From an uncultured Fodinibius sp. (lineage in GTDB: Bacteria > Bacteroidota > Rhodothermia > Balneolales > Balneolaceae): a stretch of 64,000 nt of DNA. Below, piece after piece: positions 1-64,000 of the stretch (positions are counted from its first letter, which is position 1; the number at the start of each line of letters is the position of its first letter). The position numbers and the translations under genes were made by a program. The stretch is taken from the NCBI GenBank assembly GCA_913056455.1, contig CAJXMJ010000006.1, positions 1 to 64,000 on the forward strand, given 5' to 3'. The notes under the pieces are model-generated. The model was not told the origin of the DNA. It saw only the letters and a list, made by a program, of their open reading frames with translations, and searched no databases.

Positions 1-2
1 TT

Positions 3-629
3 ATCGGTGATCAGCTCAAAGCGTTAGGAGAAGACATTAATAAAATCGCCGACCAGACCGTCTATCAGGATTATGAGTTGTTAAACGGTGATGATTCAAC
101 GGGTACGATGTCGGGAACATTGTCGCTGACGTTCCAGGTTGGTGAGCGAGAGTCAGACACGATTACTGCAGATCTGAGCGCAGTAAATGTTGGTGAGCTT
201 TTTGCCTCAGGTACGGCAGCCGGTGGTACTGTAAATCTTGGTGACGCTACCGGTGCCGGTGCGACTGGGGATGGATCTGCTATTACAGCAGTAGCCGCTG
301 ATACTGACAGTGCCGGTTCGTTAACATTTGGATCTACAGCCAACTCTGCTGATTACCGATCCTTTATTGGAAAGGTTGATGAGGCGATTACGACAATGTC
401 AGAGAACGTAAACGACATTGGAATTACGCAGTCATCGCTGTCGGTACGTGAGCAGACGCTCTCGGAGTCGATCAGTGCGAATGAGTCGGCGAAGTCCCGA
501 ATTATGGATACCGACTTTGCGAAGGCGCAGAGTGAATCCGTGAGGTTGCAGATCTTGCAGCAGACGGCGACCTCCTCGTTGGCGCAGGCGAACAACGGCC
601 CGCAGTCCGTTCTTGGATTTATTGGATAA
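3..629 (+). CDS. fliC: flagellin, C-terminal part (5' end outside the window)
   Basis: The frame is open from the first bases of the window, so the gene starts upstream; about 208 residues are present. The early part (a run ending LLNGD) is typical of the end of the conserved N-terminal helical domain. It is followed by a Gly/Thr/Ala-rich variable surface domain, and then the conserved flagellin C-terminus (SRIMDTDFAKAQSE, ILQQTATSSLAQAN, ending VLGFIG) that packs into the filament core. Flagellin is exported by the flagellar type III apparatus and polymerises outside the cell. A strong terminator follows, so it is the last gene of its transcript. I am sure of the family; the exact paralogue cannot be told. 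Confidence 0.95.
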   Translation: MGDQLKALGEDINKIADQTVYQDYELLNGDDSTGTMSGTLSLTFQVGERESDTITADLSAVNVGELFASGTAAGGTVNLGDATGAGATGDGSAITAVAADTDSAGSLTFGSTANSADYRSFIGKVDEAITTMSENVNDIGITQSSLSVREQTLSESISANESAKSRIMDTDFAKAQSESVRLQILQQTATSSLAQANNGPQSVLGFIG

Positions 630-660
630 TATCCAGTACCCCAATAGTACTATACATGCA

Positions 661-695
661 AAGCGATACCACGATCAAGTGGTATCGCTTTTTTA
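661..695 (+). terminator. rho-independent terminator after flagellin
   Basis: A 12-bp perfect stem (AAGCGATACCAC / GTGGTATCGCTT) with a 6-base loop is followed by TTTTATTTT. It lies 30 bases after the flagellin stop. The convergent DUF2235 gene ends just beyond it. Confidence 0.9.
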
Positions 696-719
696 TTTTG
701 GGGATTCTAAATTTGGTAT

Positions 720-1736
720 TTATTCTTTCTGGTACGGTTCAATATCATAATCAGTTGAGAGGATCCACGGCCGGTAATCTGTGATTTCTGCCCGTTCTCG
801 TACACATTCATGGATGATCGGTTGATCAGTTCGTTCATTAGGCCAACTGCGTTCTTTTTGTGTGTAAACGATTTGTTGCCACCATCCACTTCTGGAGTTA
901 TGCATGAACGCATCAGCTTGCGGGGTTATCTCTAGCTTCTCTTCATTATAGATTCTTAGGCCGTGCTTCATTGCTTTTCGACACATCCAAAGAAAGGGGA
1001 TATGCGAAAGGTCATCTTTCTTGTATCCGCCGCCTACATCAGTGTGCATACCTGGAAACCACACTTGTTGTAAGGTCTGATAATTTTCAATAGTTGAATC
1101 CCATAATTTGGGATGAAAGGTTTTTCGCTCATCATCAATGGCTAAGGCATGATAAGCATGTTCAACACTTTTGCTAAGCTTGTAATTATGAAAATTATGT
1201 TGAAAGAACGGTATTCGATCCAGGATTTCGCTTATCCCTTTAATGGGAAAGCCGAGAGCAGATACCGTGTCAAAACATCCCAGAAATTTAACTCGGGTCC
1301 ACATCGTGTGATGTTTGTCAATAAATGCTTCTGCTTTGGCATTTCTCTTGTTGCTATTCGTGATCTTGTAAATTTTATACGCTTCGTCAATTAGGTCTTT
1401 ACGGGATTTGGGAAGAATCCCAAAGTGATGGATAAAACTGGAGAGGCTTCGTACAGTTGCTGCTCCTCTGCTGAATCCAAATAGAAAGATGTTGTCTCCG
1501 GCCTGATAATTTTCAAACAAGAAACGATAACAGTCTTTGATGTTTTGAGATATGCCATAGCCGGAAATCTGTTTAACAAGTTCAATGCCACTGGTGCCAA
1601 TACCGGGGTCATAAAAAACAATTTGATCATCGGTTCGATTTTCGATGGTATTAAAAATCTTATAAATGTTGGTATTAGATCCTTCACCTCCCTTTTGGCC
1701 GGTACCGTCCGATAGAATGATAATGTTCTTACCCAT
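720..1736 (-). CDS. DUF2235 family alpha/beta hydrolase
   Basis: The 338-residue protein opens with KNIIILSDGTGQ and has the nucleophile elbow GFSRG at residues 87-91 (Ser89), followed by AATVRSLSSFI. Both are hallmarks of the DUF2235 fold, which is also the catalytic domain of Tle1-type phospholipase effectors. A later motif, PGMHTDVGGGY, supplies the family's catalytic Asp region. There is no signal peptide, so it is probably cytoplasmic. Stand-alone members are of unknown substrate. No type VI secretion genes lie nearby, so I do not call it an effector. It is convergent with flagellin and has its own upstream region. Confidence 0.85.
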   Translation of the reverse strand: MGKNIIILSDGTGQKGGEGSNTNIYKIFNTIENRTDDQIVFYDPGIGTSGIELVKQISGYGISQNIKDCYRFLFENYQAGDNIFLFGFSRGAATVRSLSSFIHHFGILPKSRKDLIDEAYKIYKITNSNKRNAKAEAFIDKHHTMWTRVKFLGCFDTVSALGFPIKGISEILDRIPFFQHNFHNYKLSKSVEHAYHALAIDDERKTFHPKLWDSTIENYQTLQQVWFPGMHTDVGGGYKKDDLSHIPFLWMCRKAMKHGLRIYNEEKLEITPQADAFMHNSRSGWWQQIVYTQKERSWPNERTDQPIIHECVRERAEITDYRPWILSTDYDIEPYQKE

Positions 1737-2060
1737 AGCTATTAAATTTTAATCCCCAAATCGTGTTAAACTGCGTAGCGAATGTTTGCTAAAATGTACA
1801 TATGTATGTCGTCCGAAAAAAGATAGTGCTATGCATTTTTTTAAAAAACATGGATATATATCAGAATATTATGGATGACGTTACTATGCCAAGTTATAAT
1901 TCATTCCGTACTCTCAAAGCTATGCTTTCACGTTTTATCGCTTTCAATAAGGGAGTATCATATACATATAACAAGGGATTCATTTTTGTTGTAGGGCTAC
2001 GTTTTGTACTATCCAGTCTTAATGTCTGCAATTCGAACCCATTACTCAATATATTCCCTT
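1737..2060. other. intergenic region, no gene supported
   Basis: About 320 AT-rich bases lie between the divergent starts of the DUF2235 gene and the small gene at 2061. A 90-codon open frame at 1802-2074 has no family signal and overlaps the next gene, so I reject it. The region presumably holds promoters for both directions, but I see no clear core elements. Confidence 0.5.
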
Positions 2061-2318
2061 ATGGCTACTTGTGAATTTGAGATCGCCTATTCTAAAAGTA
2101 CGGATGAGGCGAAACAAATAATTACCGACGAAATCACCAGCAATGATGGAGACATTGATATTATCGATAATAGCGGATCATTTGCCATCTCGGTACCGGG
2201 TGGCCAGGTGACCGGTGAGATCACCTTTAATGGGGATACCTTGTCAGTGAGTATTACCGATAAGCCAGCTTTAATTCCTTGCAATATCATCAAGTCAGTG
2301 ATAGAGGGGTACCTATGA
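2061..2318 (+). CDS. small hypothetical protein (85 aa), beta-rich
   Basis: I chose the ATG at 2061 (MATCEFEIAYSK...) because the upstream extension reads as noise. The protein has an alternating pattern with SFAISVPGGQVTGEITFNGDTL, suggesting a small all-beta or alpha-beta fold. It has no signal peptide or membrane segment. I do not recognise the family, although short polyketide-cyclase-like or secretion-accessory domains have this look. It ends 35 bases before the convergent polymerase gene. Confidence 0.6.
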   Translation: MATCEFEIAYSKSTDEAKQIITDEITSNDGDIDIIDNSGSFAISVPGGQVTGEITFNGDTLSVSITDKPALIPCNIIKSVIEGYL

Positions 2319-2353
2319 TCCTACAAAGGCGTTATTCGCAGGCAATTCTTAGC

Positions 2354-3688
2354 TTATGAGCGTTCTAGGAAATGTGTCTTGCCGGGTACGCTGTCCATGA
2401 CGGCGGCCTTGGTGATGGTATCGGCCCCGTGCCGGTTGTTGATGGCATCTTGCACAAGGTGGAAGTTTCGGGACTTTGCCTCTTCTTGGAAAAATAACTC
2501 TCGCTGGCCCGAGTGATCCACAGTGACCGTGCCGATGCTCATCCGTCGAAGAGAAAAACCTTTGTTTAATAGAGCCTCAATACGGGGACGTGCTTTTCGC
2601 ATGCACTCGTAGTGGATATAGTCGTCGAGGTTGGTGAATCCATCGGTGCTGAACCGAAAGCCTAAACCCTTGTGGTCTTTATGCTGTATGCCAATAAAGC
2701 AGAAATATTTTCGAGCTCGCATTCCATAGGCTCGCATCCGATAGCCGAGGCGGGTTATGCCCCGCATCATCTCGCCCCGAACCTGGGTAGGATCATCAGT
2801 TTGAACGCTGAAGGTATGGTTGTAGCTAAGTTGTTCCTTGGTGGCGTGTTGGCCGGTAAGCACCTTGGCCCGGTCTTTCCCTGCGACCATTTCCCAAATG
2901 ATCTTCCCAAAGTATTGGCCAAAAAGCTCTTGGAAGATCGGATATCCACGAGCGATACCATCGGCGATGGTTACCAGTCCTTTCTTCCTGAGTTTTGCAT
3001 AGCGCTTGTGTCCAATGCCCCAGACCTCATCCAGAGGCATTGGGCCAAGTAGGTCAGTGGCCTCCTGTTCATCGAGCACTAATGTTAACCCATGGGGTTT
3101 GTTGATATCGCTGGCCAGCTTGCTGTAGGTTTTAGAATAGGAGATGCCGATGGAGCATACGAGCCCGATCTCTCTGTAGATAAGGTTGCGAAGATCCTCT
3201 CCAAACTGCTGAATTTCTTCCCGCGACTTATTCTTCAAAAAATTGATGTCGAGGAAGTACTCATCCATCGAATACTTTTCGACGGTGGGGGCAAACTCTT
3301 CGAGCACGTCTTCAATCAGGGCACTGACGCCTTTGTACTTTTCGTAGTCGGCCTGTAGGCCTATGACGTATGGACAGATCTGCTCGGCCTCATAGGCGCT
3401 CATGGCCGTCTTGATTCCCAAGGCCCGGGCCTCATAGGAGCTGGTGGCCACGATGCCTCTTGGTATTCCTTGTTCTCCTTTGTACCACCCACCAATGTAA
3501 ATGGGCAGTCCATGGAGCTTAAAGCATTGTTGCTCAACCTGCGCATAAAAACAGTTCATGTCCAAGTGCAGGTACAGTCGCTCTTTGATCGAATGGTGCT
3601 GCATGTCCCGGCTTACGCACCGGTAGTCAGTAATCTTGTGGACGTCCTCCTCGGGAGTGTAGGTTCCAACCTGTATAGCGGGATACAT
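2354..3688 (-). CDS. Y-family translesion DNA polymerase (DinB/UmuC-like)
   Basis: This 444-residue protein carries the Y-family palm motifs: HLDMNCFYAQVEQ (metal-binding Asp43 region), SSYEARALGIKT near 83-94, and YSMDEYFLD (Asp142-Glu143). A helix-hairpin-helix stretch (LGPMPLDEVWGIGHKRYAKL) is followed by the little-finger domain. It copies past damaged bases with low fidelity. It has a 36-residue N-terminal extension before the first strand. It may be damage-regulated with its divergent neighbour at 3774, since a repeated decamer lies between them. The family is certain; DinB versus UmuC class is not. Confidence 0.92.
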   Translation of the reverse strand: MYPAIQVGTYTPEEDVHKITDYRCVSRDMQHHSIKERLYLHLDMNCFYAQVEQQCFKLHGLPIYIGGWYKGEQGIPRGIVATSSYEARALGIKTAMSAYEAEQICPYVIGLQADYEKYKGVSALIEDVLEEFAPTVEKYSMDEYFLDINFLKNKSREEIQQFGEDLRNLIYREIGLVCSIGISYSKTYSKLASDINKPHGLTLVLDEQEATDLLGPMPLDEVWGIGHKRYAKLRKKGLVTIADGIARGYPIFQELFGQYFGKIIWEMVAGKDRAKVLTGQHATKEQLSYNHTFSVQTDDPTQVRGEMMRGITRLGYRMRAYGMRARKYFCFIGIQHKDHKGLGFRFSTDGFTNLDDYIHYECMRKARPRIEALLNKGFSLRRMSIGTVTVDHSGQRELFFQEEAKSRNFHLVQDAINNRHGADTITKAAVMDSVPGKTHFLERS

Positions 3689-3692
3689 TAAT

Positions 3693-3745
3693 ATGAAAAG
3701 ATGTTGAATTAATAATCCATTTATTCGTAATATACATGAAAAGAT
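3693..3745. promoter_or_regulatory. pair of ATGAAAAGAT direct repeats between divergent genes
   Basis: The decamer ATGAAAAGAT occurs at 3693-3702 and again at 3736-3745, within the 85-base gap between the polymerase and the 120-residue gene. The spacing is 43 bases start to start, about four helical turns. It could be a regulator site controlling both genes; no known consensus is matched. Confidence 0.35.
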
Positions 3746-3773
3746 ATATGGAAAGAAGTTTCAAGGTAATGTT

Positions 3774-4136
3774 ATGCAAACCGTCCTCAAAGAAAAGGTG
3801 AACGTCGATGCGGTCTTTCGCAGCTTTAAAGATGAAGGACCTTCAACTCGTAGCGGATGGGAGCACAAGCGTATTGAACCCCGCTACGTAAAACGCAAAA
3901 AAGGTGAGGTCCTCAAAGTCCAAGAAGTGCGTCGCTCCTATGGCCAGCGGAAGGGAAAGAGGCTACAAGTTCACTTTGTGATCCACTGCCAGGACGACCG
4001 TTATTTTCATCTGGTTTATGATGCTGATAAAATTATTTGGATCCTGCTATACGAGTTTGATGACCAGATACTCTTTGACGAGAAGGAAGTCAACGTTGAG
4101 ATCCAGTGGGATGGGTTATCCGGATCAAAAAATTAA
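3774..4136 (+). CDS. hypothetical protein (120 aa), divergent partner of the Y-family polymerase
   Basis: A basic N-terminal half (KVQEVRRSYGQRKGKRLQVHFVIHC) is followed by a hydrophobic and acidic C-terminal half (RYFHLVYDADKIIWILLYEFDDQILFDEKEVNVEIQW). No signal peptide is seen. I do not recognise the family. Because it shares a short divergent promoter region with the Y-family polymerase, a role in DNA-damage response or accessory mutagenesis is a reasonable guess, but nothing in the protein itself proves it. Confidence 0.65.
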   Translation: MQTVLKEKVNVDAVFRSFKDEGPSTRSGWEHKRIEPRYVKRKKGEVLKVQEVRRSYGQRKGKRLQVHFVIHCQDDRYFHLVYDADKIIWILLYEFDDQILFDEKEVNVEIQWDGLSGSKN

Positions 4137-4485
4137 GCCCAAATTATTGTCTTTCTGTCGAGCTTTTGTTGACAGACGTTAATGACTGATACCTACTCTT
4201 CTATGTAAGCTATAATATTGCCGAAGATGAGGATTATTTATCAATCTATGGTCGAATAGGTAATTAGATATTAACGCTGTGTGAAATTAGGTCCCTTACA
4301 CTTTATGTAACAGAACTGAATTTCCTATATGGACTATCCAGGCCGGGTAGTTCCCTTTTTATTTAAGCAGATGCACTAAAATGAATTCATAATTATCCAC
4401 GCAGAAATGGTTGCAAAGCCAACGAATAAAACAGCATGTCATGCAATAGGAGTGTTAATGTTTTAGAGTTATTCCTTTTTCAATT

Positions 4486-4550
4486 AATAGTTTATAAAAT
4501 ATATATTATGTCAACTTATTATTGACATAATTATAAAATAATAAACTATT
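4486..4550. repeat. imperfect 29-bp inverted repeat with TTATGTCAA/TTGACATAA core
   Basis: The left arm at 4486-4514 and the right arm at 4522-4550 match at both ends (AATAGTTTAT and ATTATGTCAA) with mismatches in the middle, around a 7-base spacer. The core half-sites are the same as those of the operator-like repeat in front of the second AbiE operon at 63257-63290. No T-run follows, so it is a weak terminator candidate. It may be an operator, a cruciform or a mobile-element end. Confidence 0.6.
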
Positions 4551-4891
4551 ATTTAGGGATGTATTAGCATTATTAAATGATAAATAATTGACTTTATTCA
4601 ACGTAATTTGATGCTTGTCAAGCAAAGTTAATGGGTGCTGGATAAGCTAAAGACCAGAATAGTACTCTAAAAACACATCAAGCGAACTCCAGGCAATTCT
4701 GGGAGAGTTCCCGGAAAACGAATGAATAAGTCTGCTGTTTAATTGAAGTAGACCTAAGTCCTAAGAGTGAACTTAAAAACGTTCGTTTTTTAGACTTGTT
4801 CTGAGGGGGTTGATTTATATCTACCGGGACAATAAAAATAGTTTAAAAAATATAATATTTGTCTATATTTTACTTACAAAGTATTAACAAT

Positions 4892-4909
4892 TTAAACTCA
4901 TAAGTTTAA
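4892..4909. promoter_or_regulatory. dyad upstream of orphan abiEi
   Basis: A perfect 7-bp inverted repeat (TTAAACT / AGTTTAA, 4-base spacer) lies 37 bases before the abiEi start. AbiEi proteins are known to autoregulate by binding inverted repeats in their promoter, so this is a candidate operator. The assignment is inference. Confidence 0.4.
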
Positions 4910-4945
4910 GAATATTTAAATACGTCTATAAAATATTGACAAGTA

Positions 4946-5710
4946 TTGATAAAAATAAACCAAATATTACAGAAGTGGCCTCAGGGCACTGTTATAACCA
5001 CTGACTGGTTAAAGAAACAGGGGGTCTCCAGACAATCAGTTAATAACTATAAAAATAGTGGGTGGTTCGAGCGAATAGGCCGAGGCGCATATAAAAGGAA
5101 AGGAGAAAACATATCGTGGGCTGGAGGCTTATATGCGTTGCAGAAGCTTCAAGGTATTCCGGTCCACGTGGGAGGCAAGACCTCCTTAGAGATGCAAGGG
5201 TATGGGCAATATATCAAAATCTCTTTCTTAGATCGGGTAATATTATGGAAGAACCCTGAGGTAAGACTTTCAGCATGGTTTAAAAATTGTGATGAATGGA
5301 AGGATAAATTAGAAATACGTTCAGCCACGCTGTTTCCTAAAGGAGTTGGTGCTCTTTCTGAGGCAAGAATAAGACAGGTAGAAGTTCAGATATCATCCGC
5401 TGAAAGAGCGATATTGGAATATCTGTATGATGTACCAAAGCGAGAAGATTTTGATAGGGTAAATAACATTATGGGTAGACTTGCTTCATTGCGTCCAAAA
5501 GTATTACAGCAATTACTTGAAGCTTGTAATTCGGTGCGAGTGAAGAGGTTGTTTATGTATATGGCCGAGTATCATGATCATAGTTGGTTTCATAGATTAG
5601 ATCCTTCAAAAATTAATTTTGGAAAAGGGAAACGGGAAATAGTGAAAGGCGGTAAGCTGAATAAGAACTATATGATTGTAGTGCCGGAACTTCGGAAGGA
5701 AGACGGATGA
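4946..5710 (+). CDS. abiEi: AbiEi-type antitoxin / transcriptional regulator, orphan
   Basis: The 254-residue protein starts at a TTG. It has an N-terminal winged-helix region (GTVITTDWLKKQGVSRQSVNNYKNSGWFERIGRGAYKR split over residues 14-50) and the AbiEi_1-type middle section (LYALQKLQG..VHVGGKTSLEMQGYG), then the family's C-terminal domain. In type IV toxin-antitoxin systems AbiEi represses the operon and neutralises the nucleotidyltransferase AbiEii. Here the downstream toxin is destroyed (next entry), so it stands alone. Its stop overlaps an ATG in the usual ATGA arrangement, showing the toxin was once translationally coupled. Confidence 0.85.
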   Translation: MIKINQILQKWPQGTVITTDWLKKQGVSRQSVNNYKNSGWFERIGRGAYKRKGENISWAGGLYALQKLQGIPVHVGGKTSLEMQGYGQYIKISFLDRVILWKNPEVRLSAWFKNCDEWKDKLEIRSATLFPKGVGALSEARIRQVEVQISSAERAILEYLYDVPKREDFDRVNNIMGRLASLRPKVLQQLLEACNSVRVKRLFMYMAEYHDHSWFHRLDPSKINFGKGKREIVKGGKLNKNYMIVVPELRKEDG

Positions 5711-5800
5711 TTAAAGAAAAAAGCTAAAAAAAGAGCAAAGAATCGGGTCAAATATTTAGCCGATGATTATGTGTCATTTCGGGAAAAGGGGATACTGTAG
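5707..5800 (+). pseudogene. remnant of abiEii toxin gene
   Basis: The ATG at 5707 overlaps the abiEi stop and reads only six codons (MIKEKS) before TAA. One frame over, bases 5726-5800 read KKRAKNRVKYLADDYVSFREKGIL and stop, a plausible fragment of a coupled toxin. The body of a roughly 300-codon gene is missing, so this is an internal deletion plus frameshift. The call rests mainly on position and coupling; the fragment is too short to identify by itself. Confidence 0.55.
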
Positions 5801-5980
5801 TCAGATAAGGCTGAAAAGGTAAGAGACTCCTTCTTTTTTAGATTAAGATTTAGAGTTTATTTCTGTTATCCTATTTCTCAACTTTTTAAAGCTCCCGATT
5901 TGCATACTCTACATATCTTTTCGTATATACTTCTTTTGATCATTTACTTAAAGCAAAATAAATAACCAAGACATATAACT

Positions 5981-6172
5981 ATGGATGAAAGCACAGCTAG
6001 CCTATTCAATAAAATGAAACAAGAGTGGGAAAAATTGGAAGAAAACCACGAAGACTTCGATCAGAAGGATAATAAAGCTGCTGGTCGTAGAGCCAGGAAG
6101 GCTGCCAATAACTTGAAGAAGTTGTTGACTCCCTACAAGAAAGCTTCTGTAGACGAAGCCAAAGAAATTTAG
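5981..6172 (+). CDS. histone H1-like (Hc1 family) DNA-binding protein
   Basis: The 63-residue protein is highly charged, with an N-terminal helix (LFNKMKQEWEKLEENHEDFD) followed by the family signature NKAAGRRARKAANNLKKLL. This pattern is typical of the short histone-H1-like proteins of Bacteroidota and chlamydial Hc1 relatives, which bind and condense DNA. It is monocistronic, ends at a strong terminator, and is AT-rich like its surroundings. Confidence 0.8.
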   Translation: MDESTASLFNKMKQEWEKLEENHEDFDQKDNKAAGRRARKAANNLKKLLTPYKKASVDEAKEI

Positions 6173-6197
6173 GGAGCAGGTATAGTAAGAGTTAGGC

Positions 6198-6232
6198 AAG
6201 GGGATATGGATTATTCCGTATCCCCTTTTTTG
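6198..6232 (+). terminator. terminator after the H1-like gene
   Basis: The stem AAGGGGATA / TATCCCCTT with an inner GGA/TCC pairing is followed by TTTTTTG. It starts 25 bases after the H1-like stop. Confidence 0.9.
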
Positions 6233-6522
6233 TTATTTAAAAAGGAATTGACGAAGAAAGTACGAGCTCAGCATTATTAATTTAAAGAGATAGCAGAAAG
6301 TTGGGAGCCGGTGACGAATTCTATGGTTGCTGTAAGTTAGTCCCGAAGAGATATACAGCTTATTTGGAAAATGAACTATTTAACAAGCTGCTGAGTAGAA
6401 GGATTTTGATTTGTGTCATACGCACAATCGGTGCAATTTTACCTTCAGGGTAGTTTTGTTGTACCCTCAGCGTATCCTTAGATATTTTCTGGCTCTTTAA
6501 TAGAGGTATATTTATCAAAACA
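6233..6522. other. intergenic stretch without a gene
   Basis: No open frame of interest is seen between the H1-like terminator and the tRNA-scar terminator. The sequence is AT-rich with no recognisable repeats. Confidence 0.5.
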
Positions 6523-6563
6523 AAAAAGCCTCTAACTACTTATAATATAAGTCAGAGGCTTAG
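6523..6563 (-). terminator. terminator of the disrupted tRNA-Arg locus
   Basis: Read on the minus strand, AAGCCTCTGACTTATA pairs with TATAAGTAGTTAGAGGCTT and runs into TTTTTTG. It sits a few bases after the 3' end of the tRNA fragment and is best explained as that gene's native terminator. Confidence 0.8.
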
Positions 6564-6572
6564 TAGAGAGTA

Positions 6573-6617
6573 CGCCTGAGAGGATTCGAACCCCTAACCT
6601 CCTGATCCGTAATCTAT
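6573..6617 (-). tRNA. 3' half of tRNA-Arg(ACG), 5' half missing: attachment-site scar
   Basis: On the minus strand the sequence reads through an anticodon loop TTACGGA and a 3' anticodon-stem strand TCAGG. It continues to a T-arm GGGGTTCGAATCCTC and an acceptor 3' strand CAGGCGT with discriminator A. No CCA is encoded. The bases on the 5' side of the loop do not form the required CCTGA stem strand, and no D-arm or 5' acceptor strand follows. The break falls in the anticodon stem-loop, a classic crossover point for tyrosine integrases. The original terminator is still downstream, so this is the host end of the gene, with the 5' half displaced. Confidence 0.75.
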
Positions 6618-6662
6618 GCGATATATTCCTGTGCGTGAAATGGGCCGCGATTTTGGGATTCC

Positions 6663-6684
6663 ATGTAGTACTATATGTAGTACC
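6663..6684. repeat. tandem ATGTAGTAC repeat beside the tRNA scar
   Basis: ATGTAGTAC occurs at 6663-6671 and 6675-6683, about 46 bases into what would be the inserted side of the tRNA scar. Short direct repeats at this distance resemble integrase arm-type sites. The function is inferred from position only. Confidence 0.4.
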
Positions 6685-6852
6685 GAAAGGGAATAGAGGG
6701 AAACCGTTTCCCGAAAACTATTGGATAAAAATCTGTTCACTTACTATTAGAAATAAGTGAACATTTCTTCTTTTGACTAATATCCATATTTGGGACGGGT
6801 AATAACCAGTATATGAATAGAGTTTTTTGAATTTGAACGTATTTGTTTCAAA

Positions 6853-6881
6853 CTTGATTGTTTAGTTGTTGACGAATCAAG
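6853..6881. promoter_or_regulatory. dyad in front of the tetR gene
   Basis: Perfect 7-bp arms CTTGATT and AATCAAG flank a 15-base spacer, ending 15 bases before the regulator's ATG. This is a candidate autoregulatory operator. Confidence 0.4.
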
Positions 6882-6896
6882 TAATCTATTAACGTT

Positions 6897-7478
6897 ATGC
6901 CACGAAAAAAAGAATATGATCCAAGCGAAGTCCTTCAAAAAGCGATGTATGTTTTTTGGCAAAATGGATATCGCTCTACTTCGCTTCGCATGTTAGAAAA
7001 GGAGCTGGGAATCAATCAATTTTCAATTTATTCCAGCTTTCAAAACAAGCATAATCTTTTTGTAGAAGTGCTGAAGAAGTATCGCGAACACATGCGTGAG
7101 GGAATTGTTCAAATCCTCATAAATTCAGAAGGAGATCTTAAAGATATTGAGCATTTTTATAAAGCCTTTATTGATGCTGTCCAAAACGGAGAGTCACCCA
7201 ATGGATGCCTTGTTGCAAATACCGCCGCCGAGATTGGATCATCAGATAGCCAAATACATGAAGCACTTAAAGCATATTTTGGGATGATGGAAGAGGCCTT
7301 TTATGAACTCTTGAGAAAAAGTAAGGCTAAGGGACAGTTGGACGAGGATATCGATCCGCGTGAAAAGGCAAGGTATCTCGTAACTTGTACCGAGGGGTTG
7401 TCCCTTTCTTCCAAGGTCATGGATGAGTCTGATCTCCATTCATTTATTTCATCTGTGTTAGCTTCATTGCAACGCTAA
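6897..7478 (+). CDS. TetR/AcrR family transcriptional regulator
   Basis: The 193-residue protein has the TetR N-terminal helix-turn-helix at about residues 9-52 (EVLQKAMYVFWQNGYRSTSLRMLEKELGI, then NQFSIYSSFQNKHNLF). The helical ligand domain carries the C-terminal pattern CLVANTAAEIG of the YezE/NemR-like subgroup. It most likely represses the AhpD-like gene that starts 108 bases downstream, where two similar palindromes lie in the gap. Subgroup members often sense electrophiles or thiol-reactive compounds; the ligand here is unknown. Confidence 0.9.
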   Translation: MPRKKEYDPSEVLQKAMYVFWQNGYRSTSLRMLEKELGINQFSIYSSFQNKHNLFVEVLKKYREHMREGIVQILINSEGDLKDIEHFYKAFIDAVQNGESPNGCLVANTAAEIGSSDSQIHEALKAYFGMMEEAFYELLRKSKAKGQLDEDIDPREKARYLVTCTEGLSLSSKVMDESDLHSFISSVLASLQR

Positions 7479-7495
7479 TTTTTTTTGGACTTGAA

Positions 7496-7559
7496 TCTAA
7501 GTGAACGCTTAGAAAAGAACTACTGTTGTTTATGTCTTATTTCTAAGCAATCGTTTAGT
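7496..7559 (+). promoter_or_regulatory. two related palindromes, candidate TetR operators
   Basis: TCTAAG-6-CTTAGA at 7496-7513 is a perfect palindrome of 6-bp arms. A second, related site at 7542-7559 (CTAAGC..GTTTAG) is imperfect. Both lie between the tetR stop and the ATG of the AhpD-like gene, 46 bases apart centre to centre, and have the size of TetR operators. Confidence 0.5.
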
Positions 7560-7586
7560 AATGTCAAAAATAAATCGATTAATACT

Positions 7587-8156
7587 ATGAGTAATACAGA
7601 ATCAATATCGCTCGAACCCGCTACACTTGATAATGCACCTGAAAGCTCAAAAGAGATACTGAAAGAGGCGAAAGGGAATCTTGGATTTATTCCAAACATG
7701 TACAAATACATGGCTCAAAATCCATCGCTTCTGGATTCGTACTACCATGCTTATAACTCTTTTCGAGAACAAGCAGGTTTTTCTCCACAAGAACAAGAAG
7801 TGATTTTGTTATCCATCAGTTATGAAAATGGGTGCCACTATTGCATGGCTGCACACAGCTTTTTAGCAGAGAATGCGTCCAATGTGCCTGAAGATGTAAC
7901 CCGTGCTATACGCAATGGAGACCTTGTGCCAGATACCAAATTGGCAGCCTTGAGTAAATTTGTTCGCACTATGGTAGTGAACCGTGGAGAGGTTTCCGAT
8001 GAGGAACTGGCAAACTTTTTGGATGCCGGCTACGAAGACAAACATATTCTTGGTGTGATCACTGCTATAGGCGTAAAAACGTTGTCAAATTATATGAACC
8101 ACGTTACCAAAACGCCCGTCGATGATGTTTTTGAGGGACACTCATGGAGCAAATAA
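7587..8156 (+). CDS. AhpD-like / carboxymuconolactone decarboxylase family protein
   Basis: I chose the ATG at 7587 because the earlier frame overlaps the operators and reads as noise. The 189-residue protein has the CxxC redox pair at Cys83-Cys86 followed by His90 (CHYCMAAH), the AhpD catalytic arrangement, in an all-helical fold. Such proteins act as peroxidase-type reductases. It closely resembles the protein at 34855-35412 in layout (NAPE..., GF.PN, CHYC, NGD.VPD, SNY.NH). Its neighbour is a TetR regulator with operators in the gap, so it is probably induced by an oxidant or electrophile. Confidence 0.88.
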   Translation: MSNTESISLEPATLDNAPESSKEILKEAKGNLGFIPNMYKYMAQNPSLLDSYYHAYNSFREQAGFSPQEQEVILLSISYENGCHYCMAAHSFLAENASNVPEDVTRAIRNGDLVPDTKLAALSKFVRTMVVNRGEVSDEELANFLDAGYEDKHILGVITAIGVKTLSNYMNHVTKTPVDDVFEGHSWSK

Positions 8157-8171
8157 CCTGAATTACTAGGC

Positions 8172-8200
8172 AAAGCCCCGGCTAAAATCCGGGGTTTTTA
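8172..8200 (+). terminator. terminator after the AhpD-like gene
   Basis: AAAGCCCCGG and CCGGGGTTTTT form a GC-rich stem with a 7-base loop and a T-run, 15 bases after the stop. Confidence 0.88.
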
Positions 8201-8405
8201 AAAAACTGTAAGAAGAATTGGTTACAGGGCGTCAAAATTATCATAAGCGTGGAGAAATAATTTGTTGCCATTCAAAAGTGATAGCGCATTGTTTTATATA
8301 GTTGATTTGAAAAATCATATACGCTCTCTGTAACAAACCGATCTCAACAATTTCAACATAACTCTAATGACAATCCCTGACTAACGTCAGCAAAACAAAA
8401 GCCAA

Positions 8406-8957
8406 ATGGTTACATCAATGAATAAATTTACCATTCTAACAGTACTTTTAGGTCTATTATTTATAACAGCTGCATGTTCATCTGAGAAATCAGATCCGGC
8501 TAATCAGACACAAGAAGCTGATACTGATTCGACATTGCAGGAAGCTCCCAATTTTCAAGTTACTACTATTGAAGGTGACAGCGTTAGTTTAGACCAGTCG
8601 ATGGCCGAAAATAAGCCCATGGTGGTCTACTTTACTGCTTCTTGGTGTCCTATTTGTGCTAAAAACTGGCCAGTCCTTTCGGAAGTGTATCCCGATTACG
8701 AAGATAAGTTAAACCTTATTGCAATTGGTATTGATCCAACTGACACGAAAGACGTAATGACAAAACTTGCCAAGGAAGAGAACTTTAAATTTCCTACTAC
8801 CTGGGGCCATCCGCAGATTATGGTGGACTTTGGAGTAGAAAGTCAGGCGACAACGGTAGGGATCAACCGCGATGGGAAAATTGCCTTTCAGAAAAATAAG
8901 ACAGCTCTCAGCGAACAGGAATACCGCCAGCTTTTTGACCAGTTAGTTACTCAATAA
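8406..8957 (+). CDS. TlpA-like thioredoxin-fold lipoprotein
   Basis: A lipoprotein signal peptide ends in TAAC (lipidated Cys24). The thioredoxin/TlpA domain covers about residues 45-180 with the active site WCPIC (Cys81, Cys84). The late motif TTVGINRDGKI contains the usual Thr in place of cis-Pro surroundings. It would sit on the periplasmic face of a membrane and reduce disulfides, drawing electrons from the CcdA-like protein encoded 2 bases downstream. A second ATG four codons later (8418) is an equally possible start. Confidence 0.9.
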   Translation: MVTSMNKFTILTVLLGLLFITAACSSEKSDPANQTQEADTDSTLQEAPNFQVTTIEGDSVSLDQSMAENKPMVVYFTASWCPICAKNWPVLSEVYPDYEDKLNLIAIGIDPTDTKDVMTKLAKEENFKFPTTWGHPQIMVDFGVESQATTVGINRDGKIAFQKNKTALSEQEYRQLFDQLVTQ

Positions 8958-8959
8958 TT

Positions 8960-9628
8960 ATGGAATTTATTTACTTCTCCTTTATACAAGGGGTATTTGC
9001 TTTCTTGGCTCCCTGTGCGGTAGCGCTGCTGCCTGGCTATATCGTTGCCTTTATTTCACGCAACTCGCAGAATGATCCTGGGGTAGGCAGACGGCTGTAT
9101 CGAGGATTGAAATTGGCACTGTTGAGCATACTGGGAATCTTGGTGGTGTATGCCATCGCCGGCGGACTCATTATCGTAGCTGCCCAGATGCTTAAGGATT
9201 ACATGAAATGGATTACCATGGGAATGGGAGCCGTTTTAATCGTGATGGGTATGTTTATGGTTGCCGGTAAAGATCTTTCGATTTCCATCAATATGAACAA
9301 TCCGACTGATAGAACTGAAGCTGTTGAAGCTTTTGTGTTTGGTATCGCTTATGCCATTGGAGCGCTTGGCTGCCTGTTTCCCCTATTCCTCGTAGTCGCC
9401 ACGCAGGCGATGGCCGCTCCATCGCTATGGTTGGGGGCTTCGTACATTGGGGCCTATTTTGTGGGGATCAGTGGGATGATGATTGCAGCTATTTTGCTTT
9501 CCACCTTTGCCAAAAATTGGCTGATGAAGTACCTGCGTAAAATTCTGCCGCACATGGAGCGCATAACCGGAGGATTGCTCATTGTGGCTGGGGTCTATGT
9601 GATCTATTATCAAACAGCGCTGCTTTGA
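8960..9628 (+). CDS. ccdA: CcdA/DsbD-type transmembrane electron carrier
   Basis: The 222-residue protein has about six membrane helices and the two conserved cysteines of the CcdA core, in FLAPCAVALLPGY (Cys19) and GALGCLFPLF (Cys138). The family carries reducing power from cytoplasmic thioredoxin across the inner membrane. It is translationally adjacent to the TlpA-like lipoprotein, which should be its periplasmic acceptor. No cytochrome c maturation genes are nearby, so the final target may be oxidised periplasmic proteins or apocytochrome c. Confidence 0.9.
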   Translation: MEFIYFSFIQGVFAFLAPCAVALLPGYIVAFISRNSQNDPGVGRRLYRGLKLALLSILGILVVYAIAGGLIIVAAQMLKDYMKWITMGMGAVLIVMGMFMVAGKDLSISINMNNPTDRTEAVEAFVFGIAYAIGALGCLFPLFLVVATQAMAAPSLWLGASYIGAYFVGISGMMIAAILLSTFAKNWLMKYLRKILPHMERITGGLLIVAGVYVIYYQTALL

Positions 9629-9931
9629 AGTAAGAAAGTATGTTCTATTAACCCTGAATTGCCAGCTAAAACATCTAATATAAAGAGGAGTCAAGAGTTG
9701 GCCTTTTTATACCTCAGTCGAATAAAAAACTTGAGAGTGTAAAATAAACGACTAACCGTTTTGCTACTTGGCTCACGAAGATGCACTAATAATGATTACC
9801 TTTTCCCTGATCGTGTTTCAGTTTTTCGTGTCCTCCTTTGTACAATTTTCTTAAAAAGAGATAAAACTGTAATTCTGATCTTTATTAGGTAACTAATACC
9901 TTAGAGCATCTAATGCTAACAAGTAGCCGAT
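9629..9931. other. 303-base intergenic region before the sigma factor
   Basis: No gene or clear hairpin is seen. It presumably holds the promoter of the ECF sigma factor at 9932. Confidence 0.4.
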
Positions 9932-10429
9932 TTGAACAAAAAAAGACTTGAACAGAAGTTTATCGACCAAGTTATGGATGCACAGGGGATCATCCATAAA
10001 GTGTGTGGTATGTACTGCGACAACGCAGAGGACCGGAAAGATCTGTTTCAGGAAATCCTTGTCAACTTGTGGAATTCGTACTCATCGTTTCGCGGCAACT
10101 CAAAGTTTTCAACCTGGATGTACCGCGTGAGTTTGAATGTGGCGATACAGCGGATCCGAAAGGCAAATAAAAAGAAGGAGGATGTCACCCTACCTGCAGA
10201 TTTTGATGAGATAGCGTATTCCGCTGAAGAGACTTTGCCGGAAAAGGAATTAAAAATGATGCATGCAGCCATCAACCAGTTAAGTGATGTCGAAAAAGCC
10301 ATCGTAATGTTGTACCTGGAAGAAAGGGGTAATGAGGAAATTGCTGAAATCATGGGGATCAGCCAGAATTATGTACGGGTGAAGATGACGCGCATTCGGA
10401 AAAAACTTAAAAAAATGGTGGGGGCTTAA
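9932..10429 (+). CDS. ECF-type RNA polymerase sigma factor
   Basis: The 165-residue protein starts at TTG 9932. Region 2 contains DRKDLFQEILVNLWNSY and FSTWMYRVSLNVA; region 4 contains LSDVEKAIVMLYLEERGNEEIAEIMGIS followed by NYVRVKMTRIRKKLK. There is no extracytoplasmic extension. It is followed after 2 bases by a membrane protein that may regulate it. The class is common in Bacteroidota, and the regulon is unknown. Confidence 0.93.
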   Translation: MNKKRLEQKFIDQVMDAQGIIHKVCGMYCDNAEDRKDLFQEILVNLWNSYSSFRGNSKFSTWMYRVSLNVAIQRIRKANKKKEDVTLPADFDEIAYSAEETLPEKELKMMHAAINQLSDVEKAIVMLYLEERGNEEIAEIMGISQNYVRVKMTRIRKKLKKMVGA

Positions 10430-10431
10430 CC

Positions 10432-11097
10432 ATGGAACTTGAGCAACTAAAAACCGTGTGGAAAAAAACAAGCAAGCAAGAAGTTGAAGGTTACTTTGTA
10501 AGCAAGGAAGAAATTCAGCGGCTGATCGGCAAACGATCAAACACCACAATTTCTCAGATAAAACGGAAGATCAGGAATAAAGTATTTATGGCCGGCGGTA
10601 TTGGGTTGCTGCTACTGGCATTTGCATCGTATGCGCTAGTCACAAAAGAACCCGTCTTCGATTTTTTTGAATTCATTTCTGACTCGAAGCCAAATTTAGA
10701 GGTTGGAATTTTTTACCTGATTTTTGGGCTGGTGATTTGCTTCATATCGGTATTTAATGCATTTAGCTATCGCAAAATTCTGAATATTGAAAAACGGGAA
10801 AGCGATTTAAAGTCGTCCATAAATACTATTCTGGCGATCGTAAAAAAAGCCATGAAGGTTAAAGTATACTCAGATTCTCTCGTTGTGCCCGGCACCGTTT
10901 TGGCACTTGTAATTATTGATTTAGTACACGGAATTGGTCTATTCCCAAATGTAACTACACTTTTGCTATTCGTTTTAGGGGCAATAGCTTTTACATCATT
11001 TTCTTATTTCATAACCAGATATAGCCAGAATAAAAGGTATGGCAGTCAAATTCGTGCCTTGGAAGAGTGTTTACAGGAGCTTGAAGAAGAGAGATAG
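10432..11097 (+). CDS. membrane protein paired with the ECF sigma factor
   Basis: The 221-residue protein has a charged N-terminal 45 residues (LEQLKTVWKKTSKQEVEGYF..). Four hydrophobic segments follow at about 52-68, 93-115, 155-172 and 178-196, then a charged C-terminal tail. The start is 2 bases after the sigma factor stop, so the pair is co-transcribed. An anti-sigma-like role is inferred from context, but no zinc-binding anti-sigma motif is visible. Similar proteins are annotated as hypothetical in Bacteroidota. Confidence 0.8.
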   Translation: MELEQLKTVWKKTSKQEVEGYFVSKEEIQRLIGKRSNTTISQIKRKIRNKVFMAGGIGLLLLAFASYALVTKEPVFDFFEFISDSKPNLEVGIFYLIFGLVICFISVFNAFSYRKILNIEKRESDLKSSINTILAIVKKAMKVKVYSDSLVVPGTVLALVIIDLVHGIGLFPNVTTLLLFVLGAIAFTSFSYFITRYSQNKRYGSQIRALEECLQELEEER

Positions 11098-11299
11098 ATG
11101 AGCAAAAAGTTTCCGATACCGGCATTTTGAAATCCTACCTGAAGCAAACGTAAATTGGTTTGCAAACCGGTTTAGTAATATGGGTAGTCGTGTGGATCAG
11201 CGTTTTTGCAAAAAGTTTAAGCATGAGTGTAATTCTGAAATACTTTTCTGCAACTAACCCTGTGAACCCAAAAATTATTCTAATCCAATACCCGAGAAA

Positions 11300-11557
11300 A
11301 TGAATCTATTACAAAAGCTTAAAAAGCAAACGATTGCTCAAACAGTGGGAGGCCTGTTCATTTTGATAAGTGGTATACTCGTGATAGCAAGAATATCTGG
11401 TATGGCTCCTGACTTTGAACTAATAAATAATAACTGGTACTGGTCGCCTTACAGTAACTTGTCGTCTTACTTTTTTCTGATAGGTGCCTTTCTGTATTGT
11501 TCCCCCAAAATTATTAGGAAGTTAAAAAAACTTAAAAGGAATTCAGTTACCCATTAG
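11300..11557 (+). CDS. small membrane protein (85 aa), unknown
   Basis: Two hydrophobic segments, at about 16-33 and 59-70, are flanked by basic ends (MNLLQKLKKQ..., KIIRKLKKLKRNS). I do not recognise it. Topology prediction would place both termini in the cytoplasm. It is isolated from the flanking genes by about 200 and 100 bases. Confidence 0.6.
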   Translation: MNLLQKLKKQTIAQTVGGLFILISGILVIARISGMAPDFELINNNWYWSPYSNLSSYFFLIGAFLYCSPKIIRKLKKLKRNSVTH

Positions 11558-11660
11558 CAATGAGGAGGCTAAAATTACTGCGCTGATTTAAAAGTAAGAA
11601 AGTATATCCTGTCATCATCAATAGATATCACTCTTAACAACTAAATATCAGGGATTACTC

Positions 11661-12077
11661 ATGGATCAACTAAATAAACTGTCGGGAATAGCACACTGGT
11701 TACCGCGCTTATCTTTAGCGGCAATATTTATTTTTCACGGATTTCCAAAAGTGGCGATGACAGGAGATGTCGCCGCGATGATGGGGATGCCGTTTATTAT
11801 GGTACTTATGCTTGGCCTTGCTGAAATAGGTGGTGCCTTGTTAATGCTTTGGGGAGGATTTGGTCCGGACTGGGCGACACGATTAGGTGGACTTATTTTC
11901 ACAGTAATAATGATTGGTGCCATCGCGATGGTTCATGCCCAATATGGGTGGAGTTCAATAAATATGGGGAATAACGGTGGACGTGGAATGGAATTTCAAG
12001 TGCTTATTATTGCCGTTTCCTTGCTCTATGCCTTTAAAGGAAATGCCATTCAACAAAAAGTAGAGTCAGCTAACTAG
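11661..12077 (+). CDS. DoxX family membrane protein
   Basis: The 138-residue protein has four membrane helices and the DoxX signature: RLSLAAIFIFHGFPKV near the start, GLAEIGGALLMLWGGFG in the middle, and HAQYGWSSINMG before the last helix. DoxX-like proteins are linked to thiol and oxidative-stress resistance, but their chemistry is not settled. It is a single-gene unit closed by a bidirectional terminator. Confidence 0.9.
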   Translation: MDQLNKLSGIAHWLPRLSLAAIFIFHGFPKVAMTGDVAAMMGMPFIMVLMLGLAEIGGALLMLWGGFGPDWATRLGGLIFTVIMIGAIAMVHAQYGWSSINMGNNGGRGMEFQVLIIAVSLLYAFKGNAIQQKVESAN

Positions 12078-12116
12078 ATCGACTTACTATACCATACAAC
12101 ATCCCATCACAAACCC

Positions 12117-12153
12117 GATAGGGGAAGGCTGGAAATGTCTTCCCCTATTTTTA
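12117..12153. terminator. bidirectional terminator between convergent genes
   Basis: ATAGGGGAAG and CTTCCCCTAT form a 10-bp stem with an 11-base loop followed by TTTTATT. It separates DoxX (plus strand) from the end of the seven-gene minus-strand operon. Confidence 0.85.
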
Positions 12154-12834
12154 TTGGTTTGCTGTCAACTTCGCGGCTAACTGTGGCAAATTCGGTTCAA
12201 CATAGTGTGGGTCCGGTGCCAAGGGATACAACTGTTGCCCCGGCCGGTTCAGAAAAGCTGCTTTCATTCCTGCCGACATAGCTCCCGCGACATCCCAACC
12301 GTGAGCAGCAATAAAAAGGCATTCTTCAGGTACCGTCTGCATCTGCCGTGCGGCCCATCGATAGACATGCCGTTCGGGCTTATACAATCCAATGTCCTCG
12401 ACGCTAAACTGTTGTTCAAAATAGGTGCCAATGCCGGCATTATTCAGCTGCTGTTCCATCCCACTGCGTGGAGAATTGGTAAGGGCTGCTAATCGGTATC
12501 CGTGATCTCTTAACTTTCCAAGTGCTTTGGGAACTTCAGAATGAGGCGGCGTAGTGCGAATTGGTTGCAATACTTCCCGAGCAGATGATAGATTCATAGC
12601 AATGTCCCGCTGCTTGGCCAGCATCTGAAGTGTAGCGGCTCCGATATCTCCAAAATTCTGGTATTCATCAGTGGCGTTTGCAACCAGCGAATAATGAAGC
12701 ATCATCTCAAACCAGAGTGACACGACTTCATCACCGCCCTCCAGAGCCTGGGCTACAGAATTCCGGACCTCGGTTAGATCAAGTAGCGTTTCATTAACGT
12801 CAAAAAATAGAACTTTTTTGTTGTAAGTGTTCAT
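12151..12834 (-). CDS. haloacid dehalogenase type II-like HAD hydrolase
   Basis: The 227-residue protein has the HAD motif I LFFDVNETLLDL (nucleophile Asp12), motif II LAALTNSP, the conserved Lys in DIGLYKPERHVYRWAA, and motif IV-like AHGWDVAGAMSAGM. This layout matches (S)-2-haloacid dehalogenases and related phosphatases; substrate cannot be read from sequence. It is the last gene of the minus-strand operon, 15 bases after the metallophosphoesterase, so a phosphatase role in that operon is as likely as dehalogenation. Confidence 0.88.
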   Translation of the reverse strand: MNTYNKKVLFFDVNETLLDLTEVRNSVAQALEGGDEVVSLWFEMMLHYSLVANATDEYQNFGDIGAATLQMLAKQRDIAMNLSSAREVLQPIRTTPPHSEVPKALGKLRDHGYRLAALTNSPRSGMEQQLNNAGIGTYFEQQFSVEDIGLYKPERHVYRWAARQMQTVPEECLFIAAHGWDVAGAMSAGMKAAFLNRPGQQLYPLAPDPHYVEPNLPQLAAKLTANQ

Positions 12835-12849
12835 AAGAGGTTCACTCTA

Positions 12850-13995
12850 TCAGTTAGCGTTGAGATACCTATGAAAAATGATATTTCCCTTGTTGTCCCA
12901 AATTTCTATGCTCTTACCTCTATTTTTGTAGTAGCGAACAGCCATGAATCCTTTAGTCCGAGATGTAAAAGCGTTTGCAAGGTTTTTCTTAACATAAGAA
13001 GTTCTTGAAGCTGAACCGCTGACTAAAAAATACTGGTTTGTATTCTTTGACTGATGAGGAATAAACTGAAGACTGTGTTCGTGGCCAGAAGCATAGATGA
13101 GGCCGTCTTTACGTTCAAAGCTTTTCAGGAGTCCATCTTTTAAATCATTGTAGTTTGCGACATCCTGATGGTATCCCCAAGTATTACGATAGGCAACATA
13201 CAATGAGCCCAAAACAGGTGGCAAAAAATGAGTTTGAACGGGGAAGTTTCCTCCATGTCGTCCATAAGAAAATAATGGATGGTGAGCAGTAACAATAACT
13301 TCATCATCGTTATGAGCACGAATTATCTTTTCTACATCAGCAATAATCTTTTCTTTTTGCTTTGTTTCACTTGAAATACCTTTAGAAAGTGGTTTGTCGT
13401 GTGGATGCAGCCACCATTGCGTATCCAGTACGACCAATTGAATGTTGAAGTTCTTTGCTGAATCTTTTATTGATTTGTGTAATGAAATAGAAGCTGGACC
13501 CGGATATCCACTGTCGGGTAGGAAGGTATTACCCCTTTGAAGGTAGTTTTCGATATAGCGCTCTTGCCGCTGTATTTGGTTTAGTCCCTTTCGCTTTGAA
13601 GAATGCCAGTCGTGATTGCCGGGGATAAAGATGATGCGGCCAGGATAATCCTCTACGGTTTCTAGTTGAGCCCTTAGACGGCGTTCGGCTCGCTTTCGGG
13701 AACGCCGCCCCTCGGCCGGTAAACCGCTGGGGTAGATGTTATCACCAAGGAAAATTACGGCACTTTGCTTACCGCTCTTATCTAGTTGCGATTTGAGGAT
13801 TTGCAAGGTTTGTTCTCGGGGATTCAGGGAAGATTCTCCGGTATCTCCAATTAAGAATACTGAATAGATAGGTTCTGAGTCCGGTGTCACAGATGAGGCC
13901 GTTACCCCAGCACTTGTAGATGGATAGGTAGCCGTGTTGGCACAACCCAATGTAGCAACTACCATGGCAAGGAGCAGAAAGAATCTAGTACGCAT
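12850..13995 (-). CDS. lipoprotein metallophosphoesterase
   Basis: A lipoprotein signal peptide (LLLAMVVATLGC) opens the 381-residue protein. The calcineurin-like motifs follow in order: LIGDTGESS, FLGDNIYPSG, IPGNHDWH, VTAHHPLFSYG and ASGHEHSLQ. These supply the two-metal site, so hydrolysis of a phosphate ester in the periplasm or at the outer membrane is expected. It lies 23 bases after the cNMP-binding gene and upstream of a HAD hydrolase. Its presence beside nucleotide-transporter-like proteins and a kinase-like lipoprotein is what makes the cluster interesting. Confidence 0.9.
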   Translation of the reverse strand: MRTRFFLLLAMVVATLGCANTATYPSTSAGVTASSVTPDSEPIYSVFLIGDTGESSLNPREQTLQILKSQLDKSGKQSAVIFLGDNIYPSGLPAEGRRSRKRAERRLRAQLETVEDYPGRIIFIPGNHDWHSSKRKGLNQIQRQERYIENYLQRGNTFLPDSGYPGPASISLHKSIKDSAKNFNIQLVVLDTQWWLHPHDKPLSKGISSETKQKEKIIADVEKIIRAHNDDEVIVTAHHPLFSYGRHGGNFPVQTHFLPPVLGSLYVAYRNTWGYHQDVANYNDLKDGLLKSFERKDGLIYASGHEHSLQFIPHQSKNTNQYFLVSGSASRTSYVKKNLANAFTSRTKGFMAVRYYKNRGKSIEIWDNKGNIIFHRYLNAN

Positions 13996-14018
13996 ATAGG
14001 ATGGGTATTTATTTTAAC

Positions 14019-14450
14019 CTAAACCACAGCATCGGAAAGTTTAGTTAGTTTACGGATTCGTTTCACAAAGTAGGTGAGCAGTCCCTGACTCATTTGTACA
14101 CGATCTTCCAAAAGATCGTAGAAATCGATTCTGTCAATAACAAGAAAATGCGATTCTTCTTTACAGATGGCAGATACTAGTCGTTCCTCACCGTCAAAAA
14201 ATCCCCAGACTCCGATGGCTTTTGATTCTGTGAGCTCTTTGCGTAGCATGCCGTTACGAAGCAATTGGACGTTGCCATCTATTAAAAGGTACATCGACTG
14301 GGAGGGGTCTCCCTCTTCAAAAAGAATGTCATCAGTGTCGGCGGTAAAACTTCTAGTGATACCTGCCAGATGAGCCAGTTGCTCAGAGGGAACATCTGCA
14401 AACAATTCAATTCCCTGCAGGAAAATTACCCGTTCAATAGTTGTTTCCAT
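14019..14450 (-). CDS. cyclic nucleotide-binding domain protein
   Basis: The 143-residue protein is essentially one CNB beta-roll: LFADVPSEQLAHLAGI, DDILFEEGDPSQSMYLLIDGNVQLL, then a phosphate-cassette region ESKAIGVWGFFDGEERLVSA. There is no DNA-binding domain. The usual phosphate-binding Arg motif is weak, so ligand binding is uncertain. It begins 6 bases after the HEAT-fused NTT gene. CNB domains are known to occur fused to or beside bacterial NTT proteins, so it is probably a regulatory subunit. Confidence 0.85.
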   Translation of the reverse strand: METTIERVIFLQGIELFADVPSEQLAHLAGITRSFTADTDDILFEEGDPSQSMYLLIDGNVQLLRNGMLRKELTESKAIGVWGFFDGEERLVSAICKEESHFLVIDRIDFYDLLEDRVQMSQGLLTYFVKRIRKLTKLSDAVV

Positions 14451-14456
14451 AGTGAT

Positions 14457-17210
14457 CTAGTTCGATAGTTTGGTATTTCGTTTAATAACGAGCTCGGCCG
14501 TTTCTTTAATCAGCTTGTCGGACGATGTTGCAGCTTCTTTTACTTTTGACTGTAAATGAGTTGGGCAGTGAGGCGACACACTGTAAATAGCACAGATCTG
14601 TAGCCAGTGATCTTCCCCGTTAATAAGCTGAAGTAACCCTTCATCATATTGTTGTTCAGAGATTTGAAATAGTTCTTGGCCAACGTTTAATTTTTCTTGC
14701 TCTTCTCGATTATCGACAATTGGAAATAGGTACCTGCGATCTTCCTCAGTTAATACATTGTCTAAAAATTCAATAGCTGCCGATTGCTTATCGGAGGAAA
14801 TACTTTGAAGAGCCAGATAAGTGCCATACATATCTCCGGGGTCGTAAATCAGCCCCAATAAACGGAATATACGTTCTGTGCTTTGTCCCATTTTTTCATC
14901 CAGAGCTTTCAGTAAAATTTTGTTTGGATGATGCGGAGGCTGAAGCAGCTTCATCGCGAGTAGCTCAAAAAAGTTGTTGGCTTCACTTTTAAAGGTCCTC
15001 CGTACTTTGTCGGTGTTAATATTGATGGAAGGTTGCTCTCTTAACAGCTTATTAAGCGCTTTGATAACATGATAACGAAGATCCGGATCTTGGACTTCAA
15101 TCATTTTCAAAAGTTGATTAGCCGTAGTTTGGCTGGGTAAGTGAGAGAAAATACCGGGAATACTCTTGCGAACTTCCTTGGAAAGTGTAGCATCAAAAAA
15201 ACGATCTTTGTATAAGATCAGGTAATCGGTACCATAAGAAGCGAGCGATTTTCTGATTTCAATTTTAAATTCAGTATTTCCCAACTTTTCAAGTAGTATT
15301 GGAATGAAACGGTCATTTTGCTGTCTTCCCATACTTTCAATTGACTTTCGTATCACAGAGGGGTGACCATCATTGAGCAGTTGGGAAAGGTATTTCCGAG
15401 ATATTTGATCATCTTCAATATAACCCAGCGCATCGGCAATCTGGGTTTTAATAACGATTGCATCTTTACCATCCTTATTAAGTAGTTCTTCAAAAAAGTC
15501 CATATCCACCAAGTCCGTTGCCGACCCACCGTGCTTACTGGCACAACCGAGGGCTGCTGATTTTAATTTGTAATCATTATGTATCAAATAGGATTTGATA
15601 ACACTGGTGGGATCTTCTTTTGAATGTTGGCAGAGGTAATAGATCGTTTCGAGCCGAATATCAGGATCTTCATCTTTCAGTAATTCCTTTATTTCTTCCG
15701 TGAGATTCAGACTCTCTACATCCTGTAGTAGTTTTAATGCTTTTAGTTTTATCTCCTTGTTGGAGTGATATAGAAGCTGTCGAAGATCATCGGCTAATGA
15801 TTCTATGTCGCTTTCATCCAACAAAAATAGCGTATGTAAAACCTCAGAGTCTCTAGAACTGTGTAATGATTCCTGAATAATCGAAAAGATAGTAGGCTCA
15901 TTAAGGTTAAGAGCCATGCTACCCGTGCCGATAAGCTGTTTCTGAACTGAACTTCGAAACTTTTCCACATACCCTCTTTTGACTCGAATAGCGAGTAGAA
16001 TCCATCCGATCAACAGTGCAATAACAACAAAGGTTAGCCAATATACCGACCAGCTGAGTACAACTATAAATCCCAGTAAAAGCAGTCCTCCCAGTCCGCG
16101 GGAAAACCGATCCACAAAAATATCGATAAAGATTTTAGTCTGCTCCTTGGTATGCTGTGAAAGAGGCAAAAAAAGCAGTTCACGACCGGTTTTATCAATA
16201 GAATAACGGGTGGCGCCGTCAAATCCATTAAGTATCACAACTGAGGCCAGTACGGGTTCTATGGCCATTAGAACAGCTCCGATCATCATCCCCACGGGTC
16301 GGGATAAAACAGCTCCCGAAAGCCCCATTTTTTTGATGATTTGTGAGGAGAGTAGGACCTGTACTGCCAGTGAGGCCAAACTTAGCCCGGCATAAAAGGT
16401 ACCCATAAAAGCCGTCAATCCGGCTGTATCCGGATAGGCATCAAACGCCAGGGCTTTAAACTGGTAATCGGTAAACGTGGTCGTGATCATAGTCAGACCA
16501 ATAATTACAGTCAGGGAAAGTTGATAGGGCGAAGAAACAATCTTTTGAGCTGCTTTTATTGTGGATGTATTGGTCGTTTGGTTACGCTTGGGAGTAGTAT
16601 TACCCTTTTTTGTTGCTTGCCGGGGAATAAACAAAAGCATGATAATTCCAACAACGAGCAAAAAGACACAAATATATAACAGATTTTCAGTGGATAGGTT
16701 TAGCAGGGAAACAATAAGACTGGAAGCTTCACTGCCTGCAATAGCCCCCAGGATGGCTCCCAGCGTCAAAAAGGAAAAGATGCGTTTAGACTGAGATGGC
16801 TTAAATATGGCATTAGCTAACAACCAGAATAGTGAGATTACCAGTATTCCAAAGATTCCAACCCAGATATAAAATCCCATAAAAATCCACTCCATCTGGT
16901 ATTGGAACAGCCATCGAATAAACAGGATATTTGCTGCCAGTAGCCCTAGAGTCCATATGAGAACGGTTCGAACAGAGTAACGCTTCATTACGCTAGTGAT
17001 TAACTGTGTAACGGGCATAGAAACAACTGCCAGCAACATATAGACGTAAGGGAGGTCACCAGGACCATTTTCAGTTAGAAAGAGGCTGTCGCGGGCCGGT
17101 TTCAAAAAGTACAGGATCACCATTAGAATAAAATGGAGGCCGAACATTAGCAGTACCGATCGCCATTCATCCCTTCGGATATCATAAAATATGGAGATAA
17201 ATTTTTTCAC
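14457..17210 (-). CDS. NTT-family (ATP/ADP translocase-like) membrane protein with C-terminal HEAT-like repeats
   Basis: The 917-residue protein has about 12 membrane helices in residues 1-420. It starts with YFLKPARDSLFLTENGPGDL, the pattern of the NTT (Tlc) first loop. A long cytoplasmic HEAT-like repeat region follows, about 440-900, with repeats such as DLRQLLYHSNKEIKLKALKLL and DEDPDIRLETIYYLC. NTTs of intracellular bacteria exchange ATP and ADP; free-living bacteria carry relatives of unproven function. The second NTT gene precedes it by 41 bases. The fused repeats suggest docking of a partner such as the CNB protein next door. Confidence 0.85.
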   Translation of the reverse strand: MKKFISIFYDIRRDEWRSVLLMFGLHFILMVILYFLKPARDSLFLTENGPGDLPYVYMLLAVVSMPVTQLITSVMKRYSVRTVLIWTLGLLAANILFIRWLFQYQMEWIFMGFYIWVGIFGILVISLFWLLANAIFKPSQSKRIFSFLTLGAILGAIAGSEASSLIVSLLNLSTENLLYICVFLLVVGIIMLLFIPRQATKKGNTTPKRNQTTNTSTIKAAQKIVSSPYQLSLTVIIGLTMITTTFTDYQFKALAFDAYPDTAGLTAFMGTFYAGLSLASLAVQVLLSSQIIKKMGLSGAVLSRPVGMMIGAVLMAIEPVLASVVILNGFDGATRYSIDKTGRELLFLPLSQHTKEQTKIFIDIFVDRFSRGLGGLLLLGFIVVLSWSVYWLTFVVIALLIGWILLAIRVKRGYVEKFRSSVQKQLIGTGSMALNLNEPTIFSIIQESLHSSRDSEVLHTLFLLDESDIESLADDLRQLLYHSNKEIKLKALKLLQDVESLNLTEEIKELLKDEDPDIRLETIYYLCQHSKEDPTSVIKSYLIHNDYKLKSAALGCASKHGGSATDLVDMDFFEELLNKDGKDAIVIKTQIADALGYIEDDQISRKYLSQLLNDGHPSVIRKSIESMGRQQNDRFIPILLEKLGNTEFKIEIRKSLASYGTDYLILYKDRFFDATLSKEVRKSIPGIFSHLPSQTTANQLLKMIEVQDPDLRYHVIKALNKLLREQPSININTDKVRRTFKSEANNFFELLAMKLLQPPHHPNKILLKALDEKMGQSTERIFRLLGLIYDPGDMYGTYLALQSISSDKQSAAIEFLDNVLTEEDRRYLFPIVDNREEQEKLNVGQELFQISEQQYDEGLLQLINGEDHWLQICAIYSVSPHCPTHLQSKVKEAATSSDKLIKETAELVIKRNTKLSN

Positions 17211-17251
17211 TGGCAGTTATTCAGTTTTTAATATCTGATAATTGTGGCTTT

Positions 17252-18592
17252 TTACAACGCTATCTCTTCGATATTTGCTTTATTTTCAAACTCATGTCCG
17301 ACATATCGTACTGCTAATATCCAGAATACCAGAATAATTAGGCAGGCAATCGAAAGCCAGCGCACATGTTCCAATCCTACCCAGGCGGCCACCCCAAGGT
17401 TAAGTACAACGGCTAGTACTTTGGCGAAGCGCTGTACGAACATATCAATAAAGGCTTTGGCCTTGTACTTCACATCCTGTTCCGTAGGTGTATAGAGTGC
17501 CTCTTTGGCCGATTGATTGATAGAATAGTTCAGGCTGTTATCACTTGCAGACATCATTGTTACAAACAGCAGGCTTGGAACTACCAGGAAGCCAACTGAT
17601 CCGAGCGTGATGACGATAGGCAAAAATAGCAATGCAATACCTACCCCGTACCGCTTCATAACAAAACTGGTCAAAAATAGCTGCACGACGAGGGAGATAA
17701 TGCTTGTAATTTGTCCTACGAAGCCAAAGTACGCATCCTTCTCAAGGTCACCACTGATGCCGGAAGCGATGGTAGCGGAAAGCTGGAAATCCACAATATT
17801 TGAAACCATCTCGTAAAGTGCGATGATACCCACGATAGCCAGCAGGTACTTTGATTTAAAGACGATATTTGCTCCCTCGAAAATGGCATTACAGCGTTTG
17901 CCTTCTGCGCATGCTGTTTGTGTATGTTCTTTTTGGGTTTGGGGGGTGCGGCTGTTCACTATATATCCAATAACAATCATCACAGCCAAAGGAATAAGAC
18001 AAAGGTAAAGAAGGGTGGGTCGCCCCAATTCATTCACATATCCTACTACTACCGTTGAACCCACAATACCCCCAATAATGCCTCCCAGTCCAACTATACC
18101 ATATGTTCGTTTGGCCTGATCAGAGGAAAAAATATCGTTTGAATAAGCCCAGAAAAAGGTAACCATCGCAGAATTAAACATATCTCCAAGTACGTAAAAC
18201 GACCAGCTTGTTGCGGGACCGGGATTGCTCATCAGGCTGGCAAAGAGAATAAAAAGACCCGCGAAAAAAAGATTAAGCGTCAGATTCAAATGCTGGCGCT
18301 TCAGTTTTCGGGAAAGTAGCGTGAACATTACCACAATTGCATACACCACAACCATATTCACAACTTTGGCAAGTTGTTCTACTTCGGCCCCGGCAAAACT
18401 TGTACCCAATAAGTGAAGTGGGTTGTTTTCGTAAAAATTAACTAACAGCCCGCGCTTGAGCGGTTTTAAAACCCAAAAGGTGGCAATCACCATAAAGAAA
18501 AAGAGGGACATCATGATGACATTGGGCCACTCCTTCTTTTTAATATCAAAGAAATTTTTACGGATATTATTGATAATTCCTTTTGCAGCCAT
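17252..18592 (-). CDS. NTT-family (ATP/ADP translocase-like) membrane protein
   Basis: The 446-residue protein has about 12 membrane helices without extra domains. The opening loop FWVLKPLKRGLLVNFYENN parallels the first loop of the larger NTT protein downstream. KKEWPNVIMMSLFFFMVIATF precedes it. Both are recognisable as NTP/NDP exchange transporter-type (PF03219-like) proteins. Inner-membrane location is expected. Two different NTTs in tandem suggest a heterodimer or opposing transport directions. It starts 12 bases after the kinase-like lipoprotein gene. Confidence 0.85.
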   Translation of the reverse strand: MAAKGIINNIRKNFFDIKKKEWPNVIMMSLFFFMVIATFWVLKPLKRGLLVNFYENNPLHLLGTSFAGAEVEQLAKVVNMVVVYAIVVMFTLLSRKLKRQHLNLTLNLFFAGLFILFASLMSNPGPATSWSFYVLGDMFNSAMVTFFWAYSNDIFSSDQAKRTYGIVGLGGIIGGIVGSTVVVGYVNELGRPTLLYLCLIPLAVMIVIGYIVNSRTPQTQKEHTQTACAEGKRCNAIFEGANIVFKSKYLLAIVGIIALYEMVSNIVDFQLSATIASGISGDLEKDAYFGFVGQITSIISLVVQLFLTSFVMKRYGVGIALLFLPIVITLGSVGFLVVPSLLFVTMMSASDNSLNYSINQSAKEALYTPTEQDVKYKAKAFIDMFVQRFAKVLAVVLNLGVAAWVGLEHVRWLSIACLIILVFWILAVRYVGHEFENKANIEEIAL

Positions 18593-18604
18593 AATGATAC
18601 CCGC

Positions 18605-20320
18605 TTATTCTTCTCGTTGGATCCCCACGACTCTTGGACCTGATGATTCGAGGGCCACATATACCCGGGTAAACTTTTCAGATATATCGGCAGCGGTTCT
18701 TCGAGTAAAGATTTCAAACTTCAGAACAACAGGTTTCCCGTTAATATTAGATGCAGAGATATCTGAACTATCTACTGATATTAATGGGTTTTCTGATCTT
18801 CGATCTTGCAAAATATTCTTTCGATCCACCAAAGAAACAGTATAATCGTAGTGGGTGTTGCTCGGTTTAAAGAGGGATCCCTCAATCCCCAGATCGCTGA
18901 ATGAAAGGACGATATCTCTACTACTTTTTTTCACCTCAAACTTGTCAATGGGATTGATTCGGCTAAACCAGTAGCGCCCGATCTTGTCTCTACGTTTTAT
19001 CAATACTTCAGTAAGATACGCTTCGGCTTTTGGATTAGTAATTTCACCGGTCTCTACAATGGCTCTTATATCTTTATCGCTAAAACTCATGACCTGTTTG
19101 GCGCCCCAAAAAGCATCGCGGAGGGTCATGTTTTCATAGGCTGGCAATGGATGGGCAGATACCCATTGACCCGGCTTGAATACTTCGGCACGGAAATAGC
19201 CTACGGATGGATGGGCAATGTGCGCCTGTGTATCAACCATTTCCCACGAGTTTACATTAAATCCTAGGGAGATTGCATTTATAGCCATATATCGGGGATC
19301 GATAAGGTAGGCCTGCCCGTAGATAGGTTCGTGGATACTGGCTCCGTTGGCCCCGAGTGTATTGCCAAAGTCCTGCACAAAATGTTTAATATAGCCTCCG
19401 TCATCGTATACGGCCATGGTGTTTGCGTCACGACGATCAGTATCATTCAGCCAGGAGCTGATTACACGCATGCCTCGGATTTCTCGTCGGTGTTCATGGT
19501 CTACTCGGTCGTTGGGATCGTCGCTGCGTGTGCCTTCGAAGGCCCACTGTCCAACGGGAATGCCATCTACAAATTTGCTGGCCAGGGCTCGAATCTTACC
19601 CTGCTCATTTCGGGGTTTATTTGCAATGATACTGCGGTAGTCTGCCATAGTCATTTGACGCTCTTTCCCCTTTTCTTCCACCATGACATCTTCACCGACT
19701 GTTACTTGGTCGGGATAAAAATAAGTTATAGTGGACTCAGGTACGTTATAGCCGGCACCGTAGAATATTTTGGTGCCTATGACCTCGGCCGAAGTCGTAA
19801 GTTCAGGATATTGCGGGCCGTCGAATTTAATGAGAAATCGATTTCCTCTGGCATCTTCGATAAAAAAACCGGGATTAGCTCCTTCCAGCTTAGCGGAGAA
19901 AATCGTCCAGGGGCCCGAAGTATCCGGCTTAACTGTATTGGGACCCCGAGCCAGCTCTTCCGGAGTCATAGGATTGTAGTAGTGGCGGTAGTTGTACCAG
20001 CTCGATTCGGGAGGTTCATCTAGGCGGTTCACATTGTCAGCCTGTTTAGCATCGGCAACTCCTATTACACGGCCGGCAGTACGAAAAATGTTGTTCAGAT
20101 CGAGCGGTTTTTCGAGCTGGTGGAAGACGGTATTGTCAATACGATCCCAATACTGATACGATTCATTTTCCGGCGGTCGAGGAATGTCTGTCGTGTCCGG
20201 ATCAAATGTCTTAATCGGATCCAGGGTGTAGGGTTTGGTACTGCTACAACCCGAAATAGCAGTTATCGCTACTAGTGAGACAAGTAACCATCTGCCGATA
20301 TGTTTTTGTACTGCAGTCAC
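18605..20320 (-). CDS. lipoprotein with HipA/PI3K-like kinase-fold motifs
   Basis: The signal peptide ends in the lipobox ISGC (Cys25). From residue 155 the sequence follows the kinase layout of HipA-like enzymes. GNRFLIKFDG places Lys165 as the ATP-anchoring lysine, then comes an AE..GT..FYGAGYNVPE helix. SSWLNDTDRRDAN places Asp295 and Asn300 as the catalytic loop, and QDFGNTLG places Asp317 as the metal-binding DFG. A roughly 120-residue beta-rich C-terminal domain follows. I have not seen a named family. If active, it would phosphorylate something outside the cytoplasm, needing exported nucleotide; the NTT genes directly downstream could supply it. A pseudokinase is the alternative. Confidence 0.65.
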   Translation of the reverse strand: MTAVQKHIGRWLLVSLVAITAISGCSSTKPYTLDPIKTFDPDTTDIPRPPENESYQYWDRIDNTVFHQLEKPLDLNNIFRTAGRVIGVADAKQADNVNRLDEPPESSWYNYRHYYNPMTPEELARGPNTVKPDTSGPWTIFSAKLEGANPGFFIEDARGNRFLIKFDGPQYPELTTSAEVIGTKIFYGAGYNVPESTITYFYPDQVTVGEDVMVEEKGKERQMTMADYRSIIANKPRNEQGKIRALASKFVDGIPVGQWAFEGTRSDDPNDRVDHEHRREIRGMRVISSWLNDTDRRDANTMAVYDDGGYIKHFVQDFGNTLGANGASIHEPIYGQAYLIDPRYMAINAISLGFNVNSWEMVDTQAHIAHPSVGYFRAEVFKPGQWVSAHPLPAYENMTLRDAFWGAKQVMSFSDKDIRAIVETGEITNPKAEAYLTEVLIKRRDKIGRYWFSRINPIDKFEVKKSSRDIVLSFSDLGIEGSLFKPSNTHYDYTVSLVDRKNILQDRRSENPLISVDSSDISASNINGKPVVLKFEIFTRRTAADISEKFTRVYVALESSGPRVVGIQREE

Positions 20321-20329
20321 TGGAATGAT

Positions 20330-21619
20330 CTAAAAATTTGGGTTGATATTAAGTATTACACGAGACGATTCTTTGCTGAAAGCAAATTCAGAGCGGAAGG
20401 AAAACCCCTTGGTGGAAATTAAATGAAATCCAAATCCATAACTTGTGTGAAAATCGTTAATTGAAATATCAGAGTACTTATTAAAAACTTGTCCTTCATC
20501 TACAAAAAAGACGATATCGGCAAAATTCCACATGGGATAGCGGTATTCCAGGGTAAGCAAAAGGGAGCCGTCGTCCCGAAAACGGTCAGAGGAAAATCCG
20601 CGCAAGTTGTATGAGCTTCCGAGACTGGGAGAATCGAAAAAGGGAATTTCTTTGTCTCCCAACGGGGCGGCCTTTTCCACACTTGTTTTGAATGCCAATC
20701 GTCTTGAGTTTGGCAGAAAAGGGAGCGGCAGAAATTGCTGCCACTCCAGATTATAGGTCAAATAGTGAAACTGATCGTTGGTCAAAGAGCGGTTCCACTG
20801 TAGCCCGGCAATGTACCGGGAACCCCGAAACGTTCTTGGCGTTCCTTTTACAAAATCAAAACGTAAGGTGCTCCCAAACGACAGCAAGCTGGTTGTGCCT
20901 CGGAGCTGTTGTGGGATAACCAGAAGGGGATCTTCCGCTATTGTTTTGTTGTTATTTATATCCATCTTCCAATACTGGCTGGCAAGGCTGATTTGCACTG
21001 AGGAAGAAATTGCGTTGCGATATTCTATCGCGCCCTCAAGCTCTTCTGTGGCGTAAAGTTGCTCGCTGGATATAGTTGAGCTGTTTCCGCCATATAATGA
21101 TTTCACCGGATCGTTGGAGTAGCTGGCATCAAGATTAAGCTGGCCGGTATTTGAGATAAAGGAGGGAATGGTGTATTCAAAATCGAAGTCGTTATATTCC
21201 TCAGATCCAAAAAGGGCTTCGACTCGTACTTTGTGATCGTATCGCAGAAATTGATTATGGTACAGCAGTAGCCCATATGCAACGCCTACATCGCCGCCCA
21301 GTTCAAATAGGGGGTACACACCATAGGGAGCTCGTTCTCCCTGTAGTAGTTCGGGCAGTTTCTTTTCAGCCCATTTTACACCCCACCCGATGGGACGCGT
21401 ACCCCAATGCAACAGGTAGGATGGGAAAGCCAGTATATGTTCTCCGACCTTTTTTTCTGAAGAGTAGGGTTCAGCCGTTACTCTATCTGGAGCATGATTG
21501 GTAGTATCGGATTTGCCAGCTATCGTAGATTGTGCTTGGACCTCTATAATCCCCAAGAATAATAGTATGCAAATGAGGTAGGCTGTTCTCTTAAGTGTAA
21601 TTAGTCTTAGATTTATCAA
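20330..21619 (-). CDS. BamA/TamA-type outer-membrane beta-barrel protein without POTRA domains
   Basis: A signal peptide (LICILLFLGIIEVQAQS) is followed by a short linker and a barrel of about 330 residues. The barrel ends in a terminal Phe and contains the Omp85 loop-6 pattern SSYNLRGFSSDRFRDDG, then FFVDEGQVF. It lacks room for POTRA domains, so it is a minimal surface-antigen D15-like barrel. As the first gene of the minus-strand operon, it could export or anchor the lipoproteins encoded behind it. The gap to the next gene is 9 bases. Confidence 0.85.
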   Translation of the reverse strand: MINLRLITLKRTAYLICILLFLGIIEVQAQSTIAGKSDTTNHAPDRVTAEPYSSEKKVGEHILAFPSYLLHWGTRPIGWGVKWAEKKLPELLQGERAPYGVYPLFELGGDVGVAYGLLLYHNQFLRYDHKVRVEALFGSEEYNDFDFEYTIPSFISNTGQLNLDASYSNDPVKSLYGGNSSTISSEQLYATEELEGAIEYRNAISSSVQISLASQYWKMDINNNKTIAEDPLLVIPQQLRGTTSLLSFGSTLRFDFVKGTPRTFRGSRYIAGLQWNRSLTNDQFHYLTYNLEWQQFLPLPFLPNSRRLAFKTSVEKAAPLGDKEIPFFDSPSLGSSYNLRGFSSDRFRDDGSLLLTLEYRYPMWNFADIVFFVDEGQVFNKYSDISINDFHTSYGFGFHLISTKGFSFRSEFAFSKESSRVILNINPNF

Positions 21620-21754
21620 TTTTAACCCCTACTAAAGTGATCGCCTATTCATTCTACTATTATGAGGAGGCTAAGTAGCAATTTCTTACTTCAATAGTCT
21701 TGTAAAATACATTAAGAAAATAATTTAGAGTTATAACTCATCTACAATTTATAG

Positions 21755-23062
21755 CTAATTGTCGGATAGACTAAGCTGAACATTATTCGGAATTCCGGTC
21801 TCAATGGGATTCTCCGGATCATTGCACCACTCAAACCACCCACCGTCATAAACCGAGATCTTGGGCCAATCCATCAGCCAGGCATTCATAAAGGCTTCGC
21901 TTCCGCGCCAGCCAGTCCCGCAATAAAAAGCCACATGTTTGTCGGGGGTAATCCCGCCTTCTTTCCAGGCTGATGCAATTTCTTGGTACTCCCGCATCGT
22001 ATGATCAAAGTTGCGGTAGTTTTCCATATGGTAGGCGTCACTTCCGCAGTTACCAAAAATAGCCCCGGGAATTCGTCCTTTTCGTTCGATATAATGGTAG
22101 CCGCTGCGGTTACCGATAAACTCCTCCCAGCTTCGGATGCTTACCAGCTCTCCCTCATTAGATTTTAGCAGTTGCTTACCTTCAGAGGTATCTATCATGT
22201 ATTCGGGATGGGCAGGAATCGTTGTACCAAAATTGTCAGTGGGAGTGGGTTCTTGTTGATCTGTTGAGAGCTCATAGCCATCTGCCTCCCAGCTCGTAAT
22301 GCCGCCATTCAGTATCCTGATGTCCTCCACTCCCGCATACAGCATAATCGCTGTACACCGCAGTGCGCCAAGATGTCCGGCGCTTTTACCAGGAAACTTT
22401 TCTTCATCATATACAGGAGCGGAAAACCGCCCATAAATCACTACGGTTGTATCGTGACGAATGCCTAGCCCTTCCAGGGTTGCACGGAGCTCTTCGGGGG
22501 AGCGACGGTTCCAGGTTTCGGTCGACTCCAAGCTATTGGTATCCACCGGTATTGCACCGGGAATATGTCCATTGTGATAATCCCCGATATGGTCGTAGTG
22601 CGAATGGCAAATAACGTAGTCATCATTGTTGTATTGGGGCGGTTGCTGGCCCTCAATTAGCTGTTTTACCCACTGGGGATACACCAGGTGTTTGTATCGC
22701 GGCAATTGATCCATGGGAAGGTCTGGATTGCCGGCCCATTCATCCACAAAATGATTATAGGTCGAAACCTGCTCGTAGCCAAGCTCGTCTAATTTCTGGG
22801 CCATCTGAAAGTTTTCATCACTGTCGTACCCATATACTACTACAGGCTGTTTTCTGCTGATGTTTTTCTCCTCCAGCACCTCAATCCAGTCCATATACTG
22901 GGTCCACTGCAGGGGAAGGCTTTTTGCTTCGGGGATATGACCGCCCCGCTGCTCGTGTTTCAGTGTCCATCCATTATAAGCGGCAATGGGCCGAATATCG
23001 ATGAGGATAACATTGGTTTCTTCAAGCTTCGAAATAAGTTCTTGGGTAGATAATGTATTCAT
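21755..23062 (-). CDS. eanB: three-domain rhodanese, EanB-like sulfurtransferase
   Basis: The 435-residue protein has three rhodanese-like domains (about 5-120, 125-260 and 275-430). Only the last keeps a catalytic Cys (Cys381 in FYCGTGWRGSE). Length, multi-domain layout and a single catalytic Cys in the C-terminal domain resemble EanB, which moves persulfide sulfur onto hercynine to give ergothioneine in Chlorobium. The EgtD gene ends 5 bases before this one begins in the same direction, so the pair forms a complete two-step route. A plain thiosulfate sulfurtransferase is the alternative. Confidence 0.7.
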   Translation of the reverse strand: MNTLSTQELISKLEETNVILIDIRPIAAYNGWTLKHEQRGGHIPEAKSLPLQWTQYMDWIEVLEEKNISRKQPVVVYGYDSDENFQMAQKLDELGYEQVSTYNHFVDEWAGNPDLPMDQLPRYKHLVYPQWVKQLIEGQQPPQYNNDDYVICHSHYDHIGDYHNGHIPGAIPVDTNSLESTETWNRRSPEELRATLEGLGIRHDTTVVIYGRFSAPVYDEEKFPGKSAGHLGALRCTAIMLYAGVEDIRILNGGITSWEADGYELSTDQQEPTPTDNFGTTIPAHPEYMIDTSEGKQLLKSNEGELVSIRSWEEFIGNRSGYHYIERKGRIPGAIFGNCGSDAYHMENYRNFDHTMREYQEIASAWKEGGITPDKHVAFYCGTGWRGSEAFMNAWLMDWPKISVYDGGWFEWCNDPENPIETGIPNNVQLSLSDN

Positions 23063-23067
23063 GAATA

Positions 23068-24012
23068 TTATTTTTTCTGCAGGTATTGAAGTGAAAAATA
23101 ATCGTTGGTATCAGTCCATATCTTTTCCATCGAAAACCATTCGCTTACCAGGTTTTCAAATTCCGTAATATTATATTTGTAAGAGTTTTCGGTATGAATG
23201 GATTCTCCCTTCTCAAAGGAAAACACTTGTCCTTCAATTGTTACCGTTTGATTTAAGCTGGAAATTAAATGCATTTCTATGCGCCCTTTCTCCTCGTTGT
23301 AAAATGCTTTATGTCGAAAGTTGCTCAAATTAAAGTTGGCATCCAGCTTACGGTTGATATGCCGGAGTATATTCTTGTTGAATTGTGCCGTCACTCCCTG
23401 ACGGTCATTATAAGCGGCTTCCAATACGCTGATATCCTTTTTCAGGTCAACGCCCATAAGCATACGATCTCCGGAATCCAAAAGCGCGGAAAGGTTACCT
23501 AAAAACCCTTTGGCCTGTGGAGGTTCAAAATTCCCGATCGTAGAGCCCGGGTAAAAGAAAACGATGTTGTTATAGGCTTTTGAAATAGAAGGCAACTGAA
23601 AGGGCGTCGTATAATCAGTACAAACCGGATTGATCTGCAAATCGGGGTACTCCCTGTTGAGATTTTGGACGACCTTTGCCAAGTATTGCTCAGATATTTC
23701 TATTGGCACATACGAAGTGATACACGACAGGTGATCCAATAGTAGGCGCGTTTTCTTACTACTGCCGCTTCCCAGCTCAGCTAACATGATATCACTGCCA
23801 AGTGTACGTATAATATCGGGCATATTGTTTTGCATTATGGACATTTCAGTCCGGGTGGGATAGTACTCATCGAGCTCCGTGATCTCTTCAAAGAGTTGAG
23901 ACCCGCGTTGATCATAGAAATATTTGCTCGGCAGCGATTTTTGATCTTTTCTTAATCCCTCAATAACCTCCTCCAGCATTGTTGGAGAAGTTAACGTAAC
24001 CTGCTCATCCAT
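23068..24012 (-). CDS. egtD: L-histidine N-alpha-methyltransferase (EgtD/EanA)
   Basis: The 314-residue protein shows the EgtD signature: PSKYFYDQRGSQLFEEITELDEYYPTR split across residues 28-54, and the SAM site LAELGSGSSKKTRLLL (78-92). VFFYPGSTIGNFEP follows, with a C-terminal EMHLISSLNQTV. EgtD trimethylates histidine to hercynine, the precursor of ergothioneine. No EgtB or EgtC is visible; instead a multi-rhodanese gene follows, pointing to the oxygen-independent EanA/EanB type of pathway. Confidence 0.92.
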   Translation of the reverse strand: MDEQVTLTSPTMLEEVIEGLRKDQKSLPSKYFYDQRGSQLFEEITELDEYYPTRTEMSIMQNNMPDIIRTLGSDIMLAELGSGSSKKTRLLLDHLSCITSYVPIEISEQYLAKVVQNLNREYPDLQINPVCTDYTTPFQLPSISKAYNNIVFFYPGSTIGNFEPPQAKGFLGNLSALLDSGDRMLMGVDLKKDISVLEAAYNDRQGVTAQFNKNILRHINRKLDANFNLSNFRHKAFYNEEKGRIEMHLISSLNQTVTIEGQVFSFEKGESIHTENSYKYNITEFENLVSEWFSMEKIWTDTNDYFSLQYLQKK

Positions 24013-24055
24013 AGAAAACCTACATTCTAATTATTGAATTTAAAATTAGTAACGA

Positions 24056-24811
24056 TTAGCGATGTTCAGGATTGGGGTGATCAAACCGGCAGCCTGCTTC
24101 CCATTCCGAACGCTGGTTGCCATGCGCGGGCAGGCCACCCGCCTGATCGAGCATGTGGGCCATGTGCATCAAGTTCCAGGTCATAAAGGTGGTATTGCGC
24201 TGGGTGAATTCGTTATCAAAGCCCACGGGACCGTCTTCTGTTTCGTCGCCGTAGCTGGGTCCGGGACCAGCTTCGCCAATCCAGCCGGCATCGGCTTGCG
24301 GAGGAATAACGTAGCCCAGGTGCTGCAGGCCGTAGAGGATGCTCATTGAGCAGTGCTTAATGCCGTCTTCATTGCCGGTGATGAGGCATCCGCCCACGCG
24401 TCCATAGTAGGCATACTGGCCTTTATCATTGAGGTTGCCGGAATAGCCATACAGCCGTTCAATAACTTTGGTGGCCACCGAAGACTTTTCGCCCAGCCAG
24501 ATCGGAGATCCGATGACTAAAATATTGGCATCCATCACCTTTTGCTGGATTTCAGGCCAGTCGTCTTCCTCGAACCCGTGTTCGGTCATATCCGGATAGA
24601 CGCCTGGGGCGATATTGTAATCTACGGGACGGATGACTTCGGTGGAGACATTATTCTTTTCAAAAATGGATTGCGATACCTCGATGAGCGTCTCGGTATG
24701 CGAATCGCTGGGATTCGGTTTGAGCGTACAGTTTAGAAAAAGGGCACTCAAATTGGAAAAATCCGTTTCGTTATCGTCGCAAAGTTGCTCTTGTTTTTCT
24801 GATAAGGCCAT
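24056..24811 (-). CDS. flavodoxin-fold NAD(P)H-dependent FMN reductase family protein
   Basis: The 251-residue protein has a flavodoxin-like core: SALFLNCTLKP near residue 23, the FMN-contact loop ILVIGSPIWLGEKSS at about 95-110, and YYGRVGGCLITGNEDG. It probably reduces quinones or other acceptors through bound FMN. It lies upstream of egtD in the same direction with a 43-base gap, so it may be in the thiol-stress transcription unit. Substrate is unknown. Confidence 0.85.
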   Translation of the reverse strand: MALSEKQEQLCDDNETDFSNLSALFLNCTLKPNPSDSHTETLIEVSQSIFEKNNVSTEVIRPVDYNIAPGVYPDMTEHGFEEDDWPEIQQKVMDANILVIGSPIWLGEKSSVATKVIERLYGYSGNLNDKGQYAYYGRVGGCLITGNEDGIKHCSMSILYGLQHLGYVIPPQADAGWIGEAGPGPSYGDETEDGPVGFDNEFTQRNTTFMTWNLMHMAHMLDQAGGLPAHGNQRSEWEAGCRFDHPNPEHR

Positions 24812-24853
24812 GGTAATTCAGTGTTATTTAATAATGTGGTTTAATAGTGTCAG

Positions 24854-25315
24854 TTAATTCCCTGCAGCGGTTTGGGCAAACTTTTTGAGGGCGCCGCTTA
24901 CCTTTTGGAGTTCTTGGTCACATCCCTTTATACCATGTCGCTTTTTTAGGTAATCTGGAGAATTATATCCTACCTGGACCTGTCCATCTTGATCTTCCCA
25001 AATCAGCATTTTTTGTGGGAGATCAATAGCAACCTTGGGGGCGCATTGCATCAGTGGCGTACCGAGTTTTGGATTGCCAAAAATGAGTACTGTTGTCGCG
25101 GGTAGCTCCATACCGACTGAGGCTGCTCCCTTCTGATGATCGACTTTTCTGAAGATGGTAAGTCCGTTTTCTGTCAACGCACTTTCTAGTCGGTTGGTAG
25201 TCTTTTCGACAGAGTAATTACTTTCCAGCGTAACCATACCATCTTGGGCTATGCTTTCGCTGATAAACAACCCTGTTAAGAGTAGAAATGTTAAAAATGA
25301 AGTGATTTTCTTCAT
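24854..25315 (-). CDS. secreted DUF302 family protein
   Basis: A signal peptide (FLTFLLLTGLFISESIAQ) precedes a DUF302 domain. The domain reads LESNYSVEKTTNRLESALTENGLTIFRKVDH, then TVLIFGNPKLGTPLMQCAP and LPQKMLIWEDQDGQV. DUF302 proteins are periplasmic and often sit near oxidative-stress or sulfur genes, but no reaction is assigned. It is in line with the flavodoxin and EgtD genes. Confidence 0.9.
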   Translation of the reverse strand: MKKITSFLTFLLLTGLFISESIAQDGMVTLESNYSVEKTTNRLESALTENGLTIFRKVDHQKGAASVGMELPATTVLIFGNPKLGTPLMQCAPKVAIDLPQKMLIWEDQDGQVQVGYNSPDYLKKRHGIKGCDQELQKVSGALKKFAQTAAGN

Positions 25316-25333
25316 GATAGCTTGGCTCTTGAA

Positions 25334-25894
25334 TTAATATTTATATCCTTGCATTTCTTCTTCACTAGTCTCTACGCCGAGTCCCAAGACCATGCGATTT
25401 ACAAAGTTGAAATAACTGATTACCAAAACAGCATCAAGAATAGCTCGGTCTGAGAGGCCAGTATTTTTAAGAGGCTTGATATACTTGTCTTCGTCCATCC
25501 TATCAGGATCTTTGGTTAACACCTTGGCCAACTGGCAAAGCCGTTTATCTACATTGTCCAGATCCAGTTTGTTGTAATCTTTGCGGAGTTTCTCTACGCG
25601 CTCACGATCTTTCCAGTAATGATTAAGGGCCTGGCCGTGATGCTGTTGACAATATTCACAATCATTTGCAGCCGAAACGACCACCGCCATCATCTCACGC
25701 TGGGCCCTGCTCAGTGGTGATTGGCTAAACATGACCGACATATATAGATCCATGTGTGCCGTTATGGTCTCCGGGTTTAGACTCTGGATTTTATGAACCT
25801 GTGCCAGTTTGCCCCGCTTCTTTTTAAGATTCTCATAAATTTCTTTGAGTGTTCCCGTTGCATCCTCTGGTTCGATGATATCGATAAATGCCAT
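25334..25894 (-). CDS. peroxidase-related AhpD-like (carboxymuconolactone decarboxylase family) protein
   Basis: The 186-residue helical protein has the redox motif CEYCQQHH (Cys79, Cys82, His86) preceded by SRAQREMMAVVVSAAND, the uncharacterised peroxidase-related subgroup. It is the first gene of the minus-strand run through DUF302, flavodoxin, EgtD and EanB. The upstream gap contains sequence motifs also found in front of the AraC/oxidoreductase pair at 33.3 kb, suggesting shared control. Confidence 0.88.
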   Translation of the reverse strand: MAFIDIIEPEDATGTLKEIYENLKKKRGKLAQVHKIQSLNPETITAHMDLYMSVMFSQSPLSRAQREMMAVVVSAANDCEYCQQHHGQALNHYWKDRERVEKLRKDYNKLDLDNVDKRLCQLAKVLTKDPDRMDEDKYIKPLKNTGLSDRAILDAVLVISYFNFVNRMVLGLGVETSEEEMQGYKY

Positions 25895-25962
25895 TTGTAG
25901 TATTTTTTATAGTAAGATCGACAGAATTCTCCATCCATATTCAAGATGTACTATAAGTAAGC

Positions 25963-26025
25963 GTTCTTACGAAGATTGTAAAAACTGTATCCAATCTTTG
26001 ATATATGGTATTTCGTAAGATTATT
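25963..26025. promoter_or_regulatory. CTTACGA/TCGTAAG motifs shared with the 33.3-kb intergenic region
   Basis: GTTCTTACGAAGATTGTA at 25963-25980 and TTTCGTAAGATTATT at 26011-26025 lie between the divergent AhpD-like and histidine-kinase genes. Close copies of both, in the same order, sit at 33339-33375 between the AraC gene and the disulfide reductase gene. This looks like an operator of one shared regulator, possibly the AraC protein. Confidence 0.5.
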
Positions 26026-26075
26026 AGTGGGTTATTAGTCAGTGTATCTAAAAAGTAACAGATGGGGTATAGTTA

Positions 26076-27440
26076 ATGGATGAAGATCAGCTAAAAGAGA
26101 ATCGCTTTTATTTGAGCCGCAAGCTTATTGTAGTGGTGGGTATATTTATTGTGGCCGCTAGTGGACTGACGGTGCTCACTAATTTTTCTATCAATATCAT
26201 TGCGGCAGCCGGGAATTATTCAACCTTACTTTCACAATGGAACCGTCTTCACTACCAGTCTGCTATGTATGTAGAGCGATTGGCTCGAACTGGTAATCCG
26301 GAGCATTTCAAATCTTACCAAGAGATACAGACTCAAAAGGATTCGCTTCAACGTACCGTGGATGAGCTTTTTTCGGCTGATCCTGATGTGGCAGGAATAT
26401 TTCAGACTTTTGATAATGAGCAAATAAAACCCAACGAAATTAGTGGGTTGATTACTGTCTTTGATTATTTTCACTCGTCGGATCAAGTCAGTGAGCTAAA
26501 CCGGCAATGGAAAACCCTCAAAGAAGTAGAGAATCGGCAGCATGCATTGGTTAAAGAGTGGTACAGAAATCTCCCAAACAAGGATATAAAAGAGAATCGT
26601 ATCCCAAAAAAGATGGAAAACTATAATGCGTTGCATGAGCAATGGACGCAGCGCAGCAAAACACTGATGGCTTCCGTCGGTGATGCGTCGGGGGTGATCA
26701 AACAGTTTGGGCTCTGGATAAGCGTTATTCTGGGCATTTTATTGGTATTGATTGGGATCGTGTTTACAGTTCGCGCGAATAAAAGTATCGGCCGGTGGGA
26801 GGAAGCCTTACATGAAAAAGATGTACTACTAGCTGAAATCCACCATCGCGTTAAAAATAATATGGCCGTTATTTCGGGGATGCTGGAGCTTGAAAGTATG
26901 AATGGGGGCAATGCAGATCGGGCATTGCGGGAAAGCCGCGATCGCATCAAGTCCATGTCGATGATTCATGAAAAGTTGTATCAGTCTAAGTCGTTTTCAG
27001 ACATTAATCTGGCTGACTATTTAGACGAGCTTACAGATTATATTTGCAGCACATATATCGGGCATCAAAACGAGATTACTGTCGAGACAAATTTTGATCC
27101 TGTGCAGCTAAATATTAATCAGGCCGTGCCGGTGGGACTTATCATCAACGAAATAATGGCTAATGCCATAGAGCACGGCTTTAAAAAAAAGAGTACAGGT
27201 ACCATTACCATTGCAGTCCATGAAATAGAAGACAAGGTACAAATCCAGATAAGTGACGATGGGGATGGGTTACCTGAAGATGTGGACTTTACCAGTTCGG
27301 ATAGTACGGGATCTGCTATCGTAGGTGCCTTAATCCAACAAATAAATGGCGATTTGACGGTAGAAAATGACGGAGGGCTGAAGGTGAAAATCATTTTTCA
27401 AAAATCGGATGCCTCTGGGTCGAGTAATGCCTTATTCTAA
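26076..27440 (+). CDS. membrane sensor histidine kinase (HisKA_2 type)
   Basis: The 454-residue protein has membrane helices at about 13-35 and 213-233 enclosing a periplasmic sensor of about 180 residues. A HisKA_2 box EIHHRVKNNMAVISGMLELES follows with phospho-acceptor His near residue 256. The ATPase domain is VGLIINEIMANAIEHGF, then ISDDGDGLPEDVD. No response regulator lies next to it; a short membrane protein follows. The periplasmic domain is helical and gives no ligand clue. Confidence 0.9.
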   Translation: MDEDQLKENRFYLSRKLIVVVGIFIVAASGLTVLTNFSINIIAAAGNYSTLLSQWNRLHYQSAMYVERLARTGNPEHFKSYQEIQTQKDSLQRTVDELFSADPDVAGIFQTFDNEQIKPNEISGLITVFDYFHSSDQVSELNRQWKTLKEVENRQHALVKEWYRNLPNKDIKENRIPKKMENYNALHEQWTQRSKTLMASVGDASGVIKQFGLWISVILGILLVLIGIVFTVRANKSIGRWEEALHEKDVLLAEIHHRVKNNMAVISGMLELESMNGGNADRALRESRDRIKSMSMIHEKLYQSKSFSDINLADYLDELTDYICSTYIGHQNEITVETNFDPVQLNINQAVPVGLIINEIMANAIEHGFKKKSTGTITIAVHEIEDKVQIQISDDGDGLPEDVDFTSSDSTGSAIVGALIQQINGDLTVENDGGLKVKIIFQKSDASGSSNALF

Positions 27441-27458
27441 CGTTATCTAAAACAGGCT

Positions 27459-27950
27459 ATGGTTATGAGGAATAGAATAAAGCGAATGTTTAACATCGCC
27501 TTAACGGGCTTTATGGCGAGCTTAGTTATGTTTTTGTTCATTTATATAGGAACCGATGTCACGGGCATTGCGCCATTTAATGTGGCGCCATCGCAGGCGT
27601 TTCTGTATAATCTCGGAGTAGAACAATCGGGGTATGCCCTACTGCTCCATTTTGCCTATGGTATTTTATGGTCCTACGTCTTGGTGTATACCTTTGATGA
27701 TAACCTTTCAATTATGAAGGCTATTATGTTAGCCATGGTACTCTGGTTGTTCATGATGTTTGTGTACAGCCCGTTAATAGGCTGGGGCGTGTTTGGATTC
27801 GGATACGCCCATCACCTACCATCGAATCATCCTCTTTATTTGGAAGGAGCGCTTTCATATATCTTGATAACATTATCTGTTCACCTAGTATACGGATGGG
27901 TGCTGGGATATATAAGTGGTCGGTGGCTTGGAAGGGGATATTCTCGGTAA
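27459..27950 (+). CDS. membrane protein of unknown function (163 aa)
   Basis: Four hydrophobic segments lie at about 14-32, 60-78, 85-104 and 132-155. The pattern HFAYGILWSYVLVYTF and the glycine-rich loop LIGWGVFGFGYAHHLP recall small membrane proteins of the DUF6789-like group. The start is 19 bases after the kinase gene, so they are co-transcribed. No function is evident. Confidence 0.75.
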   Translation: MVMRNRIKRMFNIALTGFMASLVMFLFIYIGTDVTGIAPFNVAPSQAFLYNLGVEQSGYALLLHFAYGILWSYVLVYTFDDNLSIMKAIMLAMVLWLFMMFVYSPLIGWGVFGFGYAHHLPSNHPLYLEGALSYILITLSVHLVYGWVLGYISGRWLGRGYSR

Positions 27951-27972
27951 AGTTTACTCTCTTATACGGTCG

Positions 27973-28215
27973 TTAGTTTCCATTTTCAATCGCTCGAAGA
28001 GCTTCGAGCAGGGCTTGGTACTCTTCGCGACAACTGCCACATTTGTCAAGGTGATCCTTGACCAACGGTTTAGCTTCTGCTGGTGATTTGCCCGCAAGTT
28101 CCAGTTCGGCAAACTCATGGAGCTCATCAAAACACTCATCGCAACCTATTTCATGGTCGGCCGCCATTTGCGCCGATTTAATCAGGCTTTTTAATATGTC
28201 GGGTGTCAATTCCAT
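27973..28215 (-). CDS. zinc-finger anti-sigma-like protein
   Basis: The 80-residue protein has a Cys/His pattern typical of anti-sigma zinc domains: HEIGCDECFDELHEFAELE, HLDKCGSCREEYQALL. It has no membrane helix. It lies 58 bases downstream of a sigma-70 family gene in the same direction, so it probably binds that sigma factor. Confidence 0.8.
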   Translation of the reverse strand: MELTPDILKSLIKSAQMAADHEIGCDECFDELHEFAELELAGKSPAEAKPLVKDHLDKCGSCREEYQALLEALRAIENGN

Positions 28216-28273
28216 CTATGATTAGTGATAAATTCTTTATTTATAGCTACTGATGAGGTTAACTCCATAGTTC

Positions 28274-28927
28274 TTACAGTTTATTCAGCATCTCATCGGG
28301 ATCGATCCCTTCAATCTCTAACTTGTTCTTAATCTTAAGCCGTGCATCGTGAACCAATTTGTAGAGCGCATTCCGATTGGTATCCATTTGCTTAACAACG
28401 ACCGGAACGGGCAGTCCCTGAATCATGAGAGCATTAATGGCTTGTTTTTGCTTATCGGTGAGTTCTTCGTTGATGATGGTCATCACCTTATCGACTAAAT
28501 CCGATTCGTGTAATGAACGGTCGGGGCTGATTTCATTGCCGGCCACTGTAAGGGAAAAGACTTCACGGCTGTCATCATCCGGCTTCAAATCTTCGATGGA
28601 GATATCATCATAACGCTTGAGCCGGAGTTCGGTAAGTCCTTCGCGAACGGCAATCTTCATGGCCCAGGTCAGGAGCTTGCTTTCGCCACGGAAGGAATCG
28701 ATATTGTCCAGCACTTTCAACAAAGCATCTTGGGCAACATCCTCAACAAACTGGTCGAGTTCGCGGTCAACATATTTATGCAGGGCCGGTTTAAGTCCCC
28801 GAATTAACTGCTGGCGAAGCAGCTTTACCGCACGCTCATCTACTGGCGGTTTGAGCGCCTCGATCCATTCTTCGTTTGTCTCGTAAGAAGCTTTCTCCTT
28901 ACGACGTCTTTTAAACCAGTTAAGCAT
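28274..28927 (-). CDS. sigma-70 family RNA polymerase sigma factor
   Basis: I chose the ATG at 28927 (MLNWFKRRRKEKAS) because a longer frame would run into the divergent DUF3179 gene. The 217-residue protein has a region-2-like segment (VEDVAQDALLKVLDNIDSF, KLLTWAMKIAVREGLTEL) and a region-4-like segment (LTDKQKQAINALMIQGLPVPVVVKQM, then NRNALYKLVHDARLKIKNKL). The acidic middle (DISIEDLKPDDDSREV) is a normal ECF linker. Its partner is the downstream zinc protein. Confidence 0.88.
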   Translation of the reverse strand: MLNWFKRRRKEKASYETNEEWIEALKPPVDERAVKLLRQQLIRGLKPALHKYVDRELDQFVEDVAQDALLKVLDNIDSFRGESKLLTWAMKIAVREGLTELRLKRYDDISIEDLKPDDDSREVFSLTVAGNEISPDRSLHESDLVDKVMTIINEELTDKQKQAINALMIQGLPVPVVVKQMDTNRNALYKLVHDARLKIKNKLEIEGIDPDEMLNKL

Positions 28928-28970
28928 ATAAAATTGCTGACTAAGATTAAGCCCGTAAATAATAAGAGCT

Positions 28971-30089
28971 ATGCTTTCATTCAACCCCGTTTGGCTAAGT
29001 TATATAATAATCCTGTGGTTTGGAATTGCATTCGTAAATGAGACGAATGCCCAAAAATTGCAGGGATGGGAAACCAATACCGAGAAGTCACTAATCAACC
29101 TTGATGAACTTAAACAAGGAGGCCCGCCTAAAGATGGTATTCCTTCTATTGATGATCCGAAATTTGTATCCATTTCGGATGCAGCTTCGTGGATATCAGC
29201 ACAAGAACCGGTAATTTCAATTGAGTACGAGGACAAAGCTCGTGCTTATCCTTTGCAAATTTTAATATGGCACGAGATAGTAAATGAGAACATTAGTGGT
29301 GATCCGCTGCTGGTTACTTTTTGCCCGCTCTGCTATTCGGCACTAGTGTTTGATCGAACAGTAGATGGAGAGGTTTTGGAGTTTGGGGTTTCTGGCTTTC
29401 TGCGCCATTCCGATCTGGTGATGTTCGACCGCAAGACCGAGACGTTATGGCAACAGTTTACCGGCAAGGCTATTGTCGGTGATTATATGGGGACGACCTT
29501 GAATCAGATACCAAGTCAAATTATCTCGTTTACCCAATTCCGAGAAAACTATCCCGATGGGAAAGTGTTATCTCGTGACACCGGATATGACCGAAACTAT
29601 GGAGCCAATCCATACACAGGATACGACGATATTAACAATACGCCCTTATTTGGGGCGGGCAATGACGACGGGCGCCTGCCACCCATGGAGAAAGTAATAG
29701 GCGTAAAGATGGATGAACAGCAAAAAGCGTATCCCTATTATATTACTCGAAAAGAGCACGTAATTAATGATAAGATTGCTAATACTCCGGTGCTTATTAT
29801 TCATACAGATGGGGCGACCTCAGCTCTGGATGCGAGTAACATTGCGGAATCCAAAGAATCGGGATCGACCGGCGTTTTTAAGCGCATGATCGAAGGTAAA
29901 GAATTATCGTTTGCAGTGAAGGATGGCAATATTGTAGATAAGCAAACAGGTTCGATATGGACCGTAACGGGTCAGGCTATAAAAGGACCACATAAAGGTA
30001 AGCAGTTGGAGGCTGTTACCTTTGGGGACTATTTTGCCTTTGCCTGGCTGGTCTTTTGGCCGGAAACAGAAATTTATAGTAATAACTAA
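28971..30089 (+). CDS. exported DUF3179 domain protein
   Basis: A signal peptide (LSYIIILWFGIAFVNETNAQ) opens the 372-residue protein. The DUF3179 core is visible as VISIEYEDKARAYPLQILIWHEIVN, LVTFCPLCYSALVFDR, FGVSGFLRHSDLVMFDR and ETLWQQFTGKAIVGDYMG. The CPLC pair (about residues 117-120) is invariant in the family. Function is unknown; it is found in marine bacteria and archaea. The following hydrolase starts 17 bases after its stop. Confidence 0.92.
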   Translation: MLSFNPVWLSYIIILWFGIAFVNETNAQKLQGWETNTEKSLINLDELKQGGPPKDGIPSIDDPKFVSISDAASWISAQEPVISIEYEDKARAYPLQILIWHEIVNENISGDPLLVTFCPLCYSALVFDRTVDGEVLEFGVSGFLRHSDLVMFDRKTETLWQQFTGKAIVGDYMGTTLNQIPSQIISFTQFRENYPDGKVLSRDTGYDRNYGANPYTGYDDINNTPLFGAGNDDGRLPPMEKVIGVKMDEQQKAYPYYITRKEHVINDKIANTPVLIIHTDGATSALDASNIAESKESGSTGVFKRMIEGKELSFAVKDGNIVDKQTGSIWTVTGQAIKGPHKGKQLEAVTFGDYFAFAWLVFWPETEIYSNN

Positions 30090-30105
30090 TACACAATTAT
30101 TATTT

Positions 30106-30864
30106 ATGAACAGTAAGAAAATCGAATTTCCTGGAAGTCAGGGAGTAAAACTATCAGCGCGCATTGATGAGCCGGATAACGGAATAACAAAAGGAGCCGT
30201 TCTTTTTGCACACTGTTTTACCTGCAGTAAAAACCTGCGGGCCGTGGGACATATCAGTCGAACATTAACAGAGCACGGGATGGGGGTTTTTCGCTTTGAT
30301 TTCACCGGCCTGGGCGAAAGTGAAGGCGACTTCGCCGACACCAATTTTTCATCCAATATTGATGACCTGCAAGCTGCGGCCAAATATATGGAGCAGGAGT
30401 GGGCAGCACCTCGCATGTTGATTGGTCACTCGTTAGGAGGAGCCGCAGTCCTTCAAGCAACCCATCATATTTCCTCGGCTGAAGCTGTAGCGACGATTGG
30501 CGCTCCATGTAATCCGGAGCATGTCACGCATCACCTGATGGATAAAATGGATGAGATTGAGCAAAAGGGGGAGGCCCGTGTTAAACTGGCCGGACGTGTA
30601 TTTACGATTAAAAAACAGTTCCTGGATGATCTCAAAGAGCAAGCGATGAACGATGTAATTGAAAACCTCGACCAGCCACTGCTCATTTTTCATTCACCCA
30701 TTGATCAAACGGTGGGAATTGATAACGCTGCCCATATCTATAAGCTGGCCAAACACCCCAAAAGCTTTATTTCATTGGATGATGCTGACCATCTTCTTAC
30801 CAATGAAGATGATGCCCAATATGTCGGCTCAGTTACAGCTGCTTGGGTGGATCGATATTTATGA
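30106..30864 (+). CDS. alpha/beta hydrolase
   Basis: I chose the ATG at 30106 (MNSKKIEFPG) because a longer frame overlaps the DUF3179 gene. The 252-residue protein has ALFAHCFTCSKNL-type oxyanion residues (VLFAHCFTCSKN), FRFDFTGLGESEG, and the nucleophile elbow IGHSLGGAAVL. The acid PLLIFHSPIDQTV and His in DDADHLL complete a canonical serine triad. This matches the OsmC-associated hydrolases, which are often fused or adjacent to OsmC; none is present here. Confidence 0.9.
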   Translation: MNSKKIEFPGSQGVKLSARIDEPDNGITKGAVLFAHCFTCSKNLRAVGHISRTLTEHGMGVFRFDFTGLGESEGDFADTNFSSNIDDLQAAAKYMEQEWAAPRMLIGHSLGGAAVLQATHHISSAEAVATIGAPCNPEHVTHHLMDKMDEIEQKGEARVKLAGRVFTIKKQFLDDLKEQAMNDVIENLDQPLLIFHSPIDQTVGIDNAAHIYKLAKHPKSFISLDDADHLLTNEDDAQYVGSVTAAWVDRYL

Positions 30865-30894
30865 TTTAGAAAATAACTTTTAAATAAATTCCTG

Positions 30895-31656
30895 ATGATT
30901 CCTGTATTAAGTGGTTTAGGCTATCGATTAGCGCGTTTCCTTACTCAGCCAGACGAAGAACAGGAATCTGTAGCTACTTGTTCCAGAGAAGCCTTGGAGA
31001 AGACTTTGCAACCGGGAGATGTGTTGCTAATTGAGGGCAGTAGTCGAATTAGCATGGCCATCAAATATATCACGCAATCAACGTGGTCGCATGCTGCCAT
31101 TTTTATAGGAAAAGTTGAATCAGAAGACAGGAATTCCGGCAGCGAGCCGTTGCTTATCGAAGCGGATGTTAAGGAGGGTGTTCGTACGGTACCGCTTAGC
31201 AGGTATTGCCAAAACCATACCCGCATTTGTCGTCCTTTGGGGCTAGCACCCCAAGAGATGAAGCAGGTAATAGATTTCATGAAGGAGCGGCTTGGCTACA
31301 AATATGATTTGAAGAATATTTTTGACTTGGCTCGCTATTTAATCCAAACGCCACCGGTGCCGCAAAAATATCGTCGGCGGCTGTTGGCGTTGGGCAGCGG
31401 GGATCCTACAAAGGCCATTTGTTCTTCATTGATTGCCCAGGCGTTTCAGTCAGTAAAGTATCCCATCCTGCCAAGTATTGATATTGATGAATCCAGTAGT
31501 AAGGCCGAAATAAGTACTCAAAAAGAAATTCTTTATATTCGTCACCACAGCTTGTTTGCCCCGCGTGATTTTGATGTGTCGCCCTATTTTGAAATTGTTA
31601 AGCCCACCCTGCAGAGTAAATTTGATTATCGGAAGCTACGATGGGCCAATAGGTGA
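30895..31656 (+). CDS. YiiX-like permuted papain-fold enzyme (NlpC/P60 superfamily)
   Basis: The 253-residue protein shows the permuted NlpC/P60 order: LQPGDVLLIEGSSRIS, WSHAAIFIG (His66), LLIEADVKEGV (Glu89), and KAICSSLIAQAF with the catalytic Cys near residue 178. YiiX-type enzymes hydrolyse amides or thioesters of lipids or peptides. There is no clear signal peptide. It is 30 bases after the hydrolase gene and co-directional. Confidence 0.85.
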   Translation: MIPVLSGLGYRLARFLTQPDEEQESVATCSREALEKTLQPGDVLLIEGSSRISMAIKYITQSTWSHAAIFIGKVESEDRNSGSEPLLIEADVKEGVRTVPLSRYCQNHTRICRPLGLAPQEMKQVIDFMKERLGYKYDLKNIFDLARYLIQTPPVPQKYRRRLLALGSGDPTKAICSSLIAQAFQSVKYPILPSIDIDESSSKAEISTQKEILYIRHHSLFAPRDFDVSPYFEIVKPTLQSKFDYRKLRWANR

Positions 31657-31662
31657 CACATT

Positions 31663-31872
31663 TTAGTAACAATCTTTTTCTTGCTGAATAGGTGGGCACG
31701 GATGGTCTCCATAAGAACAAAAAACACAGCAGTCTCCCTGTTTTGCTTTTAGGAGCTCACCACAACGGGGGCATTCCCAAAAATACTGGCACGAATCCTC
31801 CGGCATAGTTTTTTTGGTCTGTTTCCCACAATTAGGACAGGTTATTTTAGATGTGAGTGAAATCTCATTCAT
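31663..31872 (-). CDS. GDCCVxC domain small zinc-ribbon protein
   Basis: The 69-residue protein has CPNCGKQ, CPRCGELL and the signature GDCCVFCSYGDHPCPP, giving ten cysteines. The family is often found with mercuric-reductase-like or organomercurial genes, and here a disulfide oxidoreductase gene lies immediately upstream in the same direction. Metal binding is expected; function is unknown. Confidence 0.88.
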   Translation of the reverse strand: MNEISLTSKITCPNCGKQTKKTMPEDSCQYFWECPRCGELLKAKQGDCCVFCSYGDHPCPPIQQEKDCY

Positions 31873-31905
31873 AATGCATCATAGTGGTAAAATTTAAAGC
31901 TTCAT

Positions 31906-33276
31906 TTAATCCAAAGGTTCAAGATTCTCCAGCATTGTGGGGATAAGCTCTGAAACCGTCGGGTGGATATGAACCGCATCCCTGATGGTGGTGTATGGTT
32001 CATCGGCATACATCATATCAATAATAGAGTGGATAATTTCATCGCCTTCGATACCCAGGATAGCAGCGCCAAGTATTTTTTCGCTGTCGGCATCAACGAG
32101 GATTTTCATAAAGCCCTTGGTTTCTCCTTTCTCTTTGGCCCGGGCAATTCGACTCATTGGGCGCTTGCCAATCAGTACATTCCTGTCAGATTCCTTGGCC
32201 TGGGCTTCGGTCATTCCCACACGACCCAAGGCGGGATCAATATACAATCCATAACACATAATACGGTCGGACAGGCGGCGGGGATTATCATCAAATAGGT
32301 TGGCAGCTACAATTTCGAAATCATTGTATGCTGTGTGAGTAAAGGCCCCTTCGCCGTTACAGTCACCAAGGGCCCAAATGCCGTCTGCGGTGGTTTGCAA
32401 CTGATTATCAACCTGTATAAAGCCTTTTTCGTTTGTTTTAACGGCTGTGTGTTCAAGTCCCAAGTCATCGGTGTTGGGACGTCGACCAGCTGCCAGCAGC
32501 AGATGCGAACCTGTTACTTGGGGAGACCCTTCTTTACAATCCAAATTTACGACCACCTGTCCATTGTTATTGGATCCGCCTATACATTCGGCACCCAACC
32601 GAAAAGTAATGCCTTCGTCTTCTAAAATCTCTTGGATAGCATTTGATACATCCTCGTCCTCCTTCGGAATCAGGCGATCAGCCATTTCAACAATGGTAAC
32701 TTTGCTGCCAAACCGCCGATACATCTGTCCGAATTCCAAGCCGATGTAACTACCGCCAACAATGATCAAATGATCGGGCACTTGATCCAGCTCCATAATG
32801 CTGGAGTTGGTAAGATAATCGACCTCTTCAAACCCATCCGGGATAAACGCACGTCCGCCAACATTGATAAAAATTTTATCGGCGGTGAGCTTCTTATCTC
32901 CAACGGAGAGGATTTTTTCGTCCTCAAAGCGGGCATGTCCTTCGTACACCGTAAGGTTTTCGGTGCTTTTAAGCCAGTTTTCCACTCCTTCCGTCGACTC
33001 TTTCACAATAGCATCTTTTCGGGCTTTTACTTTCTCCATATCCACGGAGATTGATCCGTCGATCTCAACGCCGAAATCGTTCATCCGGTTGGCCATATGC
33101 GCCGCACGGGCGCTGGCTACCAATGCTTTGGTGGGCGTACATCCCGTGTTTACACAGGTTCCCCCAAATTTATCACGCTCAATAACTGCTGTATTTAGTC
33201 CCTCTTCGGCACAGCGGGCTGCAAGAGAAGGTCCTGCTTGTCCGGTCCCAATAACAATAGCGTCAAACTGTTCCAT
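31906..33276 (-). CDS. FAD-dependent pyridine nucleotide-disulfide oxidoreductase (mercuric reductase-like)
   Basis: The 456-residue protein has the FAD site IVIGTGQAGPSLAARCAEEG, the redox pair GGTCVNTGCTPTKA (Cys41, Cys46), and an NAD(P)H site IIVGGSYIGLEFGQMYRRFG. A late FAD motif is GIWALGDCNGEGAF, and the dimer interface ends HIHPTVSELIP. The Cys-Cys spacing is that of the disulfide-reductase family. The C-terminal vicinal cysteines of true MerA are absent, so the substrate is probably a small disulfide, perhaps bacillithiol disulfide. It is divergent from an AraC gene. Confidence 0.9.
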   Translation of the reverse strand: MEQFDAIVIGTGQAGPSLAARCAEEGLNTAVIERDKFGGTCVNTGCTPTKALVASARAAHMANRMNDFGVEIDGSISVDMEKVKARKDAIVKESTEGVENWLKSTENLTVYEGHARFEDEKILSVGDKKLTADKIFINVGGRAFIPDGFEEVDYLTNSSIMELDQVPDHLIIVGGSYIGLEFGQMYRRFGSKVTIVEMADRLIPKEDEDVSNAIQEILEDEGITFRLGAECIGGSNNNGQVVVNLDCKEGSPQVTGSHLLLAAGRRPNTDDLGLEHTAVKTNEKGFIQVDNQLQTTADGIWALGDCNGEGAFTHTAYNDFEIVAANLFDDNPRRLSDRIMCYGLYIDPALGRVGMTEAQAKESDRNVLIGKRPMSRIARAKEKGETKGFMKILVDADSEKILGAAILGIEGDEIIHSIIDMMYADEPYTTIRDAVHIHPTVSELIPTMLENLEPLD

Positions 33277-33338
33277 AGTTGTTGTAGTGGTCTGTTTATT
33301 TAATGGATTTCATTTCCATAGATGGGGCTTATTCCAAG

Positions 33339-33375
33339 ATTCTTACAATCTTGTATTACTTATCGTAAGAATATT
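33339..33375. promoter_or_regulatory. shared operator-like motifs between reductase and AraC genes
   Basis: ATTCTTACAATCTTGTA at 33339-33355 and TATCGTAAGAATATT at 33361-33375 form an inverted pair of TTCTTAC half-sites. They match the motifs at 25963-26025 in order and sequence. The location in the 152-base divergent gap suggests AraC autoregulation together with control of the reductase. Confidence 0.5.
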
Positions 33376-33428
33376 GAGGGTATAGCTATCTATAGTTTCG
33401 ATAGAAAGTAAATACTACCAGGTAACAG

Positions 33429-34280
33429 ATGATTAAAACCTACCGAGATACCGAGCTCGACAGTCGGATTGTATTAGCTGACCAGGAGGCTGATCTTCAT
33501 CGATTTGAAGGACAGGATTTCTTTAAAATAATCTGGAATCGCGGGTCTGAGATGCCTCTCAATATTGACGGCGAACAGCTGCCGCTGGCGGGGGATCAGA
33601 TGATCTGCCTTACGCCCATCCAAAATCCCGGCCTATCCAACCTTGCCGGAGATTATTATGTGCTGTTGTTTAATCGTGAGTTTTACTGTATCCACGAGAA
33701 TGACCATGAAGTCTCTTGTGAAGGCCTGCTCTTCTGGGGATCCTCAGAACTGCCGGTAATACAGCTTGATGAGGAAGAACAACCGAAATTCGAAACGCTC
33801 TTTCAAATATTAACTGATGAGATGAGCACCAAGGACCGAATCCAGGGAGAGATGCTTCGGATGCTGCTAAAACGTCTGATTATTAAAGGGACGCGCCTAG
33901 CTCGCAAGCAGTTATTCCCTGAATCCGTGGGAACCAAACAGACAGAGCTGATCCGACAGTTCAATATTTTGGTGGAGCAACATTTCAGGGAATATCATCA
34001 AGTGAGTGATTACGCCGAAATGCTGTATAAATCCCCGAAAACCTTGTCGAATGTATTTGCTGATGCAGGACATAATTCGCCACTGGAGATGATTCATTAC
34101 CGTATCGCCCTGGAAGCCAAGCGTCAGCTCTCAAAAACTGAGAAATTTGCCAAGGAGATTGGCTTTGAGCTGGGCTTTGAAGAGCCTGCCCATTTCAGCC
34201 GTTTTTTCAAGAAAGAGACGGGAATGTCGCCTTCCGCCTATCGAAACTCTTCTGTAAAACTACAAGAAGGGAAAAATTGA
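33429..34280 (+). CDS. AraC family transcriptional regulator
   Basis: The 283-residue protein has an N-terminal cupin-like sensor region and a C-terminal AraC domain (about 185-278): VSDYAEMLYKSPKTLSNVF, then SPLEMIHYRIALEAKRQL and the second helix-turn-helix KEIGFELGFEEPAHFSRFFKKETGMSP. It is divergent from the disulfide reductase and is followed by a membrane protein and an AhpD-like gene that it may also control. Confidence 0.92.
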   Translation: MIKTYRDTELDSRIVLADQEADLHRFEGQDFFKIIWNRGSEMPLNIDGEQLPLAGDQMICLTPIQNPGLSNLAGDYYVLLFNREFYCIHENDHEVSCEGLLFWGSSELPVIQLDEEEQPKFETLFQILTDEMSTKDRIQGEMLRMLLKRLIIKGTRLARKQLFPESVGTKQTELIRQFNILVEQHFREYHQVSDYAEMLYKSPKTLSNVFADAGHNSPLEMIHYRIALEAKRQLSKTEKFAKEIGFELGFEEPAHFSRFFKKETGMSPSAYRNSSVKLQEGKN

Positions 34281-34369
34281 TAAGGATACGGGAATAGTGG
34301 TCATTCGCCTTCTGGTTTGTTTCAGTCATATTGAAGCAGAATCGAAATTGAAACAAACCAACTTGTGCT

Positions 34370-34810
34370 ATGAAAGAACTAAACTGGAAGAAGGCGATTA
34401 TCGCTGGAATAATCGGAACTATTTTATTTGATATCGTTGGCTTTCTTTTTACAGGCCAATGGTGGGACATTCCCGGTCTGCTGGGACAAAAAACAGGACT
34501 GGGATTTGTCTATGGAATCTTTGGGCACTACGGAAACGGAATTTTATTGGCCATTCTTTACACTGCAATTGCTCCTCACCTTTGGGGACCGTATTGGGTC
34601 CGCCCGCTCATCTTTGTAACAGCTGAGACGATTGCATTGGTCTGGCTTTTTATGCTGCCGCTGCTGGGAGCAGGGGTTGCCGGTATTAACCAATCACCGA
34701 TGACGCCAGTTGTAACGCTGTTACGCCACTTCGCTTTTGCCCTGCCACTGATCTTCTGGGTGAATCAAGAATTCATCAACCCACCTAAACAGGCAAAGGC
34801 TACGGCATAA
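34370..34810 (+). CDS. DUF6789-like membrane protein (146 aa)
   Basis: Four membrane helices lie at about 10-28, 58-72, 80-100 and 115-135. Motifs include ILFDIVGFLFTGQWWDIP, GHYGNGILLAILYTAIAPHLWGP and PLLGAGVAGI. I recognise it only as a conserved hypothetical membrane family. The spacing to the AhpD-like gene (44 bases) suggests co-transcription. Confidence 0.75.
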   Translation: MKELNWKKAIIAGIIGTILFDIVGFLFTGQWWDIPGLLGQKTGLGFVYGIFGHYGNGILLAILYTAIAPHLWGPYWVRPLIFVTAETIALVWLFMLPLLGAGVAGINQSPMTPVVTLLRHFAFALPLIFWVNQEFINPPKQAKATA

Positions 34811-34854
34811 GAATATTTCCACTAATAACAATTAACAACAAACCGAATACTACT

Positions 34855-35412
34855 ATGAATTTTCCAATTCACAACATTGATAATGCACCTGAAGACGCTA
34901 AACCACTCTTAAAAGCAGCAAAGGAAAATTTCGGCTTCGTCCCCAACCTGTTGGGTGAATTTGCCGAAGCTCCGGCTGTGTTGGAAGGGTATCTCACATT
35001 GAATGAGATTGTCGGCAAAACTGACTTTTCTCCCGTCGAACAGCAGTTGGCAATTTTGGCCGTAAGTATTGAAAACAAATGTCATTACTGCTCGGCCATC
35101 CATTCTACCATCTTGAAGAATCAGCTAAACGTTGATGAAGGGATCGTGAATGCAGTACGCAATGGTGATCCAGTGCCTGATGAAAAACTTAATGCTCTGG
35201 TTACTTATGTTACAAAGGCTGTTACAAGCAGGGGCTTCGTAGAGGAGGAAGATCTACAGGCATTTATCGAGGCCGGATACAGCAAGCAAAATGTGCTGGA
35301 GGTCAATCTGATCATAGCCTTAAAAACAATTAGTAACTATACTAATCATCTGGCGAATACTCCGATCGATGAAGCCTTTGAGGCAGAAAAGCTGGAGTTT
35401 GAAACAGTATAA
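34855..35412 (+). CDS. AhpD-like / carboxymuconolactone decarboxylase family protein
   Basis: The 185-residue protein has CHYCSAIH (Cys76, Cys79, His83) in the helical AhpD fold. It is a clear paralogue of the protein at 7587-8156: the NAPE start, F.PN, ENKCHYC, VRNGDPVPD and SNYTNH segments align throughout. It is probably a thiol-dependent peroxidase partner. It is downstream of the AraC gene. Confidence 0.9.
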   Translation: MNFPIHNIDNAPEDAKPLLKAAKENFGFVPNLLGEFAEAPAVLEGYLTLNEIVGKTDFSPVEQQLAILAVSIENKCHYCSAIHSTILKNQLNVDEGIVNAVRNGDPVPDEKLNALVTYVTKAVTSRGFVEEEDLQAFIEAGYSKQNVLEVNLIIALKTISNYTNHLANTPIDEAFEAEKLEFETV

Positions 35413-35440
35413 AAGTTGATAAACAAATTATCGCACTATG

Positions 35441-35460
35441 GGCCCGGAATGCTCCGGGCC
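35441..35460 (+). terminator. GC-rich hairpin after the AhpD-like gene
   Basis: GGCCCGGA and TCCGGGCC form a perfect 8-bp stem with a 4-base loop. There is no T-run, so it is a weak terminator or a transcript-end stabiliser. Confidence 0.5.
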
Positions 35461-35502
35461 TGTAATGCGATTAAAATAACAAAGAGCGAAAACATAAAAA
35501 CT

Positions 35503-35893
35503 ATGAGTTTTTTTGACCGTGTTAGAAATAAAACTTCCAATTCTAAAAACGATAAAATGTGGGATTCGATTTCAGGAACAGGAAAAATATGATTCCATAT
35601 TGCAGAAATCAGATGAAAAACCTCAGCTGATTTATAAACACAGTCACCGCTGTAGTGTAAGTTTTATGGCTAAACAACAGCTGGAAAAATTTACCAAAGA
35701 AATAAGTGACAAAGCCAATTTGTTTATGATTGATGTAATCCATCAACGAGATCTGTCAAATGCAATCGCATCGCAGCTGAATGTACGCCATGAGTCGCCA
35801 CAGGTTATTATTCTAAAAGACCAAGAGGTCATCTGGAAAGGTTCGCACTGGCAGATCAAAGGGAAGGATATACTGTACACCCTAAATAAGTAA
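35503..35893 (+). pseudogene. ytxJ: ytxJ-type monothiol bacilliredoxin gene with a frameshift
   Basis: The ATG at 35503 gives MSFFDRVRNK...DKMWDSISG, the expected YtxJ N-terminus, but the frame stops at 35590. The rest of the protein continues one frame over: QEKYDSILQK, then KPQLIYKHSHRCSVSFMAKQQLE with the single active Cys, through to the end at 35893. One base lost or two gained near 35568 explains this. YtxJ-like proteins are thioredoxin-fold monothiol proteins that use bacillithiol. It may be a true pseudogene or a sequencing error. Confidence 0.8.
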
Positions 35894-35895
35894 GG

Positions 35896-35940
35896 TATAA
35901 CTCTCAGAAAAAGATTCTCTGAGAGTTATATAGATTTTTA
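35896..35940. terminator. terminator separating ytxJ from the virus-like element
   Basis: TATAACTCTCAGA and TCTGAGAGTTATA form a 13-bp stem followed by TAGATTTTTA. It ends 15 bases before the last gene of the minus-strand element and may serve both directions. Confidence 0.85.
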
Positions 35941-35954
35941 TTAATAAGTCACTA

Positions 35955-36317
35955 CTAAAAAATATTACTAAATATTTTTCTTAAGATTCCACCTGTACGA
36001 ACTAATAATCTTCCGCCAAACTGATCAATTGTAATTCGCAGTTCATGTAGAAACAGATCAAGTAGTCGCTCCTTTTCTTTGGGAGAGAGTTTGCTTCCTT
36101 TCTCGCTTTTAGGATCTGTGTATTGGGCATACAAGCGAAGAATGTCTTGGGCTTTTTCAAAGAGATCTCGCACTTGAACCGATGCAGAAAGTGCAATCAA
36201 GCCAAGGAGAACCACCCCAATTTCAGCTAAATTATTTGGAGCTAGTAGGCTTGATAGCCAGTCTGTAGGGAATAGAACTAAGAGGGTAATGAATAAAGAA
36301 GTTAGAAAGATAGTCAT
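35955..36317 (-). CDS. virus-like element: small membrane protein (120 aa)
   Basis: The protein begins with a hydrophobic segment (FLTSLFITLLVLFPTDWL), has a second (EIGVVLLGLIALSASV), and ends in a basic amphipathic region (RLLVRTGGILRKIF). It overlaps the preceding gene by 4 bases (ATGA), so it is translationally coupled. It is the last gene of the element. A holin-like or virion-membrane role is possible; no family is recognised. Confidence 0.7.
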   Translation of the reverse strand: MTIFLTSLFITLLVLFPTDWLSSLLAPNNLAEIGVVLLGLIALSASVQVRDLFEKAQDILRLYAQYTDPKSEKGSKLSPKEKERLLDLFLHELRITIDQFGGRLLVRTGGILRKIFSNIF

Positions 36318-36778
36318 CGTTTGTTCTTTTTTGTGTTGTGGGTTTTGTATTGAGAAATATCCATGGCTTTGACTTGAAGGTCGGAGCGGTCGTCATCAAA
36401 CAGTGAACTGCCAAGATCAGATACTTGGTTTTTTTGAATCTGTTTGAGCCACTGGCGACCTAATGCTGTGGCCTGCTCACCTCGCAGGCCTTCTCCGTTG
36501 CCTTTGAGTAGCTGGTCTATGCCATTTACTTGGGACGCTCCGGAGGAAATGGCTACCATTCCGTACAGGTATCCAATGGTTTCCAGAATGGACAGGAGGA
36601 GCAGCAGGGTTGCATCAATTCCAGATGCAGACAGTTTTCCTGTTGATATGAGACCGGCGATTGAAAGGCTGGCTACTCCGCTTTTTACAATTCCTTTTCC
36701 CTTTTCAGGTGTTTTGCTTTTGAACAAAGCGATTAAAGTCGGTACAGCCTTAATAATCGGTTTTAATATTTTTAGCAC
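36314..36778 (-). CDS. virus-like element: membrane protein, GTG start
   Basis: A longer open frame starts at 36898 but would overlap the neighbouring gene by about 150 bases. A GTG at 36778 with AAGAAG upstream limits the overlap to 29 bases, so I prefer 154 residues. The protein starts VLKILKPIIKAVPTLIALF and has a hydrophobic stretch LLLLLSILETIGYLYGMVAIS. Its C-terminal end is polar and charged. No family is recognised. Confidence 0.6.
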   Translation of the reverse strand: MLKILKPIIKAVPTLIALFKSKTPEKGKGIVKSGVASLSIAGLISTGKLSASGIDATLLLLLSILETIGYLYGMVAISSGASQVNGIDQLLKGNGEGLRGEQATALGRQWLKQIQKNQVSDLGSSLFDDDRSDLQVKAMDISQYKTHNTKKNKR

Positions 36779-37124
36779 TAGAGGTGTCTTCTTTAATTTG
36801 AGATTTATACGGGTGGATCCCGCGCGGAATTGTCTCGAATTCAATAGAACGAATTCGCCTGTTTTGATCTTTGAAACGTTCATCCGCATGCTGGACATGC
36901 GTTTCTAAGCTTTTTTCCAATCTGTGGAGATTGTCAGCCTGCACTTTCACTTTCTCATTGATGCCAATCATCAGCTGGTACCACTTTTTGATTTCAGCGG
37001 TTTGATTATTGATCGAATCGTAGATACCGGTCAAAAACAGGCAGATAATCGTGGTGACTATGAGCTCTTTGTACTTTTTGAAAAAGCTATCCGTTTTTAA
37101 GTTGTTCACAGGGCATACCTCCAT
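36750..37124 (-). CDS. virus-like element: membrane-anchored coiled-coil protein (124 aa)
   Basis: One membrane segment (LIVTTIICLFLTGIYDSI, about residues 21-38) is followed by a helical heptad-like region (IKKWYQLMIGINEKVKVQADNL, EKSLETHVQHADERF). This layout resembles spanin- or holin-accessory-like proteins of phages, and the peptidase gene just upstream supports a lysis role. That is inference; there is no sequence family match. Confidence 0.6.
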   Translation of the reverse strand: MEVCPVNNLKTDSFFKKYKELIVTTIICLFLTGIYDSINNQTAEIKKWYQLMIGINEKVKVQADNLHRLEKSLETHVQHADERFKDQNRRIRSIEFETIPRGIHPYKSQIKEDTSSAKNIKTDY

Positions 37125-37639
37125 ATCGCGTCATCCAGCGTAATGGATTGTTTATTCGATTTGCAATAGAAGTATCCACCGGTTAGCGACTGGTAGTAAT
37201 ACTGGCCGCCAATTCGCAGCCATCGGAGCGGACGCTGTGAGTGTCTGTTTCCGGACCATCCATCCACATGTAGTCCAATTGCCGGTGTTTCTTCTCCTTC
37301 CTTATTAGTAAAAGTCCAGTCGAAGTATAGACCCACGCCACTAAATCCCCAGGTGGTTGCGAGCAGCCAATGCCGGAGCGCGGACGGTTGACTGACCAGC
37401 CACTGGTCAAACAGTAGGACATCAAAAGCCAGGCCTTGGCCGTGGGACTTCGGATCTCCTTTGCGCCAAGCCGAGGAAATAAGGGTGGAGATGCCGTGCC
37501 ACTGGCGCCAAGCTAGAAAAGACCGTAAAAAGCCTATGTCCATGCGACCAATGGTGCCGGGACCTTGGAATTCGAATTCGGAGATCGAAAAATGATTGCC
37601 GTAACTGTCGAGGAGGGCCAAGTAATCATTTCTGTTCAT
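37106..37639 (-). CDS. virus-like element: M15-like peptidoglycan peptidase
   Basis: The 177-residue protein has the zinc-site pattern SHGQGLAFD (His66, Asp73) and GLHVDG (His124), matching the HxxGxAxD and HxD motifs of M15 D-Ala-D-Ala carboxypeptidase-type endolysins. The preceding WRKGDPK resembles the family's substrate strand. No signal peptide is present. It is likely the endolysin that cleaves peptide cross-links of the host wall at exit, or a virion-associated enzyme. It overlaps the downstream gene by 19 bases. Confidence 0.75.
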   Translation of the reverse strand: MNRNDYLALLDSYGNHFSISEFEFQGPGTIGRMDIGFLRSFLAWRQWHGISTLISSAWRKGDPKSHGQGLAFDVLLFDQWLVSQPSALRHWLLATTWGFSGVGLYFDWTFTNKEGEETPAIGLHVDGWSGNRHSQRPLRWLRIGGQYYYQSLTGGYFYCKSNKQSITLDDAIWRYAL

Positions 37640-37640
37640 A

Positions 37641-37883
37641 TTAGTTTCCTCTCGTGGCTAAGGTGAGAAGGAGGATCAGTGCTACTCCACCAGCAATCTT
37701 ATAGCTGGTCGGTATTTCGCCGTTAATGTATTTTTTGGCTTCACTGATAAGATCTTTTTGCGTTTCTGGGGCTTTGTCTTCTCCCAGTCCTCCGGTGCAA
37801 CCGCATCCGGATTGGGAGGTATTACCAGCAAGACCGCTTCCAGCGCATCCACAGGATTGTTCATTTACAAAAGAGGTTTCCAT
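37641..37883 (-). CDS. virus-like element: small Cys-rich protein with C-terminal membrane anchor
   Basis: The 80-residue protein has a CGCAGSG and SGCGCTGG N-terminal part and a C-terminal membrane helix (YKIAGGVALILLLTLATRG). This tail-anchored design is repeated by at least eight other genes in the element. Confidence 0.7.
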   Translation of the reverse strand: METSFVNEQSCGCAGSGLAGNTSQSGCGCTGGLGEDKAPETQKDLISEAKKYINGEIPTSYKIAGGVALILLLTLATRGN

Positions 37884-37910
37884 AGTATTTCACCTGAATG
37901 TTTTGAGTTT

Positions 37911-38360
37911 TTAAAAGAGGATTTTCCAAAGAAGCAGGCTGCCTGCAATTCCGCCACCTGCCATTGCCGCATGGGTTTTCTTTACCTGCATGCCGCCAAT
38001 ACTAAAAGTACCCGCTAGGATATCCTTGTGGGAATTAGGCTGCTGCTTGCTGGCAGATTTGTTTGTGGTTTTGGATTTAGTGGTCGGCTGTGACTTTTGA
38101 GTAGAGGTTTTCTTAACTGTGTTGATTTTCAGCTTTGGAGGAGCAGGTACCGGATTTTTGTCAATAACCGGCCGAGGTAAAAGAACAGGCTTTGGTTTTG
38201 GGATAGGTCGTGGCCGTATTCGTGGCCTAGTTTCCCGGTCTCTATTGCGCGGCATAGGTTCATCCAGTACCGGGCGAAGCATAGTCGGTCGCGTCGGCAT
38301 TCGTCCCAATCCTTGGGTTTCCGTAGGTTCTTCGTAGATATAACGTGATTCAGAGTTCAT
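37911..38360 (-). CDS. virus-like element: Pro/Arg/Lys-rich protein with C-terminal membrane anchor
   Basis: The 149-residue protein has a disordered, very basic middle (RPRIRPRPIPKPKPVLLPRP, then a Lys/Ser/Thr-rich stretch). The end is AAMAGGGIAGSLLLWKILF, a likely membrane anchor. The basic region could contact packaged DNA while the tail sits in an internal membrane. It overlaps the transglycosylase gene start by 4 bases. Confidence 0.7.
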   Translation of the reverse strand: MNSESRYIYEEPTETQGLGRMPTRPTMLRPVLDEPMPRNRDRETRPRIRPRPIPKPKPVLLPRPVIDKNPVPAPPKLKINTVKKTSTQKSQPTTKSKTTNKSASKQQPNSHKDILAGTFSIGGMQVKKTHAAMAGGGIAGSLLLWKILF

Positions 38361-38917
38361 GGGCGTTGAGTGGTCATATAGTTATAAGTTGCAAAGGCGA
38401 TAGCAGCCATCGGAAAGATGTATATGGACAAGCTGGTTGCTTGGGAAAGGCCGAGTAGCCCGCTGATGAGCTTCTTTCGCTCCTGCACATCATGGCTATA
38501 ATCCCCTCCGGTGGTAACCGAATCCGGTGGTAAGCCCGCGTAGATGGCGGTACGCACTTTATTGGGACCGGCGTTATAGGCGGCAACGGCCCGGGCAGTA
38601 TTTCCGTTGAACTGTTGGAGCAGTTTAGCCAGATACTCAGCGCCATAATCAATATTGGCCTGATGGTCAAAGGGGCTGTGACTCTCGGTAAACCCGGGAT
38701 GATATCGCCGGTCTATTTGCATAATCCCGATGGCGTTACCATGATCTCCGGTGCCATCAGTAGATAAGGCAAGGCCCATTCGACTCTCTCGGGAAGCCAC
38801 TGCCAATAGCAGTGCCAAGGGAACGCCATAGCGCCTAGAGGCTTCGGAGAAATATCCCATCAGTCCGCGAATACGAGCATAGGTAAGTTCAGCCGATATC
38901 GAAAAAGAGTTGGTCAT
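38357..38917 (-). CDS. virus-like element: lytic transglycosylase (SLT/lysozyme fold) with membrane tail
   Basis: The 186-residue protein has the SLT-type catalytic motif LLAVASRESRMG (Glu44), GNAIGIMQID, and AVAAYNAGPNKV. A hydrophobic C-terminal segment (LSIYIFPMAAIAFATYNYM) would anchor it in a membrane. PRD1-like membrane phages carry a virion-bound transglycosylase to open the cell wall during DNA entry; this protein fits that role. It shares one base with the upstream spike gene stop. Confidence 0.85.
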   Translation of the reverse strand: MTNSFSISAELTYARIRGLMGYFSEASRRYGVPLALLLAVASRESRMGLALSTDGTGDHGNAIGIMQIDRRYHPGFTESHSPFDHQANIDYGAEYLAKLLQQFNGNTARAVAAYNAGPNKVRTAIYAGLPPDSVTTGGDYSHDVQERKKLISGLLGLSQATSLSIYIFPMAAIAFATYNYMTTQRP

Positions 38918-40368
38918 TACACCACCATCTTAATCTTGTAGTTAACCTTATGCATTTGACCGGCCATGATGGTAAACTGATCGGCAGGGGCTAGGGCTTT
39001 ACGAGCAACTAACTTGGGTACCCACTCATCATAATTGTCTCCACGGTTGGCGTAAATCCCTACTTCTTTAATGGTGATGTCGGTAGCACCGCGATTTTCA
39101 AATACGCGAGCTAAGTTGAAATATGCTTCATTGTTGGCTTCATCAATGGTTACCTGGTCGTCGATGATCATCCCGTGATGGATCAGCAGGCCATCTCCGC
39201 TGCCATGGGTAATGCCCCCGAGGTTGTAGGGCGTCTCTTGGGTAGCATCCGGAGACAGGTCTGCGTCTGTCATCGAGACAAATTTGTTACTTTGGCCCAA
39301 CCGGAGTCCCAGATGCCATCCTTTGTTGATTTCTGACGCCCGCCGTTCCAGAGAGGTCATCGAGGTGCCTCCACCGGCGATACACATCAGTTCCCGCCAG
39401 TTGGTATTGGTGTTTTCGACCGCTTGTCGCCGGAGGGCGCCCACAAATTCAGCGGTAAACCCGCCGTTGGAACCGTTGAGGTCGGTATCTTGGTTGAAGT
39501 TTTCAAGCTCAAACCGGCATTCGTAGTCCAAGGTCAGCGTTTTGCCATTCGGTAGATTCAGGGCTGCCGGCAGCACATCGCGGGCATAGAGGGTGGCAAT
39601 GGTGTTGATTTCATGGCGGTTGACATTGATATGGGTCATCAGCCCCATTTCTGTGATAGCTAGGTCACCCCCGGATCCATTGGTAAACGGGGCCGACACG
39701 GTAAAGACGCTTTTCTGCTGGTCGGTAACCACGCCGGAAACCGATCGTGCCCCACGAGCCAGTAACGCGTCAATGGGATTATGAAGGCCCACATCAGAGA
39801 TGCTTACGGGGCGGCTGCCTTGCCCGATGGTCGGTAAGATAACGCGAAAAGGTGGGCAGTAGCTTTCGGTGGTCGTAATAGGGTGATAGTGTTTGGCAAT
39901 GACTTTCGCCTGGTCTGGGGCGTACGTCGCCGGATCAAAATTCGTAGGCGCGTCTTTGAGGCGTATGTAGTAGTCGCCATGGGTGCTTTCAACTTCCCAG
40001 GTGCCGTTGATCTGTGGGACCGAGCTGCACCCCCAGATGTGTACCCACACCGGCTCCTCGCCGTTGGGATTGACCCCGTGCATGCCGCTGAATATATATT
40101 GCAAGTAGTACTGACTGTAGATTTCCAGGGCCCCATCAACGATTTGCATAGACGTTATTTTCCCGTCCTGCACGTAATCGTCCCCGGGGCTAATCAGGCG
40201 ATTGGTTTTGCCGCCGTGCATCATCCCGTGGACGTCGCGCAGGAGGTTGCCCACGAACGACTCGCAGTGCATCCGAAACAGGTGCTCCCCGTCGATGCTA
40301 ACGTTGCAAAACAGGTCCATCCCTGATTTCGGGGTGCCAATAGAAAGGGTTTGATTGATGCTATTCAT
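38917..40368 (-). CDS. virus-like element: large beta-rich spike/receptor-binding candidate
   Basis: I chose the ATG at 40368 because an earlier one lies inside the upstream gene. The 483-residue protein is beta-rich, with no membrane segment. The repeated pattern LAITEMGLM...LYARDVLP (middle) and ITIKEVGIYA...LVARKALAP (C-terminus) shows an internal duplication. Gly/Asp-rich loops and its length suit a virion surface spike or adhesin. No named family is recognised, although phage tail-side proteins contain similar TEIGLY-type repeats. Confidence 0.65.
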   Translation of the reverse strand: MNSINQTLSIGTPKSGMDLFCNVSIDGEHLFRMHCESFVGNLLRDVHGMMHGGKTNRLISPGDDYVQDGKITSMQIVDGALEIYSQYYLQYIFSGMHGVNPNGEEPVWVHIWGCSSVPQINGTWEVESTHGDYYIRLKDAPTNFDPATYAPDQAKVIAKHYHPITTTESYCPPFRVILPTIGQGSRPVSISDVGLHNPIDALLARGARSVSGVVTDQQKSVFTVSAPFTNGSGGDLAITEMGLMTHINVNRHEINTIATLYARDVLPAALNLPNGKTLTLDYECRFELENFNQDTDLNGSNGGFTAEFVGALRRQAVENTNTNWRELMCIAGGGTSMTSLERRASEINKGWHLGLRLGQSNKFVSMTDADLSPDATQETPYNLGGITHGSGDGLLIHHGMIIDDQVTIDEANNEAYFNLARVFENRGATDITIKEVGIYANRGDNYDEWVPKLVARKALAPADQFTIMAGQMHKVNYKIKMVV

Positions 40369-40372
40369 AAGG

Positions 40373-40924
40373 TTAGCTAATAATGGAAATGGGGTTGGTG
40401 GTGGCATTGCTGCTGGTGGCTCCCGTCAGCTCCGACAGGTTATTATCTGTTGATAGTCCACTTGTAAGAGGTTGTGATATGGCTTCCGGCTGGTGGTCGG
40501 CCCGGATATCCGTGACTGGGGTGCAAGCCAGATATCCTTCGTGCCCATCGATAGGTTGCAGCTCCAAGATGACCTGGCCGGTCGGAGACTGGGTAGTCCG
40601 CTGGACATCATCAGGCGTAATGACCGAATAAATACGAGATTGGCCGACCTGCCCACCTGCGGTCTTGGATCGAACCCGGAAGTAGTGCCGAGCATCCAGG
40701 TAGGTGATGGGGAAATAGAGCGTGTGATAACGGACCATCTCCCCGGGCTCGCGGTGATATTCAGGGGTCGTTGCCAGGTTCTCTGGATCCAAGCCCCAAT
40801 CCATTTGGGATGAGGCTTTTTTGCCGGTGGCCCAAGATACCTGGATAGAGCCGTCGACCAGCATGCCACTGACCACGCGCATTTTAAATCCTTCGGAAAA
40901 CTCTTTGCCGGTAATTTCGCTCAT
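40373..40924 (-). CDS. virus-like element: FnIII-like domain protein (183 aa)
   Basis: Residues 15-110 have the fibronectin type III/phosphoesterase N-domain look: GSIQVSWATGKKASSQMDWG, then HTLYFPITYLDARHYFRVRSKTAGG. A polar, probably flexible C-terminal tail follows. Such domains decorate phage capsids and spikes. Its location between the spike and capsid candidates supports a structural role. Confidence 0.6.
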   Translation of the reverse strand: MSEITGKEFSEGFKMRVVSGMLVDGSIQVSWATGKKASSQMDWGLDPENLATTPEYHREPGEMVRYHTLYFPITYLDARHYFRVRSKTAGGQVGQSRIYSVITPDDVQRTTQSPTGQVILELQPIDGHEGYLACTPVTDIRADHQPEAISQPLTSGLSTDNNLSELTGATSSNATTNPISIIS

Positions 40925-40925
40925 G

Positions 40926-41345
40926 CTAGGTGGTCCAGAAGATTTCGGTTACGAGGGCTTTTGAGGTCTCCAGTGCTCCGGAATCTTCATCCCACAGGCC
41001 CATCATGCCGCCTTTGTAGAGTTCTTTGAACTGTCGCTCGTCCATGTGGAGGGTTTCGCCGGGCTTCAGCCGAAACGTATAGTACATGTCGTCGATGCGA
41101 TTCTCGTCCAAGGCAATCATGAATTCGCCGTCGCTGCTGTTTTGGATGATGACTCCAAGGCGCATGGGGTTGCCGTTTACGAGTTTGACAGGACTTGCCC
41201 CCTGCTTGAGGACCGGGGAAATAGAGGTCCCAATACGTCCGGCGGGTCCGATCCCGATGGAAGGTGCATTTACCTTGAGTTGATCTAATAGGGCATCCAT
41301 TTTCTGGGTGAGCTCGCAAAGCGACTGGATGAGGCTATTCCACAT
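40926..41345 (-). CDS. virus-like element: small structural candidate (139 aa)
   Basis: An N-terminal helix (LIQSLCELTQKMDALLDQL) precedes a beta-rich part with MRLGVIIQNSS, YYTFRLKPGETLHMD and LYKGGMMGLWDEDSG. The second part has the beta-strand pattern of small phage head or spike-base domains. No family is named. It is separated from the next gene by one base. Confidence 0.6.
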   Translation of the reverse strand: MWNSLIQSLCELTQKMDALLDQLKVNAPSIGIGPAGRIGTSISPVLKQGASPVKLVNGNPMRLGVIIQNSSDGEFMIALDENRIDDMYYTFRLKPGETLHMDERQFKELYKGGMMGLWDEDSGALETSKALVTEIFWTT

Positions 41346-41348
41346 CGG

Positions 41349-42128
41349 TTATACCTCCAGCGGGTTGGCATCGGACTTCTGAACCACGTAGGTCTCTGCA
41401 AGGAAGCTTACTTTGGCCTGCTGCGCTCCTTTGTTAGAGGCATACACTTGAAACGGCATGTTGGAGCCAATGATAAAGGGGACGTTAGCATAGAACTGGC
41501 CGAACTCGTCGTTAATCTGCTCCAAATACACCTCGTTGCGGATAGTCGTATTATAGACCTTCAGGCTGGCGGTGATATCGCCCGGTCGGTCGCTGCTCAT
41601 CGCCAGGCGTCGGGCTTCTACATCGATGCTTTTGGCTTTGACGCCCATATCGATATTGACTGCACCCGGGGCCAATGCGGCTTGCCCGTAGAGAAAGCGC
41701 GGTTGGGGCATCGGACTGTCAATGTCGGAGTAGATGTTGATCAGCTTGGTAAGGCTGTAATGATCGTAGCCTACCAGCTGGATGTTGACCGTCTGAGCTG
41801 CGTTGTGGGTATTGGTCAGCTCGAAGACCAAGCTGTTACTTTTTTGGATAATGAATGGGGCTAACAATCCATCAATGTGGCGGAACAGCTGATGAACAAC
41901 CGACAATTGCAGGTCGCGGAACAGGTACAAATCCTCGTTAAGTCGAGCGGAGACAAATACCTTGTTCATATCCAAGGCATAGGGCAATATCTTTCGGACG
42001 CCGAAACTTTCCCCGCCCATGCCATTCATCATCATGTGCCGGGTGCCACCGGCTGGGATTTCAATTGCTTTGGCCGGATTAAAAGGCGTAGATTCGGTTG
42101 GTGGAATAAAATTCTTTACAATTTTCAT
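41349..42128 (-). CDS. virus-like element: capsid-type protein with duplicated beta domain
   Basis: The 259-residue protein is almost wholly beta-strand. Two similar segments occur: APFIIQKSNSLVFELTN...QLVGY in the first half and VPFIIGSNMPFQVYASN...AETYV in the second. PFII-(x)SN followed by a hydrophobic strand and Asn/Gln turn is typical of jelly-roll capsid subunits of tailless phages. Tandem domains in one chain, next to a 206-residue capsid candidate, suggest a two-capsid-protein arrangement as in P23-77 or SSIP-1-type viruses. Structural comparison has not been done. Confidence 0.6.
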   Translation of the reverse strand: MKIVKNFIPPTESTPFNPAKAIEIPAGGTRHMMMNGMGGESFGVRKILPYALDMNKVFVSARLNEDLYLFRDLQLSVVHQLFRHIDGLLAPFIIQKSNSLVFELTNTHNAAQTVNIQLVGYDHYSLTKLINIYSDIDSPMPQPRFLYGQAALAPGAVNIDMGVKAKSIDVEARRLAMSSDRPGDITASLKVYNTTIRNEVYLEQINDEFGQFYANVPFIIGSNMPFQVYASNKGAQQAKVSFLAETYVVQKSDANPLEV

Positions 42129-42153
42129 TTATGGTCAGCTAGGAGTTAGGGCA

Positions 42154-42190
42154 ATAAAAAAGCCGGCAACGACCCGATGGCCGCTGCCGG
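42154..42190 (-). terminator. terminator after the 206-residue capsid candidate
   Basis: On the minus strand CCGGCAGCGGCC pairs with the GGTCGTTGCCGG side and runs into TTTTTTATT. It lies 10 bases after the stop of the 42200-42820 gene and before the next structural gene. A partial terminator here would raise the relative dose of the upstream protein. Confidence 0.8.
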
Positions 42191-42199
42191 ATAGAGGGA

Positions 42200-42820
42200 T
42201 TATTTTTCGGGCTTCATTTCAGCCACGACAATGCTTGCGCGCAGGTACAGCAGGCCTTGGCCAGAAGTCGTCCAGTTTTCGTCACTGGGGAACACCGAGG
42301 AATCCTCGAAGTGAACCGAGAGAGACAAGGTTTGATTGACCGCCAGATCGAAGGGATCGGCCAAGCGGTACTCGTCTGCTGAACGAAGGGCTGCGATACG
42401 TTTGAAGACCACCGGGGCATCTACGGTATTCGCCGTGCCGGCTACCAACTGCACGTCCGTGCCGGAGAAGTTGGAATGCTTGGAGATGGGCACGCGCAGG
42501 AACTCCTTGTTGTCATTATCGGCCTGTAAAATGACGCCAGCATCTTTTAGCGAGTTGACGATCCCGCGGGCATCGATGCCGTTGGTCTCATCGTCCTCGA
42601 TGAATTGCTTGGTCACCTCGAAGGAAAGCGCGAGGATGCGTCGCTTGAGTTCGCCCGGGAAGGGATTGCCTACGTAATTATTGCGGGTGATTTTCCGCGT
42701 CGAGTTAGGAGGAAAGAAGTTAACGACAGCGCCGTTTTGGGTGACTTGCTGGGTATCAAAATAGGTTTTGATGCGCGCGCTGGCGGGGACAATAGCTTTT
42801 TTAGAAATTTGGTTACTCAT
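42200..42820 (-). CDS. virus-like element: probable major capsid protein (206 aa, jelly-roll-like)
   Basis: The protein is beta-rich with no membrane helix or signal peptide. The C-terminal part, YRLADPFDLAVNQTLSLSVHFEDSSVF then GLLYLRASIVVAEM, has the PF.L..NQT.S..V.F pattern common in single-jelly-roll capsid subunits. The segment before it (RRILALSFEVTKQFIEDDE) is a likely helical insertion. A terminator directly after this gene fits high expression. It could instead be a second capsid-type protein or penton. Confidence 0.6.
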   Translation of the reverse strand: MSNQISKKAIVPASARIKTYFDTQQVTQNGAVVNFFPPNSTRKITRNNYVGNPFPGELKRRILALSFEVTKQFIEDDETNGIDARGIVNSLKDAGVILQADNDNKEFLRVPISKHSNFSGTDVQLVAGTANTVDAPVVFKRIAALRSADEYRLADPFDLAVNQTLSLSVHFEDSSVFPSDENWTTSGQGLLYLRASIVVAEMKPEK

Positions 42821-42928
42821 AGTTCGTTATTAGTTAAAAGGGTTATAAGTGGGGCCGTTGTGGCCTACTGCTTGTTCCCGCAGGCAGTCCCTGAACAGTA
42901 AGAGCTATGAGAAAAAATGGGTTGCCGA

Positions 42929-43450
42929 TTACACCTCCACGGTATCTTCAAATACAGTTTCGATTTGAGCGACGTGGCCGGTTTCTTTGGGGAGGGGGAT
43001 CGGTGGCGCTGGTTGTGGCGCTAAGTTCTCCTCATCCCATAGGTATTCGCTGCCTTCCATCAGGCCTTGGGAGGGCGTCCAGTCGGGCATGACGAACTTG
43101 ATCAGTTCCATTACGCCTTGCACGCCGAGCCCCATGGCCAGACCGCGAAGGTGTTTGTTTTTGGTGAACATGGTAAAGGCCATGCCAAGGGTGAGCGGGA
43201 GGCCAACGCGGGCCGCTTGCTGGACGGTAGCCGAGCTTCCGCCAAGGATAGCGGGTACGGCCAGCCCGTTAAGCTGCGCACCAATTGCCTGGCCGCCCAC
43301 AATGTATCCGGCAGTGATAAGCTGCTGCTTAAATTCGCTTACCGCTTTTTCGGTAGTTGTTTGTTTTGCCATAGTTGCAGGTTTAGGGGTTGTTGGGTTT
43401 TCGATTATATCCAAGTGAGTTGGATTTTTTGCAAATATTCGTTGGGTCAT
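42929..43450 (-). CDS. virus-like element: hydrophobic protein (173 aa)
   Basis: The middle contains two or three amphipathic-to-hydrophobic stretches (VGGQAIGAQLNGLAVPAILGG, GLPLTLGMAFTMFTK, MGLGVQGVMELIKFV). The N-terminus carries AKNP and IENP sequences like the RENP motif in the two large proteins. The C-terminus is acidic and proline-rich. It may be a virion membrane protein. An internal ATG at 43369 is the alternative start. No family is recognised. Confidence 0.65.
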   Translation of the reverse strand: MTQRIFAKNPTHLDIIENPTTPKPATMAKQTTTEKAVSEFKQQLITAGYIVGGQAIGAQLNGLAVPAILGGSSATVQQAARVGLPLTLGMAFTMFTKNKHLRGLAMGLGVQGVMELIKFVMPDWTPSQGLMEGSEYLWDEENLAPQPAPPIPLPKETGHVAQIETVFEDTVEV

Positions 43451-43468
43451 AGGTTGGTTCGATAAGGG

Positions 43469-46400
43469 TTAATTAAGGATGCCTCGGCCGTCAATATTCA
43501 GGTTAGTGATGATATACACGTCTCCATACCGGAATATGGGACGCTTCCCATCGTCGAAATAGTGGTAGTACTGGTGGTTTTCGCCCTTCTCGTCGCCAGG
43601 GTATATCACCTTATCGCTGTCGTACATAATGCGTTCGGCGTGACCGACCGCCGTTAATTCGGCACCGGAGGGCGGAAACAGCTCGTAGTCGTATTCGTCC
43701 GGCGGGAAATGGTGGAACTCCTGGTACATCTGCTCGGCATCCCCGTTGTCAAAGGCTCCTTTTAGGAGCTTCATTCGCTGGGTTGGAAAGGCAAACAGCG
43801 TTGTTCCCTCGGCGTCGATAATCATCGCCATGTCTTGGTCCTCCGCAGCGATGCGCTGCATAAATCCTTTGGTGTCGATAAACTCTAGTTCACCGACGCT
43901 GCCAGCGTATACCAGCGGGTCACTAAACAAGGTTCTCAGAGGCATGGGGAGAGATTTCGTTGTCTGTTTACCAGACCGATTCGGGCGTATCTTCTTATCT
44001 GATGAACTATCGCGATAAATACCAACCTCACGCACCCGAACAGTTCCTGTTACGCCATAAGTGGGCGCAATGCGGTTGAGTTCTTCGTACAATTCAGACC
44101 GGTCAGAAAATTTGGTTTTGACCAGCTCATTGACCACATCTTGCAATTTGGTGACAGTATCCTGGTTGGAAGTGAGATCCAATTGAGCCTGTTCCAATTC
44201 TTTTTGGGTTTGCTGGTGGGTGGCCTCCAGCTCTCGAAGCGTTTTCTTCGATCGGTCCAGTTCGGAGGTGATTTGCTCGATACGGGCCGGGGCGGACTGT
44301 TGCCATCCTTTTTCGAGGGCTAAGAAGAGACCCGCCAGTTTGTGTTTAATGATGGGCAGCCAGCGCTCGGTGTTGTACATGCCCAGCTGTTGCTTGATTT
44401 GATCAAAGGTAATTTCAGTGCCATCGCCGTTTGTTTTGGCTTTCTCTTCTTCAATATCAATTTCGTAATGGCTGTAAAAGTCAGACTCATCCGCAATAAT
44501 ATTGCCCTTGTTTCCCGCCAGACTTCGGCCCGATTGGACCGGCTCGTCCATACTCCAGCCGAATACCTCATACAGTTGGTCACCGGCCATCTGTTTTATG
44601 GAGCTCCATTTGATCTTGTTGTAGAAGCTTCGATTAGGTGCGTTCGGGTCAGGAATGAGGTTAAACAGCACCCGTCCGTTCGCGTTATTTTTCGGTACTT
44701 CGAGGGCAAGATCGTGGCGGAATCGGGGAATGCGCTTGCCGTCCGAGGAGAGGTTGTTTTCGATGGTACCAATCTCTCCGCTGTAATCCAGCCAGCCGAT
44801 GCGAATGAGTCCTTGGTCAAGGGCGTGTTGGGGTGATTTCGGCAACTCTGAATTAATAAGGGATTGCTCCCGCTGGATTGCCGATTCCATTCGCTCGGAG
44901 CGTTTAGTTACATCCTGACTTGCTTGGGACAGTGAAGATTCCAAGCGTTGGGTCTCGCTGAGCAAGGACTCAATACGACTTTTCAGGACCTTCGTTTGGG
45001 CCTTGGACTGGAAAAACTCTTTGACGCGGGGATCGGAGTTGGTGGCGGCCACCATTTGCTCATATTCCAGGGATTCCCCGTCCGAGTCAGCGGCGGTCTC
45101 CCGTCCGTCGCCAAAGAACAGCTCATCAATCCAGCTTTGCTTCTTGCTGACCAGCTCCAGGCGGTACTGATCAAACGAATCCTTCATCAGGTAAAAGTGG
45201 ATATTCACTTTTCTGTGTTGGTTGCCCTGGCGGAGCCCGCGCCCGTTGCGCTGCTGAATCTGTGAGGGCGTGTAGGGCACGTCCATGTGATGTAGGTCAG
45301 TGGTCCATTTTTGCAGGTTCATGCCTTCGGCAATGGATTGGTTGCCAATCAGAACGCGGTACTTGCCAATGTTGAAATCGTCCTGCACCTCTTTTTTGAG
45401 GGCTTCTTTATCATCGGAGGAAGAGACAAAATAGTCGTCTCCTTTAGAATTAGTACCAATAATCGACCCGTTAATAATGGCGATTTCTTTGGCCGGAATA
45501 CCGGCTTCGGCCAGTTCCTGCTTTATCAGTTGATGATAGCTCCCGCCTTTTTGGCCTTCCACGGAGATCCAGTCGCAGAAGATAATTTGGTTGCGGAATA
45601 CGGGAGCATCTGGATTTTCTCGGGTCTCATACAGGGCCTCTACGATCATCACCGCCCCATCGAAGGTTTCTTCCATAGAGTCTGATCCATCGGAGAGCTT
45701 TTCCCGCTGCTTATCGATTTTATTCAATAGGAATTGTTTGCCTACAGGAACGGCGTGGAGGTCACCCTCGGTAGCTTCGATTTCACGGGCTACTTCTTCG
45801 AAGTATCTCAGAGATTTTAACTCCTTAATAAGTTTGTGGCGGGACTGACCATTATATGGGTTCGGATTTTCTCGCATATGACGAGTACCTTTGGAGAAGA
45901 AGTCTCCATAGATGCTTTCCGGAACTGGAGCAGGGTTGGGATTTTCGCGGTAGGCGTAACTTTCGGCTACGTTATCGACCAGGGCGCCCAGCTTCAGGAA
46001 TTTCCCATCTACGCCTGCAAAACTGTGGTCATAGACGCGGAGATCCGTAGCTATCTTGCTACCGTCCCCGGTAATAACCAGGAAGTTGTCTTTGGTCTGG
46101 CACCCGCGCTGGCGCATACAGTCCAAGATGTTATCGGCCCGGAGAATGATATCGTCGAATAACAATTTGTGAATTTCGCTGGGTTCAATAACCTGCTGCT
46201 TTGTCGCGGCTTCGGGGCGCTTGAATTTCGGTTTTAGCGCTTGGGGATTGCCTTGGTTATCGGTTACTACATTTCCGGACTCATCTTTGAGCTGGTCTGG
46301 AAACTTCTCGTAGAATCCCACCAGCTGATCATAGCTTTTGATGTCCATAACCTCGTCGATAATCGCCCGCATTTCGGGGAGGTTGTAGTAGCCGGCTACC

Positions 46401-49400
46401 ACACGTTCGGTCCGGTATTCGCCGTTGGTCTTTTTGACGATCTTTTCTTCCTCGCGGACAAACTGATTGATAAAGTTGTCCAGGTTGGCAATCTGGTATT
46501 TTTCGAGCAGATCCGGGGCGCAGAGGTTGAGCATGTGCCACACCTCCACCGGGGAATTCACGACCGGCGTAGCAGTCAAAACAAAGACGTTTTTAAAACC
46601 TATTTTCGAAAACAGCCACTTGGTTTTTTGGAGGGCATTTTCTGCGCGCTGAGACGGTTTGTTTGCCGCAATGCCAAGTTTAGTGGCTTTGGCGCTGCCA
46701 AGGGCATTTTTGTAGAAGTGGGCTTCGTCAAAGAACAGAGCGTCCACGCCGAGTTCATCAAAAAAGATATCGGTGTCTAGTCGTTTAGCAGTTGCTACAT
46801 TTCGAAGCTTGGCCTCCCATTCTTCTTTCATCTTCTCCAGTCGCGTGACCATCGACTTTTTGGCCGTCGAGCTGAGGGCATCATCTTCTTCGATGAGCTC
46901 GTCGAAGCTATCAATCATTTGATCGAAGTACTCAACGCGCTCTGAGTACATCTGCTGCTGCACCGCTGGGGACAACGGCAGGCTCTTGAACGCATGGTCA
47001 GCAATAAAGATCGCATCCCAGTTGTAGAGCTGAGCCATGGTGAGCTCTTTGTGGCGCTCGGAGCCCGTCATTTTCATATTGAGGATTTTGGCTTCCGGGA
47101 ACAGCATGGCGTATTCCTCGACCCACTTTTCCTGGACTTTCCCGGGCACCACAAACATGGGCTTGTTGCAGGCTCCCTGTTGCAGCAGGACTTGGGAGGT
47201 AATAATGGAGGAGAGCGTTTTCCCGGCGCCCACGTCGTGGCAGTTGGCCCCGCGCCCGTTCCAAACTAGTTTCTCGGCGACCGCGCGGTTGTGTTTGTAC
47301 ACCGCAAAGTCTTTGACGCCGTAGAAGGTATCGGACATGCCCCGAACGCGGAGGGTGGCCCCATCGAATTGGGGATTGATGTGGGCATTATATTCGTGGT
47401 TATAGGCCTCTTCGATCAGTTCGCGAATCTCCGTGGAAGCCTTGGTACGTACCCATTGGTTGAACTTTTGTGGCACGCGCGTGAGCATCTGGTCGTTATG
47501 GGTCCGTTGTTTGGCGCGGGAACGCTCGATCAAAGCTGTAAGGCCTTTTTCTTCGGCTCGTTTGAGCGTCATATTCGGGAGCACGTTGTAGTCCTCATCG
47601 TAGAAGACCAGCGGGAAACTGGAATCCTGAATGTAATTATTGATGATCTTGCTGAACGGCGTCTCGCCCCAACCCTGGTTCCAGTCATCGGCCGTTTCTT
47701 CTCCATTTTTAATATACCGCCCGCCTTTGCGAAGTTTCATATAGAAGCGGTTACCGAGATCGGCTTTATCCTTGACGAGGCCGATATGTACATCCCGATA
47801 GCCCAGCTCGTCTTTTATCCACTGGGTAAGGACTTTTGTGGGCAAGTAGGTAAAAATGTGGCGGGGAACCACGGTGATGCTGTAGGCATCAATCCATTCG
47901 GGAAGGACTGCCTTCAGGGCTTCGGTATTTTTCTCCAGTTGATTGTCTTCGGCTATTTCCAGCTTGCGGCGGACATTACCGGCCAGGTATTGATAGCGAA
48001 ACTCGTAGTTATTGGACTCTGGGTTATAGAAGAAATCCGGGTGCTGCTTAATAGCTTGAAGAAGTTCGGCTCGACTGGCGGTTCCGCCCTTATAGGTAGA
48101 CCCGTAGAAATCAAGCGTGAGCTCTTCGCCGATGGAGCGGCCGTACATGGCAATTTCGGCCAGATCATCGGAGTCGGAGACCGCAGGCACGTAATTGCGG
48201 TTGAATAGGGAATCCGCATCGATGATGTCAGCGTAAACCAGGTCTCTGCTGATGGGATTGCGCTTCACAAAGGTCGTAAGCTTATACAACCGGTTGTCGT
48301 AACGGAATATCTCGCGGATATCCTCGTCTTCATCGGGAATGCCGTAGGCATTGATATGGTTTTCGAGTAGCTCCTTAAACTCCCCGCGGAGTGGCTCTTT
48401 TTGCTCGGTGCCACGGGCCAGCGCCGTCACGAAATCATCGTATTTGTCTAGCATCTGGCAGGCGGAGCTTATCTTGGCGCGAAGCCCTTCACCCGTTTTA
48501 CCCGATCCACCTACGGTAATAGGTTTGAAGTAGTGGCGCTGTTTTTCGTAGAAGGTTTCCTCGTGCCAGACAATATTCCCGGCGTGATAATCGCGGGTCG
48601 TCTCCAGGCGCACGCCCTCATCGGGGATCCTGTAGAACGGCATCTTTCCCGGAAGCGGGTACGGGAAGCGAAGATCATCTCCAAGTACCTTGCCGGTCAT
48701 GGCCTGATCTACTTGACCTTTTACGCCCATGCGGGTCAGAAACTGCATGTCGTGTCCCTGAATATGCTCACCTAATACTTGTTGGGGGTATTTCTGATAA
48801 TAGGGATTGTAGTAGGCCCCGTAAGACTGGTCCTTATATTCGGTGATACTTACCGTGAGATCCTCATAGGCAAACAGCTGGTTTAATTCACTGTTTACGT
48901 CAGGATGGGTTTCGCCGTCAACATCGGGGTATTTCTGAAACAGGATGAGATCCGTCGTGACCAGCGTATCGGCATTGTCCTTGAATGCGGTCGAGGGCAA
49001 CCGGTAAGCACCCACAAACCGGGCGCGCTGGACCATCGCCTGGCGGATGGCCGGATCCTTCTTGTCCATGGTACCGACCGAAGTAATCACGGCTAAAAAT
49101 CCGCCGGGCTGAAGGGCATCCAGGGATTTTAGGATAAAGTAGTCGTGGATGCGGGGATTCAGGGAAGCCAGCGGGTCGCGCTGGGTGTGAATTTTGATAT
49201 CCCCAAAAGGGACATTGCCTATGGCGCCGGTCAGATTATATAGCGACAGGTCGGTCTGGGCAAAGTTTTCGTGGCGGACCAGCTGGCTCGGGTACAACAG
49301 CCCCGCAATGCGAGAGCTCACTGCAGACCGTTCAACCATCAGCATGCGATAAGCATCACGGTTGGGAAGAAAGCCTGCAAAATTGCCGACGCCTGCCCCG

Positions 49401-50719
49401 GGTTCTAAAATGTTGCCACCATCCACGCCCATGGCTCCGAGTTTATCCCAGATGAGTTTCACCAACGGGTAGGAGGTGTAATGTTCGTTGAGCAGGCCAC
49501 GCTCGGTTCCGGTTGCGTCTTCGCCATATCCGAGCCCACCGGCACCGGTGTATTGTCGGAGTAGATCCAGGTCCGATTCGGTAATCGCCCGGTCCTCTTT
49601 TTCCAAAACGGCTAGCGCCGCCTCGTTGGCTTTCCGGCGCTGGGGCTTCGACAGTTTGATAGGCTGAAAATTCTTCAGATCGAGGCCAGAAAAATGGCTT
49701 TCAAATTCGGCTTCTCCCGCGCGATCTATAGAAGGTTGGTATGCTTGATCGTCTTCTTTTTCAGGGGTTTTCGTGTCCTGTTGGGCCGCCGAGAAAACTT
49801 GGTCAAAATCGACGCCGATTACTTTTCCATGACCACGAAATAGCTCCAAGGCTTGCTCGCGATGTTCGTTGGGAAACCTGTCGAGGGAAAAGGCGAGGGC
49901 CAGTTTCTTTACGGTTTCGGTGAATGACTCTTGGAGCTGTTGCAGCTGGCTCGAAGGATTCTCGCGGGTCGTCAATTCGCTGGTTAGTGTTTCTGGATTT
50001 CCAAGGAGGGAGTCAATAGTACTGGCTGCCTGCTCATCACCTTGATCAGCTTGCCAGGCCAGGTTGGTAAGCTGATGCATTCGATTAGTGTTAAGCTGTC
50101 CTTTCTTGTACGGCGTGTGAGCGGCTTTTGCTATTTGTGCCATCCGCTGGGTCTTCACCTGAATCTCAACCGGAATATCACCAGCGGTGCCAGCCATCAC
50201 GATAAAGTGATGCGCTCGGTAGCCACCGACCGGTTCGGCGTATTTGTCTTCATGTTCAAATACTTCTCCGATTGCTCCTGATACAATTTGTTTTACCACC
50301 TGGTTCAGCTCGGTTTGACCAGACAGTACGATCATGCATCCGGCCATATCGGTCAGCCCCTGGGTGTAGCTCTCACCAGCATTAGTCTGCTTGATATCAG
50401 CCTTAATGCGTTTTCGACGCAATTTGTTGATGACCGAGTAGGGAGACTTTACGCGGCCCTTGACCGTAGCTTTTGGTTGCAGGGTTTTGAGCTTGCTGGT
50501 TACCTCGTCCAAGGCCTGCTGGTAGTCGCCTCGAAGGTCGATCAGCTGTTTGATTTCGTCGGTGAGTTTGGTCTCTTCGACGGTATCGATGTCGCCAGCC
50601 CGTTGTGGGTTGGGATCGTCGGCATTCGGGATCCCGTCTCCATCGAAATCGCCGAAGATTCCGGGATAGTCCTCGGTTGTAATGTCTTCAAAAGGAGTAA
50701 CAGTAGGATTGTCTCGCAT
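43469..50719 (-). CDS. virus-like element: giant polyvalent protein (RelA/SpoT-like + adenine methylase-like + SNF2 helicase)
   Basis: The 2416-residue protein starts MRDNP and then has a calcium-binding-type repeat FGDFDGDGIPNADDPNP. Residues 45-215 match a RelA/SpoT synthetase domain: GRVKSPYSVINK, LTDMAG, GGYRAHH (Tyr of the GYQSIHT site) and PVEIQVKT (Glu). Residues 385-600 hold a methylase with SAM motif ILEPGAGVGNF (about 440) and NVPFG (about 503) in place of NPPY. Residues 1150-1880 hold an SNF2-type helicase: DVGAGKT (about 1165), FFDEAH (about 1330), LTATP and QQRNGRGLRQG (about 1826). Coiled coils lie near 1905-1960 and 2135-2190. It resembles polyvalent proteins that phages inject to protect and establish their DNA. 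It starts 4 bases after the ATPase gene. Confidence 0.88.
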   Translation of the reverse strand: MRDNPTVTPFEDITTEDYPGIFGDFDGDGIPNADDPNPQRAGDIDTVEETKLTDEIKQLIDLRGDYQQALDEVTSKLKTLQPKATVKGRVKSPYSVINKLRRKRIKADIKQTNAGESYTQGLTDMAGCMIVLSGQTELNQVVKQIVSGAIGEVFEHEDKYAEPVGGYRAHHFIVMAGTAGDIPVEIQVKTQRMAQIAKAAHTPYKKGQLNTNRMHQLTNLAWQADQGDEQAASTIDSLLGNPETLTSELTTRENPSSQLQQLQESFTETVKKLALAFSLDRFPNEHREQALELFRGHGKVIGVDFDQVFSAAQQDTKTPEKEDDQAYQPSIDRAGEAEFESHFSGLDLKNFQPIKLSKPQRRKANEAALAVLEKEDRAITESDLDLLRQYTGAGGLGYGEDATGTERGLLNEHYTSYPLVKLIWDKLGAMGVDGGNILEPGAGVGNFAGFLPNRDAYRMLMVERSAVSSRIAGLLYPSQLVRHENFAQTDLSLYNLTGAIGNVPFGDIKIHTQRDPLASLNPRIHDYFILKSLDALQPGGFLAVITSVGTMDKKDPAIRQAMVQRARFVGAYRLPSTAFKDNADTLVTTDLILFQKYPDVDGETHPDVNSELNQLFAYEDLTVSITEYKDQSYGAYYNPYYQKYPQQVLGEHIQGHDMQFLTRMGVKGQVDQAMTGKVLGDDLRFPYPLPGKMPFYRIPDEGVRLETTRDYHAGNIVWHEETFYEKQRHYFKPITVGGSGKTGEGLRAKISSACQMLDKYDDFVTALARGTEQKEPLRGEFKELLENHINAYGIPDEDEDIREIFRYDNRLYKLTTFVKRNPISRDLVYADIIDADSLFNRNYVPAVSDSDDLAEIAMYGRSIGEELTLDFYGSTYKGGTASRAELLQAIKQHPDFFYNPESNNYEFRYQYLAGNVRRKLEIAEDNQLEKNTEALKAVLPEWIDAYSITVVPRHIFTYLPTKVLTQWIKDELGYRDVHIGLVKDKADLGNRFYMKLRKGGRYIKNGEETADDWNQGWGETPFSKIINNYIQDSSFPLVFYDEDYNVLPNMTLKRAEEKGLTALIERSRAKQRTHNDQMLTRVPQKFNQWVRTKASTEIRELIEEAYNHEYNAHINPQFDGATLRVRGMSDTFYGVKDFAVYKHNRAVAEKLVWNGRGANCHDVGAGKTLSSIITSQVLLQQGACNKPMFVVPGKVQEKWVEEYAMLFPEAKILNMKMTGSERHKELTMAQLYNWDAIFIADHAFKSLPLSPAVQQQMYSERVEYFDQMIDSFDELIEEDDALSSTAKKSMVTRLEKMKEEWEAKLRNVATAKRLDTDIFFDELGVDALFFDEAHFYKNALGSAKATKLGIAANKPSQRAENALQKTKWLFSKIGFKNVFVLTATPVVNSPVEVWHMLNLCAPDLLEKYQIANLDNFINQFVREEEKIVKKTNGEYRTERVVAGYYNLPEMRAIIDEVMDIKSYDQLVGFYEKFPDQLKDESGNVVTDNQGNPQALKPKFKRPEAATKQQVIEPSEIHKLLFDDIILRADNILDCMRQRGCQTKDNFLVITGDGSKIATDLRVYDHSFAGVDGKFLKLGALVDNVAESYAYRENPNPAPVPESIYGDFFSKGTRHMRENPNPYNGQSRHKLIKELKSLRYFEEVAREIEATEGDLHAVPVGKQFLLNKIDKQREKLSDGSDSMEETFDGAVMIVEALYETRENPDAPVFRNQIIFCDWISVEGQKGGSYHQLIKQELAEAGIPAKEIAIINGSIIGTNSKGDDYFVSSSDDKEALKKEVQDDFNIGKYRVLIGNQSIAEGMNLQKWTTDLHHMDVPYTPSQIQQRNGRGLRQGNQHRKVNIHFYLMKDSFDQYRLELVSKKQSWIDELFFGDGRETAADSDGESLEYEQMVAATNSDPRVKEFFQSKAQTKVLKSRIESLLSETQRLESSLSQASQDVTKRSERMESAIQREQSLINSELPKSPQHALDQGLIRIGWLDYSGEIGTIENNLSSDGKRIPRFRHDLALEVPKNNANGRVLFNLIPDPNAPNRSFYNKIKWSSIKQMAGDQLYEVFGWSMDEPVQSGRSLAGNKGNIIADESDFYSHYEIDIEEEKAKTNGDGTEITFDQIKQQLGMYNTERWLPIIKHKLAGLFLALEKGWQQSAPARIEQITSELDRSKKTLRELEATHQQTQKELEQAQLDLTSNQDTVTKLQDVVNELVKTKFSDRSELYEELNRIAPTYGVTGTVRVREVGIYRDSSSDKKIRPNRSGKQTTKSLPMPLRTLFSDPLVYAGSVGELEFIDTKGFMQRIAAEDQDMAMIIDAEGTTLFAFPTQRMKLLKGAFDNGDAEQMYQEFHHFPPDEYDYELFPPSGAELTAVGHAERIMYDSDKVIYPGDEKGENHQYYHYFDDGKRPIFRYGDVYIITNLNIDGRGILN

Positions 50720-50723
50720 GGGG

Positions 50724-51986
50724 TTAGCCCAATACTTTGGTTAGGAAGGCATCCAGTTTGGCTTGGCTTTCTTTGGCCGTTTGAATGTCTACTTGCTGCT
50801 GGGATTTGGCATCAGATGTACTGCCCTTCTCTTTTGGTTTTTCTTTCGCAGTAGTTTTCTTCGATTGCTTAGCAGGAGTTGGTTTCTTTTCAGCAGCTGG
50901 TTTCTTCTTGGTCTTTGGCGCAGGTGAGTCGGCCGCAGTAGATTTCTCCTTTTTGCCAAGCGCGCGTTCTTGGCGTTTATACTCTTTGGCGCCCAACACC
51001 ACTTTGGCGTGATCTTGCTTAAAAATCCGCACTTCCAGATCGCCATATTTGTTGACCAGTTTTTTCCAGCACGCTTTGAGCCCGCCCCCTTTGCCTTCCG
51101 TGCAGGCTTGGTATTCCAGATGACCGTCCAGCAGCAGATCCATGATGTACCGCTTCTTTGGATAGTCGGCTGTGTATCGAATCGACAGGTGGGCATTTTC
51201 AGATTCCCCGGAATGCTTGGGCGCATAGCACGGCATTTTGCTGCCAAACATGGAGTTGATGCGTTTCCAAGAGCGAATCTTGTGGAGGGTGTCGATCTCT
51301 TTGAGGGTGATCTTAAAAGGGGTATCCACCGGATTTTCGCGGGTCTCTGGGTTGCTTTCTTCTTTGGTAGTAGGTTTGGTTGGTGCCACCGCGCGGTCTT
51401 GGGCCGTAAAGGGAACGGCGATAGCGGTTAGTTCCCGGTAGCGATTCTTTTCGGTTTCGGCTCCACCTTCTTTAGTGACTTTGATCTCGATATCACACTC
51501 GTGGGCAATGCTGGTGTTGCCTTTGTATTGCCCGTCCTTGGTGGCATGGGAGACCATGACAAACATGATCCCGTTTTCGCGGCACCACTGGGCCAGCTCC
51601 ACGGTTTCTTTGGCGTTGGCATCAATCACCGAAATGGAATCCAGGATGCAGGCGAAGGACCGGTTCTTGAGCAGAATTTCTTTGAGGTCCTGAATCGATT
51701 TCCATTTGGTGAAATTCAGGTTCCGGTGAGTAGCTCCCAAGCGTTTTACGCGGTCGACTAGGGTTTTGCCAAAATGTTCTTCGGCGGGGATATATTCGAT
51801 GCGGCCATGTTCGGCTAATGCGTCAGCGAGTCCCAGGCTCATCGTTGATTTGCCGGCTCCTTTTTCGCCCCAGATAAAAATGACGGCATTCTTTTCGGGT
51901 TCACCGAGCAGCCGCCCGTAGGGTTGTGCTACTCGAATGCCTTTGATATTCAGTTTTGCAAGCTGCTGGGCAGTCATGGATTCCAT
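50724..51986 (-). CDS. virus-like element: RadA/Sak4-like RecA-fold ATPase with basic C-terminal tail
   Basis: I chose the ATG at 51986 because a longer frame overlaps the peptidoglycan-binding gene. The 420-residue protein has Walker A GEKGAGKST (40-48), Walker B FACILDSIS (Asp116), and a RadA-like sensor VSHATKDGQYKG followed by HECDIEI. A RENP-containing linker (216-219) leads to a second domain (225-380), and the last 45 residues are Lys/Ala/Pro-rich. RadA/Sak4 proteins help strand exchange in phage recombination. It lacks the FtsK/HerA features of membrane-phage packaging motors, but a packaging role cannot be excluded. Confidence 0.82.
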   Translation of the reverse strand: MESMTAQQLAKLNIKGIRVAQPYGRLLGEPEKNAVIFIWGEKGAGKSTMSLGLADALAEHGRIEYIPAEEHFGKTLVDRVKRLGATHRNLNFTKWKSIQDLKEILLKNRSFACILDSISVIDANAKETVELAQWCRENGIMFVMVSHATKDGQYKGNTSIAHECDIEIKVTKEGGAETEKNRYRELTAIAVPFTAQDRAVAPTKPTTKEESNPETRENPVDTPFKITLKEIDTLHKIRSWKRINSMFGSKMPCYAPKHSGESENAHLSIRYTADYPKKRYIMDLLLDGHLEYQACTEGKGGGLKACWKKLVNKYGDLEVRIFKQDHAKVVLGAKEYKRQERALGKKEKSTAADSPAPKTKKKPAAEKKPTPAKQSKKTTAKEKPKEKGSTSDAKSQQQVDIQTAKESQAKLDAFLTKVLG

Positions 51987-51987
51987 A

Positions 51988-52311
51988 TTAATCTCGTTTC
52001 GTTCGTTTGATTGCGATTCCAATTCCAATGAGGGCGATGGCCCCAATAGCAAGGAGAGCTGGTTTGGGTAAGGCCCCTTTTGTTGGCACTTGTAGGGATT
52101 GTTGGGTAATGCCGAGCCTATTGAACAATTCTTCATCAGCTATACCGCTGGTCGGGAGTCCCAGTTGTTGTTGGGCCCCTTTGACGGCTGCCTGCGTTTC
52201 TGGGCCAAAGATGCCGTCGACGCCATATTCGGGAAGCCCGATACCAAGGGCCTTCAGTGCTGATTGCAGGTGCATAACCTGGGGACCTTTGTCGCCTATG
52301 CTAAGAGTCAT
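51988..52311 (-). CDS. virus-like element: peptidoglycan-binding protein with C-terminal membrane anchor
   Basis: The 107-residue protein is one PG_binding_1 domain (GDKGPQVMHLQSALKALG, then GVDGIFGPETQAAVKGAQQQ) followed by a proline linker and a membrane helix (PALLAIGAIALIGIGIAI) with a basic end. Tail-anchored cell-wall binding suits a virion membrane protein that holds the particle at the peptidoglycan. Confidence 0.88.
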   Translation of the reverse strand: MTLSIGDKGPQVMHLQSALKALGIGLPEYGVDGIFGPETQAAVKGAQQQLGLPTSGIADEELFNRLGITQQSLQVPTKGALPKPALLAIGAIALIGIGIAIKRTKRD

Positions 52312-52723
52312 GTTGAAGATCGTTTTCTGTTATATTATATAAGGAGAGACCGGCGACACCGATGGCAATACCGGCCGAGAGAATACCTGCATGTTTGATT
52401 ATTGTCGCAGGGTTGCTTTTAGCGACCGAGTCCTCTAAGCCGATCATATCGCTTACCGCCTGCAGGTCGACGTGTTCGAAGTACTGGTTGATGACGTCGG
52501 CATTTTGGTTGAATACTTGCTGGAAGGAGCGCCTGTCTTTGGTCAGATCAGCCAGGACAAGGGCCGTAGTAGCAGCTTGTCCTTTTCGACCGCTCAGGGC
52601 GCGGTCGGCTAGACCGATTGCTTTTTTAAAAGCGTTTCGACTGGTTTGGCGCAGGTAACTGCTGAGATCGCCCATTCCGTCATCAACGATCTGGTAGTCT
52701 CGGCCTTCAATTAATTCATGCAT
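52301..52723 (-). CDS. virus-like element: tail-anchored membrane protein (140 aa)
   Basis: A helical N-terminal domain (DLSSYLRQTSRNAFKKAIGLADRAL, QVFNQNADVINQYFEHVDL) is followed by a membrane helix (HAGILSAGIAIGVAGLSLY) and a short polar end. No family is recognised. It overlaps the downstream gene by 11 bases and the upstream by 8. Confidence 0.7.
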   Translation of the reverse strand: MHELIEGRDYQIVDDGMGDLSSYLRQTSRNAFKKAIGLADRALSGRKGQAATTALVLADLTKDRRSFQQVFNQNADVINQYFEHVDLQAVSDMIGLEDSVAKSNPATIIKHAGILSAGIAIGVAGLSLYNITENDLQHDS

Positions 52724-53396
52724 TAGATTTCTCCTTCTGTTTCTTGTTGCGCCCGGCCAACTGCTTTACGCTGTCTCGAAGTCCGGGCATGAGGGGAGCC
52801 AGGAAATACGCGCCCGCGCCAATACCAACCAGCCACAAGGCTTTGGTGAGCGTACTATTGACGCCGCTAAATGCCCTTTGTGGGTCCGGTAGATTGATGT
52901 CATACCAGGACTCGGTGGGCTGGGCATACACTCCGCTTTGTTGACCTTCCTCGATATCCAGGTCAAGGGTCATCACATTCGAGGAGGCCAGTGGCGTGGC
53001 TTGGGAGATATTTGCCTCGGTAACGTTGCTGTAGTGAAGCTCAAATATGACGGGATGATTTCGGTCGGGCCGGAACGAACGCCCAAAAACGAGGCGGGCT
53101 TGGCCGCGACAGCCGTCCCACATGCTGGTAACAATACGGGATATCGCTAAGACCGATCGGTTTTGGGGATCCAGGGCCGCGACTACCACATCCGGGCAAA
53201 CGACCAAAAGAAACGAGTTCCAAAAGGTGCGATAGATATCGACCTCCACATCCACTGAAAAGGGTACTCCGGATTTCGGCAGCCCGCGCTCGGGGTGACG
53301 TCCGATGATGCGGAGTTCTCCGGCTTCCGAGCTAATAATATTGCCCGATATACTCGCCGAGCCTAAGCCGTTGTCACTATAGTTAGAATAGCTCAC
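52716..53396 (-). CDS. virus-like element: beta-rich protein with membrane anchor (226 aa)
   Basis: Residues 15-150 are beta-strand-rich (VPFSVDVEVDIYRTFWNSFLLVVC, ARLVFGRSFRPDRNHPVIFELHYSNV split between strands). A membrane helix (TLTKALWLVGIGAGAYFLAPLM) and a Lys-rich tail follow. It may be a membrane-bound minor capsid or penton-base protein. No family is recognised. Confidence 0.65.
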   Translation of the reverse strand: MSYSNYSDNGLGSASISGNIISSEAGELRIIGRHPERGLPKSGVPFSVDVEVDIYRTFWNSFLLVVCPDVVVAALDPQNRSVLAISRIVTSMWDGCRGQARLVFGRSFRPDRNHPVIFELHYSNVTEANISQATPLASSNVMTLDLDIEEGQQSGVYAQPTESWYDINLPDPQRAFSGVNSTLTKALWLVGIGAGAYFLAPLMPGLRDSVKQLAGRNKKQKEKSNA

Positions 53397-53399
53397 TGG

Positions 53400-53711
53400 T
53401 TACCTCCTTCGGGTTATGATTCGCAGCGCCAGGTATCCCCCGGCAATCCATCCCAGCGTAGCTTTGTTGCGACCAAACCACGCGCGAATGCCTTTGGTGG
53501 GATCCTCTTCGGCCAGGCGGCCGCAGAGGGTTTGTTTGGGTTGATCCGTTACCTCCGCACCCTTTGCTACTTCTTGCAACTGCACGGTGGGTTGCAGATA
53601 CATGGTTTCTTGCGAGGTCGTTGGGTTGGGATACCGTCCGTTGGGAATATGTCCGTCAATAAAGTGAGAGATCCCTATCGGATGGGTTGTTGTTTGGATA
53701 GCTTCGGTCAT
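53400..53711 (-). CDS. virus-like element: tail-anchored protein (103 aa)
   Basis: A polar N-terminal part (HFIDGHIPNGRYPNPTTSQ) precedes a C-terminal membrane helix (ATLGWIAGGYLALRIITRRR) with a basic end. No family is recognised; the layout matches its neighbours. Confidence 0.65.
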   Translation of the reverse strand: MTEAIQTTTHPIGISHFIDGHIPNGRYPNPTTSQETMYLQPTVQLQEVAKGAEVTDQPKQTLCGRLAEEDPTKGIRAWFGRNKATLGWIAGGYLALRIITRRR

Positions 53712-53712
53712 A

Positions 53713-54075
53713 TTAGGACTTCTTTTTTAACAGGGTATACGTGACAGCTCCACCAACGATGACAACGCCGCCAATCAGCAGGAGGGAGGTCATATTTCCG
53801 CCCGACTTCTGGGCTTGCATCAGCGCCATCTGTTGCTCGGGCGTCAAGCTAGTGCCCCCAGATTGGGATTTCCCGCCATTGATAACTCCATCCACAGTTA
53901 CGGCGGTATCGGCCGCTGTGGTTAAAAAGCTGGACAGGTCATTGAGGATACTGCCAAACTTGGTTTTCTTTGAGGTGGTGGCCCCGGATCCCACGGGAGG
54001 GAGGAAACTGTTTGTGTAGTTAAACGGCTGGGTCGTTTGTAAAAAGTCTAACTGATCGTAGGAGCTGTTGTTCAT
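53713..54075 (-). CDS. virus-like element: tail-anchored protein (120 aa)
   Basis: Gly/Ser/Thr-rich N-terminal portion, a Gln-rich segment (LTPEQQMALMQAQKSGG), and a C-terminal membrane helix (LLLIGGVVIVGGAVTYTLL) ending KKKS. No family is recognised. Confidence 0.65.
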   Translation of the reverse strand: MNNSSYDQLDFLQTTQPFNYTNSFLPPVGSGATTSKKTKFGSILNDLSSFLTTAADTAVTVDGVINGGKSQSGGTSLTPEQQMALMQAQKSGGNMTSLLLIGGVVIVGGAVTYTLLKKKS

Positions 54076-54090
54076 AGGGGTTGGGATAAG

Positions 54091-54504
54091 CTATTGCGAT
54101 TTGGATTTTTTCTTTTTGGCGACCAGCAAAATGGAGGCTCCCAAAATGGCAACCCCGCCCACCGCTGCGCCCGCAATCATGGCCGTACTTGCGGTCTCTT
54201 GCTTGGCAGCCGTATCGGTGACGTTGTGCTGTAAGGCCGTCATGAGCTGCTGTTTTTCCTGTTCGATTTTTTTCTTTTCGGCTAGCTTGCGCTCGTGGGC
54301 TTTGCAGAGGGCTTGCGATTTTTCGCGCTTGCGTCGGCATCTTTTTAGGGCCCCGAACATTTTGCCCTTGCAGCTTTGGTTGGCATACCGGCAGGGATCA
54401 TCTTCTTCCCAGCCTTCCAATCCACCGCCAGGTAGGTGGCTGGATATGATCAATTGATCATTTTCGGGTTGTATTGCAACGGGTTGCAGGTAGGAACTAC
54501 TCAT
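54091..54504 (-). CDS. virus-like element: tail-anchored protein (137 aa) with charged coiled segment
   Basis: The N-terminal part contains four Cys/Arg-rich residues (CRYANQSCKGKMFGALKRCRRKR) and a strongly charged helix (AHERKLAEKKKIEQEKQQLM). A C-terminal membrane helix (AGAAVGGVAILGASILLVAK) ends in KKKKSKSQ. It probably lies in the virion or cell membrane. Confidence 0.65.
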   Translation of the reverse strand: MSSSYLQPVAIQPENDQLIISSHLPGGGLEGWEEDDPCRYANQSCKGKMFGALKRCRRKREKSQALCKAHERKLAEKKKIEQEKQQLMTALQHNVTDTAAKQETASTAMIAGAAVGGVAILGASILLVAKKKKSKSQ

Positions 54505-54513
54505 AAACAGTTG

Positions 54514-55539
54514 TTAGTGGTTGAAGGCCCAGTAGCTGATCCCGCCGAGCGCGGCAAGCCCGGCTGAGAGTCCGCCGTACAGGAGCCATTTTTTGTTTCG
54601 GGATTGTTGTTGGCTGGCCAGAAAGCTGTTGTCCAAACTTCCAAATTTGTTTAGGTAATCAACGGCTGGTTGCCCATGCTCTTGGATAACCTGGGCGTAC
54701 TGCTGGAGGATGGCATTATCCTTTTGGGAAAACGAAATCACGTCCGAACGAACTCCTCGGGCCATTAGGTAATCCCGCCATTGCCCGCGTTGGGTGCGTT
54801 CGCCTTTATCTTTGGCGCCAAACCATTTGGAAAACAGCGGTTTCATAGCGGCTCCCGTTTTCAGAGCTGTCGTGGCAGCAGCCGTCAGGGTAATGGGGTC
54901 AATGCCTAATCCATCCGGCATCCGGTTGGGCAGGTGCTTGGACTTTTTGATCAGTCGCTCGTCAAATTCGAAACCGGCATATTTAGCGACGGTTGTATCA
55001 AAAGATTTCCACCCTTCTGGGGATCGGAAAACGGTATAAATATGATCGTAGGTTCGCCCCGTTCGGCTCACAATGCGAAAGCCGGTTTGGATGCCCAGGC
55101 TTTGCAGCAGGGCCGCCGACAAGATCGCGTGGTCGTCGCAATCTCCGGCTTGTTGCCGGATGGTGACATCGGGGGATTGGATCCGCTCGATATTCCATGG
55201 ATCGCGCACGTAGTTGATATTTTTGGTTATCCACTTATAAATGGCACCCGCAATTTGATGTACATTCCGCAGGTCAGGAAGACCGGTGTTAATATTCCTG
55301 GGAACCTTCCGGGTAATTTTTAGCGCTAACCCGCGGATATCCTCGCGCCCGGTATATTTGGTAACCAGCTTTGAAGCCAGTTCTAGGACGTCTTCGATCC
55401 CAGGATAACGCCTGCGACTTGCAATAATAGAGGCGGCAGCATCTCCGCGGGGGGAGCTTGCTGCCGCCTTAGTGCTCATCACTGAACCATGGGTCGTGAC
55501 TGCGTTGCGGGAAGTCGGTATGGGATAGCTGCTACTCAA
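54514..55539 (-). CDS. virus-like element: transglutaminase-like protein with membrane tail
   Basis: The 341-residue protein has the transglutaminase/protease-like triad: AGDCDDHAILSAALLQSLG (Cys134), YDHIYTVF (His166) and WKSFDTTVA (Asp181). A C-terminal membrane helix (LLYGGLSAGLAALGGISYWAF) anchors it. Such domains can be cysteine proteases or cross-linking enzymes. In this setting it could process virion proteins (see the RENP finding) or remodel peptidoglycan peptides. Confidence 0.82.
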   Translation of the reverse strand: MSSSYPIPTSRNAVTTHGSVMSTKAAASSPRGDAAASIIASRRRYPGIEDVLELASKLVTKYTGREDIRGLALKITRKVPRNINTGLPDLRNVHQIAGAIYKWITKNINYVRDPWNIERIQSPDVTIRQQAGDCDDHAILSAALLQSLGIQTGFRIVSRTGRTYDHIYTVFRSPEGWKSFDTTVAKYAGFEFDERLIKKSKHLPNRMPDGLGIDPITLTAAATTALKTGAAMKPLFSKWFGAKDKGERTQRGQWRDYLMARGVRSDVISFSQKDNAILQQYAQVIQEHGQPAVDYLNKFGSLDNSFLASQQQSRNKKWLLYGGLSAGLAALGGISYWAFNH

Positions 55540-55569
55540 TAGTTGTTGATAGCGTTAATATGGATATGA

Positions 55570-55965
55570 TTACCGGTTGGTTTTGACGAGCTTCTGCAGT
55601 TCACTTATGACATCGGTGAGCAGTCTCCGGACCTGCGGGCTGACGCTGGTGCCCGTAAAACTTAGCAGTTGGTTGCAAGCGAAAGGGGCAGGGATATAGC
55701 AAAGCGTATTAGCGTGTTGCCCTAATCCATCCACAAGGGGATATATTGTTTTTGCAATGCGTTCGGCTCCTATATCCCTGCTTATCGCTTCCACAGAAAG
55801 TATCTTTGCCATTCGAACCCAGTCGGCCGCGGTGATCGGTTGCCCGCCAGCCTGCAACAAGGTCAGCTGCGAGGTTATGCGCTTGGCATAGCAGGCGTAT
55901 CCGCAGGATTGACCCGCCAGGTATTCCAAGGCCATTTTCAAAAGGGTTAGTTGTCCGGGGTTCAT
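55570..55965 (-). CDS. virus-like element: hypothetical protein (131 aa)
   Basis: A helical protein with five cysteines, some clustered (SCGYACYAKR), and no membrane segment. The C-terminus is a charged helix (QVRRLLTDVISELQKLVKTNR). No family is recognised. The gap to the next gene is 30 bases, the longest in this part of the run. Confidence 0.65.
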   Translation of the reverse strand: MNPGQLTLLKMALEYLAGQSCGYACYAKRITSQLTLLQAGGQPITAADWVRMAKILSVEAISRDIGAERIAKTIYPLVDGLGQHANTLCYIPAPFACNQLLSFTGTSVSPQVRRLLTDVISELQKLVKTNR

Positions 55966-55973
55966 CGTGGTCG

Positions 55974-56993
55974 TTACAGGCTAATGGTTGGTTCGGCTTG
56001 GCCGTTGGTTGGAGGTGCCCCGAACATACCGTTTAGAGTGGCTGGGGTTTCAAAATCGTCGGATTCCTCTGAGTTCTCATGGGAGGGAAGGTGCCGAGGA
56101 GTCTCCTCCCTGGCACCTTTGGGTTGGCTCGCCTCGTCGGTAGAGGGGCTATGGGGTTGTTGGGGTAGCGAGCCAGAAGTAGGTTGAAGTTGGGTTTTGA
56201 GCGATTCAGCCATGGCCTTGGCCTGCTCTTCGCTGATATCAGGGGTGGCAGACGTGGGGTTCAATTGTTGATTTTGCCCGCCCTGACCGGCAAAAAGTTG
56301 GGTGATCACAGTAAAAAACATCGGGGCATTTTCTTCCAGCATATCCAGCATGCGGCTTCCGGCATCGCGTCCGCCGGCCCGCTGCTCCATTTCCATGCGG
56401 AATTTCACCTTTTCCAGTTCTCCAAGTTCTTTTTCGAGGGCCTTGAGGTTACTGCGTTGAATTTCTTTGAGGCGGTCAATTTCGTTGCGGTGGGATTCCT
56501 TGAGGTCGCCCAGCTCTTTTTGGTGGGTCAATAGCGTGGCCGTTTTGTCTTCGGAGAGCTGTCGCTTAAGTCCCATGATTTCATCGACGAGCTGACGAAT
56601 CTTGCGGTCGGCGTCATGCAGCTCGCCTTCCAGGCGCAGGGCTCGTTGCTGGTAATAATTTTCAGGTGCGGTTCCGCTGGCGTCAGCCGGTGTTTGGGCT
56701 AGAGTATCTGGTTGCTCGTCAGGCGGGTCAATGCGAAAGCCTATAACAATATCTTCGTCAATGCCCGTGTGGAGAGAATACAGCCCGGGTTCTAATTTGA
56801 ATATCGCTTTGACCACGTTAAAGGGCTGCCGGAAATTAAAGGGGAGCTCTTTCTCAACTTGCTGGAGCCCGTCGGTGGTACCGGTGATGCGTCCAAAGAT
56901 GGGCAGCCCCTGCTCCAGCTCCTGTAGGCAAGTGGCATAATCCCGCTCTTGGGTTTCGTTCGGCAACTTTTCCAGCGTTTCAAGCATCGGCAT
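55974..56993 (-). CDS. virus-like element: coiled-coil protein, first gene of the run
   Basis: The 339-residue protein has an N-terminal domain (1-95), a long coiled coil at about 115-205 (RALRLEGELHDADRKIRQLV, ELGDLKESHRNEIDRLKE, KALEKELGELEKVKF), and a low-complexity Pro/Ser/Gln-rich C-terminus. No membrane segment is seen. It could be a scaffold or regulatory protein for assembly. It is the first gene of the roughly 21-kb minus-strand unit. Confidence 0.7.
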   Translation of the reverse strand: MPMLETLEKLPNETQERDYATCLQELEQGLPIFGRITGTTDGLQQVEKELPFNFRQPFNVVKAIFKLEPGLYSLHTGIDEDIVIGFRIDPPDEQPDTLAQTPADASGTAPENYYQQRALRLEGELHDADRKIRQLVDEIMGLKRQLSEDKTATLLTHQKELGDLKESHRNEIDRLKEIQRSNLKALEKELGELEKVKFRMEMEQRAGGRDAGSRMLDMLEENAPMFFTVITQLFAGQGGQNQQLNPTSATPDISEEQAKAMAESLKTQLQPTSGSLPQQPHSPSTDEASQPKGAREETPRHLPSHENSEESDDFETPATLNGMFGAPPTNGQAEPTISL

Positions 56994-57015
56994 AGCGTTG
57001 GTTGGCGTAATGCAA

Positions 57016-57042
57016 AAGCATCACTGTGATCAGTAACTGATG
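57016..57042. promoter_or_regulatory. nested dyad upstream of the virus-like operon
   Basis: GCATCA...TGATGC arms at 57017-57042 enclose an inner ACTG-TGAT-CAGT dyad. This lies 24-49 bases before the first gene of the element, in the position of an operator or leader hairpin. A second GC-rich hairpin (CCCCG/CGGGG) follows at about 57076-57098. Confidence 0.45.
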
Positions 57043-57210
57043 CTAACGTAACACTAATTCAAATCAGGAAAAATACCCCGGGATAGGCTGGAACGGGGTG
57101 CAATGGGCTGTTAAAGAATGGGACAGATTGGGATTAAAAGGGATGGGCAAGCTTCATTATTTTAAAATTTCAGTAGATTTATTAGATTTAAAAAGAAATT
57201 AATCAAGGGC

Positions 57211-57477
57211 TTGGCTCTTTCGGTTGGATTAGGATTCTTAAATCCGATGTGGAGCGTGATAATTGTGGCCCTCTTAATACTCATGATAGTTGTAAACTTG
57301 AATGATAAATGGAGAAAAGCCATGGTTAGTACAGCAAAAATCATAGGAGCGGTTGGTGGAGCTTCCACGGAGGGCAATTTCACCACACTCGTATGTAAGG
57401 ATTCTTCCAATTCGAATTCCAAGGTTGGAAGCGCGGGGCGAGAGCCCCCACCCTCCGCCATTAAAACTCAAATTTAA
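57211..57477 (+). CDS. doubtful small membrane frame (88 aa)
   Basis: A TTG start gives one membrane helix (MWSVIIVALLILMIVVNL) and a polar C-terminus whose last 20 codons run through a GC-rich hairpin. It has no family and no clear ribosome site, so it may be a gene fragment left at the element boundary. Confidence 0.3.
   Translation: MALSVGLGFLNPMWSVIIVALLILMIVVNLNDKWRKAMVSTAKIIGAVGGASTEGNFTTLVCKDSSNSNSKVGSAGREPPPSAIKTQI
57424..57464 (+). other. tRNA-Ser-like 3' end with degenerate T-arm (possible attachment remnant)
   Basis: The stretch ends CCACCCTCCGCCA, the form of a tRNA-Ser acceptor 3' strand with CCA, preceded by a hairpin GGGGC-GAGA-GCCCC where a T-arm should be. The conserved TTCGAAT loop is missing at that place. 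It may be a decayed tRNA remnant from integration or chance. No matching 5' half is present in the window. Confidence 0.3.
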
Positions 57478-57486
57478 TATATTGCT

Positions 57487-57723
57487 ATGAGTAAAAGAGA
57501 AAGATATCACGTCACAAAAACGGAAGATGGTTGGAAAGGTAAGAAAGAAGGAGGAGAACGAGCCTCAGCCACTGGAAAAACCAAGAAAGAGGTCCTAAAG
57601 AAAACTACCGATATTGCTAAAAAGAAAGGTAATAGTTCAGTAGTCATTCATAAGTCGGATGGCAAAATCCAAGAAGAGAGAACGTATCCTAAGAAAAGCG
57701 ATCCTTATCCACCTAAAGGATAA
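57487..57723 (+). CDS. DUF2188 family protein
   Basis: The 78-residue protein matches DUF2188 throughout: RYHVTKTEDGWKGKKEGGERASATGKTKKEVLK, a VVIHKSDGKIQEERTY strand pair and the ending DPYPPKG. The family is widespread in bacteria, often on mobile DNA, with no known function. It is the first gene to the right of the element. Confidence 0.88.
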   Translation: MSKRERYHVTKTEDGWKGKKEGGERASATGKTKKEVLKKTTDIAKKKGNSSVVIHKSDGKIQEERTYPKKSDPYPPKG

Positions 57724-57844
57724 TCTTTGAAAGCCCAACCGGCCTTTACGCGGACAACCTTCGCTGGTTCTTGTTTTTAACCCCATCTTCGTTAGTTGCG
57801 AATAACAGTAATTCCGTGTGTAGGATTGCGCTATTTTTTTAAAT

Positions 57845-58999
57845 ATGGCAGAATTAGAATTCGAGAAGAGAAAGATTAAGGAGCTACAACGTCAGTGTTT
57901 ACATCACAATATATTTCCAATTTTTCTTAATCATTGCTTAGATGGAGAGCCTCCAGCTGTATACTCAATTTTAAAACCCCTATTAGAAGAAGCGAGAGAA
58001 CAGCTGTTAATATTAGACAACGTTGAATTAAAGAATGTTATTAATTCCCTTCCTTCTGGGCTCAGAATGTATCTTTTGCCAATTCATAAACCAATTACAG
58101 AGGAGTATTTGAGAAGAGTTGCTGAGTATTGTATAGCAGCAGAAGTTCAAAAGGGTTATTCTCCAATCTCTTCAGTATTAGATCAAGAAGTTGGGAGTGA
58201 AGTTTTGGCCAAATGTCCAGAGTTAGAAAGACGATTTGATGATGATGGGCTGCTTATTTTGAATGAAGACTTCACTTTGCTTGATGGTGGAATAAAATAC
58301 GAAGAATATTTTCTTCATTATCATCAATTTCTAAGAAGAGGTTTCGCTTCTAATCCTAATTTTGATTTCACTGGTAAACTTGCACGTTATCGACAAGAAA
58401 CGGGGGATAAAAATTCTTTCAGGGTGGCAATAGATCATCGTCGAATCATGAAATTCGAGGATTATCGAAGTTTTGTTGAAATGGATACTTGGTTTGGTCC
58501 TGATTTTAATCCTGAAAAACTGGATGACCCGAACTATGTTGGACTTACTGTGGTTGGCCGAAGTTATCGTACTTTGCTAGATAGCTATCCATTAATCAAA
58601 ACAGAATTCTTGTGGAAGACTAATGAAGGAGAAGCTATTAAAACCTTAGAAATTGAAGAAATATCTGATCCAGAAAAGCCCTACGATAAATGGCAAATTA
58701 ACAGGTATGTTCATTCAGAAAGAGATATGAGTCATCAAATTTTTCAGCATCTTGATGGTGCTGCAAAAGTTTATCCCAGTAATACTTACAAAGAGCGTTT
58801 AGATGAAAATATGCCTAATAATATTAAGCCTGCCCATTACATAAAACTTTTTCGTATTGATGGGCAAATCGAAATAAATGACTGGATTAGTTTAATATCT
58901 ATGTTCTATAAAGGAAATGAGATGGTGGTAGAATACTTTGATCCGAAACTCTACAAAGAGAAAATTGAGCCTCGTAGAAAATTAATGTGGGAAAATTAG
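57845..58999 (+). CDS. unknown AT-rich accessory protein (384 aa)
   Basis: The soluble, acidic protein has no signal peptide or membrane helix. A helical N-terminal half contains LILDNVELKNVINSLPSGL. A mixed C-terminal half contains RVAIDHRRIMKFEDYRSFVEMDTWFGP. I do not recognise a family or catalytic motif. Its low GC and position between a DUF2188 gene and a CBASS operon suggest a defence or mobile-element gene. There are 167 bases before the CBASS operon, so it is probably a separate unit. Confidence 0.75.
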   Translation: MAELEFEKRKIKELQRQCLHHNIFPIFLNHCLDGEPPAVYSILKPLLEEAREQLLILDNVELKNVINSLPSGLRMYLLPIHKPITEEYLRRVAEYCIAAEVQKGYSPISSVLDQEVGSEVLAKCPELERRFDDDGLLILNEDFTLLDGGIKYEEYFLHYHQFLRRGFASNPNFDFTGKLARYRQETGDKNSFRVAIDHRRIMKFEDYRSFVEMDTWFGPDFNPEKLDDPNYVGLTVVGRSYRTLLDSYPLIKTEFLWKTNEGEAIKTLEIEEISDPEKPYDKWQINRYVHSERDMSHQIFQHLDGAAKVYPSNTYKERLDENMPNNIKPAHYIKLFRIDGQIEINDWISLISMFYKGNEMVVEYFDPKLYKEKIEPRRKLMWEN

Positions 59000-59166
59000 C
59001 ACTGAACAAAAATGTAGCAAGTTCACATATTTAATCAAACAAATCTCCCTCATCTCTTTGCCTCCCTTTAATTTATTAATTAATCTTCGTTTTAAACTAA
59101 GTCAATGCTCCAGAGCGGTAGGGCACCTTGTCATTTTAGATCTTCAAAATAAACTAATCATCAGAT

Positions 59167-60225
59167 ATGAATAGAGATTACAAAAAATTAACTCAAGAAA
59201 TAATTGATAGACAAAACCCCGAGAACATTGCTATTTCAAAAGCATTAAGGGAAGAACTCAGATCAATAGAATACAGTGATGTGTTGCTATTTATTAGGAC
59301 ATCAATGAATGAGGTTGATCCTGATTATACAAAAAAAAGTAAAGAAGCTGGTAAAAGGGTTAAGGATCATCTAAAAGGTCACTTGGAGAATGTTGAATAT
59401 CGATATCAAGGATCTGTAATGACCGATACTCATATAAAAGGCTACAGTGATATTGATTTACTTACAATTTGCAAGAAGTTTTATTCCTATGATTCTAATT
59501 CCGTTAAAAAAGTATTAGGACGGAAAGATATTAGGAGTCAATTAAATGAGAACCAGCAAAAAAAGTTAAAGCGTGAAAGAGATGTACCCTCTTACAAAGG
59601 AAATGCTATAGAAGATTTAAGAACACTTCGATTAGAAAGTGAAAGTAAATTAACTCAAGTTTATTCAAAGTGTGACACAACACACCCCAAAGCTATTAAA
59701 ATTGAAAACCTTGACTTGCATCGAGAGGTCGATATCGTAACTGCTAACTGGTACGATGATATAGCTTCAATTTTAAATGACAAAGGTGACTTTAGAGGGG
59801 TTCAAATCTATAATAAAAGGAAAAATAAAAAAGGACCTGTTGATTTCCCTTTTTTAACAATAGAAAGGATTAACACAAGGAGTTCAGAAACAAATGGCAG
59901 GCTTAAAAAAATGATTCGATTTCTTAAGAATGTTAAAGTACAAAGTGACGTAGATATTGATCTTAGCAGTTTTGATATCAATGCAATTTGCTATGACTTA
60001 TCTACTTCTAGATACAATAATGCAAGCTTCCAAGAACTTGTGCCAATATTATGCGACCATCTTAATAGTATTTGTACCAATTCATCTCATGCAAATAACT
60101 TAAAATCTGTTGACGGCCGTGAAACAATATTTAAAGATGAACTCGATAAATTAAGGCACTTAGAATTGTTGCTGAATGAAGTTGAAACTATTAATAAAGA
60201 CCTACAAAAAGTTATCCAGTCATGA
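59167..60225 (+). CDS. cdnE: CBASS CD-NTase (CdnE-like cyclic nucleotide synthase)
   Basis: The 352-residue protein has the polymerase-beta-type site: YQGSVMTDTHIKGYSDIDLLTI gives Gly82-Ser83 and Asp95/Asp97, with the third Asp in HREVDIVTA (Asp189). It would make a cyclic dinucleotide on phage infection. In STING-linked operons the product is c-di-GMP, from the literature. The stop overlaps the start of the effector gene (ATGA), so the two are translationally coupled. AT-rich compared with the chromosome. Confidence 0.88.
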   Translation: MNRDYKKLTQEIIDRQNPENIAISKALREELRSIEYSDVLLFIRTSMNEVDPDYTKKSKEAGKRVKDHLKGHLENVEYRYQGSVMTDTHIKGYSDIDLLTICKKFYSYDSNSVKKVLGRKDIRSQLNENQQKKLKRERDVPSYKGNAIEDLRTLRLESESKLTQVYSKCDTTHPKAIKIENLDLHREVDIVTANWYDDIASILNDKGDFRGVQIYNKRKNKKGPVDFPFLTIERINTRSSETNGRLKKMIRFLKNVKVQSDVDIDLSSFDINAICYDLSTSRYNNASFQELVPILCDHLNSICTNSSHANNLKSVDGRETIFKDELDKLRHLELLLNEVETINKDLQKVIQS

Positions 60226-61160
60226 GAGAACAACGAATTTTCATAGGAAGTACGACCGAGGAATTAGATTTAGCTGAAGAAGCTGAATCGATTTTAGAAT
60301 CAGATTTTGATGTAACAATATGGAATGATGACGTTTGGGAATCGTCCGTGTTTAAAATAAATAATAGTTTCTTATCAGATTTGCTCAAAGCTTCTTTGAA
60401 ATTCGACTACGGCATCTTAATAGGCACATGTGATGATAAAGTTACCTATAGAGGTAAGGAGGTTCTGCAACCAAGGGATAATGTATTATTTGAATTGGGG
60501 TTATTTGTAGGTAGGCTTGGAATATCCAAATGTGCGTTTGTAATTGAAGAAGAACTAAAAGTTTTGAGTGATTTACAGGGAATTTCTTTAGCTCGTTTTA
60601 CAAAAAAAGATCCTGATTCCTTTAGTGAAGCTATTAATAAGGTCAAGGATTTTTTTACTGCAAGTAAAACTCCTGACATAAACTTCTTTCCTTCATCTAC
60701 ATTAGCCGCAGTTTACTTTGAAAATCTTTTAAAACCAACATGCGAGTATTTAATTAAAAATAGTGGTTTCCAATATGAGCAGAAAAAATATGAGAGTTAT
60801 GAAATTAATGTAGTTCTCCCAAACAGGATTAACACAAACGTTAATCTTCAGTTTGAAAAACTAAAATCTAAGATAGATACTGAGACTGTTAGTTTTGAAC
60901 ATGAAGGGCGACCTAGATCAATAAATCTAGATTCACAAATTGAGGATGGGAAATTAAAGTTTGTGGATTTTCCAACAATTATAACAGGTATCAATTATTC
61001 ACTTGCTAATCTTTTGCCTCAAGAATTTAACCAGCTAAATCAAGATTACAATTTAGTATTAGAACGAGAATTAAAAAGATTCGAAGTTACCCTAAAACAA
61101 TTGTTGCTTCGGGATGGTTTTGAAGAAATAGTGAAGATTGTAGGTGAAGAAGATCTATAA
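60222..61160 (+). CDS. cap12: TIR-STING CBASS effector
   Basis: Residues 4-145 are a TIR-like NADase domain: RIFIGSTTEEL, DYGILIGTCDDK and the Glu91 motif PRDNVLFELGLFVGRLG. From residue 158 a bacterial STING domain follows: TLAAVYFENLLKPTCEYLI, YEINVVLPNRI, then VDFPTIITGINYSLANLLP. In characterised systems cyclic-di-GMP binding to STING makes the filament that activates TIR to destroy NAD and kill the infected cell. The fusion order (TIR first, STING second) is as in known Bacteroidota systems. Confidence 0.88.
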   Translation: MREQRIFIGSTTEELDLAEEAESILESDFDVTIWNDDVWESSVFKINNSFLSDLLKASLKFDYGILIGTCDDKVTYRGKEVLQPRDNVLFELGLFVGRLGISKCAFVIEEELKVLSDLQGISLARFTKKDPDSFSEAINKVKDFFTASKTPDINFFPSSTLAAVYFENLLKPTCEYLIKNSGFQYEQKKYESYEINVVLPNRINTNVNLQFEKLKSKIDTETVSFEHEGRPRSINLDSQIEDGKLKFVDFPTIITGINYSLANLLPQEFNQLNQDYNLVLERELKRFEVTLKQLLLRDGFEEIVKIVGEEDL

Positions 61161-61258
61161 GTAACGTATTTACTGGCAGTAGGGTTGGAATTTTTTTCAA
61201 GAAATTCTTTGATTAAATTTTAGTTAGTTATCTTTTTATAAATCAAAAAGAGATAAAT

Positions 61259-61408
61259 ATGGCTGTTAAACATAAACCATCTGGAGAAGTTCATCGAGGC
61301 AGAAAAGGTGGAACAACAGGTTGTGGAGTAGATACAAGAAAAAATCCGTTACATTGGGTTAATTCTTATGAGAGAATTACTTGTAGTAAGAATGGTTGCA
61401 AAAATTAG
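61259..61408 (+). CDS. 49-residue Cys-containing protein
   Basis: The frame reads MAVKHKPSGEVHRGRKGGTTGC, then GVDTRKNPLHWVNSYERITC and SKNGCKN. Three cysteines (TTGC and C..GC) and a preserved HW give it a compact zinc-ribbon-like look. Similar short proteins with a TGCG.DT..NP.HW pattern are common next to accessory genes. An AAAAGAGAT stretch precedes the ATG. It is too short for the usual gene-length cut-off. Confidence 0.55.
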   Translation: MAVKHKPSGEVHRGRKGGTTGCGVDTRKNPLHWVNSYERITCSKNGCKN

Positions 61409-61485
61409 ATACCCAATCAGCGGCCGTCAACTATAAACATAGTGGGGTGAGTTGTATGTGTACTCTTCTCAGCTAGTTACAATAT

Positions 61486-62466
61486 CTATCTAAGCTCCCA
61501 ATCAATAGCTTTGAGCCGTTCGGATAACCTCTGAATATCTCTCAGTACAGCATCATCTTCCGGAAGATCACCAATAACCAATTCTTTAAAAGTACCGTTA
61601 TAAACAGACTTGATCTTATCCCAAGTCTGTTCGGGTTTGTCAAAAAGCAGGGCTGAGGCAGGATGCTCATACAGCCAGTCGTATTTGTCGCCATAACTTT
61701 CGATATCATCGGCTCCGACTTGAAGCAGCATCTCATCCAGCTTTTTGCTTTCAAAGAAGTCTTGAATCGCGGGTTGCTTTAGCAGCATGTGAATATCGTA
61801 GATATGGCGGACTTTATTTCCGAGATCCTCATACGGGTTTTCGGCATATGAAAACCGGACCAGAGACATTATTTTTTCGCAAAAGGTCCGTTCTATCGTT
61901 AGTACTTTCAAGAGGAAGGGAGCTAATCCATATTTTTCAATTAATCCTTCCTGGCCTCTCGCTTTCATCATATCGGCAATAAAAGAATGAACCGCTACTT
62001 CTTCATGAGGCTCGAAATGTCCCAGCCTTGATACTTCTACAATAATTTTATCACGAACCTGGCCATAGGTTTGGCCGTATCCATGTTTCGCATACTCGTA
62101 GGCTACTTTTCTATTCTTCCCACGTTTCATGGTAATTCCAGGTAATTCTACTTCCTCCAAATCAGTATTATCAACCACCTTGCTGACGTCCCGGACTCTT
62201 TTGTCCATTTGGTTGTTGGATAGGTCGGGATCTTCTAACACCACAAGATCGATATCTTCCGAAAACCGGTTGATCGCCTGGTAACATTTGGAAAGCGAGG
62301 TGCCGCCCTTAAATACGGCAATGTCTTTCATGTCGGAATGAAAGATGGCGTGAAGGGCATAGGTTACCCAGTAGTCTTTCTCGATATAGATTTCTCGAAT
62401 ATTCTTATGATCGGCGGTAGCCCTGATGGCATCCCGAAAGATTTCGGCATCTTCGTGTAGGTTCAT
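61486..62466 (-). CDS. abiEii: AbiEii/AbiGii nucleotidyltransferase toxin
   Basis: The 326-residue protein has the DUF1814-type nucleotidyltransferase site VFKGGTSLSKCYQAINRFSEDIDLV (GGTSLSK 54-60, Asp71, Asp73), preceded by the family helix EIYIEKDYWVTYALHAIF. AbiEii transfers nucleotides to target RNA and causes dormancy or abortive infection. The antitoxin gene lies directly upstream in the same direction with no gap, so the operon is complete, unlike the wrecked copy at 5.7 kb. Confidence 0.9.
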   Translation of the reverse strand: MNLHEDAEIFRDAIRATADHKNIREIYIEKDYWVTYALHAIFHSDMKDIAVFKGGTSLSKCYQAINRFSEDIDLVVLEDPDLSNNQMDKRVRDVSKVVDNTDLEEVELPGITMKRGKNRKVAYEYAKHGYGQTYGQVRDKIIVEVSRLGHFEPHEEVAVHSFIADMMKARGQEGLIEKYGLAPFLLKVLTIERTFCEKIMSLVRFSYAENPYEDLGNKVRHIYDIHMLLKQPAIQDFFESKKLDEMLLQVGADDIESYGDKYDWLYEHPASALLFDKPEQTWDKIKSVYNGTFKELVIGDLPEDDAVLRDIQRLSERLKAIDWELR

Positions 62467-63192
62467 CTAAACAATATTCCAGTTTTGAGCTGTAGGCAAG
62501 CTACTGCTTAGACTACCGAATTCATAACTCGACAAGGGATTCAAGCTATTCTTCAGTTTGGGGAAAGCGCTGTTGAACTCCTGGTCGGTAAGCAAGGCTC
62601 CCAGCAGCGCCCGTACGCGGGGAGGGTATTGCAGAGCATAAGTAATCAGCTTGTTTCTGTCGGCATCATTCAAATCATGTATGCGGCCTTGTAGTTGCCC
62701 GATAGCATTATCGATATCCAGATCTGGGATTTTTTTGAAATCCTTTATGGCATCCAGGATCTCCAGAAAGCGGATGTTCTCGTCAGTGGGATCCACGTAA
62801 CTTTTGACCGATTTTATCTTCAGGTTATCGATCTCTGTATTGATCCTCTTTTTATTACAGGCCAGGGTAACGGTTTTGGGAACCTGCGTCGTAAGCCCCA
62901 TCCGATTGTACAGAGACAGGCCGGTGATATAAGCGATACGGTTGTCGCCTTCGTACATATAGGGTTTGAGTAGCTGCTCTTCATTAGGTTTTAAATCGCC
63001 AAATACAGACTTCTTGGGTTTGTAAAACAGGCCTTTGGAAATCCTTTTTACCACATCGTTAGCTATCAACCGCTCGATGGCCTTGGTAGCAGCCCCGTAC
63101 TCGCTGTTATCTATACCGAGCTGGTCATATTTAAAAATCGTTCCTTCGTTAAAGGAAGAAACTTTATCTTTTATTCTTTGTGCAGTACTCAT
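62467..63192 (-). CDS. AbiEi-like antitoxin (DUF6088 type)
   Basis: The 241-residue protein has an N-terminal winged-helix (FNEGTIFKYDQLGIDN, then ATKAIERLIANDVVKRISKGLFYKPKK) and a middle AYITGLSLYNRMGLTTQVPKTVTLA, the pattern of DUF6088-type antitoxins. It represses its own promoter and blocks AbiEii. A sigma-70-type promoter and an 11-bp inverted repeat lie just upstream. It shares only fold-level similarity with the 4946-5710 antitoxin. Confidence 0.85.
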   Translation of the reverse strand: MSTAQRIKDKVSSFNEGTIFKYDQLGIDNSEYGAATKAIERLIANDVVKRISKGLFYKPKKSVFGDLKPNEEQLLKPYMYEGDNRIAYITGLSLYNRMGLTTQVPKTVTLACNKKRINTEIDNLKIKSVKSYVDPTDENIRFLEILDAIKDFKKIPDLDIDNAIGQLQGRIHDLNDADRNKLITYALQYPPRVRALLGALLTDQEFNSAFPKLKNSLNPLSSYEFGSLSSSLPTAQNWNIV

Positions 63193-63592
63193 AATGCTAC
63201 ATGTTATGCGAATGGTCTTTTAACAGCTTGTATTAATATAGCATTAAATCGTTAAATATGTCAAGTATTTTACGTTGTTTACTTGACATACTGATTCATC
63301 ATATTCACTATTTGGGCGTGTTTTGGGAAAGAAATCTTTGAATTCGTCATTGAATGTGCTGTAGCTATCCTATGAATAGATAGGTGTAGGTTCCTAACTG
63401 TTTGCTCTGATCTTTCTGGAACTATTGGGGATTGGCTTCTTTTTCTTCTTGGTAGTTTTTGATGTGCTTTTGTAGGAGGTCTTTGTTCATCGATTCCAAT
63501 GTTCATTATAAATAATTCAGTCTCTGCGAAGTAGGGAAAAATAAAAGGAGATCAATTATCAATCTAAGTTGCAAACTTGCGTTAGTAAAGAG
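63193..63592. other. intergenic region upstream of the second AbiE operon
   Basis: Contains the AbiE promoter and operator (63236-63290). A 75-codon frame at 63279-63506 (minus) has only basic, low-information sequence and overlaps the operator; I do not accept it. The rest shows nothing. Confidence 0.5.
63236..63290 (-). promoter_or_regulatory. sigma-70-type promoter with perfect TATGTCAAGTA inverted-repeat operator
   Basis: TTGACA (minus strand, at 63260-63265) and TATATT (63236-63241) are spaced by 18 bases, 44 bases upstream of the antitoxin ATG. Two 11-bp perfect arms, TATGTCAAGTA and TACTTGACATA, at 63257-63267 and 63280-63290 overlap the -35 element. Binding by the antitoxin would block RNA polymerase. 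Promoter strength is judged from consensus only. Confidence 0.75.
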
Positions 63593-63976
63593 CTACCTAT
63601 TGTCTATTATTTGTTTTAATGAATTTATAGCTTCTTTCTTTGTTTCCATGTTAACATAAATATCACTGCCATTTTCTTTGTAAGAAGCTCTCCAGTAAAA
63701 ACCAATATCATTTCGGGCATTGAGATAAATCTTTTTCCCTTTATAAGTAATGGAATCTTTTTTAGGCTCTTCATACTGAGGATCTCTGATCATCCACTTA
63801 TCCACTTCGCGCTGATGGAATATCTCTTCATCAAGTGACATAAACTGTGAATAATCAATGTATGTACCCGCATGCTTTTTCCCATCATTAGTTATAAAGT
63901 AAATTGATCCTTGAACCTGAGGAGTTGGATTCTCTGAAGCTTTATACCATTTATCACGTTCATAATTAATAGACAT
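63593..63976 (-). CDS. hypothetical protein (127 aa)
   Basis: A soluble alpha-beta protein: GSIYFITNDGKKHAGTYIDYSQFMSL, then KYKGKKIYL-type strands (ITYKGKKIYLNARNDIGFYW) and a C-terminal helix. No signal peptide or membrane helix is seen. I do not recognise the family. It is AT-rich like the rest of the island. Confidence 0.65.
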   Translation of the reverse strand: MSINYERDKWYKASENPTPQVQGSIYFITNDGKKHAGTYIDYSQFMSLDEEIFHQREVDKWMIRDPQYEEPKKDSITYKGKKIYLNARNDIGFYWRASYKENGSDIYVNMETKKEAINSLKQIIDNR

Positions 63977-64000
63977 AGTATAATCTTTTGTACTATTTAA

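Follow-up and report, generated by a model that had tools for sequence, protein, structure and literature searches.

A kinase-fold lipoprotein encoded beside a POTRA-less outer-membrane barrel, often together with ATP/ADP-translocase-family proteins

Gene content of the locus

The window (the whole 64,000-nucleotide stretch of DNA that was analysed) contains seven ORFs on the minus strand, spanning 12151–21619 and separated by gaps of 9, 12, 41, 6, 23 and 15 bases from OMP onward (Table 1). Their strand, order and spacing of 6–41 bases are as the earlier note had described them, and Pfam bears out the identities it gave to the barrel, the two ATP/ADP-translocase-family (NTT) proteins, the cyclic-nucleotide-binding protein and the metallophosphoesterase. 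It had also taken KIN and MPE to be lipoproteins; read by eye, lipobox-type signal peptides begin both KIN (...AISGC) and MPE (...ATLGC).

Table 1 Features of the seven-gene locus and its flank
Feature	Position	Strand	Description	Basis
OMP	20330..21619	-	POTRA-less Omp85-type outer-membrane barrel, 429 aa, TTG start, operon's first gene	PF01103 E 3e-15, residues 129-414 (Pfam)
KIN	18605..20320	-	kinase-fold lipoprotein, 571 aa, GTG start, lipobox Cys25	ORF and structure model
NTT	17252..18592	-	stand-alone ATP/ADP-translocase-family protein, 446 aa	PF03219 E 9e-28
NTT-HEAT	14457..17210	-	NTT domain fused to HEAT repeats, 917 aa, GTG start	PF03219 E 8.5e-21 and HEAT_2
cNBD	14019..14450	-	small cyclic-nucleotide-binding-domain protein, 143 aa	PF00027 E 1.3e-12
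MPE	12850..13995	-	calcineurin-type lipoprotein metallophosphoesterase, 381 aa	PF00149 E 1.3e-9
HAD	12151..12834	-	haloacid-dehalogenase-type-II family protein, 227 aa	TIGR01428 167 bits
Hairpin with plus-strand T-run	12117..12149	+	terminator-like for convergent DoxX-like gene	

Two other readings did not hold. The operon had been said to end in a terminator, but no T-run follows the strong hairpin on the operon's own (minus) strand. Since the T-run lies on the plus strand, an intrinsic terminator here would serve the opposite-strand DoxX-like gene, and the hairpin is not clearly the terminator of the seven-gene operon. HAD, previously called a phosphatase, scores above the NCBIfam cut-off of 125.4 for haloacid dehalogenase type II and falls short of the cut-off of every phosphatase equivalog listed. 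No HAD gene was found near any KIN locus other than that of the window, and on this and the family cut-off we reject HAD as a target-resetting phosphatase; it is probably a passenger outside the conserved module. MPE lies beside KIN in only five loci of the neighbour set (L011, L013, L014, L056 and the window) and is an optional member of the module. The earlier idea that phosphatases reset the target is weak on both counts.

A phage, plasmid or defence origin was considered and rejected: KIN had no match in plasmids, and a PADLOC scan of five module proteins gave nothing beyond a weak HEAT match to NTT-HEAT.

The kinase fold of KIN and its barrel partner

Pfam and NCBIfam assign KIN to no family at E ≤ 1, leaving it outside their curated sequence models of Fam20, CotH and HipA, and a profile search with KIN matched no PDB kinase. 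A structure model of residues 40–458, built from 75 relatives (pLDDT 93.9, pTM 0.93), shows an atypical two-lobed kinase fold, with secondary structure elements in an order that agrees with it. All 50 PDB entries among the VIA-align matches listed for this model are kinases or kinase-fold proteins. The best is CtkA (3akk; Z 14.7, rmsd 3.7, 232 aligned), and others include Fam20C (5yh0, Z 13.2; 4kqa, Z 11.9), CotH (5jd9, Z 12.4) and HipT (Z about 11). Foldseek TM-scores were low (0.21–0.57), so the fold assignment rests on the VIA-align Z-scores together with the motifs. The full-length model is poor (pLDDT 59), and for the kinase part we use the 40–458 model in its place; a VIA search with it gave Fam20C and CtkA for residues 111–456, while the FnIII-like C-terminus dominated the matches listed. 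We place the kinase domain at about 129–458 and, from this weaker full-length model, an FnIII-like C-terminal domain at about 456–560.

KIN of the window has K165, D295, N300 and D317, which by motif we take to be the nucleotide-binding Lys, the catalytic Asp and the metal-binding Asn and Asp. An H-x-D-x-K-x-x-N ... D-F-G motif can be read in many Myxococcota KINs. Our table of KIN loci has 104 rows, omitting eight duplicates (L051, L052, L058, L059, L060, L061, L064 and L066) and a contig-end fragment (L009). Residues were scored in 101 of these, three incomplete rows being left out: the four-residue set is intact in 84, partial in 4 and degenerate in 13. The kinase-fold motifs that the earlier note had seen in this lipoprotein are thus joined by structural matches and a conserved catalytic set, and neither points to a fold other than a kinase. 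KIN may be an active protein kinase.

OMP is a noNterm-type Omp85 protein, with PF01103 covering residues 129–414 of 429 and no other Pfam domain at E ≤ 1. KIN was found in about ten phyla, and a barrel gene is its same-strand neighbour in 97 of 104 cases, degenerate and partial copies included, a recurrence that exceeds chance. The gene order does not belong to one strain, since the barrel–KIN core extends from Balneolota to Myxococcota. In a halophile MAG (L056) the order barrel, KIN, NTT, NTT-HEAT, cNBD, phosphoesterase is identical over six genes, and a PF00149–Omp85 fusion adjoins the operon. The barrel–KIN pair is also present in loci lacking a phosphoesterase or an NTT. A conserved third partner was sought for the NTT-less loci by clustering the neighbours of KIN within 5 kb; apart from antisense frames and the five-locus phosphoesterase cluster, this yielded only the barrel, the NTTs and small mixed clusters, and no candidate substrate of KIN emerged.

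AMPylating enzymes also belong to the kinase superfamily, as do kinases of lipids or sugars. PI4K and the lipid kinase MavQ are among the structural neighbours of KIN, and its barrel partner puts it at the outer membrane, where it might act as an AMP-transferase, or as a lipid or sugar kinase on an outer-membrane glycolipid, instead of phosphorylating protein. Enzymes are fused to other POTRA-less Omp85 barrels, both in L056 and in the available text of PMC4104836 (patatin, PF00149 domain). The best structural matches, however, are protein kinases (CtkA, Fam20C, CotH), and we consider this alternative very unlikely.

The degenerate copies bear on another alternative, in which barrel and KIN form a device for outer-membrane assembly or export. 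KIN would then be a lipoprotein with a chiefly structural or regulatory role, like that of BamB beside BamA, and catalysis would come second. A barrel adjoins all 13 degenerate KINs, which suggests that the pair would work without catalysis, and membrane protein biogenesis is proposed for the noNterm class in the available text of PMC4104836. On the other hand, the full catalytic quartet is retained in most scored KINs, NTTs are far commoner in kinase-bearing genomes than in others (see below), and the degenerate copies may be pseudokinases that belong to a kinase system, as is seen in other kinase families. We regard a chiefly structural KIN as unlikely, though it merits more weight than the preceding alternative.

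Association of KIN with NTT proteins

NTT and NTT-HEAT score 97.8 and 74.8 bits against PF03219 (cut-off 21), and their profiles matched solved NTTs at E ≤ 6e-23 (9j3j/9j3n, for the stand-alone protein) and E ≤ 3e-22, respectively. The stand-alone NTT has K76, D137, D268 and K391 at the positions of K155, E245, E385 and K527 in AtNTT1, with Glu-to-Asp at two of them, the K155 equivalence coming from an ungapped comparison around the GAE motif only (a weak printed alignment is one residue off). E385 is presumably a further binding and translocation residue. For the other three, mutants described in the available text of PMC3306366 indicate a need in ADP/ATP binding and translocation. All 17 aligned stand-alone NTTs have the K/D/D/K set, whereas NTT-HEAT of the window has Y/G/D/R at the profile-aligned positions and so lacks both lysines; F, S, D and Q are commonest there in other NTT-HEAT proteins. 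The nucleotide-binding residues of transporting relatives are therefore kept in one of the two NTTs of the window. Both lysines are also absent from a third, stand-alone type that lies beside KIN in Myxococcota and KSB1, and some intact-KIN loci (L013 and L014, for example) hold only lysine-free NTTs. The two stand-alone-size NTTs from no-KIN genomes of the phylum sample described below are without the K/D/D/K residues.

NTT genes co-occur with intact KINs, both at the locus and across genomes. An NTT gene lies within 5 kb of KIN in 44 of 84 intact loci, in none of the 4 partial and in none of the 13 degenerate ones. The other 40 intact KINs lack an NTT within that distance, in some cases because the contig ends; where both flanks reach at least 4 kb, such KINs number 21 of 57. 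In a Gemmatimonadota/Krumholzibacteria/Polyangia-type group NTTs are almost never beside KIN, yet are encoded elsewhere in those genomes. On a quick tree of the 101 KINs, computed with the four catalytic columns taken out, NTT adjacency changes 14 times and so recurs in separate lineages. The Fisher values, including p = 2e-4 for intact against degenerate loci, overstate independence, since the intact or degenerate state changes only about twice on this tree and an independent-pairs test finds 1–2 pairs, has no power and gives no significance.

KIN was present in 9 of 58 relative genomes, and all 9 encode an NTT, against 2 of the 49 others. A phylum sample of 395 genomes gave NTTs in 12/12 with an intact KIN, 0/2 with degenerate KINs only and 14/381 without KIN (p = 4e-16). 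Among 57 genomes reached via their KIN loci, 51 have an NTT, and the six that do not include all three with a degenerate KIN. For Myxococcota the figures are 11 of 14 intact-KIN genomes and 30 of 122 without KIN (p = 1e-4), in a table that excludes G484 and G549 (marginal KIN matches) and G599 and G530 (degenerate KINs only). G599 runs counter to the trend in having NTTs. No NTT was found in two intact-KIN genomes of this phylum, G590 and G457, the latter a fragmentary MAG.

These proteins could instead serve nucleotide salvage: NTTs would import nucleotides or cofactors from the environment, MPE would trim phosphates, KIN would bind or modify a nucleotide or small molecule, and nothing would be exported. 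The characterised NTTs of intracellular bacteria are importers according to the available text of PMC5381601, which states the function of those in free-living bacteria as an open question. NTT-HEAT and the lysine-free NTTs have no assigned substrates, and MPE is by its signal sequence a secreted lipoprotein. Salvage does not account, however, for the pairing, conserved across about ten phyla, of a barrel with a kinase-fold protein that has a full catalytic set, for barrel–KIN pairs in loci without phosphoesterase or NTT, or for the absence of NTTs near degenerate KINs. We judge it rather improbable.

A possible phosphorylation cycle and its closest known relatives

The best explanation, towards which we lean slightly, is a kinase tethered at an outer-membrane barrel and fed by ATP/ADP antiport. 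Its core would consist of two partners, an outer-membrane barrel of the POTRA-less Omp85 type and, in contact with it on the periplasmic side, lipid-anchored KIN; in the window operon and many others this unit would be joined by NTT transporters of the inner membrane. Through the stand-alone NTT, ATP from the cytoplasm would be swapped for ADP from the periplasm. The periplasm is usually considered free of ATP, and provided that it contains none, this exchange would be thermodynamically downhill. With the ATP, KIN would phosphorylate a protein, glycan or lipid at the barrel or passing it, and the ADP would go back through the same antiport, so that no nucleotide would be lost. The NTT-HEAT/cNBD pair may sense or gate the supply, or carry a second nucleotide. 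In operons that have it, the lipoprotein phosphoesterase may remove the phosphate. More tentatively, and stopping short of leaning towards it, we suggest that in many diderms NTTs export ATP and retrieve ADP while a barrel-held, outer-membrane kinase-fold lipoprotein phosphorylates envelope or exported substrates. If so, a periplasmic ATP supply with a kinase would open a new compartment to phosphorylation in bacteria, NTTs of free-living bacteria would gain a role, and POTRA-less Omp85 barrels an enzymatic partner.

The barrel–KIN gene set is widespread yet apparently undescribed. As the earlier note had supposed, no description of the combination of barrel, kinase lipoprotein and NTTs was found in the literature searched, a scope outside which most subscription journals and all preprints fell; one part of the set, NTT-HEAT followed by cNBD, was published in 2017. 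The genes at 14457–17210 and 14019–14450, 6 bases apart, match that arrangement exactly, with an NTT fused to HEAT repeats and cNBD directly after (Major et al. 2017, PMC5381601). The available text of that article gives neither a kinase, barrel or lipoprotein neighbour nor a tested function for the pair. Of the Omp85 subfamilies in PMC4104836, noNterm resembles OMP in being barrel-only, without POTRA domains, and 'Metallo' resembles the PF00149–Omp85 fusion of L056; the available text gives noNterm proteins no conserved partner and "kinase" is absent from the main text, whereas here the partner is KIN.

Among kinases, CotH of the Bacillus spore coat shares a bacterial Fam20-like fold with KIN. 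To our knowledge it carries no lipobox and pairs with neither a barrel nor an NTT. It differs also in working in the spore coat (available text of PMC7821199). CtkA of Helicobacter pylori is the best structural match, but KIN is set apart from it and from HipT/HipA, which are toxin–antitoxin proteins according to their PDB titles, by its lipobox signal, FnIII-like C-terminal domain and barrel partner. Fam20C, the Golgi casein kinase of the eukaryotic secretory pathway, resembles KIN, as predicted here, in placing an atypical kinase fold beyond the cytosol, and for both proteins ATP would have to cross a membrane. The two are about 8–10% identical with no detectable sequence relationship, and KIN is bacterial, lipid-anchored and paired with a β-barrel. 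In the eukaryotic Golgi, lumenal Fam20C kinase is given imported ATP, and by analogy the cycle proposed for KIN would be a prokaryotic equivalent to phosphorylation in the Golgi lumen.

A kinase-fold lipoprotein in a seven-gene operon

The seven minus-strand genes of the operon are arranged as an earlier note had described them, with intergenic gaps of 6 to 41 bases. Pfam families were assigned to six of the seven proteins; the kinase-fold lipoprotein (KIN) had no family match in Pfam or NCBIfam at E ≤ 1. Two details of the note had to be given up: a curated cut-off places the HAD protein, read there as a phosphatase, in haloacid dehalogenase type II, and the supposed operon terminator, a hairpin at 12117-12149, carries its T-run on the opposite strand. 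The HAD protein is most likely a passenger.

Genes of the operon in order of transcription (window coordinates)
Feature	Coordinates	Strand	Order	Family assignment
Omp85-type barrel	20330-21619	-	first	Pfam
KIN	18605-20320	-	second	no Pfam/NCBIfam family
Stand-alone NTT (ATP/ADP translocase family)	17252-18592	-	third	Pfam
NTT-HEAT (NTT domain fused to HEAT repeats)	14457-17210	-	fourth	Pfam
cNBD (cyclic-nucleotide-binding-domain protein)	14019-14450	-	fifth	Pfam
MPE (lipoprotein metallophosphoesterase)	12850-13995	-	sixth	Pfam
HAD	12151-12834	-	seventh, last	Pfam

Just upstream of the operon, on the same strand, lie genes for a multi-rhodanese sulfurtransferase and an egtD-type histidine methyltransferase of the ergothioneine pathway (21755-24012, minus). 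Elsewhere in the window, a 2416-aa ORF with RelA/SpoT, SNF2-related and helicase C-terminal domains (43469-50719, minus) has a KaiC/AAA-like ORF upstream on the same strand (50724-52136). Both fall within 38-56 kb, where G+C is raised (about 0.52), and the region may be a mobile or defence island.

The kinase fold proposed for the lipoprotein was borne out by modeling. A model of KIN residues 40-458, built on 75 relatives (pLDDT 93.9, pTM 0.93), is that of a kinase-fold protein: all 50 VIA-align matches listed are kinases or kinase-fold proteins, among them CtkA (3akk, Z 14.7, rmsd 3.7, 232 aligned), Fam20C1 (5yh0, 13.2), CotH (5jd9, 12.4), PI4KII-alpha (5eut, 12.4), Golgi casein kinase (4kqa, 11.9) and HipT (around 11). 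A Foldseek search gave the same answer (best 4kqa, E 1.3e-4, probability 0.99), though with low TM-scores. The KIN sequence profile found no kinase in the PDB, so KIN forms a separate sequence family. K165, D295, N300 and D317 occupy the fold positions expected for the lysine, catalytic-loop and metal-binding residues, roles that we assume from motifs. Among the 101 KINs scored, 84 retain the complete set (intact), 4 are partial and 13 degenerate; many Myxococcota sequences carry H-x-D-x-K-x-x-N followed by D-F-G. The C-terminus (about 456-560) is FnIII-like in a weaker full-length model. The N-terminus has a lipobox with Cys25, a motif from which KIN is predicted to be a lipoprotein on a membrane's periplasmic face.

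Distribution of KIN and its neighbors

Nine of 58 relatives carry KIN, as do 14 of the 395 genomes sampled from the phylum. Scanning 84,980 species genomes with the KIN alignment gave 70 loci, in Balneolota, Rhodothermota, KSB1/Calditrichota, Latescibacterota, Gemmatimonadota, Myxococcota, other deltaproteobacteria, Eisenbacteria, Krumholzibacteriia, Nitrospirota (Thermodesulfovibrionia) and Oligoflexia. The scan also gave one contig with KIN and barrel (L119) in a 1.4-Mb bin labelled Nanoarchaeota; it is probably bacterial and misbinned. Adding Balneolota/Rhodothermota and Myxococcota loci from whole genomes and removing duplicates yielded 104 KIN genes, 97 of which have a barrel gene no more than 350 bases away on the same strand; of the seven that do not, four have less than 1.3 kb of upstream sequence. 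Nor is the gene order confined to one strain: a halophile MAG locus (L056), the closest full match, has six of the genes in identical order, with no HAD.

A single genome carries two barrel-KIN pairs separated by about 9 kb (L011:5656-19154); NTT-HEAT and MPE accompany one of them, and an NTT that reads in two frames accompanies the other. A second Rhodothermia pair (L046:7477-10673, L047, L048, L049, L050) has lost the catalytic residues and has no NTT nearby; close to it in L046-L048 is a large ORF whose start resembles, by eye, DNA polymerase III alpha. At L040:5180-7408, two genes after KIN, a 742-aa ORF resembles, by eye, a patatin-type outer-membrane protein.

A gene with an NTT domain was found no more than 5 kb from 44/84 intact, 0/4 partial and 0/13 degenerate KINs (36/57, 0/2 and 0/8 where both flanks reach at least 4 kb). 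The pattern extends to whole genomes. Among the 58 relatives, NTTs occur in 9/9 genomes with KIN versus 2/49 without; in the 395 phylum genomes, in 12/12 with intact KIN, 0/2 with only degenerate KIN (G189, G343) and 14/381 without KIN. Of 57 genomes reached via scan loci, 51 have an NTT; the six others are three Eisenbacteria with degenerate KIN (L115, L116, L117), two with contig-end KIN fragments (L119, L120) and a fragmentary MAG with intact KIN (L055). Across 140 Myxococcota genomes, PF03219 matches occur in 11/14 with intact KIN versus 30/122 without KIN; in two of the three misses (G482, G560) our own profile detects an NTT-domain gene adjoining KIN. Against the pattern, G599 has NTTs with only a degenerate KIN (its sister case G530 has none), no NTT was found in G590, a Myxococcota genome with intact KIN, and intact KINs of the Gemmatimonadota/Krumholzibacteria/Polyangia type almost never have an NTT nearby, though their genomes encode some.

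On a tree of 101 KINs, built with catalytic columns removed, just 2 changes account for the intact and degenerate states. That contrast therefore reflects a few independent events at the most, and an independent-pairs test was not significant. For NTT adjacency the same tree requires 14 changes, a number that favors repeated recruitment or loss. Taken as linkage, the association thus has good support; taken as a natural experiment on catalysis, it is no more than suggestive.

Nucleotide-binding residues of the NTTs

In plant NTT1, according to PMC3306366, ADP binding needs K155, ATP binding K527 and translocation E245. The stand-alone NTT of the window has K76, D137, D268 and K391 at the positions of K155, E245, E385 and K527, the first equivalence coming from a comparison without gaps in an N-terminal stretch that aligns poorly. 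E385 we take to be a further key residue. The K/D/D/K set is invariant in 17/17 aligned stand-alone NTTs, whereas NTT-HEAT proteins lack both binding lysines; judged by these residues, the stand-alone NTT has the appearance of a genuine ATP/ADP exchanger, which NTT-HEAT does not. The sampled phylum genomes without KIN have just two NTTs of stand-alone size, and each of these lacks all four residues.

In Myxococcota and KSB1, KIN often has as its neighbor a third NTT type, which reads AGED/SGED at the key positions (L068, L069, L079, L083, L166-L176); there and in other taxa, these stand-alone proteins beside KIN miss both lysines. Loci with only NTT-HEAT-like, lysine-free NTTs are left unexplained by the exchanger reading.

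A candidate kinase at an outer-membrane barrel

Against refuting conditions set beforehand, the note's central idea, that nucleotide would be exported and used by a kinase-like KIN, survives in part: gene order and fold stand, and the binding residues are kept in one of the operon's two NTTs. The best-supported reading makes KIN a kinase tethered at an Omp85 barrel without POTRA domains; in this operon, the NTT would feed it through ATP/ADP antiport. Antiport would suit this supply because, with no periplasmic ATP, the gradient would drive ATP outward and ADP inward, and KIN would regenerate the ADP. MPE, which is local to a few genomes, could reverse the modification.

In the literature searched, we found no description of this family of kinase-fold lipoproteins, of the barrel that almost always accompanies it or of its coupling to NTTs. 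The NTT-HEAT and cNBD arrangement is already known (PMC5381601). In other Omp85 barrels without POTRA domains the N-terminal domain is an enzyme, patatin or PF00149 (PMC4104836), and at L056:15485-18994 a 1170-aa PF00149-Omp85 fusion directly follows the six-gene operon; an enzyme at the mouth of such a barrel thus has precedent.
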